Source of the DNA: Arbacia lixula
Taxonomy: Eukaryota > Echinodermata > Echinoidea > Arbacioida > Arbaciidae
DNA: 64,000 bases
Direction of reading: 5' to 3'
Assembly (NCBI GenBank): GCA_963669155.1
Contig: OZ022576.1
Span: 23,169,178-23,233,177 of the forward strand
Position numbers and translations under genes: made by a program. Below the pieces are notes generated by a model. The model was not told the DNA's origin and searched no databases. It saw nothing but the letters and a program-made list of their open reading frames with translations. This document shows, piece by piece, positions 1 to 64,000 of the stretch (position 1 is the stretch's first letter; each line of letters opens with the position of its first letter).

Positions 1-154
1 TCATATTTTTTTTTATTTGAGAATCTTCGTCCACGGTTTGTCACAAGAAATGGATATTATATAGGACAATGATGTTTCTGCGATTGAAGCGTTATTCCAA
101 AGGCTACGGTATAAATTTAGGGAAATGTATTGCCCATGACAAACCGAATTTACA

Positions 155-527
155 TTAAAGGGCATATACTGTACTGGAAAGGCAAAAAAGCCTTCAAAAT
201 GTAATTGTTAGCAATCTTCTTGCCAATGGTCTTAAATTAATGTATTGTCCATTTTAGAAGCTTGCTGAAAGTTATTTGCCCTCAAATGATCCACATATGG
301 AGTAATTAATGATTAATGATTAAATCCCCCAAATGTTCGGGCCGAACATTTTGAGGATTTGTGATTTAATCACTCATTACTCCAAATGTAGATCATTTGA
401 GGGCAAATAACTTTCAGGAAGCTACTAAAATAGGCAATACATGAATTTAAGACCATTGGCAAGAACATTGCTTACAATTACATTTTTAAGTCTTTTTTGC
501 CTTCCCAGTACAGTATATGCCCTTTAA
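155..527. mobile_element. TTAA-flanked palindromic MITE, family 1, copy 1
   Basis: The two halves are near-perfect inverted repeats. The terminal repeat reads AGGGCATATACTGTACTGG on the left, with its complement on the right. TTAA flanks both sides (155-158, 524-527), the target site of piggyBac-type transposases. The centre is CGGGCCGAACATTTTG. No coding capacity. Confidence 0.8.
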
Positions 528-2045
528 ACAAACCCACAGAGGGTCCAGAGTTTAGATGATGTTCCCTTCAGCCCTGGCCGGTCTATTTTTAATTGTTCAT
601 CACACATGAGCATGTTTGGCTCGTCAAACACAATGGCAGGAAATACGTACATTACATCTCGTACCTGGTGGGCCTACTTGTACATAGTAATGGTATATAT
701 ATGGAATATGAAAATGAAAGTCCCCCAGCTTTTAGGTGTGTTCATGCTTACGTATGCTCTATTTCTTACGACTTCAAGGTCGGTGATGATGGGTAGCCAA
801 TTTAGAGGTCCAGAGACTTCCGTGAGTGAGTGGGGTTAGGGAGCGGGTGCGGGGGGGGGGGGGGGGGGGTGTATCTTGATTCATTGCCATTATTTTACCT
901 GGACCCTGTACAGTGGGGCCAAGGACCCCGATGCAAGGAGAAGGCATCAGGGATGGGAACACGATGATGGGAACCAGTGGTGTGGCCAGAGTGACCTCGT
1001 GATATGGTTGGGGTGTTGGGAAACAAAGTTCGTCATTGGTATGGGTGTGGGTGGGGGACACCCTTCTCCTGGATTGAGAAAAAAAAAATCGCATTTTAGA
1101 CGCCATTATTTGTGTGCCTCCAACTCAAATACATGTACATTCTGTGCATGCTAAGTGTGTTTTTTGTGTGGGTGTTTCCAGTGTTTCACTGTAAACTGAT
1201 TGGGGCATTTTCCTCTACCTTTAGCTTCGCCACTGAACTATTACCTTTCTCTAAACTGTGGTTGTGTTGACCCTGCCTCGGGAAAACTACGGGAGAAAGT
1301 AATGTTTCTCTTCAAATGCTCTTCAAATGAATGTTAACTCTATATTTCAAAGAATAACATTCGCAGAGTTTCAAGAAAAAAGGCCCGTCTGCGTGCATCG
1401 GTCGTCTTCTTTACGACATGTTATAAATATGCCACCAAGTGTACTTGTTTTCCTGCGGTCCTGCATCATGATCTTGTAAAGAAAGTCTGCTTAAGTCTCG
1501 TATCAATCATGAAAGTACGAACTTTACGAATGCACGTGCACTTTCAAAAATGAATGTTTCTTTTGTCCAGTTCACTCTTTCATGAACATTTTTCATGTTT
1601 GTCGAGCGATTTGTAGCCACATTCCTGACTGGAATGAAACCTGTCCTCCTGCGTTGAGTTTGTACACGGATTCTAAAATATCCCCCCCCCCCCCCCATCT
1701 CAAATATGAAAAGGGTTGCTCAGGAGATCGTTATGTTGAAGTCTACATACAGTGAACAATCGATACTCATGTGCCCAAGCCATGACCTCACATGCATGAT
1801 CCATATTCTTGGCAATTCAATTTAGACCGCTACTATTTCTGTCTTGAAAATTGCGGGATATCAGATATGAAAGCCTGTTTAGCATAGGAAGGAATCGGAT
1901 GGGGAGGAACAGGATGAGGAGCGGGAGAAGGATGGGGTGAGGCGAGGAAGAGGAAGAAGAAGAAGAAAAGGAAGGGGTGAAAACGAGGAGAAGCAAGGAG
2001 AGAAATGAAAAATAACCAAGTTGATATTGGGATGAAAATAAAAAG
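528..2045. other. intergenic, no gene seen
   Basis: Contains a G run (851-869) and a C run (1682-1696). The short open frames here have no recognisable domain or splice structure. Confidence 0.6.
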
Positions 2046-2060
2046 AAACACACACAACAC

Positions 2061-2146
<86 letters not shown>

Positions 2147-2204
2147 GCATCTGTAGTGAGAGAGAGAGGGGGGGGCGGGGGTAAAAGAGAGAGAGGATGT
2201 AGAT

Positions 2205-2240
<36 letters not shown>

Positions 2241-2310
2241 AGTAAAAGTTAGACAGGGAGAGGGAGTGATAATAGAGAAAGATAATGAGCAAGAGAGACG
2301 GACAAAGAGA

Positions 2311-2351
<41 letters not shown>
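2046..2351. repeat. compound CA/GA microsatellite
   Basis: An (AC)n tract (about 2048-2144) is followed by several (GA)n tracts up to 2350. The Ser/Leu/Val/Cys open frames over it are artefacts. Confidence 0.95.
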
Positions 2352-2352
<1 letters not shown>

Positions 2353-2389
2353 AAGAGGGAGGATGACAAACTGTGACCTTACCCTTGTA

Positions 2390-2486
2390 TTAGACATTGA
2401 CCTTGATGTCGACCTTCGACATCACCTCGCCTGAGCGGCCGATGATGTACGTCTTGCGCGTGGGTGCAGAAGAAAAATTGAAGGAG
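2390..2486 (-). other. GC-rich candidate 3' coding exon (unidentified)
   Basis: On the minus strand an open frame ends at a TAA (2390-2392) with the tail RKTYIIGRSGEVMSKVDIKV followed by NV. It has GC-rich third positions like the true exons in this window and sits in an AT-rich, repeat-rich region. An acceptor could lie at GTGAG (about 2485) or CAAG (about 2450). I do not recognise the sequence and see no partner exon. It may equally be non-coding. Confidence 0.2.
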
Positions 2487-4168
2487 AACTCACCCACTCA
2501 TCTTCCAATCATGGAAGACAGCTCGCTCTCAATAAGGGTGGCAGAACTAGTACTAGCCAATAACTTGGTCGCCTTAGCTGACCCTTCCCACTGGTTAAAG
2601 GGGAAGCCGAATCTTATATATATTTACTTCTGTTTGGTTTTACATTTAAACTGTATGCATCTTGTGTATTCTCTGTATATTATGCATTTTTTTTAGAATC
2701 ATAATTATAATTTTGTATATTAATTTTTTTTACCACACGGCCCCAATGAAAACCAGTCCTCTATTTGGGTTTAACCGTAAATCAATGAATTAATTAGTCA
2801 ATCCATCAATTTATCAATATAAAGATGTTCCCAAAGAAAATCTGTGAAATCTGAAGAAAGCGGATAAGAAAAATATACTTCAATATAATGTGACAAGGTT
2901 TCTGGCAACTGAAATATACACACACAAAAAATTGTCGTATGGCAAAACAAAATCTTACTGCATCATGATTATGTCCCTGACACCAATGTGTCATCTGTTC
3001 TTAAGTGGTATCTCGGTTGGGCTTGAATAAGTAGTCTAGACCTTGCTAGGCCCACAGCCTAGCAAGGTTTCCCTCAAGTGAAAAATAAGACTGGTAAGTT
3101 CGCTATCAACTTAAAAAAGGGAGGAATTTGGAAACTTGTGTTATTCCGGATCTCGTTTAATCTTTAGATGATTTATTCCTGTGATCATAAACTCAAAACA
3201 AGCCTGGCACCTCTAGTCACGGCAGAATAGTTTTACATGGTAAGTCCGTAATCTTAACCACTACATCCCTTTAAACCGTTCAAGTTCGGTACCATCTTTC
3301 CCCTCTACCGCTATGATTCCTACCAGGTCACGGTAATCACCATAATCATAGACAGTGTGGACACGCGGTGGGATGCCACGATCCTGGCAAGGGGCGGACA
3401 AGATAAATTTCGCAGTTGTTATCAATTTCTTTAATTTGACTAGCTTTGACTCGCTTTCACGCTGTGACAATGCCTACAATGATTATTCCGTTTCCCCTTT
3501 TCGCCAATTCACTCCATGTCAACCGTCTGCTGCCCTTGTTTTAAGTCACTGGAATACAATGATTATTTACATTTCTGGAAGAAGCTCAGCATGATACTTT
3601 AAGTTGTAAAGTTGTAGATAATGCGTCTTAAATATACCCTTTTTAAGTCTAATCGTATCTTTATGTTTCCGACTTGATTATAACGGCTATCGTTTAGGTT
3701 CTCTATCTATTCTTCGATTATTTCAATTCACAAATTAAATGTATTTATCAATGTTTACTACCTTTGCATTTCTCGTTTCACCAGCACCAGATACTGCAGT
3801 TGTTGAGAAAAAGTCTGCAATATTTAACTAAAACATGTCGCTCTGAAATGAAAAATAAACATAACTAAAGGGACGTAGTCTGTTCAGAAAGAATGACAAA
3901 CAAAACTCACAAAGAAAAACATAAATGAAGAAATAAAGGAAAGAGAAAAGAAAAGAAAAGGGATTAACATTATTAAATTAAACTCCTATCTTGCAAAATT
4001 TTCAGATTGTTAGCACCCCCACCTACAGTGATTTATGAACATGTATTCCTACCCTTGACATTTAGAGCGGTGTGTTTTTCGCTAAGGTGAAGGATTTTGG
4101 TCTCTTTACAGCGAGTTTACATGGATATGTCTACTCCGTCATTTGTACGTACATTCCCGATCGACTTG
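2487..4168. other. intergenic, no gene seen
   Basis: AT-rich unique-looking sequence without convincing exons or repeats. Confidence 0.6.
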
Positions 4169-4539
4169 TTAAAGGGCATATACTGTACTGGGAAGGCAAA
4201 AAAGCCTTGACTTCAAAAGGTGATCGTGAGCATTCATCTTGCCAATGGTCTTAAATTCGTGTATTGTCCATTTTAGAAGCTTGCTGAAAGTTATTTTCCA
4301 TCAAATGATCCCCATTTGGAGTAATTAATGATTAAATGCTCAAAATGTTCGGGCCGAACATTTTGAGGATTTGTGATTTAATCATTCATTGCTTCAAAAG
4401 TACATAATTTGAGGGCAAATAACTTTTGGCAAGCTTCTAAAATTGACAATACATGAATTTAAGACCATTGGCAAGAACATTGCTAAAAATTGCCTTTTGA
4501 AGGCTTTTTTGCCTTCCCAGTACAGTATATGCCCTATAA
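4169..4539. mobile_element. TTAA-flanked palindromic MITE, family 1, copy 2
   Basis: Same terminal repeats and centre as the copy at 155-527. The left flank is TTAA, the right flank is mutated to ATAA. No coding capacity. Confidence 0.8.
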
Positions 4540-6881
4540 AGAACAGATCTCCATAGCATCAAAACGAGCCTCATATACTGTTTGTTTGCACCAGGGAGAT
4601 GTAAAGATAAAACTTACAAGTTTGACTGGCCTGCATTTCAGTCTGTCAGAAGTCTTGATTTCATTTGGTTTACTTTCTTGAGGACTAGTCTGTCATTTCT
4701 TGATGAAGTGTTCATTTGATAATCTCATTGTTTTTCACAGAGTTGGATGCATAACCACCGGGGTCTGAATGATGTCTTAATGGCTGTATCTGTATGCATA
4801 ATCATAAAAAACACAGACATCCTTTCCCATCGAATAGAATGGATAAGCCTACCCATCATGCACTTGATGTTCAAAGCGTTCCGTGATGAGAGCATATCGT
4901 GATAATAGACAGAGGGTACCATTGGGAATACATCTCTTCGACAGATGGATAAAGCTGGCTCATGCAGGCTCATGCGTCACACCTACGTCACAATCAACAT
5001 TCACATAAACATTCCAGTGATGACGAGGAGTTTAATAATCACATTCGACCGTCAACGTCATGGAGGTGATGAGTTATTGATACCTGTAATACCGCAGACA
5101 TATCGGCAGAATTAAATTAGGGAGAGTATTAATATATAGCCCCCATAACCCCGTAGTCCTCCTCGGTAGAGTCCGATCGGATAAATGAAAATATCATTAG
5201 AGTGATATCATACTTAACGATCGGGAGACACGCATTATTATCATCATTATAAACAGTCCCGCTTGGCAATCGTGCGATCGAGTTGTGTCGAACCTCAACA
5301 AACAGTGAGCAAGATAATTTAGAGAAGTTATCACCCCTAAGTCCCCTATTACCTCTGCGTCGATATCATGAGAGTGATATCATATTTTACTATTGGGAGA
5401 CAAACAGCCCCGTTTGGCAATCATTCGATCATGTTCGGTTGAACCCCCGCCAAACATTGAACAAGACTCTGTCATTATAAACAATTCAGAATAGTTATTA
5501 CCTTTGATACATGTGCGTCGTTACAAGGTTAAAAGCAGGTTATAGGCATTCCCCATTCATGTTCATAAATGAGTGTGGATGATGAATTGTTTCGGATATT
5601 GTTTTGACTTTTTACCGCTCTGCGCGTTCACTCTGTGATATCACGGGTGCCGTTCACCTTTACAGCCTTGTAAAAAAAATAAAATCCCGTAAAGTTAAAC
5701 AACCGTTTCAGAGTCTGCTCTCAATTTACCAATCCTGCTTTGTTGTCTGCAATCCATTCAGACTGACCCAAATTCTCACTCACATTTTGTATTCAAGTCA
5801 GAGAGAGCCGTGGGGGCCAAATGTCTGGAAGATTAATAATTCAATCAATTTAGAACTATGAATCTACGCTGTAATCGAAACTGTCTACAGTACAGCACGT
5901 TACACATTCATAGTTTTGATTATTATATCAGGGAGAAGTATAGACTTTGGTAGAAATTGAGAGCAGTGGAAGGGGGGGGGGGGGGGGGCAATGGTTTCAC
6001 ATTACACACCCTCATGTATATGTTTCATATCAACAGAATGATTTATAATCACATGAGAAAGAACTATACAGAAAATAATGTCGAACACGTAATTCAGAAC
6101 CGTATAGATTAATTCCTCAAATCAAATGAACCTGCTTGAGTGAATCAAAATATCTCTGATTTCAATAAGGTATGAAATTAATGTCAAGCCATCCGCATGA
6201 ATTATGCTACTTTTCGAAATGTAAATGTCCTGAAAGTTTACCACGAGTTCCTTCATACACGTTCAAAATTGTAAATATTTTCTTTCTGAACACTGGGCCA
6301 GCGCTCTTTCTTAACATATTACAGCAACATTGTGTGGATAATTTTAGCGATTTCTTTTCAGTCGGTAACTTCGGTCATATAATTTTATTCAAATTGCTTA
6401 TACATTCAACGCCTGTTCATATAACCATGGCTAATGGTAATGTTAGACATAGAAACTACAAGCTCAGACTTGCGAAGTTAAAAAAAATCGGTTGAAATGG
6501 CCTGAGGAAAATCAGGAAACACAACTGGGTATGGGGGTTACATTCACAGTCATTGAATGAGGGTTTTTTTCCCACCTGAGGTTTTAACGTTTCGTCTTAT
6601 CATGAGCACAGGGAGGAAAGAAATCCTGACTTTATTTGAGCAACTTCACGCCGTCGCCTTCCGTTCAATTCCCGCATGACATCGCGATTATGTATAAAAA
6701 TAAAGCCAGGTTTCTTGAGAGATATCCACCACAGGTCTTTTCATTAATAAACTTGAAGGAGTGGCCTTCGATTGAAGCACGAACGCCATGCATTCGCTCA
6801 AAATAGTCTGCATTAAAGTATCATTAAAATACCTCAGGCTAAGCCACGGCGGGATCAAAAATACATTCGGTATTAGGTATC
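4540..6881. other. intergenic, no gene seen
   Basis: Two similar segments at about 5195-5310 and 5365-5480 share GTGATATCATA, GGGAGACA, TTTGGCAATC-like and CAAACA(T/G)TGA words, so this is a degenerate local duplication. A G run lies near 5973-5988. No gene. Confidence 0.55.
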
Positions 6882-7073
6882 TTGGTTTCCAGGCTGTTGA
6901 TTATTTCTGATCCAAACTGAAAAATAGAAATTAATACTCTTAGACTAGTTACTGTAACATTCTCTTCTTTCCTAAGATTTTGGGGAGCCGGAGAAGAAAT
7001 CGAGAATTGTAAGTTCACTGTAGGCAGACCCCTTTATTGTTAAAAATGCTCAACAGCCTGGAAGCCAGGCTAG
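6882..7073. mobile_element. short inverted-repeat element, family 3, copy 1
   Basis: Left end GGTTTCCAGGCTGTTGA is inverted at the right end as TCAACAGCCTGGAAGCC. Internal words (ACTAGTTACT, AGACCC) recur in the copies at 39057 and 40875. Confidence 0.6.
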
Positions 7074-7076
7074 TGT

Positions 7077-7077
<1 letters not shown>

Positions 7078-7128
<51 letters not shown>

Positions 7129-7192
7129 TCTCACTCTCTCTCTGTCTGTCTGTCTCTCTCTGTCTGTCTCTCTCCCTCTCTCCCTCTCTCTC

Positions 7193-7250
<58 letters not shown>
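7078..7250. repeat. CT/GT-type microsatellite
   Basis: Two long (CT)n runs separated by interrupted CTGT/CTCC units. Confidence 0.95.
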
Positions 7251-7254
<4 letters not shown>

Positions 7255-7261
7255 GTACAGT

Positions 7262-7385
7262 TCGCGGGTGCTGCAAGTAAGTGAGTCTGAATTAATGGGT
7301 CTGAAATGCAGAGACCAGGTCGTATATGTTTCTACATGATTGACAACCATGCTCGTGGCTCAATAGAGTCTGTGCCTGGGGATCC
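7262..7385 (+). repeat. dispersed repeat with GTCTGAAATGCAGAGAC core, copy 1
   Basis: GTCTGAAATGCAGAGAC and GACAACCATGC are shared, in the same order and similar spacing, with 28890-29010. A weaker match lies at 46205-46300. Confidence 0.5.
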
Positions 7386-7667
7386 CATCCTTAGAGGTCA
7401 ATGATGAGGATATTTAGCTCGCCTGTCGAACATTTACAAGGGTGAAAATAATTAGTCCATTTTACGACCTTTGCGTTATTGTATTCTCCTTCTACGTGAC
7501 CTGTCATCACTCTCTTCCCGAGAGACGAAGAAGAGTGGGAAGACCGTGCATATGTCATGGAAGGAAGGAAGGAATCCTTGTCTGTGAGGGTCATTCAGCA
7601 TTGTCCAATGGCCAAGAAATGGTCTTGACTCTTGAGGCACTAGAAACGCAAGGAAAGAACGTGAAAA

Positions 7668-7982
7668 GTATTGTGTTTGTAAATCAGTACTTTACAATGT
7701 ACCAGCTGTTCATAGCTGTTCCTATCCACTCCCATCAAATCCTATATATTCTCACGCCCAAGGATTATCCGCTACTTCCCCCATATGATATGTTTGTTTA
7801 CTTTACCCCTGCACCTTCTCTAAAGTCTCCCCTAGCTTTCTTACCCCAGACATGTTACATAAGCCATGACCATGCACTGATGTACAGTACTGTGTATATA
7901 TGGGTGTTATCCCGGAATAAAGGCAGTTGCTACTAAGAAGCAAGTCCAGCATTTTCCTTCCTCTTAACAAACATAAAAAAGG
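7668..7982 (+). repeat. dispersed repeat family 2, copy 1
   Basis: Shares long stretches with inverted copies at 11255-11548 and 13872-14180, for example CCCCTGCACCTTCTCTAAAG, CAGACATGTTACATAAGCCA and ATGTACAGTACTGTGTATAT. The apparent 164-aa open frame over 7442-7936 is produced largely by this repeat and is not a gene. Confidence 0.75.
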
Positions 7983-7997
7983 ATCGAGGATAGGACA

Positions 7998-8356
7998 TTA
8001 AAGGGCGTATACTGTACCGGGAAGACAAAAAGCCTTCAAAAGGTGATCGTGAGCAATCTTCTCGCCAATGGTATTGCCCATTTTAGAAACTTGCTGAAAG
8101 TTTTTTGCCCTCAAATGATCTGCATTTGGAGTAATTAATGATTATCAGTGAAATTCTCCAAATGTTCGGCCCAAACATTTGTGGGATTTGTGATTTAATC
8201 ACTAATAACTACAAATGTGGATCATTTGAGGGCAAATAACTTTCAGCAAGTTTCTAAAATGGGCACTACATGAATTTAACACCATTGGCAAGAAGATTGC
8301 TCACGATCACCCTCTGAAAGTTTTTTTGTCTTCCCAGTACAGTATATGCCCTTTAA
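7998..8356. mobile_element. TTAA-flanked palindromic MITE, family 1, copy 3
   Basis: Same family as 155-527 with intact TTAA at both ends and several point changes (GGGCGTATACTG on the left). The three copies lie about 3.8-4.0 kb apart, but their flanks are unrelated. Confidence 0.8.
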
Positions 8357-10226
8357 TGGGTTGGGGTGTGTTTAACATCCCCCATTCTCCCCATACCCCC
8401 CCCCCCCCCCCCCCCGCTCATTTATTTTCCTCTCCCAACTCTCCTTCGTTCTCCTCCTGTATCTTGTGCCCCCTTACTCTTTTTTAAAAATAATTAATTT
8501 AATGTTTTTTTTGTGGGGGGGGGGGGGCATTCTTCAAATAATCTTTATTTGCAATACGAATGATGAAGGTTGTGAAGATTTCTGTTAAGGTTATTTGTGC
8601 GATACTGCTCACTTCGGAATAATAAAAACCTTTGTTTACGCATGATCACCATGAGCATGGCGATTACACAACTTAAGCCAGTCACGTAATGGGCATGATG
8701 AAAGAGCAATTTTTGTAGATTTCCTTGAGTTCGACAGTAAGCGTCGAATATCATTTTGCCTCATCATCATCATAATCATTGTTTGACGAAGAAAGCTTTC
8801 CCCCGTGCTTTGATATAAAAAATCCTCGGAGACAGCAGGAAGAGGAAATCACAGAAATAAAGTCATTAGAATTATTTCCTTCCTTGGGAGGTACGGGGGA
8901 GAGGTACACACTTTCGTTGAGTGTAAGTTGTTATGATCGTCATGATTGCTGGCTACTGGCACTTGACGTTGATCTCTCTCAGAACCAAGGCATGAAAAGG
9001 CCATTCACTTTGTACAACCTTGTATGCCGATTGTAATAACAGGGTCAAAGTTCTTGTTCAATATGTTGCAGGTATTACAAGGAGGACAATCATCCTTTAC
9101 TGTCCAAAATTTGCGCGTAGATAAAAAAAAAAAAAAAAAAAAATCCCATTTGGAAAGACTGTTTCGTCTTCCATAATTTTGAGTAGGAGTTATAATATCG
9201 GTCGACACAATTTAATAAGATATATGACTGTCTGTACACAAGGACAACCTCCATGTACAAGAGTGCTATTTCTGTTTCCCTAAAACGAATGTTATTCCGA
9301 ATTCACCCTGTACAGAAATTCAATATTTAATTCTTTAATCAATATTGAGCGTGCTTGACATTTTTGCATGTGCATGCCCACGCAGTGCGTTTTCATTTTG
9401 ATTGTTTATACCTATGTTTAACCCTTCGTTTTTCTTCATCTTAAAACGTATATACTTTCTTTAAATCATTGTGGTTAATTTCTTATTTGCAATAAATCAC
9501 TTTCATTTCTTTTTGTTGCTGTCCTAATCAGTCTTGAGTTCAACCTATATTTTGTTTGGCCATAATTATGATAATAATAAATGCATAAACAAGCTATGTT
9601 AACATTGCCGGCCTTTTCGGCATTATACACTGTATACTCAGGGTGACACCCCCCTGGAATACGTATTGAAAATCAGCATGAAACAATTCACTATCAAATT
9701 CATTGTTGGAGACCGAGACATTCCCTGACAATGTGAACACCTCTTGGATATGATCGATCTCATGGGGCTGGTTGGTCTAGATCTGCCAATAACCAGTCGG
9801 CACGTTTTGTGATCGTACCGTCATGCACCTGTCCAACGCCATGCTGCGTAAGGCCTACGTCGATGTAATACAGGAACCAAGCCGGAATTCCAGAAAAGCT
9901 AATAACATCTTATTTGTACAGATTATGTTTATCAGAAATTATGGTGAATTCCGTTCAAAGTTGTATTTTTTGCTTCAACCATTACGACACAGGTAAATTT
10001 TACTGATAAACATAGGGCATAAAAAATTCTGATATTATCAGAATTTTTTTTCGGGGGAAGGGGGTTGGGTATGGAAATTCGTTTTGGTGCTCGCATGATT
10101 GCCTAGTCAGGAATTCTCTTATGAACATTCATGACCAGATTGCAGTGATTATAATGTTCGCTTTCAAGAGTGAGTTTTCCGTTTTGAAGTCCTTTGTAAT
10201 ATCGTCATCATCTGAGAGAGAGCGAG

Positions 10227-10271
<45 letters not shown>

Positions 10272-11254
10272 GGGGGGGGGGCAGTGCCCAATGTTGCTGC
10301 ATTGGCTATGTCACTTGTGTCATTTCAATTAGTAAAGTGTTCGTAATCTTACCTCCTGACCTTTTCAGAATATGGAAACTGATTCAAGCTCATGAAATAG
10401 TTGACATTTGTACGCAATACATGTATATGGAATTGTGAACCAACGATGAAAACTAGACCCGCTGTCGCATTGTTGCAAGCAAACAACCCATTAATTATAC
10501 AGAGAAAGAGAAGTAGTACTCTTTTTAGCGCGTACTGCTTTACCATCAGAGCGCACTGTACAATGTTGTCATAAATTTTACACAACAAAATAAACCACAG
10601 GCCTCCGTGTGACATAAATCATAAATGCAATGCTTTTTGCCTACCTAACTACATAAAGACGTAATCAAGTGGTAAACATTGAAAAGTTGCTCATTTCCGA
10701 GAGATCGTGCCGATTTCACAACTAATCCCCCACATATGCCCCCCCCCCCCCCCCCCCCCCCCCATCCTTCGGAAGAAAATGCTAGTATTATTGGCTGGTT
10801 ATGCTAGTTTTGGGATGCGATTTAGGAGACCTACCCAGAATGTCACACGTGTTAACAAAAACTTTTGACACTTCTGAAAAATAATCAATGCAGTTTTAAC
10901 TCAACTCACGCTGACATTGACACATCATAAAGTCAATGGATGTCAATATTTTTAGAGACAGGGTTTGTGACATTTCATTTTTTTTTCTTGTAATAATCCT
11001 TGGAATATCTAATTTCACCTCGGGACAAAATTTGGATCTGAAAATGTGTGTATCATATTATTGATTCAGAACATAACAGGTCATTGTGCATCATACATGC
11101 CAACCCGCAATTTCTTTTCTGTCAGGAGCATCATGCATTATGGCAGATGCTAGTGGATTAACAGGGGACATACATAATGGTTATTGTGTGTTCTGATTAA
11201 ATTATATCATACACACACATTTTGAGGTCCAAATTTGTCCAAAAGTGAAAATCT
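8357..11254. other. intergenic with homopolymers, no gene seen
   Basis: Contains C runs (8398-8415, 10739-10763), an A run (9123-9143) and a GA microsatellite (10217-10281). Two short arms, TTTATCAGAAATTATGGTGA-like near 9928 and TTACTGATAAACATAGG near 9998, may mark a decayed element. No gene. Confidence 0.55.
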
Positions 11255-11548
11255 CATTTTTATGTATGTTGGGAGGAAGGAAAATGCTAGACTTGCTTCT
11301 TTTGTGTTTTGAGTGGCAACTGCCTTTATATACACAGTACTGTACATCGATCCATGGTTATGGCTTATGTAACATGTCTGGGGTAAGAGAGCTAGGGGAG
11401 ACTTTAGAGAAGGTGCAGGGGTAAAGTAAACAAGCATATCAGATGGGGGAAGTATAGCGGATAATCCTTGGGCCTGAGAATAGGAGTTGACAGGAACAGC
11501 TATGAACATCTGGATTATAACATTAGTGTTTTCAAACACAATACTCAT
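11255..11548 (-). repeat. dispersed repeat family 2, copy 2
   Basis: Reverse-complement copy of the repeat at 7668-7982, retaining the AAGGATTATCCGCTA and TTTACTTTACCCCTGCACC blocks. Confidence 0.75.
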
Positions 11549-12566
11549 TAAATATCCTGAAGATTATTACAAGAAAAGTAATTGATGAAATGTCACAAAA
11601 ATTGTTTTAAAACTCAATTTCAGGTTTATTTGAGTTGAAACTGATTTTTAGTCATTTTCAAAAGTTTTTTTTTTTTTTTTAACACCTATAGTATAAGCCA
11701 AAATTCACTGTCTATCCTGTAGTGAATGGTATTTTATCAAGATTGCACGGGGATCATTACAGCAGGTTAAGGGGTTAAATGCTTGTTGCGAGGCGATCAA
11801 ATAATCCGAAGTATTTATTCCAGAGAGGTCGGCTTTCAGAGTTCCATCCAAGGACAGTCCTGTCATTTATCTCTTGTGGATGTAGTCCATCAATTGTTAT
11901 CTGAATGAAGGCAGTGTCAACGAGCATTCAGCAGATCGGCAACTTAGTATCGTGTGTGTCAGCATGTGGATAAATTATCCTCCCCATAACGAACACAATC
12001 CTCCGATGAGGTATTATTACGGAGAATTAACCTATAACCCCACAAACTTAGCTCTCTTTCTTTAGGCCTGTCGGCGTCTCTCACATTTTATAGCGCATGA
12101 CTATGTTGTTTTTTTTTGTCACATGTTTGTCACATGTACAAAATTAGTAACCTTTGTAGGCCTCTTTCATATTAGCTCTATGCATTATACTTGTCTTGAT
12201 CAGTGCATAATGTATGCAAACCTGTTATTTTCATGTTCTTACGTGATAAACAAATACATTCAATGCAAATTGAATTAAATTAAATTCAATTACAAACCGT
12301 ACTTTCATCGATAGATCATGGTTGGTATGAAATGCAATGGCCCACTAGTTTGAAGATAAATGATACGTTCTTCCCATAGAGCATTAATAAACTCAGAATT
12401 TCGGAAACAGCTAGACTACAATATTTTTAGGCCATATGAAGCTGGACTGGCAAGCTATATAGGCTCTTACAGATAGTTACACTGCAGAATTGAGTTCGTG
12501 CTACATGATAAGTTGACTTATACTTTATTTCTTCACGGTTTACCCACATAACGTTGTCGGATAGTG
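11549..12566. other. intergenic, no gene seen
   Basis: AT-rich sequence with a T run near 11667. No exon-like patch. Confidence 0.55.
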
Positions 12567-12834
12567 TCAATAACCCCGTTCATGTACACCGCCTACCCGC
12601 GAAAAGGGCGCAACATTTGCGCTCTGGCATGTGGGTCGCTAATCCTACTAATTATACCGCTCGTATGGCTGAGCGGAACATGTCACCATTGGTTTGGAGA
12701 GAGTCCAGTTGTCCCAAACACCGCAACATTACGGCTTTTGGGATGTATATGAACGGTGCTTTTGCCGTTTTGCGCCTCGCTGGAAACATGCTTACCGATG
12801 TGCATCGGTAACGGTATATGAACGGGGCTATTGA
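12567..12834. mobile_element. palindromic DNA element with CCCCGTTCAT ends
   Basis: Left end TCAATAACCCCGTTCATGTA is inverted at the right end as TATGAACGGGGCTATTGA. The interior is GC-rich relative to its surroundings and encodes nothing convincing. Confidence 0.6.
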
Positions 12835-12959
12835 TAACTTGAGTCTGTTTATGGAGACTACATCATATACTGTATACTGTATAGAGCGGATAGTTCTCCA
12901 TTGATACACAGTACATGTATTGGGTAGTGCACACCTGCGTCCGCGCGAATGTGTGTGTA

Positions 12960-12960
12960 T

Positions 12961-12994
<34 letters not shown>

Positions 12995-13055
12995 TACGTG
13001 CATGACGACAATGTGTGTATGTGTGTACATGTGCGTGTTCGTGTACATGTGTGTG
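12960..13055. repeat. GT microsatellite just upstream of the tRNA gene
   Basis: (TG)n at about 12963-12992 followed by interrupted GTGTATGTG units to about 13055. Confidence 0.9.
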
Positions 13056-13136
13056 AGAAAAAGCGCGCGGTTTTTGAGTTTCACCGTGTAAAAAAAGTCG
13101 ATTGTATCCGTAAATGTACCTGTATGCATGTGGAGC

Positions 13137-13209
13137 GGCCCTGTGGCCCAATGGATAAGGCATCTGACTACGAATCAGGGGATTCCAGGTTCGAGTCCTG
13201 GCAGGGTCG
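13137..13209 (+). tRNA. tRNA-Arg-ACG: tRNA-Arg (anticodon ACG)
   Basis: The 73-nt sequence folds as a standard cloverleaf. The acceptor stem GGCCCTG pairs with CAGGGTC (one G-U). The D loop contains AATGGATAA, the anticodon loop CTACGAA puts ACG at 34-36, and the T arm is CCAGG-TTCGAGT-CCTGG. The A and B box promoters (TGGCCCAATGG, GGTTCGAGTCC) are intact. No intron and no encoded CCA. It reads CGU/CGC/CGA after inosine modification. A T5 run follows 5 bases later. Confidence 0.96.
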
Positions 13210-13213
13210 AAAA

Positions 13214-13218
13214 TTTTT
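13214..13218 (+). terminator. Pol III terminator (T5) of the tRNA-Arg gene
   Basis: Five T residues start 5 bases after the tRNA 3' end, the normal distance for RNA polymerase III termination. Confidence 0.8.
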
Positions 13219-13871
13219 CTTTTGCTTTTCTCTCTTTTAAACATCGAAGTACTCGCTATTTGTTCCATGATTGTTGCAAGCTTTACTGTTTTTTTTTTTT
13301 CATTTTTATTGCTTTAAGTCTCTTGTTGTCAGTTCGACTTAATTTGTGTAAATCTTTTTAAGATCAAGTCTTTTGGTTCTCTGTACATTGTCATAATGCA
13401 AAGAGGAAGACTACTGCCTCAATCCATTTCAGTCATGTCAGTAGGCTATGGCCAATTAACCCACTTTGCATTTTGCCGTTGATAATTTCTGTGATGCCCC
13501 AAAAGATTAACTTACCTGTGAATTAATCAATGCTGCATGCTTCATTGCAATTTACACATTTTGATTTGCATACATGACTTTTGTATATATATGTTTTTTT
13601 TTTGTCTCACATCTGTTATTTTGTCGTACATGTATGATTTATTGTTTGTTATATTTTCAGTATTTCGTAATCATTATTGTTCATATATTATTATCTCGAT
13701 GTTCAATTACATAGTCGATTTATGATCACAAACCACAGCCTCAGTTTGTTTTCTGAGGGTGTGCATTATTATTTTTCCTGAAGAGGAACATATTGCTTAT
13801 TAGTGACAGTATGAATAATTATTTTATGTCTTGAGGAGAGAAGGAAACTGTTTGACTTACAGCTTTGGTGC

Positions 13872-14180
13872 CTGAGTGCAGTGAGTGGCAGCTGCCTTTA
13901 TTTCGATATAACACACCCATATATACACAGTACTGTACATCGATGCATGGTCATGGCTTATGCAGGGAGGTTGGAGTTGCCCTCCCTGGCTTATGTAACA
14001 TGTCTGGGGTGAGAGAGCTCGGGGAGACTGATAGAGAAGGTGCAGGGGTAAAGTAAACAAACATATCAGATGGGGGGGGGGGGGGGGGAGAGTTAGATAA
14101 TCCTTGGCCGTGGGAATGAGAGAGGATAGATACAGCTGGGAACATCTGGATCATAACAGTGGTGTTTTACAAACACAATA
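13872..14180 (-). repeat. dispersed repeat family 2, copy 3
   Basis: Reverse-complement copy of the same repeat. It carries an internal duplication of the GGCTTATG segment (around 13953-13999) and a G18 run (14073-14090) in place of a short pyrimidine tract. Confidence 0.72.
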
Positions 14181-14524
14181 AATTTTAATACCATGGACCC
14201 TACCACAGGGTCCATGGTTTATTTGTAAAAAAAATAATATAAATAAGATCAAGGCATTGTTCCATACACAAACTATTACTGTACTTCTTCCTCCAATAAT
14301 GATGACGAACATGATGATAAAAGTATTTATGATGTTGATATCGATAACGAAATGTTTTTTCCTCATATGAGTAGGCCTAAGTATTTTGGATTTAAAAGGA
14401 GAGAAAAAAACTTTTAACAGCGGTAGTGTTTACGGCTATTATCCTAATAATTGAGGAAAATGTAACGTGTGTACATAATGATAATGATAACAGTAATTGT
14501 CTTAATCTATGATGTGCCTTACAG

Positions 14525-14725
14525 GAAGATGCAGGGGTTTGCTGAGGAGCGACTACAGGATGCGGACTATGCTGAGGAGTCTTATTACTCCATCGTCAGG
14601 TATGACGACAAGGCCAAGGCCAACGTCCACGAGATCTTCAACTGGCACTGGGCATCTAATAGGACCGCCCTCTTACAGACCAGGTAAATCATGATTTATT
14701 GTAAACGAGAAAAAAAAGTTATGAT

Positions 14726-14776
<51 letters not shown>

Positions 14777-16671
14777 GAGAGGGGGGGGGGGGGGGGTTGG
14801 TGTAGTGTACATGATCTGTGCAATATTCGCTGAGCAAACTTAGCAAGAATTCGCCACGAGGTGTCGCTCATACTATTGATGTCGTCGTTTTCCGTTGGTA
14901 AAGATTATGGTGAGGCAGTCGAACATGCATTCTGCGATTGTACTTATGATAACAGTATTTGGGAATGGTTACAGCAGAAGTCTGTATTAATTTTACGGGG
15001 AGAAGACGCGTGTTGCCATACAAAAACAAAGCATAACATTGTCATGATTGTCTTACAATGGCATACTTTAAATACGTCTTCCACCAATTTAACGAGTGTC
15101 ACAGTTTCTATTTCGAATTGTTATCTAAATGTAAAGTTTATTGAAGAAGTATTTTTAAAGAAATTATTTCGTTTGAGAAAGAAATATCTATAATCAGAAT
15201 TTGGTTGCATTAATCCATTAGTTAATTATTCCGACGGTTCATTATTGCGAATGCTCGTTAATCATGAAATTAGATTATTATCTAATCAAATTATAAAATC
15301 ATTATCATTTATCAACATACCAATATCATTAAGATATTTTATTTTATTTCATTCTGTGTGGCCAGAGTCGACATGCGCAAGTTCTTTAACCCGTACAAAA
15401 TGATCACGATGACATCAGATGACAACCCGCGAGGACAGTTAAAGCGGTTCTACAGCGCCAAGGCCCGGGCCATGACCATCATTCCTCCAGCCTTGCGCAA
15501 GCTCCTCCCGACAAAGCAGCTCTTCAAGAACCAGTTCTTCAAGACATGCTCCGTGGTCGGCAACAGCGGCATCCTGCTTAACAGCTCATGTGGACCCAGC
15601 ATCGACGCCGCTGACTTCGCCTTCCGATGCAACTTCGCCACCGTGCAGGGCTTCGAGAACGACGTCGGGAAGAAAACCGACGTCATCACGTTCAACCCCA
15701 GCATCTTAGACAGATACTATGGGAGGTTGAAGACACACGAGGACAAACAGCGATTTGAGAACAGGTTGCTTAGTTACGGGAAATACATGTTGTGGATTCC
15801 AATATTCTCGACGCATTACGTGAGCAGGACAGTACAGGGAGTGCTAGACTTTTTCAATGAACATATTAAGAGGTTTAAAAACGTCCAATTGGCATTCCCG
15901 GGAAACATTTTGCCAGATATATCAGAGTAAGTTTGTTCCTGGTTAAATTGCTCATGTTTGTAATGTTTCTTTTTTTTTTTTATTTCGGATATTATCAATA
16001 ATGCTTTATTTCAGCTGAATAACAATTTTTGTTTTTGGTGAATACAATTATCTTCACCTTCTTTTTCTGGAAATGAAAATAATGAGAGTTACGCATGGAT
16101 CACATAACTTTTGTCAGGGACAATAGTTTATACTTCGACCCTCGCACGTGTTTAGATAAGATAATTCAAACATATTACTTGCCGTTTGAATAAATAATAA
16201 CGATACATTTATATCGATAAGTTTTATTTTGACATGAGAACCATTATTACATGTATTTGGTGAGCGGTGAACTTTGCTGATCAAATTGTTCTGCGGCAAA
16301 CATAATAAACATTTTTACTTTGACAAGTTGCTTGAAAGAAATGTATGCTATTTAAAAATAATGTTTTTTTCTTTGTCAGCTACTGGCTGACGCAAGGGAT
16401 CGACGAGGAGCGGATAAGCACTGGGCTTCTCATGTTCAACATAGCAGCAACGATCTGCGACGAAATCCACATGTACGGTTTCTACCCCTTCCCAGAATTC
16501 CAAGATTCCTCCATCCCTTATCACTATGACGACAAGCGGAGAAACAAAACGCGGGACAATTACGACTACGGGTATCGGAGATTCCACCAGTTACCGGACG
16601 AGTTTGTATTGTTAAAGAAGATGCACAAAGCTGGTGTTGTCAAACTTCATTTAGGAAAATGTCCAACATGA
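14525..16671 (+). CDS. ST8Sia-type alpha-2,8-sialyltransferase, 3' part (3 exons)
   Basis: The visible exons are 14525-14683, 15366-15926 and 16380-16671, joined by GT-AG introns in continuous frame (336 residues plus a split codon, ending in TGA). The family transfers sialic acid from CMP-sialic acid onto sialylated glycans in the Golgi lumen. Sialylmotif L starts at 15547 (CSVVGNSGILLNSSCG, followed by DAADFAFRCNF). Motif S is at 16417-16485 (STGLLMFN...CDEIHMYGFYPF). A motif III-like IPYHYDD follows, then motif VS, with H at 16585 and E at 16600 in HQLPDE. The CDEIHMYGF form is typical of the ST8 branch. A potential N-glycosylation site (NRT) lies in the first visible exon. The cytoplasmic tail and signal-anchor helix are missing: no convincing exon for them was found between 1 and 14524, so the gene probably starts outside the window or in an exon too short to recognise. 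The family is very likely correct; the subtype (ST8Sia1-6) is not resolved. Confidence 0.9.
14728..14797. repeat. GA microsatellite and G run in a sialyltransferase intron
   Basis: (GA)n followed by a long G run, in the 682-bp intron between the first two visible exons. Confidence 0.9.
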
Positions 16672-17031
16672 CAATAGAATAGTCTGGTATTGGTGACAAT
16701 CCGTCCAGATACGATAGAAAAAAAAACACTATTTAAAAGCAAGCAGAACGCGGCCCTTAAAATATGTACCAAATACTTAGCGTAACGAGATGATAAACAT
16801 AATGATGGTATGGTAATAGCTCAGGACTGAGAGTTGTTGCACCTTATGACGATTGAGGAGTGATGGTACAGTGTAATAGTAACGTGGATTGCTTGCAGAA
16901 GGAAACGTTATTATTGCACAAATTGAAGCCAAAGTTAACTGCTGTTATGGTAGGCCTGTAACATGCCTATATATCTGAAACGATATTAGAATCTATATAT
17001 GTCATCCATGTGTTTTTTATAACTTTTTGGC

Positions 17032-17037
17032 AATAAA
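17032..17037 (+). terminator. candidate poly(A) signal of the sialyltransferase gene
   Basis: A canonical AATAAA lies about 360 bp after the stop codon at 16671 on the same strand. It is the first perfect copy I noticed downstream. No transcript evidence is available. Confidence 0.45.
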
Positions 17038-18503
17038 CATTGATTATTATGGAATAGCAATATTGCTAACATTACCATACCATGTACTCTTATCGTAGAG
17101 GGTACCAATGAGCAGGATTCAATTCAATTTAGCAATACCAAGTTCTGTCTTCACCGGTGTCGATTCCATGGGAGGGAGCAGGGAGTAGTAAGGTTAAGCA
17201 TCCAAAAGGTTTTAGATTGTGTGAATTCAATGACTAGAGGCTTTTCAGTGTTTGATTGATTATTATGATTCACCCGAGTGGAAGGCCAAAGATACAAGGG
17301 AAAAGCCGTTGAGCCTCTCTAATGTTTAGGGGGGCAGGGGGCATGATTCCCATAATTCGAGTCTATGATATCGAAGTGAAAGTGACGTTAAAGAGAGTAT
17401 TCATACACGAGGGATACGGTATGACATAATATTGTTGAAGACACTGAGGAAGAGATTAGAGAATAATCAGCATATTCGGAATAAGCATCTAGTAAATATT
17501 TAATTGTCTTTACAAACATGTAAACAGCAAAGTATCATGATAGAAGTTAACAAAAATATAACATGATAAAATGTGTCGTATTCTATTTACAATGATTTTG
17601 TTGTAAATTAATTATTTTTTCAACTGTACATTCTTCTGTTTTTTTTCCCGCTGGTACTGCATGAAACATAACATGGATATTTTACAGTACTACGACAGAA
17701 ATATACATGTGAAACCGTCATAAACAAACGCAAACAATAATGTTGCAGCGAGTTATGCGAAATGGATGATAATTATTATTCGCCCTTGGTATTGTTTCGA
17801 ATATTATCATGTTTTATTGGTGCGTTTTGAATATGCACATTCACTGCATGAATTTCATAAATGGTTCATGAATATCATAATTTACTGCAGCATACCATAT
17901 GGTTCAGACATCTTCATAATACATGTATAGCTGTATAGTGAAGCCATATTGTAAAGACCACTTAAGGGAAACAAGAAATAATAATATTTTTTATGCTTTA
18001 TTTTACAGGCTATTTCAATACAGTTTTCCATCAGAAATATTGTCCAATGGAAACAGCAAATCTAGTCTTAATGAACAGATGGTCTTCCTATACAGGTGGT
18101 CGCTATAACAGGTTTCACTGAAGTACGGTTGGCATGTGATATTACATTTGAGATTGGTAAGATTGGTAAGATAGCTAAGAAAATTCAACCGACCTTCTGC
18201 CGAACACTGTGAGAATAAAGACGTTTCTAAGTTATTTCAGAGCAATAAACTTTGTTTGAAATATTGATATCACATATTCAACCTGCTGAATCAATGTCGT
18301 ATCTGTTTGGCTTAAAGGTTTACTGTGGGCGTGGGCGTATGGTAGACTCTGAGCAAAAAGGTATAAGTTTGTACAAAGAAGAAAAACACCAAAAGAAAGC
18401 ATTGAAGAACTAATATGGGCTCTAAAATCCTTTGGCGAACCGTTATTGGATGTTTGAAGAACCTTTATAATAAATTCAAAACCCAATGTTTCCTCTGAAG
18501 GTT
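17038..18503. other. intergenic between convergent sialyltransferase and TM2 gene A
   Basis: AT-rich, no repeats or exons recognised. The two genes are convergent here. Confidence 0.55.
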
Positions 18504-18509
18504 TTTATT
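18504..18509 (-). terminator. candidate poly(A) signal of TM2 gene A
   Basis: TTTATT on the plus strand reads AATAAA on the minus strand, about 335 bp past the stop codon at 18843. Confidence 0.35.
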
Positions 18510-18842
18510 GCGAACCTAAGCTCCAGTTACGTAACTAGAATCATACCGTCGAGTGTCTTTTAGTAGAAAACATGGCACAAGAGTTGTATATTCATGTATA
18601 AACAAAAGTGCCTAATTGATTGACAATTCAAAATTCATTAAAATTGCATATTTCGGATCCTTCTGAAAAGAGAATGAATAACTTCTGTTTAATAGTACGA
18701 TGATTTGTCAATCATCTCCCTCATGCTGTCGCACGGGTACATTCAATCACATCATACAAACATTGAAGTTTGACAAAGTGTTTACAGGTGCCAGGAAGAG
18801 GTTTCGTCACCTACTCTCTGTAGGAATGACGAGCCAACATGT

Positions 18843-20169
18843 CTATTGAGTCATGGGTATTGCTACCGACGCACTCTGGGCCGGCAGGGGTCCCCCGGGA
18901 GTCCCTCCTTCATGGAGCACCGTCTCTCCAACTCCTGCGGTCTCCCGATATGCAGGAGGCGGCTCCGGGAGCGCCACGACGGCTCCAGCTGAGGCAACGT
19001 TCTGCTGCCCATGATTCCCCGGACCGCCCGCAAAACCAGCATTGGTCATACCACCAGGCGGCGCCGCAATGGTCGTCAGCATGATGACGTTACTCGTTGG
19101 CGACGCTTCTTGTCTCAGCGCATTCTGCAGCCGCTCGTTCATCTCATGTTTCTTGTTGGCCTCTTTAACCAGGAAGGCCATTTGGATGAGATCTGTCACC
19201 CACCCAATCCCGAGCAAGCCAAGGGAACACAGGTACATAATCGCGCGGGATTTGTTCCCCAGGTATAAGTGATGCAGTCCGAATATTCCGAAGGGAACGG
19301 CTGTCATGTATGCGTCGGAGTTTTTGATCGGATCAACACCAACCACCGTACCTTTCTTCATGAGCATAGCGTCCGTGTTGGCCTTTTGCACCATGTAAAA
19401 TAGCCGGAAGAGGTCAATAAACCACCCAAATCCGAAGAATCCCAAAGACCAGGCATGGAATTTGCCGTAACGTTTCCTCCCAAGATAGAAATGGTACAGA
19501 CCTGAAGAAAAACGCATAACAAAGTCACATACGAGTTAATCTCATGAAATTTAAATCCTTTAAGAAGAAATAAAAACTTACAATGCACAAAATTAGTTAA
19601 CATTTTCTAGTTCATATCTGTTAGTTTTCACAGCATTCGAAGGCTGTTGAGAGGCGATTCTGGAGAATGGATTTTACATTCTGATTAGGAAGTGGTGTTA
19701 ATGTAGCCAACATGAATATCGTTTACAACGTACCAAAGAGGCCAGACGGGGGAAGCCACAGCAGGAAGGCGTCCGAGAACGTTCTCTCCGTGAGGTGGCC
19801 TGGGTACTTGTAGCTGTTGACCCAGTGGCCCTTTGCCCTGGCCTCCGACGTGTCCTCATTGCACCTCCTCAACAGGCGCCCAAGCCGAAACCAGTCCACC
19901 ACCCAGCCGATGCCGGCCAGCCCCAGCGTGCAGGCGTACACGGTGCCGATGAAGGTCCTCCGCAGGTAGAAATGGTGGGCGCCGAAAATCCCCAGGAAGG
20001 GCATGTAGGTCAAGAGGGCGGCGACGCCAAACTTCCGGTCCTTTTCGTTGCGGCAGGGGACGACGAAGACCTCGTTGGTGTACTGCGGCATGCGGGTGCG
20101 TTCGTACTCTTGTTGCTCCTGGAACTGCTGCTGTGCTGTCTGTAAATCTGGTGCAGCCACTTGCGTCAT
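18843..20169 (-). CDS. triple TM2-domain protein with PPxY motif (cluster gene A)
   Basis: Two exons, 20169-19734 and 19501-18843, are split by a 232-bp phase-1 intron inside a Gly codon and give 364 residues. The start ATG has A at -3. The protein has three TM2 repeats at about residues 45-103, 132-190 and 205-262. Each shows the pattern GxxGxHHFYL (or a close variant), a glycine-rich second helix ending GIGWV or GFGWF, and an acidic D-x-F-R-like end (DWFR, DLFR; TDLI in the third). That predicts six membrane helices. The short N-terminus is Gln/Glu-rich. The C-terminal tail is Gly/Ala/Pro-rich and carries one PPAY motif near residue 329, a class I WW-domain ligand. The TM2 family is real but poorly characterised, and I do not know this protein's function. 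It is a paralogue of the genes at 25491-27741 and 31595-33278, with an intron at the same point of repeat 2. Confidence 0.88.
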
Positions 20170-21373
20170 GATGCTCGGAATTGGTTTGTTACACTATGCA
20201 CAAATGGAAAGATACACACCACCTCTAGAGGCGAGTCCGTGTAAGCATTAACGCTCTGCGATATCCCCTTTACCGTGTCTGAGGGAGGAACGACTAAACT
20301 GTTCGGTCGGAATTACAGTGGAAAGGTTACACTGATAAAACATTTACCCCCGTAGCATGTCATCGACGATATCGGAGGACTGCTGCAAAGCCATGGTAAT
20401 CAGTTGTATTGATGTTCACGATATAAACCTTAAATTAGAAAATTGGTAATGAAGATGTAAGGAGAGCATTCAAGACTTTTATGATAGTCGGCGCAACGCC
20501 TAGAGTGGATCGTAATCATCTGCGTATGGAAAATGACATCACCTGACTAGTAATGGCTAACCGAAAATGCCAAAGTTTCTCGCCTTTGCCAAGCATGCTA
20601 AGTACCTCGCGCTCAAGGGTCGTTCTCGGCGTTAATCATTAAACGTCACCCAACATAAGGACCTTTGATATACACCCTGCCTTATCACCGACAACTGCAA
20701 ATATCCTCTCTGCTTATTGCGTTTACCATTGTCTTTTATTATTGGTTATGATGATTAGGTAAACCTTCGTCTTAAAACAGCAAATATCGTCACCCAGACA
20801 CAACCGAAATGTATGATAATAAGCTTACAACGGGATAGTTAACTTAGATTAATTAGTAGTAGGAACAGAATATCATTGGCGAGACGTCATCACCGTTACC
20901 TAGGGACTCTTCTGATAACAACTACTCCTCGATATTATATTGACTTTGTCATGAGAAAATTATCGAAGACAAATTAATTTGCATCGACCGAATTCAAATA
21001 ACAACCGTGATCAATAACCGAAAACAAACACGTAACCATAAATGTTGAAGTCAATATCATATAATATCACGTATTACTAGTTTACACGCTAACCCTCTGG
21101 AGAGGTTATTGATTCCCCGCATATGTGTGCATCAATGTTACATGCAAAGCGCAACATAGAGATCGTTTGTCTGGTGGATAGTAGTTAAATTACGCGAATA
21201 TTCCATCTGTTTCGCCATCGTATTAAAGTACTTCTATAATCTCTGTGAGCATTATCGTGTTTCTGCACTAGTGCTGCTCAAAAATAGCGTACAACAAAAG
21301 TTTCAAGTTTGTCTGGTACAAGTTGAATGGAAAAACATTGTGCAAACAGAATCGTCATCTCAAACTTGCTATA
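20170..21373. other. upstream region of TM2 gene A, no gene seen
   Basis: Should hold the gene A promoter. I see GACGTCA at about 20883 (one base short of a full CRE) but no TATA box placed near a start. Confidence 0.45.
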
Positions 21374-22215
21374 AATACTTGGGAAGAGAATTGAAGATGA
21401 AAAGGAAATAGCTGACGCCTTTAACTACTATTTTTGTAATATTGGTGTAAATATATCAAAACAAGTCCAAAATGGGTCAAAACACTTTAAAGATTATTTG
21501 AACCCAAGAACACCTGTAAGCATATTCTTTACCCCTACAAACGAATCGGAGATCATCGAAATCACTAAACGTCTTAAAAACACGTCTTCCCGCGGTCATG
21601 ATGGAATTAGTGCGAATTTTTTAAAGAAGATTATCTATTGTATTTCTAAACCACTTTGTCATATATTTAACCTTTCGCTTTGTTCTGGGGTTGTCCCGGA
21701 TTGCTTTAAAATAGCTAAAGTAGTCCCTGTGTATAAAAAGAAGGAAGAAAGTCTCATTGAAAATTATCGACCCATTTCACTCTTATCAGCTCTATCAAAG
21801 ATTCTAGAACGAATCGTATATAAACGACTGTATAAGTACTTGATGGATAACAATGTATTGATAAATGAACAATTTGGGTTTAGGCCTTTATTTTCAACAG
21901 AGACTGCTTTACTTCATGCCCTGGAGAAAATCACCTCGTTCTTAGATAAGAAAGAGAAGCCTCTTGCTTTGTATATTGATTTGAGTAAGGCGTTCGATTC
22001 ATTGGACCATGACATCTTACTGAGCAAACTTGATCTCTATGGAATCCGGGGTATACCACTACAATGGTTCAAAAGTTACTTACATAATCGTAAACAATAC
22101 ACTACTTTTAAAGGTGTCAACTCAAATACCATGTTGTTGAATTGTGGGGTTCCGCAGGGAAGTATCTTAGGGCCACTCTTGTTCCTTTTATATATAAATG
22201 ACATCATAGAGCAGC
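21374..22215 (+). mobile_element. non-LTR retrotransposon fragment (reverse transcriptase), truncated at both ends
   Basis: An open frame runs from just after a TAA near 21371. It encodes the thumb-proximal and palm parts of a LINE reverse transcriptase: EDEKEIADAFNYYF, then KVVPVYKK, NYRPISLLSALSKILE, QFGFRP, LYIDLSKAFDSLDH and VPQGSILGPLLFLLYINDI. This motif order is that of the Jockey/CR1/L2-like lineages. No apurinic endonuclease domain precedes it. The reading changes to unrelated sequence right after YINDI, so the catalytic YxDD box and everything downstream are missing. It is a dead fragment lying between TM2 genes A and B. The exact clade is not determined. Confidence 0.85.
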
Positions 22216-23420
22216 AGTTTTTCCTGGCACACAAAGGGTTAATACTATGTTGGGTTTCTTTCACCACGTTATGGTATTTCTTGTGGATTCGCCCGAGTAC
22301 AACTTCCGTATAATTATGTTGTCCTGCGTGAGTATCATCAAGAGAGAAATGTGAATTCATTTCGACAGTCCTTCGTTTTCTTTCATTTTTCTAATTTCCT
22401 CCTCACCTCATTATTTGGATGAATTACCACAATGCTACCGAGAGTTTTACAATAGACAATTTTCGTCATGTATGCTAAATTTATACACGTGGTTCCAACA
22501 AAACGTTACTCATGGTAACCCCAAAGCAACAACTAATACATGTAGATTCAGAGTACGTTACATCCATAGAGTACCAAGTGTGACGTCATTTGAGCACTAT
22601 TGCCAAGACAACTGGTTCCAAACAATGCGGGTAGAGCAAGCAGCGGTGATCACAACGGGGACTGTAATTGTAAATGCCCGATGCTAGCCCGATAGACAAT
22701 GTCGGACAGAGATTGTTTAGAGCAAATTGTTTTGCTTGTATGACGACACCTCTTCGGTACTCTATTGATACTGTATCACGAAATACATGTGAATGAAGTA
22801 CTGTAACAAGTCACTAGAAAGTCACACTATGATCATGACCTTTTGTTATGCGGGTACAATTTCAAACGGTCTTTTTGAAATTTAGTCCGCGTAACAAAAA
22901 AAAAAACATGTTCATCAGTGTTCATAGTGTTAGAGGGAAAGTTGTGAATACATTACGCAAACGGGTTATTGGTTACTACCGCCCCACTATTGAAACCTGC
23001 CGAAAACATCTGTGTATTGTGTGTTGCCATGTCAGAGACAGGCAGAAGCCCAGAGTTTTCCATTGTATGCAGGCTTTTCGGAAAGTAAGCTACGTACTGT
23101 CCGGAATAGAAAGAACACCTCTTTTTATTTTGTTACGATGAATTCAGATAAGACTGCAAGATCATATTGGAATTTTGGGAAGTTTAGGTATGAGTATGCA
23201 TCTAGTTGGAAATATATAAATTAAGAATTGTTCTGTTGAAAAGTGCAACGTTTTAATAGATTTTGAATGATTACCCTGTGGTTATCCCGGTGGTTATTTC
23301 AGGTGTTATATCCTGATATCAGGAAAAGGCAATTCTAATTAGAAGTGCTCACATTGCGGAAAAGATGGAGAGGTCGTCGGCATAGTGGGGAAAATCTATT
23401 TGTAAAATCAATATACCAGG
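22216..23420. other. intergenic, no gene seen
   Basis: Begins at the abrupt end of the LINE fragment. Contains a CRE palindrome at 22581-22588. GGCACACAAAGGGTTAA near 22229 recurs near 37614, next to the assembly gap. Confidence 0.5.
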
Positions 23421-23599
23421 GGGGTGTTTCACCAAGCTGTTCGTCAGTTACGAACGACTTTACGAACAACTGGTGACCCCTTCTTGTGCTAAATCAGATT
23501 CTCAACGAACAAAGTGTGGTATCGCATTTAGCACAAGAAGGGATCACCAGTCGTTCGTAAAGTCGTTCGTAACTTACGAACAGCATGGTGAAACACCCC
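23421..23599. mobile_element. 179-bp palindromic MITE, family 4, copy 1
   Basis: Ends GGGGTGTTTCACCA and TGGTGAAACACCCC are perfect inverses. Internal arms contain GTTCGT...TTACGAACGACTTTACGAAC and GCACAAGAAGGG in inverted pairs. Confidence 0.8.
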
Positions 23600-24821
23600 A
23601 AAACTTTAATCCCCGTGCTGTTTATATTTTTTTCTTTGTGTGTTATAAATATCATTACATAATGAGCTTTTGGAGAAGAGTATTTGCCCCTTGAAACAAA
23701 AAGTTTTCCGTTCATTCGGTATCCTTTCATTCCTTAATAAGTCCTCCTCTCCTTACTCTTATTTTTCTTCTTCCCATTCCTCCCCTATCCCTTTGTTTCT
23801 CTCTTACGCTGTCCTTTCCTCCTGTTTTTTTTCTTCTTCATCCTCCATCTCCCTACCCCTCGTTCATTTCTCACCCTCTCCCCACGTGTCTTTGTAATGA
23901 TATGCCCGATTTCTATTTTCCTTCTATTTTAATCTTCGTTTTAATCATCTTCTTACACGCACACATATTATAGATTCACGCTCTCCCACACAAACGAAAA
24001 ACACACACACACGCACGCGCACATACACATACTTGTACACTCAAGCTCTAACTCATCCTACCAGTTTATTGCTCACTCATTATATATGTCTCTATTTGTC
24101 CGCACTTCCTGCTCCGTAACTTATTAACTACGTTCAGTTAATAATGAAAAGAAACTCTCTCATTTCCCCTCTCAATTACAGTTTTCCATGTAACCATGGT
24201 AACGTTCCACGTTACGATTTTATTGCATTCACTTTGTCAGTATCTTACACTTATTTTTAATCATTTTTTAGTGCAACGATAACAAGCACAGTGACGTAAT
24301 GTGTCCAACTTATGTTATACAGCCGTTAAAAATAAAAGCTGTCATGTAAGAAATTTCATAGGTGGAAGGTGTTCGCAGATTTCTACATTTCGATATTTTC
24401 TCAGTTAAACGTCAACGAGATCAGCGACGTCGCATATCTATTAATGTATCTATAAGAACAAGTTGCCAGATAAAACACTCCTTCTCATGGTGGAAAATGT
24501 TTGCGGGTTTTAGATAATGGAGTTTTACATATACATGTACCAAATAGTTCCGAAAACACTTCTCTAAGAACAAAGTAAGAAAGCAGAAGGAGACATAAAG
24601 GAACGGTAAAATATGTTCTATTCTATACTGCAAAACAGTGTCAAATGTGTCAAATGTAACCTACACGAATGTGCAACGTGATATTCACAATATATTTACA
24701 CATAGCTCCGAAGTTAATAAGCAATATTCCAGCTATACATTACACATTTTATGAGATATACAATTCAATGTGAGTTAAGACATATTATTAATTGCAAATA
24801 ATTTGTATACTGGAAGATAAG
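23600..24821. other. intergenic, no gene seen
   Basis: Pyrimidine-rich 23740-23890, then AT-rich sequence with a short CA tract near 24000. No exons recognised. Confidence 0.5.
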
Positions 24822-24827
24822 TTTATT
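24822..24827 (-). terminator. candidate poly(A) signal of TM2 gene B
   Basis: AATAAA on the minus strand, about 660 bp after the stop at 25491. If it is used, the 3' UTR would include the long ATC/CAT microsatellite at 25028-25373. Confidence 0.25.
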
Positions 24828-25027
24828 AACATCTAAATAGTAAGCAGGATAAGCAGGATTTCCCTTCCAAAATATCCAATATAATTCGATGAAAAGTCAT
24901 ATAATCATGTTTCCAGAATTCCTTTTTAAGTTTACAATTGGCTCAAGTCAACTGATGCTCGTTTTGTTGTATGTAAACACTACACAGTTATTTCAGAAAA
25001 GGTTTAATGGTACGAAAGTCTCCCCCT

Positions 25028-25311
25028 CCTGACAACCATCATCACGATCACCATCTTCTTCTCCTTTATCATCATCATCATCATCATCAACATCATCATC
25101 ACCATCATCATCGCATTCGTCATAATCAGCATCATAAACGGTATCATCATTGCCATCATCCCCATCACCACCACCTTCCCAATCGTCATCATCATCCCTG
25201 TCATCACCATCATTATTCCTATCGGCACAAGTGTCACCATCGCCACTATCATCACCATCATTACCAAACCAAAACCACGACCGCCATCGTCACCATGTTC
25301 GTCATCATCAG

Positions 25312-25370
<59 letters not shown>

Positions 25371-25373
25371 CAA
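25028..25373. repeat. ATC/CAT trinucleotide microsatellite
   Basis: Interrupted CAT units from about 25028, ending in a pure (ATC)n run of about 60 bp at 25310-25370. It lies downstream of TM2 gene B, possibly in its 3' UTR. Poly-His and poly-Asp frames over it are artefacts. Confidence 0.95.
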
Positions 25374-25490
25374 TAATCAGTATGCGTCGTCAATGTTTTT
25401 AACTGTCTCGTGACGCTGAGTAGTTCAATTCAAGATGTCGTAGAATGTCGTCATATTTACACAGAGAGTTGTCATTTCTTCGGTTTGAGT

Positions 25491-26248
25491 TCAAACAACT
25501 TCTCCCTTTCCCTTTGGTTGGGGGCAGGCACCGGGCAGGACCTGTTCACCTTCCCCAGCCTGGGCCCTGTAAGCTGGCGGCGGCTCGTTGGCATGACTGG
25601 TGACGCCCGACGCTCCCGGAGACATGTCACCACCACTGGGGCCCCCAGGGCCAGCGACATACCCCTCGTTTGTCGCGGGCACCACGATGACGGTCGTCGT
25701 TTGCTGACTGAGCTGTTCGTTGTTGGCCAGCGCGCCGGCAAGTCTCTGCGTCAGTTCGCGATTCTTGTTTGCCTCGGCGACGATCATGGGCATCTGGAAC
25801 ATGTCCGCCAGCCAGCCCAGCCCGAACACCCCCACGGTGCAGAGGAAGAGGAGGCCTCGCCTGGTGTTCCCCAAGTAGAAGTGATGCAGTCCGAAGATCC
25901 CCAGTGGGAATGCAAGAGTGTACGCATCGCAAACAGAGTACGGCGGCTCGCTGACCCGCACCCCTTTCCTCATCATGGCGATTTCGGCGTTGGCCCGGCG
26001 GACCATGGCAGGGAGCCGACAGAAGTCCAGCAGCCAGCCCAGACCAACCCGGCCCAGGGTTGCCGTGTGGTAGATTCCGTATCGGCGGCGGCCTAGGTAG
26101 TACTGGTAGACACCTGTGCAGGAAGCACATCGTGAGAAAAACTCTTTTTTAGCCGCGGTTTATGGTGAGAGATTTACTTCGCTTACAGCAATGAAAATCA
26201 TTCTCAAAACAACATAGTTGCGTCCCTCTCCCTTTCTTTCTTTCTCCC

Positions 26249-26294
<46 letters not shown>

Positions 26295-27741
26295 TCTCTC
26301 TCTCTCTCCCCCACTCTCTCTCTCTCTCTCCCCTCTCTCTCTCTTTGTGTGTGTCTCTGTCTGTCTCTTTCCCCTTTAACTCCTCCCCCTTTAAAAAACA
26401 ACAACAACAACAACCAACCAGTTCATAAAAACGCCATCATCAAAGCTACTAAACCTACGTCAATGCCATGCCTCTTGACTTTTTAAATCCCATTTCATAA
26501 TTTAAATTCAAGTGTTTTTTTTTTTTTACTAATAAATATGGAGAACAAATAGAATATAAAAGTCATCATTTACCGAACAGGCCGACGGGAGGGAGCCAGA
26601 GCATGTAGGCGTCGCAGAGGGAGATCTTGGTGAGGGGGAAGGGGTACTTGGGGCTGCGGAGCTGGTAGCCGCGGATTTGGTCATCTCGGGCCTGATCGTT
26701 ACATTTCTTCACCAACGACTTGATCCGAAACCAGTCGATGAGCCAACCGAGGGCAAACAGACCTGCAAGAGTGATGTTATTGAGATGAATGATGGACTCA
26801 TACAAAGAAGCAATTTCGCGGAAACAACAATCCCACTTCCTTTCATTATTTCCCTCTCCTCTATCACACGCACTCCTCTGAAAGATTATTATTATTGTTA
26901 TTACATGTATTATTATCATTATTTTTATTATTATTATTATTATTATTATCAATCTTATCATTATTATCATTATCATTATTATTATCAGAAGTAGTAGAAG
27001 TCGCAATTAACTAATATCCAAATGACATACACATCAGCGACACTGTATTTTCAGCAAATTAGGATGTTCAATTATGATTGTGAAATGTTAAAGAAAAAGT
27101 TTAAGCTTGGCATGAATCACTTCAAATTGTACAATTTTGCTTAATGTCGAGGCGAATGAGAGCCGACAGAAAATGAGACCGACCTAGGGCTCATGCCTCT
27201 GGATCACTTCATCACATCGTCTTGCCAATTCCGTAATGGATGACGATGTACTGATATTAATGAACAAAGGCGAGTGAGACTGACCTAGGGTGCATGCGTA
27301 GACGCAGCCGAAGAACCTCCTGTTGAGGTAGAAGTGATGCAGACCCAGCATGCCTAGGATGGGGACGCAGAGGATGACGGCCAGAGTGGCTGACTTGGTG
27401 AGGTCGTTGGGCGTGGCATGGTAGGGCACCACCTGCACCTGGTCCAGCTGGAGGGTGGGGCCTGGCTCTGTGTTCGGGGGTGGGCCCGGTGGGAAGCTGG
27501 GCCCGGCGGGCGGGTAGATGGGGTATTGGGTGCCGTAGTGAGTGGCACCGGGTGGCGGTTGGTGGTGCTGGGGAGGTTGGTGGTGTGGCTGTTCGGGTGG
27601 CGGGTGATGTGGCTGATGGGCCGGGTAGGTCAAGGGAGGCTGCTGGTTAGGTTGAGGATATTCCCTGAGTGATGATGGGTTCTGTTGGTACGTGCTGGTC
27701 CCCTGAGCGTCATCCAATGGCACAGTTTTCTCGGTCGCCAT
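25491..27741 (-). CDS. triple TM2-domain protein with Pro/His-rich N-terminus and PPxY motif (cluster gene B)
   Basis: Three exons, 27741-27285, 26762-26574 and 26113-25491, joined by two phase-1 introns, give 422 residues. The ATG at 27741 (MATEKTVPLDD) is preferred; the frame is open two codons further up but offers only a GTG there. The first ~100 residues are Pro/His/Gln-rich and low in complexity. Three TM2 repeats follow: GMLGLHHFYLNRRFFG to WLIDWFR, GLFGVYQYYLGRRRYG to WLLDFCR, and GIFGLHHFYLGNTRRG to WLADMFQ. The tail holds one PPAY motif (about residues 394-397). Compared with genes A and C it has an extra intron in repeat 1 after ACTLG, while the repeat-2 intron is shared. Repeat 2 has Cys in place of the usual residue before Arg (DFCR). 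Function is unknown; the PPxY motif suggests binding to WW proteins such as NEDD4-type ligases. Introns contain TTA and CT microsatellites. Confidence 0.88.
26241..26370. repeat. CT microsatellite in TM2 gene B intron 2
   Basis: Long (CT)n with CCC and GT interruptions. Confidence 0.93.
26883..26990. repeat. TTA/ATT microsatellite in TM2 gene B intron 1
   Basis: Interrupted (ATT)n run inside the 522-bp intron. Confidence 0.93.
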
Positions 27742-28122
27742 CTTCACTCCGTTTTCCGAGTTTAGTCAAGATGAAGAATCGACAGTTAACCCCTTCTTTA
27801 CTCAGTCAAATTAAAATGGTAGGCCTATTTCAAACTAATAAGCGTTCTGAGAAAATTATTCTCTTTGATAGCCGGTATGACATAAGCAGGCTTTTAGCGA
27901 AAACTATCCATGAACTATCTCTAGCTCCGAACGAGCTAAATAAGTACAAATATACTTGTACATCACCGGGTGCAATGGTTCCCTACATAACCTCACACTG
28001 CGCTCGCTGCGCTCCGTGAAGGTGCTTTTATACTTCGCCGCCAATATTTCAATATTTTATGCTGATCTTCTGTTGATCGAGTCCTCGTGACTACTCCACA
28101 TCGATGGCATGTGTTTACCCTC

Positions 28123-28132
28123 GTCACGTGAC
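28123..28132. promoter_or_regulatory. perfect CLEAR-type E-box GTCACGTGAC
   Basis: This ten-base palindrome lies about 380 bp upstream of the TM2 gene B start codon. In vertebrates this sequence is the CLEAR element bound by TFEB/MITF-family bHLH-ZIP factors that drive lysosomal genes. The sequence match is direct; use as a regulatory site is inference. Confidence 0.4.
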
Positions 28133-28180
28133 CTGAGAAGATTGTGCCGTAGCGTGTGCATCATAGCGCATATTTAAGTA

Positions 28181-28188
28181 TGACGTCA
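28181..28188. promoter_or_regulatory. CRE palindrome TGACGTCA upstream of TM2 gene B
   Basis: Perfect CREB/ATF consensus about 440 bp upstream of the gene B start and 49 bp beyond the CLEAR-type E-box. The pairing of the two sites suggests a compact promoter or enhancer, but it is untested. Confidence 0.4.
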
Positions 28189-30377
28189 CTGTCATCATGC
28201 GATGGAAGTTATTATGTCTAATGTAAACACAAGCATATCATCTAAAGCAAACGGGGGGCCTCGAAATTTATCTCCAACCGCACTGATATGATATCAATAT
28301 TGGTTTTATCCCTGGTGTTATTCAAATTCCTGTATGTAGGCGAGAGTTTATATGCTTTTGCGGGGGCGTACCTTTTTCTGACTAGGGGTAATGTACCTGC
28401 GACCGTTTTTGAAATGGTATTATAGGTATGTCCAACATTTCGACATATGGCACTGTGGGGTAGAATTAAATAACATAAATCAATGTTAATCAATATCTCA
28501 GAAATTGATAAGAACATGTTTGACATGTTTGAAATGATTAGTGAAGTAAGATAAGGTTCTTTCAAGTTTATACTATTGGTAGATTCGCTTGAACACAATG
28601 AACAATCATTTCAATTATTATGACGCAAACAAACAAAGATACATTAATATGACATAAAAAGCGGCAAGTTAATATTAAAAAAAAACATGATTCAAATATG
28701 TTTTTAAAGGATTTAAAAGTTATTATAAAGAAGATACATCCTTGTGATCAATATCATCATTATTGTCATCAGTACACTTCCACCATTATCGCCGTCTATA
28801 TTATACCTGATACCTGATAGGACCATCACAATTACCGTCATCACCACCATGACTATCCTAGTTTCCCGCCTGTAGTGTCCACATGTTATGAATCCCTGTC
28901 AGCCAGCGAGCAGTCAGCGAGTCTGGATCAATAGGTCTGAAATGCAGAGACTACCTCTAATGTGTTTGTACATGAAGGTACCTCACGACAACCATGCAGC
29001 AAGTCAGGATGTAGCCTCACTTCCAGACACATATTTTAACAACTGTGTCACAGTAGATTTTGTACGTTCAGACTAAGCAGACCTTTGTATTTGATTATAT
29101 CTTGGGTTCAAGTTGATATACTTACGGTAGATGTACAAGTTCCTTACTTCAATCAATGACGATGCTTTGTATTTATAATGATCACGCCATGATCACGCCT
29201 GTATTGATGATCATAACGTTATGCATCCGATAGCCTCACGGATTTTTTTTTGTATCGACGAAGTGATGATAGTGATAATCATGATAATGATTGTAATAGT
29301 GATGGTGATGAGGATGATGATGAGGATGATGGTGGTGGTGGTGAAGGATGGATGGTGACGATGATGACGGTAATGGTGATGATAAATAGGACTTTAAAAC
29401 GGAGGGGAGACGGGAGAAAAGCAAGAATCAGAAACGAGCGGTCATCACTACTAATGGTGCACGCGTGAACTGATATCACCCCCAAATTGCTATTATAAAA
29501 CCAGAAGACACAAATTCATTTAAATACAGCAATGAGCAGGCCGACCTATCCAACTACGTTTTCCCCAAGCTTTAAAATCCCAGTACATCATACGGTTTAG
29601 CGGACAAATGACGTCATATTCTAAGAACAGGCATACCAAGGCACACCCCTTTTCCTCACTCACAGTCACGAGTCAGATAGTCTTTGTACAATTCTACATT
29701 AATAATTTTACATGAATAGCTCTATGGTATACGAGTATGAATCTTGAAATGCATATCGTGTACGGTTAAAGTGTTAATCGGTGATCAGTGATTTGATACG
29801 ATTGGTAAAGCCTTCATGGACACCAAAATAATGTTAGTGTAATTAATGTACGCGTATTTTCACGTCTTATTGAGTCTTGAAAATGGTCTTCCCAATATAA
29901 TCACGGAAACAAGGAACACAGATGCATTTAGGCCTTTTGGCTATTTTTGGCTAATTGATCGAGCTCAGCAGTGTAAACACTTTTTATTCAAAATGCAGAT
30001 GTTCCAGGGTGTATGGAATTGTCATTCAACCAAGAGCTTCCCTGAATTCTTGAAAAAAATATAACTTATGATAAAGATGGATTTTGAATTTAAATTTGAA
30101 AAATAAAATCACAACGCGTTCATCGGCAAAAATCACTCTCTCTATTCTCCCTCCCCCCCCCCTCTCTCTCTCTCTCTCTTTCTCTCCCTCTCTTCCCCTT
30201 GTTCTTGTACTTACAAGTTCACTTTGAATATTACATTCCACCTGATTCGATCAGACTAATGTTGTTAACTGTTCTTTAGGCCCATCAGCGTTGTGATTTT
30301 TGTAGGCAAGTGGAAGATAATTTATAATCTTTTGCGTTTAAATGTTTTTCAATCATTATAATTGTGAATCCTCTTAC
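28189..30377. other. intergenic between divergent TM2 genes B and C
   Basis: Contains a CRE at 29609-29616, GAT-rich simple sequence at 29270-29390 and a CT tract near 30150-30195. No exons recognised. Confidence 0.5.
28890..29010 (+). repeat. dispersed repeat with GTCTGAAATGCAGAGAC core, copy 2
   Basis: Matches 7262-7385 over the GAGTCTG, GTCTGAAATGCAGAGAC and ACGACAACCATGC blocks. Confidence 0.5.
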
Positions 30378-30877
30378 TTAAAGAGATAGTTCACCGTGAA
30401 ATTAAGTTGGTTTCTATAGAAGCAGACACATGAACGAAACATATTTGTAAAGGTTTTATGAAAATCGGTCAAAGGATAAGAGAGTTATGATCTTTTAAAA
30501 TTTTGATTTTGTGACATCACGTGCGAGGTGCTCTCCTATACATGTATATGTTGTGTACAATTTTTTATTTAAAAGAGCATTTTCGCAAAAAGATATGCAT
30601 CAAAAGATGCATCATTAGAAATACGCTATTACACAAATACCTGTATGAAGACAAATCATTCCGTTGTCAAAAACAGAAAAAGGGCAATTTATGAAATTAT
30701 ACTGCACACAACATTATGGGAGAGCACCTCGCACGTGACGTCACAAAATTGAAATTTCAAAAGATCATAACTTTCTTATCCTGTGACGGATTTTCGTTTA
30801 ACCTTTGTTAAAAATTATGTTTCTTCAATGTTTCTGATTTTATTGAAACCAACTTACAGGATGAACTATCCTTTTAA
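30378..30877. mobile_element. TTAA-flanked inverted-repeat MITE, family 5, copy 1
   Basis: The ends AAAGAGATAGTTCACCGTGA and the inverse of GGATGAACTATCCTTT lie next to TTAA on both sides. Subterminal arms CACGTGCGAGGTGCTCTCC and GGAGAGCACC...GCACGTG pair over a long stretch. The right arm carries a perfect CRE at 30736. It lies between TM2 genes B and C. Confidence 0.75.
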
Positions 30878-31226
30878 CTTTCAGATCACAGGAATTATGC
30901 AGGTGGTTCACGCAATGTTAAACAATTATGTTCTACAGGATTAAGGGACGCGCTGCTTTGTCACCAGCATGCGCTTTGTCTCGGTATATATATAAATGAA
31001 AATCAGTAACAGTGGCAGGGTGTAGACGGTAAAGGTCTACATTTTGAAGGCCTTTATTTCGATGTTTATTCTGTCCTCTTTCCACGGGAGGGACCCCTCT
31101 GCCAGTGATGACTCCCTTTTTTCCTACATGATAATACGAGGAAACCGAAGTCAAGATAATTTCAGATACAATTAGGTTCAACCATGCAGTCATTATGGGC
31201 CCAAGATGTAATTGTCAAAGGGATTC

Positions 31227-31228
31227 TT

Positions 31229-31260
<32 letters not shown>
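31227..31260. repeat. T homopolymer upstream of TM2 gene C
   Basis: About 33 consecutive T residues, 335 bp upstream of the start codon. CGATTGGCT (a CCAAT-type box) and TTACGTCAT follow at about 31340-31363 and may belong to the promoter. Confidence 0.9.
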
Positions 31261-31263
<3 letters not shown>

Positions 31264-31594
31264 CATGTATACAGTATATATAAAAGCGTTCGCGAGACCT
31301 AGCTTTGATGTCCATGTTGTTCATGCAAACGCGATGAGTTCGATTGGCTTACAATTACGTCATGGTTTAATATCGGAGCATGTGCGGATAGGCGTTTGTT
31401 TACCTCTGGCAAAGTCACGGGATCCTTACAATAGTTTGTGCCTATTATACTGTATACTATACTGTAGACTCGTCTCTCGATTTTGTACGCAATAGTCCTA
31501 AAGCCGAACTCGTAAAGTACATGTTCTAGTAATCGAGAAGCAAAATAACAGAGCCTTCAACTGCCTGGTTAGTGAGAACGAAGAAGTTAATGAA

Positions 31595-33278
31595 ATGGCG
31601 GGGAGTGAGGCCAAGGCAGATCTGTGTACCAACGAAGCGGAGACTGGAGCTGCGAACCACCCGTCACCATCGGGCTACCCACGACAGGAGCAGGCTCAGG
31701 CTCGGTACCCACCTCAGTATGTACCGCCGCAGTATTACCAGCAGCAGCCGGCGCCGGGATCGGCAGGCGCCTGTCCGCCGATACCAGGCGCTCCGCAGCC
31801 CGCCGTTCTCCCGTACGACATGGCCCAGGTATCCATATTGCCCTTCACGCAGAGCGCTATGATGAAACACAAGTCCCTACCCCTGGCTCTTCTCCTCGGT
31901 GTATTTCCACTCTTTGGGCTCTTTGGGGCGCATCATTTTTACCTCAACAACATTTTGCTGGCGTGCTTGTACGTGAGTACGATGGGGCTCTACGGAATCG
32001 GCTGGTTGGTGGACTTGTTTCGGCTCCCGTGCCTGGTGAAGAGGACCAACGACGAGCTGGAGGAGGTGAAGGAGAAGGGATACTGGCTGACGTGCAATGA
32101 CCGCTTCATAACTCCTATCACCCGGAAGATCTCTCTTGTTGATGCATATCTGTGCTGGTTGCCTCCATTTGGATTTTTTGGTGAGCTCCCGTCATTAACA
32201 TTGCCCATGATTAGATACTATTACAATTATATTTACTTCCTTAACAAAAAGAGTGAATAACATATTCAAGTGGCACACAGCGAAAAAAAATACACGGAGG
32301 CTCAGGCAGTCAGGGAACTTTATCTCCAGTATAAATGCCAAAAGAGCCCCTAAAGACCAAAGAAATATTTTGATCATGGGCCTACATGTTGGGTATACCC
32401 ATTTTATTGCTTTCTGCTGTGGCACATAACAATTGAATCTGGCAAATAAAGCATTTCCAAATTTGTTTTGTAAAAAGGTAGCTTGAGTATACCTTGCATG
32501 AATTTATTGTTTGAAGATTAAAGGATGAAATTGTGTTTCTAAGGTATCTAGATATTGATTTTCCAGATAACATGAGTTTTCCAGAGTCATTCAAATTTTT
32601 TAAAAGTGTACATGATAGTTATCTCCTGCATTCAATGGCAGCAACAAGATATCTATGCATGATTAATCAATGTGTCTGTGATGTTCTTCTGCCTTCTGTT
32701 TTTAATTCACAGGTGTGCATCAGTTATATGTGGGGCGGACCCGTTTTGGTATCTTCTCAATGTGCTCCTTTGGGCTCCTCGGTGTCGGGTGGATCTTCGA
32801 CTTCTTTCGCATGCCGTACCTCGTCTACAAAGCCAACAAGTACATCAGCCAAATGAGGGCGGGCATCACTGTCAAGCCCCCCTCCTTCTCCATCTTCGAC
32901 TCCTACCTCTGCGCCTTCCCCCTGGGCCTATTTGGGCTGCACCACTTCTACCTTGGTAACACACGGCGGGGGCTGCTGTACCTCTTCACGCTGGGTGTGT
33001 TCGGGCTGGGCTGGCTCCTAGACTTCTTCCTCATGCCCATGCTGGTCTCTAGGGCAAACAAGGATCGGGAGGAGCAGCTGAGTCTGTTAGGCCAACGGGA
33101 GATATACATTCCAGCAACAAGGCCAGTGTATGGGACAGCACCTCCGGCATGGTCGGGGCCCGGGCCCAATACGGTAGCAAGTGCCCCTCCAGAGGCCCCA
33201 CCAGCCTACGCCCCTTCAGCAGCAGCTGGTGAGGTCACCGAAAAGGACAGCGCACAGCCTCCTGCTTACCAAGTATAA
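31595..33278 (+). CDS. triple TM2-domain protein with four PPxY motifs (cluster gene C)
   Basis: Two exons, 31595-32180 and 32713-33278, with a 532-bp phase-1 intron in a Gly codon of repeat 2, give 383 residues. The ATG at 31595 has a strong context (G at -3, G at +4). An out-of-frame ATG starts 5 bases earlier in a weak context. The N-terminus is Pro/Gln/Tyr-rich with two PPQY motifs (residues 39-42 and 44-47). Three TM2 repeats follow: GLFGAHHFYLNNILLA to WLVDLFR, GFFGVHQLYVGRTRFG to WIFDFFR, and GLFGLHHFYLGNTRRG to WLLDFFL. The C-terminal tail adds PPAY at 358-361 and 378-381, so PPxY motifs sit on both sides of the membrane domain. If the six helices are all membrane-spanning, both ends face the same side. 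It lies head-to-head with gene B. Function is unknown; a membrane adaptor for WW-domain proteins is a reasonable hypothesis. Confidence 0.9.
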
Positions 33279-33612
33279 TTTTATATTGATGATAAAACAA
33301 TCTTTTGACAACAGATTTGTGCAATTTGGGTAACATTGAAGTCTGTTTTCAAATTTGTAAATTGTACGATTTCCAGTAGGATCCTACCAGTTTTCATTAA
33401 TTTTGTGTAACAAGTTTTTGTAATTTTGACAAAAAGTGTTGTTATTTTATATTTGGTAAAGTTGTTATTGGATTGTTTTTAACATTGTTATGCAATGTGT
33501 GTTCACCTTGGCAAAGGTTTTTGTGGTCATCCTGTATATGTACCAATTTCTTGCAAGAATTTGTGTATTTGAAAAGTAATATGTATGATAGAATATATTC
33601 GATCAACATGTT

Positions 33613-34013
33613 TTAAAGTGATCTTAAAATTTTGTTATTTTGTGATATCATGTGCAAGGTACTCTCCCATATGTTGTGTACAATTTTTTGGGAAAATTTT
33701 TATTTTATCAAAAGGATATTTACCATTTCACCTATGCATTTGATATATCATTAGATACATGTTTTTACACACATAATTGCTATGAAACTAATGTATTACT
33801 TCATCAAAGAACATAAAACAGACAATTTATGGAAAAAGAAGTACACAATATATGGGAAAGTATGTCACACTTGACGTCACAAAATCAAAACTTTCAAATA
33901 AAATAACTTTCTTTTCGTTTGACCTAGTTTTGTGAAACCTTTACTAATATGTTCCTTTAATGTATCACCTTTTATTGAAAACCCAATAATTTAAGGGTGA
34001 ACTATCCCTTTAA
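33613..34013. mobile_element. TTAA-flanked inverted-repeat MITE, family 5, copy 2 (internally deleted)
   Basis: The right half matches the copy at 30378 (GACGTCACAAAATC, GGGTGAACTATCCCTTTAA). The left end keeps TTAAAG and then joins directly to GTGATCTTAAAATTTTG, so about 100 bp of the left arm is lost. It lies in the probable 3' UTR of TM2 gene C and also has a perfect CRE (33872-33879). Confidence 0.7.
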
Positions 34014-34715
34014 AGGTTTGCAAAGCTTATATCCTATATAAAACAGAAATATTTCTATGAAATGTCACTTGAGAAGAGAGATGTAGAATTAATATGTGGA
34101 CACACAATGAATTCTGAACTTGATACATGTACAAAGATTTAAAAGATATAGCCTACTCTAGCAATTCAGCTCTGCTCAGATCAATCTTTAAATATGAAGA
34201 AGGGTGGTATGTTTAATAGTGCCACTTATGTTCTTTGCCAATGTAATCCTATGACAATTATAGTTTCAATATGTGTCAAACTCAAATGAACAAAACTTTA
34301 TCCAGAAGGTGCCTTTGTATTATGTTCCATAGTTTCCTCATGGTTAAATCTGGCCAAAGGAATGCATATAAATGTGTGTGCCTTCAATCTGTATCAAATC
34401 ATTGAAGTATTGTGCTACTTATTAGTGTTGGATTTGAGATGGTCATCATTCTGAGATTGTATCTACTGTGTTACTTTTTGTTCAACTTTTATCTTCATTA
34501 CATATACATGATAATGAGTATACACATCTGTATCATTTTATGTGATGTGCATCAGTAATACAGGCTAAATTTATATTATTTTCTTCACACCTTTTTTCAT
34601 TGATGGTTGTATTGAAACCACAATAGGTCAGTACTATACTAGTATTTCATGCTGTGTATACTTTTATGTTGCAATCATCAATCATGTGGACGAATGTTTT
34701 CTTGACACTGCATGA

Positions 34716-34721
34716 AATAAA
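34716..34721 (+). terminator. candidate poly(A) signal of TM2 gene C
   Basis: AATAAA about 1.4 kb after the stop codon on the same strand. The 3' UTR up to this point would include the palindromic element at 33613-34013. Confidence 0.35.
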
Positions 34722-35025
34722 TGTAAAATGCTTACTCATCAGCTTGCTGGCAACTAAAAACTGCCATTATCTTTATTCATGTACATTGTTCCTTTGTCCT
34801 TAATGTTCTGTCATGTAATCTTAATTTAAACCGTCTTTTTGGTACAATTATTGTTCGTAAAGTGCAGTATTTTGGGTCATTTCAACTGCTGTGCATATTC
34901 AATGTATTAATAAAATCACGTCATACACTGATACTGTTGTATGCATATTTTAGTTCTCTCTTTTGGCAGACAATGGAATATAAGGGGGTATTGGTGAAAA
35001 GCAATTCTGTGATATGCTGTGTGAG

Positions 35026-35228
35026 TACGCATGTGTGTCTGTGTGACTGTAAGTGCGCGCGTGTGTGTGTGTGTGAGTTGGTGTGTGTCTGTGTGCATGT
35101 GTGTGTGTGAGTGAGTGTACATGTGTGTGGGGTGTGTGTATGTGTATGTGCGTGTGCATGTGTGTATGTGTGCATGTGTGTATGTGTGTGCATGTGTGCG
35201 TGTGTGTGCATGTGTGTGTGTGCGTGAA

Positions 35229-35260
<32 letters not shown>

Positions 35261-35263
35261 TGC
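35026..35263. repeat. GT-rich microsatellite
   Basis: Interrupted (GT)n with CATG units, followed by a (CA)n tract at 35338-35359 and another at 35515-35540. His/Thr and Cys/Val frames here are artefacts. Confidence 0.95.
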
Positions 35264-35957
35264 AGCATGGGGTGGGAGAGGTAAAGATGATAATTGTAAT
35301 GTTGGTGAGGATAGTGATGGTAGAGGTGAAATAACACACCACACACACACACACACACAAAGTAGCCCTTTGCGTGTCAACAAGTTATATTTGATAAATA
35401 ACCCGCAAAATTGACTTTAAGCGGAATTTAACTGATATGATCGCTATATCTGGGGTAGGATTTTTTTCCTTGGTGAATCCCGCCCTTTTTTAAATTTCCC
35501 ATTAATACACAGACACAGACACACACACACACACACACATACATAATCAGGCAATACGTCACCTTTTCAGGTTTACTAATTTTCATTAACACATTTTTAT
35601 TGACGAAACAATCATAACATTTAGACAATAAATTATAGATTAAATGAATAGAAGAATACATTCTTTTATTATCTCAGTTGACCATATCAATTTAAGTAGC
35701 CACCATAATTGCGATAACGACACCTACATCGTCAATTCGTAATCTGTTCTATACAAATGTAAAAGCATTCCTGTTCTACGAGGGCAGTAATACTGATACT
35801 GATACATTGTTTCTTTACAATTTATACAGCTATTATTCAACACGTCAGACGGCAACCACAATTGGTCTATGAATTAAAATACATAATCGTGGGTGCTTGC
35901 AATAGATATGTATTAGCACAAGTCAACTGCTGGGCGTGGAGTCACCCATGGCGGAAA

Positions 35958-36212
35958 TCCCGGGGGGTGGGGGGGGGGGGGTCGTGCCCCCCCCCAATTC
36001 GAAGAGGGGGGACACAATATCAAATGTCCCCCCACCCCCACCCCCCCCCCCCCCACCCCCACCCCAAACGGAGAGCAGTTTTAGAGATTGGGCGGTATTT
36101 AAAAAATTGTGGAAACCGCCATCACAACCCACCCCACCCCCTACCCCGCTCAGCGACTTCTTGAGGAAACACATGTCTCTCTCCCCCCCCCCCCCCCCCC
36201 CCCCCCCCCACT
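35958..36212. repeat. cluster of G and C homopolymer runs
   Basis: G runs near 35962-35980 and C runs near 35986-35995, 36041-36054 and 36183-36209, arranged with local inversion. Prone to assembly error. Confidence 0.85.
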
Positions 36213-36485
36213 TTCGGGGAGCGATTTCCGCCCTTGCTTCTGTGTGACTCCGAAATGGAATCGTCTAGGTGCTCGAAATTCCAAAAGCCTTCCCCATTGG
36301 GTTCAATGTTACATGTATCTAGACCTTCTCCCTCCACTTTCTTCTTCGTCTTTGGGAGGTAGGGCGCTTCTGTGAAGTCGGCTCTGTAATTACATTTGAC
36401 TTTTCGAGCTTTGGTATCATTCACAACAAAGATCAGTCCAAGTACTAAATAACACATTCGCACAAAGTGTCGGAATCACTTCTGA

Positions 36486-36649
36486 GGTGTTTCACCAAGC
36501 TGTTCGTAAGTTACGAACGACTGGTTATCCCTTCTTGTGCTAAATGCGATACCACACTTTGTTCATTCTCAATCTGATTTAGCACAAGAAGGATCATCAG
36601 TCGTTCGTAAAGTCGTTCGTAGCTTACGAACAGCTTGGTGAAACACCCT
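36486..36649. mobile_element. palindromic MITE, family 4, copy 2
   Basis: Same terminal repeats as the copy at 23421-23599 (GGTGTTTCACCAAGCTG and its inverse). The central segment (AAATGCGATACCACACTTTG) is in the opposite orientation to the first copy, as expected for a palindrome whose core can flip. Confidence 0.8.
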
Positions 36650-37378
36650 GATCTTTCAGTTGCATGTATACCAGAGTCATGGTTGTTGCAGTCACATCTT
36701 CAAAATGTTGTGGAATAAATGGTTAGATTCAGAGGCAATTTTAGCTCTGTTTTTCAGTTTTTTTTTTTTTTAAAGACATGAATATGGTATCTGTCCATCC
36801 GAGATGAGGAAGGGGGGGGGGGGGGGTGGACGGAGTGCAGGAGGAAGATAATGTAGGAGAAATAGGGAATGGGACTAGGATTTAAGGGATAAAAGAAGCA
36901 GGAAGAGGGGAGAGCGAGTTGGAACGGGAAGAGGTGTGAGAAAGGGTGGGGGGGGGGGGGGGGGGGAGAAAACAGGATGAACATGACATGAAAACAATAG
37001 GTTACGTTGTAACGGTGCTCGCATTTGACGTCACATAGCTGGTGCCGATTTCAATTTATGATCACATTTCTACCATACGCCTTACTTCCCGTCAAGAATT
37101 GTCGTAAGTTAAAATCATTAACATGGGTTTCTGCTTTCTTTGTTTCTAGCAACTTTCTGTTGCACCAGGGAACTGGTGGGACGAATCATCCCTCCAAGTC
37201 TATATTCGCCTGTCTCCCGTTATAGATTGGAGTAATCTTTCGAGTGCAATGCAGTTTGCATATTTTTGTTATCACATTTTACAGGCTTTCATCTCGGTTC
37301 CTGATCATTTATCGATCAATGTAGCATCGAAAGTCGCACACTGCCTGGCAGATGGACAACACACGCTGCTGATACTGG
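36650..37378. other. intergenic up to the gap, no gene seen
   Basis: Contains G runs (36811-36826, 36948-36966) and a CRE palindrome at 37026-37033. The Rab 3' UTR may extend into or across the gap. Confidence 0.5.
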
Positions 37379-37578
37379 NNNNNNNNNNNNNNNNNNNNNN
37401 NNNNNNNNNNNNNNNNNNNNNNNNNNNNNNNNNNNNNNNNNNNNNNNNNNNNNNNNNNNNNNNNNNNNNNNNNNNNNNNNNNNNNNNNNNNNNNNNNNNN
37501 NNNNNNNNNNNNNNNNNNNNNNNNNNNNNNNNNNNNNNNNNNNNNNNNNNNNNNNNNNNNNNNNNNNNNNNNNNNNNN
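37379..37578. other. assembly gap of 200 N
   Basis: All 200 bases are N, which looks like a fixed-size scaffold gap rather than a measured one. True length is unknown. Confidence 0.99.
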
Positions 37579-37733
37579 ATATACACACAACTCCCATGGA
37601 GCAGCATTATGCCAGGCACACAAAGGGTTAAACAGTATGCGTCAACGAATCGGCAAACTTCTTCAATGTCGTTCTTATCATTCTCTTCGGTCATACAAGA
37701 CTTGTATTGACAAGTTCCAAAGTATCGCATCAA

Positions 37734-39560
37734 CTAAGAACAACAACTACTTAGCGCCTTTCTCGAGGTTTCGTCGTCATCGTCGTTATTGTTGTCGGCA
37801 TCGTCGCCCTCGCTTTCCTCCATGATCTTGTCGCGCAGGAGCTGGAGATGGGGCGGGAAGGCGGTGATGTCGGCTGACTGACGTCGACTCGTGTCGTAGT
37901 CCTTGACTGTCATGCCCGATGCGCTTGTACTGGAGGCGAGGGAGATGAGGGCCAGTGCCACCCGCAGGAAAGCCTCCGAGACGCCTGTGGGAGAGGGGAA
38001 AAGGATGGGGTGGGGGCGTTGGAGAGTAGAGCAAATCCATCAGGGCGTTTTTACACACATATGCCTACGTTCCTCATTACAGTTTCATTATTTGGTATTG
38101 GAGTTGCTTCTTTAAGATCAAATCATAAGCCTTTTATAATACAGGCACTCATGCGCCAGATGTTGATGTAACAATTACATATGGCGCATTACGCTTTATG
38201 TTTGATTTTATTTCAATTATAGTCGTTATAATTAAGCCTAGTAAGTAATACATACATTATCTCTTCTGACAATAGATGTGCCATCAAACCTGACTAGGGA
38301 GAAAAAAATCAGCGACCACATTACGCCTGGTCACATGTCTGAGTCATGGGGGCCTTTAAATATTCACCTTCTTTTGGAGTAAAGCATCTTTCATCTATTC
38401 ACATTGTCCCTAATAAGTCCAGTAAATCCAGTCAAGGGTATTCTTTGATATCCACCAATAAGCATGAAGAGTAAGCCTTAATTACGGGTTCGGTCCTTTG
38501 GGGGTCCTGCTGAAGTAGATATTTCATTGGAAGTACATATGCAAGGGAATATTATGTGACCCTCTCAAGAGATTTCGATTAATCTGAGCTCAAAACAAAA
38601 TCACGATGTTGGCATCTAGTGTAAGGCAGCCCGGTTAGAGCTCGCTATGAATCGTGGGGTACATATCATCTCCGCGGACCCAACCAATAATTGCCCCCCC
38701 CCCCCCCACACACACACACACACATACACACATACTGATTACACAACCATCATGAACAAGGGTGTACCATGGTAGGGTCCATGGGTATACAAACATGAAT
38801 AGGACGCTCGTTTGCAGGAACGCACCCCTTGGTCCGAAACCACATAAACTAGATAACAAAAAATACACTGTTTGTACTTTAATTTTGATTAACATGAGAC
38901 ACATTATTGGCAGGTCTCTGTGCCTGTTTGTTGGATGTATGACGCATTCATCCTTGGTCCTACAGGCACATGTTATCGAGACTGAGTCTGGATGGTATTC
39001 TTTGCCTTTGATTATTTGATGGAACCGGGAAGGGTGCAGTGGACCGCCTCCTACAAGTAGGCTGGCTTCCAGGCTTTTGAATATGGATAATTCAAACTTT
39101 AAGATGAGAGTCTAGAAATCACAAGACTAGTCACTCTTTCATTATCTCCCCTTCTCTCTCCGTGTTTGGGCGAGTCAAAGACGAAATTGAGAATAATTAG
39201 TCTACAACACTCAGACCCGTTAATTGAAAATGCAGTTTGGAGTGAAAATGCCAAGCAGCCTGAAACCCAGACTACCTCCTAAGATGTCGTATTCACCTTC
39301 ATCCTTGAGTGCCGAAGTTTCGAAGAAAAGTGCGCCGATGCTGGCGGCGTACATCAGACCCTGTTCCGACGTCACCTGCCGCCGATCTGATAAGTCCGAC
39401 TTGTTTCCTAGAACACACATCACTGCACAAAAGAAAAACACACATGCACCGTATTGTAATAATAATGATGATAGTAATGATAGTAATAACGTTTACAAAG
39501 ATAATGATGATGATAATAATAATGATAATAATAATAATGATAATAATACTAATAATAGTG

Positions 39561-39624
<64 letters not shown>

Positions 39625-39664
39625 TAACAATAATAATAATATTAATAATAATAATAATAATAAC

Positions 39665-39699
<35 letters not shown>

Positions 39700-40094
39700 T
39701 AATAATAATAATAATTATTATAAGAATGATTCTAGAATAATGACCGCCCCAGATAGGCCTCCGAGAAAAGAGGCCCCCAATCGAAACCCCATCCCAACGT
39801 CCATGACCGCCCCTTTATTTGCTCCCCCGGAATAACATTTGTGCTAGTTGTATCTTCTGCTATATCACTACATTATGGATTATCCGCAAACTGAAATGCC
39901 AAATGGCCCATGATGATATCAGAACAATCATGAGAATGGAAGTATGACTTACCTATAGGACCATCAATCTTTTCTTCCAGCTCTGTAGAAGGAAAACGAC
40001 AAAGGAGAATAAGATTATTTTATATGTCGAGCAGAACACAGTAAGATCACACACTTTTCATTTCACATTTTCCATACATCATAATAGTGCTTGG

Positions 40095-40132
<38 letters not shown>

Positions 40133-40518
40133 GCTGTTGTTGTTCTTGATCTTGTTCTTGTTGGGGGGGGGGGGGGGGGTATCATGATATGAAAAATCCA
40201 AAGGTATTCATTCCGCAATAAATCAAAAGCGGAAAAGTTCTTGATATGAAATAGGCCCTATAAGTTGATGTGTAAGAAAAAAAAATATGAAATCCACATA
40301 CACCTGTAGAATAATTAAAAGTTCCTGACAGTTGAAGTGCCTATGACACAAATCGTGCATGGTCTATTCTCCTATTGTTAATATATAGACTTTATCTTTG
40401 CAATATATCATGGAAACAATAGTTCATCGAGTGAGAGATATAGAGGGGTGAGAGTTAAGGGAATAAAGATACAGAGAGCAAGAGAGGGAGAGAGAGAGAA
40501 GGGGGGGGGGCGAGAGAG

Positions 40519-40559
<41 letters not shown>

Positions 40560-41843
40560 GGGTGAGGGGGAGAAAGAAGAAGAGAGCTACATTGAAAAAG
40601 ACTATGTCGAATAATGTGACATACCTATCTAGTATGAGACTTGTTCTTATAGAGCTTACCTTCTGCCCAGAGTTTCATGTTTTTGAATGTTCGTTCGTCC
40701 GTGATGTCATAGACGAGGAAGGCAGCGTTAGACTTGCGGTAGTACATGGGCGCCATAGCCCGGAACCTTTCTTGGCCCGCAGTATCCCATAGTTGGAGCT
40801 TCACTCGGTGATTATCAACGTTCCTGGGAAAAGAAATAATAAAAGGGTCAAAATATACGTCAACTCTGTTTCGAGTAGGCTGGTTACTCACACCACTAGT
40901 CATTCTTTATTTCTGTTCTTTTCTCCGTCGTTCCTGGCCGAAGGAGGAATTGAGGATGGTTAGTCTATTGCAGTCAGACCCGTTCATCATGTTTATTGGA
41001 TGTTGTAGTTAGGAATGTAAATACCCAACAGTCTGGAAACTAGACTACTAACAAGGGACCTTTTTAGATGCAAGTGAAGTTGGAGTATCTCTTCTGTTCA
41101 CATGTTATTGCTACATGCTTCTTGTTATTTTTGGACGATATTTTCAAATTGTGTATAGTCATTATAGTACAGGAACTTAAACCAGCTGATAAAATACATA
41201 CGCTGAGCAAATGATCCATGCAACCTTCTACTCTTCTAAATAATACTATCTTATCCCCAAACTGACAAGAAATGTACATGATAACAACAGTGATTTGATT
41301 AAGTCGGTTAGATTGTGATGTTCGCAATAATCGTGCCAGTGCAAGGTTCTGCAGGTTGATGACCCGGGAAGCACTCATTATTCCGAAGGCTCGTTATTCC
41401 GACACGACAAATGCTCGGATTAACGAACCCTTTTTCGTTTTCGGACTAACGAGCATCGAGGTACAGGCAATTTACGTGTTTCGGAATTACTAACCTTCGG
41501 AATATCGAACTGTAACCGATGACCCGACCGAAAATCCGTGAGAAAGGTTAGGTTAATTGAAACCCATTGAAAGTCTGTTTCGAGTTCTTATATTCCGTGA
41601 GGAGTTCTTAACTAGCAAATTTCCTTTTTATTATTGCATTAACAAAACTGTTATGCCTGCTAAATAGATAAACCATTTCAGCGCCATCGAGGCACTTTGG
41701 ACTGCAGCAGTAAGGAGTCTGGCAGAGAAGGAGTTAATCGACTTACATTTTGAAGGTGAAGAATGAGGCGCCCACTGTGGGGGAGACTTGTTGACTGAAG
41801 ATCTTCCCCACATATCGCACCACGATGCTCGTCTTACCGACGC

Positions 41844-41874
<31 letters not shown>

Positions 41875-43125
41875 CAGTAATTACAAATTATGACGAAAAT
41901 ACATTTATTTTGTTTACATGTGTTTATAAGTCAGTTATCCTTAATGTTGTATAACTTGATTAATGTATAGATGCCGCGCATGGTTCTGATCAGGTCTGCT
42001 TTACGATGTGAACCTGCTTGTGATACTACTTACTGTTACATGTATTGACTTGATAATTTATTTTTTCTGTTTTTCTTGGGGAAAGAGAACGTTCTAGACA
42101 GTCACTCGCCTCGCCCTCCCCACATGCGCTTAAAGAGATAGTACGTACTGCCCCCCCCCCCCCCCCCACCGGCCATCACCAGAACAGTATTTGTTTGATT
42201 TCGTCATAACAGCGGGAAAACATAATGTGACTTTACTTTTTCGATTTGCATGACTGTGTTGAATAAAAACCCATGCCTAATTCAGGCCAATTCCCGCCAT
42301 TCTAAGAGAGAGGGAAGAAACAACACTAAGGACGCTGCTGCGTGACAAACAAACTGATGAGAACAACACAATTCATTCGTCACCCCCCCCCCCCCTCCTT
42401 CCCTCCTAGAAAACACATAGGTTTTATCCTTAAAATAATCACATGATATGAATAATCCATATTGTATATTACTTACGGGTTTCGCATACAGCTTGCAGTG
42501 TTCAATACGCACTATATTAACATGTCTAGCATCGAAAGCGATACCATATCATGCAGCAGTAGTTTGTTATGAAGTACGTAACAAACTGAGATTAGTTATG
42601 TACATAAGAAGAAGATATTCATAACAATAAAAAAAAACCCGCATATTTCTTATTACCTCAATCGATGCAAATGATGCCGATGTGCAAAGCTTAGAGATCA
42701 AATTAAAATGTTTGTTCCCCGATTTGAAATATATGTTAACTGTTTTTTTTTGTTTTTTTTAATGTGGATCGAAATTTACATGACACTGTTGATTCATGTT
42801 GTCGTTTGAAGACGATGTAAAAATCACAAAGATTTTTTTCGAAAGTGTATATACTTATAGTCTACTATAGCACATTAATTTATGTTATTAACTTAGTATC
42901 ATTATTTCCTTTGTCCGTGGACGTGCTCATGATGACCATTAGTGTGTTTCGTCCATCCGAGATTTGACCCCGTCTTTGTCCCACGTCACACTAGAGCAAA
43001 CAAACTCTATCTCCAAAGAGGATAACTCAATAAGCTTCGTTATGCTCCTTATTATGTCATATCTACACGATTCCACACTGACCTTCCTGCCCAAGAATAA
43101 CAACTTTAGCCTCCAGTGCCTTCAT
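37734..43125 (-). CDS. Rab-family small GTPase, Rab5/21/22-like, subfamily unassigned (6 exons)
   Basis: The exons are 43125-43083, 41843-41747, 40823-40660, 39982-39953 (only 30 nt), 39422-39297 and 37984-37734. All junctions are GT-AG and in frame, giving 236 residues. Rab proteins are prenylated GTP switches on membranes. All G motifs are present: P-loop GQEGVGKTS (12-20), switch I Thr37 in SPTVGASF, WDTAGQE (59-65), NKSD (118-121) and ETSAL (G5). APMYYR and SPTVGASF resemble the Rab5/22/21 group. The C-terminus is long, with an acidic Asn/Asp run near residues 211-225 followed by SSCCS, a double-cysteine prenylation site. Rab5-group orthologues usually lack the acidic run, so I leave the subfamily open. 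The start ATG has A at -3. The intron upstream of exon 2 ends in a (CT)n tract. Confidence 0.9.
39057..39275. mobile_element. short inverted-repeat element, family 3, copy 2
   Basis: Starts TAGGCTGGCTTCCAGGC and ends with the near-inverse GCAGCCTGAAACCCAG. It lies in the Rab intron 22 bp downstream of the exon that ends at 39297. Internal ACTAGTCACTCTTTCATTAT matches the copy at 40875. Confidence 0.65.
39463..39722. repeat. AAT microsatellite in a Rab intron
   Basis: Long interrupted (AAT)n/(GATAAT)n run that fills most of the 530-bp intron next to the 30-nt exon. Poly-Asn and poly-Ile frames are artefacts. Confidence 0.95.
40092..40180. repeat. GTT microsatellite and G run in a Rab intron
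   Basis: (GTT)n at about 40092-40145 followed by a G run at 40163-40179, upstream (in transcript sense) of the 30-nt exon. Confidence 0.92.
40476..40572. repeat. GA microsatellite in a Rab intron
   Basis: (GA)n with a G run, in the same intron as the GTT repeat. Confidence 0.92.
40875..41049. mobile_element. short inverted-repeat element, family 3, copy 3
   Basis: Contains CACTAGTCATTCTTTATTTC and GTTAGTCTA...CAGACCCGTT like the copy at 39057, with degraded ends. It lies in the second intron of the same Rab gene. Confidence 0.6.
41379..41513. repeat. small inverted-repeat element with TTCCGAA motifs
   Basis: ATTCCGAAGGCTCGTTATTCCG at the left is mirrored by CGGAATTACTAACCTTCGGAAT at the right. 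An inner pair (TGCTCGGATTAACGA and TCGGACTAACGAGCA) also matches. A degraded fragment of the same words appears at 15226-15266. Confidence 0.6.
41846..41873. repeat. (CT)n tract forming the polypyrimidine tract of Rab exon 2
   Basis: On the minus strand about 28 bases of pure CT repeat lead straight into the CAG acceptor at 41844-41846. The microsatellite itself serves as the splicing tract. Confidence 0.85.
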
Positions 43126-43372
43126 GTTTCGATGATAACGATGTTAATTGCACAGTCAGATGTCTAATCTGAGTTCTAGTTCTCGATGTGGCTCTTTTCA
43201 CCTTGAATTCCGCTGACTCGCTAGCGAGTTCAAATGCATTTTAATGTTTTAACACGCGTCTGACAGTGAGGTAGAAAAACAAATTTTTGCTGGAAAATTG
43301 TCGATGTCTGATCGTCATTATGTTCTCCACATGTAATCCTGTTGTTGGTTTCGGAAATGCCACGACGGGAAA

Positions 43373-43380
43373 TGACGTCA
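43373..43380. promoter_or_regulatory. CRE palindrome TGACGTCA upstream of the unassigned Rab gene
   Basis: Perfect CREB/ATF consensus 248 bp upstream of the start codon at 43125 of the minus-strand gene. Regulatory use is inference. Confidence 0.4.
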
Positions 43381-46300
43381 GCGTCGAATCGTGCAGTTTC
43401 GAATCCATTGACTGGGCTCTTTCTTCCTGTAGTTGTTCATTATTATTGTTGTGCCATGCATGTAGAAAATTACCTGCAAACAAGAAGCAAGAAGAAATCA
43501 TGAGCAATTATAGCAAACAAATCAACAATAGCCTAAACTACACATTTTGCAATTAAAAATTACTTGTTTTTTTTCTCAGCATCAAAACTAATTAAAATAC
43601 ACTGTATTAAAAACCTTTAAAGATTTACACACCATATATAATTATACCATGTATAATAATTATTGATAAAAGAAACACAACTCAAGTCGCAGACAAGGGC
43701 CGAATTGTACAGAGTTTTATAATAAACATGGTAGGTAACATTAAAGGCACATAGTAGCTAAAATACAAGTATAAATCCTAAACATAGTATTAGTACAAGT
43801 CTAAATCAAATTACAACACTATGATACTTAGGCATTTACATGTATTTGAGTGAGTATATATCTACCTTTAGAAATGTTATTTTACAATGCAAATAATAGA
43901 TTCCTTCAAAACGAATGGTATTTTGTATGAACTTACTTGTTTTAAATCTAGTCGTCTATGATGAAAAAAAAACACCTTTACAGATAAATGAAATAACAGT
44001 AGGTAAACGTAATGGGTATGATGCTTCTACTAATTCGCAAACTGTTTGCTACCATCTATATTCTATATTCCAAACTGACGCTTACTTGAATGTAATTGAT
44101 TTATCCGAAATAATGCAATATGACATAGAACTATTCTCAGTACCGAAATCGATGGTTCTTGACAAATCATTTCAGTGCATTGATTGATCTTATTAAGTAA
44201 GGGACTGGACTGTTTTTAAAACGAGTGGTCCTGTACTTTGGCTCTTTGCGTTTCTTCGCGTTTCTCAGCTGTCGATCTGACGGCTGGTAGAAGATGGCTT
44301 TGAGCCTTAGTACACGCAGGGTATGGCGGTTACTATATTCGAATCGATTGAAACTTAAAATATGTGTTTAAACAAGCTTGAATCAAGACGGGGTTATGTG
44401 TCTCGCCTAACCTGACCCCCCCCCCCCCCCCCAGGGCCCAATATCGCTACTCGACTTAATTATTATAGGGCAGAGGGCAACACCAACGGGTTATTTTTCT
44501 CCCCTCTCAAGAGATAATTCGAACATTAAACAAAGTCTAACATGTATACCCTATACGCTACACAGCGTAATGTCTATAATGTATGTGATGGCAAACTGGT
44601 GGGTCTTTCACAATGAATGCACGTGATCATGCAGCAAACAAACTTATTCCGATTAGCGCTAACCTATAGATCATCATCGGCTACATTTCCGGTGAGATAT
44701 TTATACAGGATTTATAAAGCTACGTAGGGTAAGAAGAAATACGAATTTTGACAGAAAAGTACACTCACATGACCTCTATCAGTCGTACCTCGATGACATT
44801 TGCCCAACTTCTTGGTCTCCCAGTGTAGGTTTGTCTACCAATAAGCACAAGGGGTAGTGTCCTTAATATCATCAGAGGAAAATAGACGTCCATTAGGGTA
44901 CTCACTCCATAAGACAATCATACGTGCTAAGACAAGCGAAACCCTTGAGCGTAATACCAATTACCATCGACCATGCATGCACCGATTGCAGATTTGGAAT
45001 GCTGGACTTTGGTCCTCATTTATCGCAACCTTGTGAACGCTTGGGATTAGTTTACAGCTAAATAAACGTGATAATGTATCGCCCTGTTTCACCGTGACCC
45101 GACGGGGTTCTTCAAGTACATGTAGTTTAGATTCCCATATCGGCACAATAAACGTTTAATAACTTAGTACCATTTTTTGTATTGATTAGTTCATGATAGT
45201 CAATTTGTAGAGCATCACTTGTCGATGGAGAACATTATTGTTATGATAATGATAATACTAAATACATATAGGCCTATACTAGCATTTATGAGATATACTT
45301 GTGTACAAGACTAGTACATGTATAAGGTGATCTGCAACAATGTTTGTCTGATATCCTCAAATTGTGAAATGCTCTTTGTAGCGATAATTTGACACAAAGT
45401 TTAGGGGGGGGGGGGGGGGGTCTTTCAAATTGATAGAACCAGAATTGAGACGACATAGTTTTTTAAATACATTGGATTTCAACTTTAGAATACAAACACT
45501 TTGGTTGCATGAGGATATCTAACAATATTTATTGTTTAGAATAACACATTTAATATAATAGGCCAATAATCTACCTGGACTATACGTCATTGCTCATGTT
45601 TCTGTTTTACACGTATTTTGGCAGTGTAGTTAGTAAAGTCTTATCGACAGAGCTCTCTTGTAATGCAGATCCACTTGTAACAAAAATAACATTAGGAATC
45701 TTAAATGACGAGAAATACACAAAAGAAACAAATCAGAAAAATAGGAATAATCAGGATAACGACAATAATCACAATAAAAAAAAATTATCAACATGGAGAG
45801 ATATTTTGGGTTAAAATGCAATGAAAGAATAACTGAATGATAGTTGTCATAGAAATGAGAAGACGAATACGAACATGCCGAAACTTAAACAAATGAAACA
45901 AAGTACTATAGGAACAAGGAAATGTTACAGAAATCTACAATAAAAGCATTCTATAAGCATAAGACCATTAACCTGATGTAGATGGAAGTTATATCCACCA
46001 ATTACATCATAGTGTAGAGAGAAAAACGAACGAAAGAAATATTGAGAAGGATGCTTTTAATATCAGTATGACAAAATGTTGTAACCACGGCCTCTGAAAG
46101 TGGTCAATTGTCAACAGCTTGAGTCAGGAATCACGCCCCCATGTGGGCTTCTTGGAATATTTCGACTCCCTAGGCTATCAGCCAGTCAGTCGTTGGCTAA
46201 CATGAGACAAAACCCCTTGTCAGTCAGTCTGAATCATTGGGTTTAAAACAGTAGAGACTAGATCACATGCCTCCCAGCACGACCGGTATGTCAAATTGTA

Positions 46301-46680
46301 TCTTTACCAGGAATATTCTGAAATGATGTCACAATATAGTGTCTGAGCCCGCAGACTACTAGTAATCGTCCACCACAGCCATGTATGTGGAAGTAGACTA
46401 CTTTACAACATCCCGGCCCCGATAGCATGTCACAGTTAAACCATGGACCCTATAGTGGACAATATTTAGGAATCGCATGTGATGGTGGTGAAGGGGTTTG
46501 GGTGGTGTTTTTTTTTTTTGTGTGTGTGTGTGTGGGGGGGGGGGGCATATTTAGGCCAACTAGTAAAAATATGGTTGTAGTAGGCCCATGGGTTTAATTC
46601 TTATGCTGCCTGCAGTGTCTTATAATAATTGCATATTGTGGTGCACATTCATGTAGCAAGATAAATCTGACAGTGCGTAT
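43381..46680. other. intergenic between the divergent Rab genes, no gene seen
   Basis: AT-rich with C/G runs (44417-44432, 45404-45420, 46533-46545). An inverted ACCATGGACCCTA motif occurs near 46440 and also near 14192 and 38766. No exons recognised. Confidence 0.5.
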
Positions 46681-46926
46681 ATGTGCGTGAGTGTGTTTAT
46701 GTGTGTGTGTGTGTGTGTGTCATGTGTGTGTGTGTGTGTGTGTGTTTGTTAGTGTTTCGCGCGAGCGCGTGTGAGTGTGTGTGCATGCGCTTGTTTGTGT
46801 GTGTGTAAAAAAGTTTTAAAAAGTGTGCGTGTGTGTGATATGACTGTGTTGGTATGTACACATGTGTGTGCGTGTATGTGTTTGATCGCATGTAGATGCG
46901 TGCTACAAGTTCACGCAATATAGGCC

Positions 46927-46991
<65 letters not shown>

Positions 46992-47041
46992 GCGGATACC
47001 CCCCGCCCCCCCCCTCCCCCCCCCCCCCCCCCCCCCCCTTC
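46681..47041. repeat. GT, CA and C-run cluster upstream of RAB11
   Basis: (GT)n at 46692-46745 and interrupted to about 46880, (CA)n at 46926-46984, then C runs at 46999-47038. Confidence 0.93.
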
Positions 47042-47096
47042 CTTTCCCGGCCCGCACGTATGCACACTTGTCTCTCACACACGGACACACTGTGTT

Positions 47097-47141
47097 AAGA
47101 GAAATTTGGTAGGCCTACTAAGAGAAATTTGGTAGGCCTAC
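47097..47141 (+). repeat. 22-bp tandem duplication
   Basis: TAAGAGAAATTTGGTAGGCCTAC is repeated twice in direct succession. Confidence 0.8.
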
Positions 47142-47539
47142 ATGTCCTTAAAAATGCATCCTTTAAAAAGTATATTCTTTCTGTTCCTTTTACACGTACA
47201 TGGTGTTAAAAACAAACATATGTCCTCAAAGTACACCTACGCAAAAACAGTGTAAAAAACGCCGGGTTTTATTATATCTGCCCGCGTATGCCTCTCGATT
47301 TGGCTAATAATTGCCTCCTCCGTATAAAAACTTCTTGTGGCGACTGACTTTCCTTCAAATCAAGTAATAATTTTGTATCATCAAATGTCATATAACTGAA
47401 TTAATGTCTTCTGCAAGATATTTGGCCTGAAAGTTACATTTTGAAGACTAAAATGCGAAATTCGCTCAGGGCCAGGGCCAGGAGTTGGAGAACAAAATAT
47501 AGTACACCGTTCCCACGTATATGCGTACCCCGTCGGCTG

Positions 47540-47547
47540 TGACGTCA
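47540..47547. promoter_or_regulatory. CRE palindrome TGACGTCA upstream of RAB11
   Basis: Perfect CREB/ATF consensus about 290 bp upstream of the RAB11 start codon. Regulatory use is inference. Confidence 0.4.
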
Positions 47548-47772
47548 TCGTACTGTAGGCGATTGACGCCGCCATTGAACCGATGTACACGGCATATCTC
47601 TGTCTCAATGAGAAGTATTTCAATCGTGTATATCTAGCTCCATCGGCAAGTTTCATGAGACAAAGTTGTTATTCTATCATAGCAAAGTATACATTTTAAT
47701 AAATGTTATTTTATTTCTGAGATAAGAATCAATCATTACATGTTTATTTGGGAATCCTTACCGGTGACATAT

Positions 47773-47780
47773 CCGGAAGT
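47773..47780 (+). promoter_or_regulatory. ETS-type site CCGGAAGT in the RAB11 promoter or 5' UTR
   Basis: The sequence CCGGAAGT lies 56-63 bp upstream of the ATG. GABP/ETS sites of this form are common near start sites of broadly expressed animal genes. No TATA box is evident. Confidence 0.35.
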
Positions 47781-47835
47781 CGCTTCTCAGGGGCGTAACC
47801 GAACAGGTTGAAGAGAAGACACAGTCACAGTCAAA

Positions 47836-60972
<13,137 letters not shown>

Positions 60973-63900
60973 GATCCCGTCCTTCCTCTTCAACATGGGG
61001 TCCCTACTCACAAGCAAGAAAGAATACAAATATAGTTATTGAGATTAATTGTAATATTGTCCCCTTCTGTTGCCATCATGATGGCAAATATGTTGTGGAA
61101 TGGCCGCGAGTTGTAGGAAATATCATGGCAGATTCAGTGCTCTATCTTTTGTACAAATTTTTTGGTGTGTGTGTAAATTCCCGCAAATTCTGTGAAACTT
61201 TGCGGTATGGAAGGCAATGGAATTATGGCTTGTCTGTCAGTACTGCGGGTTGAGAAATTGAAATTTATTGTACAGAAGATAAGAAATGACGGGAAGTCTT
61301 GCCTGTTAGGAAACTCTTAAAAGCTACACTGCTCTATTTATGAAGTAACTGTTAAATTGAATATGTAATATCACCCAAGAAATATGTCAGAATACCTGTA
61401 AAGAAGTTTGCACGGAACATTTATGCAAGTTTGTGGAGAGAAGGCTACCTGAAGTATTTCTGTGATTCATCTCCATCCGTTTGTGAGCACTGTAGCTGCA
61501 AGAGTAATATAATTAGATATTTTACGTGAATGAGTTGTGTGGTGGGTAGAGGTGAATGCATTCCATGGGAGTTGTTGGCTATGAATTCTATTGAACTGCA
61601 CACTCTTCGAAGCACGTATTTGTATTAGCCAGGATAAAGCTTCTCTGAGATCCAGACACTTCTAATCTGTCTAGATGTTTAGAATGTGTTGAAATATATT
61701 AACAAGTTATTTTTTTTTATAGGCATCACAGAATTGAATTGAATAGAAATAGCAATGTCATATTTTTTGGTTAATATACAGAGGAGGAATGCACAAATCC
61801 ACTTTCATGTTCAAGTATTGAATGCCTAATAGAGCTATCGAATTCATTGTCAAATGTTAGAACAGAAAATCTAATTTTGGATGGAAATAGTGGTATTCAT
61901 CCCAACTAGATTAGCAGTGAAGGTATGTGGCCTGATTAAGTTCAAGGAGAGGGATGAAAGTACAGTAAATGCTCTTCAAGTAACGGTAGTCTGCTTTCTC
62001 ATTACTGTAAGTACAAATGAAAGCACATGTTCTAGTTACATTAAGTCACATAATTTTTTTTTCCAGTGAAATATGTAGAGGATATGTATGAGTCATTCAG
62101 GTGGCATTTTATTTTTCATTGTGGTTTATAATATTCATGTATGTCCATATAAATAAAAAACACAGTGACGTTGATTTTTTTTCCTATGTAAGATAAAGAA
62201 TTTGAGATTTTTGTTTACTAAAAAAGGATACTTATGATTTTGCTCTCCTGTTTCTAGGAATGATTTAATGTGTACTGTATGTCAGCCTTTGTAAATACTG
62301 CCATAATCACACACACACATATATGTCTTTTTATGCAGTACCTTGGCCGGGCCATGTAAGAATTGCTACAAACAAAATTATGATGGACTGAAACCTTTAT
62401 GGACTGAACAGTTTTGTCGGATACTCATATCTTTGACCAGCAATGGTAGATTTATTATTGGTTTAAGCTGCTATTACTGTTAGGCCTTATTTACATTACA
62501 GTATGGATAATATGTTAGTCAAGTTTTTGTGGAGCATTTAGAATGCATCAAGAGAATGTGCTAGTCAGATGGGAGCAGCTCAACACAAATGGAGATGTGT
62601 TATTTTTACTCTTTGACCTGACACTGCAGCTTTGTCATGGTATACTCTTCATGTATTTCTTTAGATATTTGTTATGTCGGTGCTTAAGCATTCATGTTTA
62701 TGCCTCTTCTCATATTTCACATGGTTCACAATTGCTAGGTACATTGTTTTATTTTGTTGTGATGTGAGTAAAACATCCAGTTCATGATATGACCTTTCTT
62801 TTGTGTATGGTCCAACATAACAATTATCTGATGGTATTTCCTGGATCTTGTACCAAAATTGATTAACAATGTAATACAGTGCTTCTGCGGCTTAAGCGAT
62901 TTTCCTTACAAATGTGTAAACTGTGCAAGGCATATTCTGTAGAGGAATTGCATCTTTCTCTTCTGTCATATCAATTTAAGTGCATCATCATAGTACATGT
63001 GTGTATATATTTATGAGCCTCCTATGTGTATACATGCTGACAAGTCATACATTGATATACATCAAATGTGATAAATAGTCAACCCCTTTCAAGATAATTA
63101 GGCCAGCCAGATTGTTAGTATTGCAAGTGACTCAAATCACACCATGAGTGTATATGTATGTAAGGGTATGCAGCAGGGATGTAGAAGGTCATTGGATGTG
63201 TGTAACTGTTCTCTGTCACTCTTCAAAATGTATCTCTTTTCATTTTTCCAGCATGCAGAGCTGCATAGAAAAGTTCCATTCTATCGAGTGAGTGTCAGTG
63301 TACATATGGATGTACATAAAAATTGCTCTGAGGGCATGACTGAGAAGTACGGTAACCACAAAGTGTACAATGTGTTGAGTTTAGTGTATATTCATACAGT
63401 ATGTGTATTAGTAGAAGGGTCCGACTGGATAGTGGAATGCCTGACAGACTCGAGGAAAGCATGGCTCCACCACTACTAGAATAGTCCTCGTGTAATTACG
63501 TGAAATCTGCTCAGATGCCTTCTGTACCATGCAATTGATTGCCTGAGAAATAGCGTAATAGTGTCACTTACCAGTATGTAGATTTACATCATACTTATAG
63601 ATAGGTGAGATACCCATTTTTTCATAGGGGCAATGTAAGGTGTAATTTCAATGCCAATGTGACACACAGTTTGAATGGAATTGCTGGAAATATATGGAAT
63701 TAGCCAATTGTGTTTATGCCAATGGGGCATGTCTGTATAATAATATGAGACAGTGTCAAGTGAATTTTACAGGTTAATAGTCGACAATGTCAGTTATCTA
63801 GAAGCTTTACATTAATTATCAGCATGGGACACCACAAATGTTGCTTATTAGAGGAGTGCATTGACTTGTCTGCTTATCATAAACATCGCTTTTATCTTTG

Positions 63901-64000
63901 ACGGCAATAAGAAAACCATCGTTCTCGCTGCACTCTAATATCACTTGTAGTTGCTCATAAAAACTGGCAAAACATGCAAACTGTCCAATGATATAGCCAT
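60973..64000. other. RAB11 3' UTR and downstream flank, no further gene seen
   Basis: AT-rich sequence without repeats I recognise. The 111-codon open frame at 63144-63479 has no domain, no biased composition and no splice partners, so I do not call it a gene. Confidence 0.5.
62152..62157 (+). terminator. candidate poly(A) signal of RAB11
   Basis: AATAAA followed by A-rich sequence about 1.2 kb after the stop codon. Other weaker sites exist downstream. Confidence 0.3.

Follow-up and report, generated by a model that had tools for sequence, protein, structure and literature searches.

Gene models and TM2 matches

Three neighbouring genes, A, B and C, each predicted to encode three tandem TM2 repeats, lie in the window, that is, the whole 64,000-nucleotide stretch of DNA that was analysed (Table 1). 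All four introns in the three models have GT-AG borders and keep the reading frame (4/4), and only gene B among the window genes has an intron within repeat 1. In hmmscan searches against Pfam, the spliced proteins matched TM2 (PF05154) with E-values of 1.4e-26 (A; 92.8 bits), 5.1e-29 (B; 100.7 bits) and 2e-30 (C; 105.2 bits), all above the curated cut-off of 27.9 bits. Three TM2 stretches individually passed E 0.01 in each of the spliced proteins (3/3). The clean splicing and the Pfam matches confirm the first-pass annotation, which had described three adjacent triple-TM2 genes, and the predicted anatomy is near certain.

Table 1. Predicted features of genes A, B and C, in window coordinates
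Feature	Position	Strand	Description
Gene A, spliced model	20169-19734 + 19501-18843	-	364 aa
Gene A exon 1	19734..20169	-	N-terminus, TM2 repeat 1 (Pfam match 19888-20040), start of repeat 2
Gene A intron	19502-19733	-	Phase 1, Gly codon matching that of gene C
Gene A exon 2	18843..19501	-	Remainder of repeat 2, repeat 3 (Pfam match 19185-19313), tail
Gene A tail PPAY (PPxY)	18948..18959	-	Shuffle chance 0.012; invariant in A, B and C
Gene B, spliced model	27741-27285 + 26762-26574 + 26113-25491	-	422 aa
Gene B exon 1	27285..27741	-	Long P/H/Q-rich N-terminus, start of repeat 1 (Pfam match 27283-27396)
Gene B exon 2	26574..26762	-	Last part of repeat 1, start of repeat 2
Gene B intron in repeat 2	26114-26573	-	Phase 1, Gly codon matching that of gene C
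Gene B exon 3	25491..26113	-	Remainder of repeat 2, repeat 3 (Pfam match 25797-25940), tail
Gene B tail PPAY (PPxY)	25569..25580	-	Shuffle chance 0.020
Gene C, spliced model	31595-32180 + 32713-33278	+	383 aa
Gene C exon 1	31595..32180	+	N-terminus with two PPQY, repeat 1 (Pfam match 31871-32020), start of repeat 2
Gene C N-terminal PPQY..PPQY pair	31709..31735	+	Shuffle chance 0.009
Gene C intron	32181..32712	+	Phase 1, Gly codon of repeat 2
Gene C exon 2	32713..33278	+	Remainder of repeat 2, repeat 3 (Pfam match 32904-33029), tail
Gene C tail PPAY	33198..33209	+	Aligns with PPAY of A and B
Gene C second tail PPAY	33258..33269	+	Immediately ahead of the stop

The last exons of A, B and C are 42-51% identical in pairwise comparison. 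With pS near saturation, dN/dS was about 0.23 for A/C (pN 0.40, pS 0.72) and about 0.15 for B/C (pN 0.35, pS 0.74); for A/B (pN 0.38, pS 0.76) pS was saturated and the ratio not computable. Because pN is below pS, A, B and C appear to be real, constrained coding sequence, and they look like intact genes as predicted from the genome.

A second cluster and the origin of the repeats

A PF05154 profile search of the same genome returned 21 matches, 6/21 of them inside the window. Another large contig, C12, carries three genes, D, E and F, with four TM2 repeats each, distributed as one plus three stretches over two exons per gene; all six of these exons exceeded the PF05154 cut-off. E and F are recent duplicates of each other. 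One of the 11 profile matches on C12 contains a TGA, which falls shortly before the point where the open frame of F exon 2 starts, within the modelled intron. The earlier picture of a local triplet holds for the clustering of A, B and C, but the genome has a second cluster, and since its members carry four repeats, three is not a fixed repeat number.

A phase-1 intron at one Gly codon of repeat 2 is common to all six genes (6/6; A-C and D-F). In a tree of 31 rows and 59 columns, six rows being outside (bacterial or viral) sequences and the backbone open, the repeats grouped by position. AU tests of gene-wise grouping, run on A, B and C, rejected all of the clades A1-A2-A3, B1-B2-B3 and C1-C2-C3, which rules out a separate multiplication of repeats within each of these genes. 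Since the repeats group by position and gene-wise grouping is rejected, an ancestral triple-repeat gene was later duplicated: the triplication preceded the gene duplication, as had first been proposed. A putative clade uniting repeat 1 of both clusters has a support of 25/0.

The SDAY/CDAY/VDAY lead-in had also been taken as a shared linker of A, B and C. It is not peculiar to them and proved to be the start of TM2 helix 1, and single-TM2 proteins of Streptomyces have VAYLWW or similar at the place of DAY. Since the lead-in belongs to the domain itself, and bacteria have its AY too, it gives no independent evidence of common origin and was dropped; that evidence is the shared intron position and the tree.

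Relation to known TM2 proteins

The animal TM2 set described in PMC8714088 and PMC10409296 consists of three TM2D genes and DNAJC22/Wurst. TM2D1, TM2D2 and TM2D3 (almondex, amaretto and biscotti) are, like A-F, animal integral membrane proteins with a TM2 domain (PF05154). They differ in having a signal sequence, a single TM2 whose loop carries a DRF motif, and only a short tail (PMC8714088), whereas A-F have three or four HH-type TM2 repeats without DRF and arms that are mostly long and proline-rich. The 21 repeats carry HH, YH, YQ, HQ, HY or HR where DRF would lie (DRF in 0/21), and no signal-like segment was found in A-C, in which no stretch of 19 residues ahead of the first helix of repeat 1 exceeded 1.2 on the Kyte-Doolittle scale. 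Three single-TM2 exons of the DRF/DRI type (on C3, C5 and C9) and a DNAJC22-like gene (on C20) sit elsewhere in the genome; given this, the lack of DRF and the presence of three or four TM2 domains instead of one near the C-terminus, A-F are not members of TM2D1-3.

The C20 locus has a TM2 at L018:4800-5534 and a DnaJ domain (PF00226, E 8.9e-17) at L018:8865-9149 on the same strand, which we infer to be exons of one gene. Like A-F, DNAJC22/Wurst has an HH-type TM2 (GLHHFYLGR), and it falls on their side of the repeat tree, but its TM2 is single and is accompanied by further spans and a J domain; no DnaJ match was obtained in spliced A-C or in the D-F exons. The DNAJC22-type TM2 (HH motif) is a better animal comparison than the TM2D1-3 proteins (DRF motif) named at first. 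The multi-TM2 repeats are separated in the tree from the three exons of the DRF/DRI type, and their side of the tree also holds the C20 TM2, three actinobacterial TM2 sequences and one viral one; an Opitutia TM2 falls with the DRF type, and a Myxococcales TM2 between the sides.

The collections searched covered prokaryotes and viruses and, among animals, this genome. Single-TM2 proteins of bacteria and archaea (Streptomyces, for example) reach 59% identity to repeat C1 over the TM2 and share the AY lead-in, HHFYLGR and GLGWL.D with A-F; in contrast to A-F, a single TM2 was present in 44/44 matched prokaryotic and viral frames. Conservation in the alignments resides mostly in the repeats. In an alignment of 20 of the 21 repeats (all but D2) with the DNAJC22-like TM2, Y, D and glycines are invariant and His is nearly so. 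PDB sequence searches with the repeats gave zero matches at E up to 1, and NCBIfam had nothing for three multi-TM2 sequences (C, D exon 2 and E exon 2). Among the papers listed in searches of the open-licence literature, none described multi-TM2 proteins, in agreement with the original suggestion of an under-described family. Our results point to a family of animal proteins that has hardly been described, known here from one genome, which its mitochondrial code marks as that of an echinoderm.

Predicted topology and arm motifs

Hydropathy and a low-confidence fold predict a six-helix topology for A, B and C. AlphaFold produced a poor model of the last-exon proteins, which hold two repeats (mean pLDDT 52.3, pTM 0.32); in it, each repeat forms a short helix and a long helix, and the tail is disordered. 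Lys plus Arg counts were higher in post-hairpin segments than in hairpin loops in 20/21 repeats, with one tie, for segments of unequal length (8 residues versus 16-40, some last segments being cut at the construct end). The counts, uncorrected for segment length, would weakly favour a cytosolic placement of linkers and tails. Glycosylation sequons outside the tails comprise NSS in the N-termini of E and F and NKS in a linker of D, with a further NKS in a hairpin loop of gene A, on the opposite side from the others; by eye, the tails contain NIT in E and F and NWS in D. According to PMC8714088, TM2D proteins are oriented so that the hairpin loop lies inside and the C-terminal tail lies outside. 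Should A-F be oriented likewise, the PPxY would be outside the cytosol.

Five of the six genes (A, B, C, E and F) have PPxY in their predicted tails, and none was found in gene D. PPxY is a ligand of the WW domains of NEDD4-type ubiquitin ligases. In the three-sequence alignment of the A, B and C last exons, the otherwise divergent tail has PPAY as its longest invariant run, and two copies in the tail of C have a shuffle chance of 0.004. The PPPY in the very proline-rich tails of E and F is not beyond chance when compared with shuffled tails (0.15 and 0.38). PSAP, a TSG101/ESCRT-I ligand, occurs once in each N-terminus of E and F (shuffle chance 0.015 and 0.045); given the recent duplication behind E and F, the two occurrences are not independent. 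The PPxY motifs of the predicted tails, absent from the first-pass annotation, are the most informative clue to a putative function.

Discussion

We tentatively propose, on the basis of these motifs, that A-F may act on endosomes as transmembrane adaptors of NEDD4-family ligases. The tandem TM2 hairpins would anchor the protein in the membrane, endosomal or plasma, and would hold cargo at their sides; the proline-rich arms at both termini would be cytosolic. The tail PPxY could then bind the WW domains of NEDD4-family HECT ubiquitin ligases and, in the manner of NDFIP1/2, ARRDC or WBP1L/CYYR1, bring the ligase to membrane cargo, which would be ubiquitinated and sorted to the lysosome. Through repetition, each adaptor may gain membrane-binding surface or cargo sites that differ from one another. 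Points that weigh against this role are the lack of PPxY in D, the PPPY of E and F that does not exceed chance, the reported TM2D orientation, the sequons in N-termini, a linker and tails, and the poor fold model. Endosomal PPxY transmembrane adaptors for NEDD4-type ligases are an established class, and NDFIP1/2, WBP1L and CYYR1 likewise combine a membrane anchor with PPxY in a terminal tail (PMC11399591); their membrane domains are different, and the putative likeness of A-F to them is one of motif and mode of action, not of descent. TM2D1-3 are reported as hits in a screen of endosomal function and phagocytosis, and Wurst/DNAJC22 reportedly appears to act in clathrin-mediated endocytosis (PMC10409296 and PMC8714088).

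The same sources link TM2D proteins with phagocytosis, with signalling through Notch and with the risk of Alzheimer disease, and describe the function of TM2 as unknown (PMC8714088, PMC10409296). Six further genes with three or four fused TM2 units are natural multi-module proteins with built-in repeat comparisons. They offer a testable link to NEDD4-type ligases and may suit structural study better than a lone hairpin.

It is somewhat unlikely that A-F are membrane scaffold or trafficking proteins that work through their TM2 hairpins, the tails being incidental. Three hairpins per chain would here replace an assembly of separate TM2 proteins, on the model of TM2D1-3, which are thought to act in endosomal and Notch trafficking. 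The concentration of conservation in the repeats agrees with such a role, as do the TM2D1-TM2D3 and TM2D2-TM2D3 interactions and shared phenotypes reported in PMC8714088. However, the repeats are of the HH and not the DRF type and branch apart from the DRF/DRI-type exons, the four repeats of the C12 sisters indicate that three is not fixed, and the conserved PPAY is left unexplained.

A lineage-specific receptor, channel or transporter is unlikely. Such a protein would have six to eight helices, with a conserved intramembrane Asp and His forming a translocation or ligand site, and would have expanded for an environmental or immune role. Clustered duplication with the divergence seen among the last exons would suit it, as would the invariant Y, D and glycines and nearly invariant His. 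Single-TM2 bacterial proteins have much the same residues, so these belong to the TM2 domain and not to a multi-repeat pore; moreover, sequence searches yielded no solved relative and the AlphaFold model is too poor for a fold search.

We consider it quite unlikely that the adaptor proposal extends further, such that these six- or eight-helix TM2 fusions, coupled to ubiquitin and ESCRT through PPxY (and in two members PSAP), represent a covalent TM2D1-2-3 assembly. If they did, TM2 modules would work side by side, and the ancestral animal role of TM2 would be cargo sorting.

Descent from DNAJC22/Wurst, in which the J domain would have been lost and the TM2 duplicated internally to yield an endocytic co-factor, is quite unlikely too. 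The shared GLHHFYLGR, the position of the C20 TM2 on the side of the multi-TM2 repeats and away from the DRF type, and the apparent endocytic role of Wurst speak for it; against it, actinobacterial and viral TM2 sequences share that side of the tree, and the A-C proteins and D-F exons gave no J domain. Finally, misjoined exons (two genes at each locus) or decayed copies are highly improbable: the models are genome predictions and one C12 match contains a TGA, but it takes splicing to complete helix 1 of repeat 2, the phase-1 intron position is identical in all six genes, the modelled exons are open throughout, and dN/dS is below 1 where computable.

Gene models and TM2 loci

The spliced models of genes A, B and C in the window contain no internal stops and all four of their introns are bounded by GT-AG, which bears out the view of the first-pass annotation that these are three real genes. 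It had also assigned three TM2 domains to each product, and in our Pfam search every one of the three spliced proteins carried three PF05154 (TM2) stretches, helix 1 of repeat 2 being complete only once the exons are joined. TM2 was the sole domain above the cut-off in these proteins; a match to DUF6677 in gene B fell below it.

Positions of the multi-TM2 genes (A-C in the window, D-F on contig C12)
Gene	Position	Strand	Length (residues)	Basis of limits
A	20169-19734 + 19501-18843	-	364	splice sites read directly from sequence
B	27741-27285 + 26762-26574 + 26113-25491	-	422	splice sites read directly from sequence
C	31595-32180 + 32713-33278	+	383	splice sites read directly from sequence
D	C12, about 5,572,881-5,570,958	-		open frames only
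E	C12, 5,593,648-5,587,006	-		open frames only
F	C12, 5,616,068-5,601,587	-		open frames only

A PF05154 profile search of the 607-Mb genome (590 contigs, with the window on contig C1) scored at least 28 candidates and kept at least 21 at E ≤ 0.001. The 21 kept matches, likewise lower bounds, lie in the window (6), on C12 (11, at 5.571-5.616 Mb) and singly on contigs C3, C5, C9 and C20. Genes D, E and F of the C12 cluster have one TM2 in a first predicted exon and three in a second predicted exon, and thus four per gene. One C12 match contains a TGA; this match falls slightly upstream of the F exon 2 open frame, in sequence modelled as intron. Contigs C3, C5 and C9 each contribute one single-TM2 exon bearing a DRF or DRI loop motif, like TM2D1-3, and the C20 locus resembles DNAJC22, stretch L018 containing both a TM2 exon and a DnaJ exon.

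Apparently chromosome-sized contigs number about 22, assuming that numbering follows size among the large contigs (C1, 55.6 Mb; C22, 18.2 Mb; C23, 0.6 Mb). Contig C590, with 6,000 of its 15,740 bases read, proved to be mitochondrial; in its ND1 frame RKGPNVVGPYG, AAA reads as Asn under table 9 (the echinoderm/flatworm code) and as Lys under table 5, and Asn is the usual residue at that position.

Origin and divergence of the repeats

Repeat 2 is interrupted by a phase-1 intron in all six genes, at the equivalent Gly codon in each (L[LF]G; FFG in gene C). In a tree of 31 TM2 sequences over 59 columns, in which many forks stay open, four sets are each parted from the other groups by a single branch: in A, B and C, the repeat 1s (support 90/83) and the repeat 3s (94/93); across both clusters, the six repeat 2s (79/81); and in D, E and F, repeats 3 and 4 together (97/97). 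Gene-wise clades were rejected by the AU test (A1-A2-A3, p-AU 0.0055; B1-B2-B3, 0.00036; C1-C2-C3, 0.0163). Because the repeats group by position and not by gene, an ancestral gene carrying three or more repeats predates the separation of A, B and C, as had been proposed in the first pass. The common repeat-2 intron and the repeat-2 grouping join the C12 and window clusters. In D, E and F, repeats 3 and 4 appear to derive from a single terminal repeat that doubled, and the data are compatible with that pair corresponding to the A/B/C repeat 3 (p 0.314); the repeat 1s of the two clusters grouped with a support of only 25/0.

In pairwise comparisons of the last exon of A, B and C, pN was 0.35-0.40 against a nearly saturated pS of 0.72-0.76, and dN/dS was 0.23 for A/C and 0.15 for B/C, A/B not being computable. 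E and F, a recent pair of duplicates, have dN/dS of 0.11 in exon 1 (110 codons) and 0.42 in exon 2 (255 codons). Their exons (L011-L014) are 99% and 80% identical, respectively, which could be read as gene conversion or patchwork duplication.

Relatives outside the genome

Repeat-alignment scans found 43 loci, 38 in prokaryote contigs and 5 in viral ones; a profile built from the nine window repeats matches 44 of their open frames, every one with a single TM2. Since the scan pattern was biased to HH/HQ-type repeats and the loci span about 3 kb each, rarer arrangements could be missed. The nearest relative, from Streptomyces, shows 59% identity across the domain to repeat 1 of gene C, which served as the query. 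This single TM2 has the AY lead-in, so the SDAY/CDAY/VDAY stretch that had been described as a linker belongs instead to helix 1. In the 31-sequence tree, the multi-TM2 repeats grouped with DNAJC22-like, three actinobacterial and one viral TM2 (87/96), the DRF-type exons of the genome and an Opitutia TM2 grouped away from them (84/92), and a Myxococcales TM2 fell between the two sides.

Tails, topology and possible function

The C-terminal tails of A and B contain one PPAY each and that of C two, and no other stretch of unchanged columns in the tail part of the A/B/C last-exon alignment is as long as PPAY; gene C also has two PPQY at its N-terminus. The tail of E ends in PPPPYGPPPPYSP and that of F in PPPPYFQ, and no PPxY occurs in the predicted protein read for gene D. 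Shuffled tails reached the observed motif number or more at rates of 0.012 (A), 0.020 (B), 0.004 (C), 0.15 (E) and 0.38 (F), so the tail motif exceeds chance expectation in just three of these five, A, B and C. PSAP, a TSG101 ligand, occurs once in each N-terminus of E and F, two recent duplicates (shuffle chance 0.015 and 0.045).

The repeats contain hydrophobic stretches by hydropathy, although in A and B some of the six helix cores fall short of a simple cut-off. In 20 of 21 repeats, with one tie, the post-hairpin segment has more Lys and Arg in total than the hairpin loop, a difference that the greater length of those segments may explain; the few glycosylation sequons lie on both membrane sides. 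For the protein part encoded by the last exon of gene C, AlphaFold (three sequences) gave a model of mean pLDDT 52.3; repeat 3 appears in it as a short helix (64-79) plus a long one (83-125), and from residue 124 the tail falls below 50. All that we draw from this low-confidence model is a possible helix hairpin with a disordered tail. Sequence searches against solved structures gave no match to the repeats at E ≤ 1.

WW domains bind PPxY, and PPxY membrane proteins such as NDFIP1/2, WBP1L and CYYR1 are reported to recruit NEDD4-family ligases at endosomes or the plasma membrane (PMC11399591). Given these tails and the reported endosomal links of TM2D1-3 and Wurst/DNAJC22 (PMC10409296, PMC8714088), our preferred, though tentative, reading is that the multi-TM2 proteins would act as membrane adaptors for NEDD4-type ligases. 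For TM2D proteins, the published topology places the loop inside and the C-terminal tail outside (PMC8714088), and in that orientation a WW ligand in the tail would lie on the wrong side. A plain TM2 scaffold is somewhat less probable than such adaptors, a receptor or channel is unlikely, and an endocytic factor derived from DNAJC22 is the most doubtful.

Three TM2D genes are reported in each model organism sequenced (PMC8714088), with Wurst/DNAJC22 as a further TM2 gene (PMC10409296). Among the papers listed by our searches of the open literature, a scope outside which most subscription journals fall, none dealt with multi-TM2 proteins; unnamed entries may well exist in protein databases.

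Neighbourhood of the clusters

A reverse-transcriptase fragment (RVT_1, E 2.1e-26) at 21375-22313, between A and B, marks a retroelement within the window cluster. In the long intron of gene F (L013:7175-10000 and L014:1-2703), opposite-strand open frames of 942 and 901 aa are retroelement-like by eye. In a scan of 10 chosen window frames, GT29 sialyltransferase exons (15286-16668, plus strand) adjoin gene A, and two Ras-superfamily genes lie beyond gene C (39223-40906, minus; 52711-57289, plus); both look Rab-like, and the second Rab11-like by eye. At about 37373-37628 of the window, the translation reads X because the underlying bases are N, either masked or unknown. Beside the C12 cluster, a tandem minisatellite (L009:265-729) reads in one frame as VETGWQL repeats.
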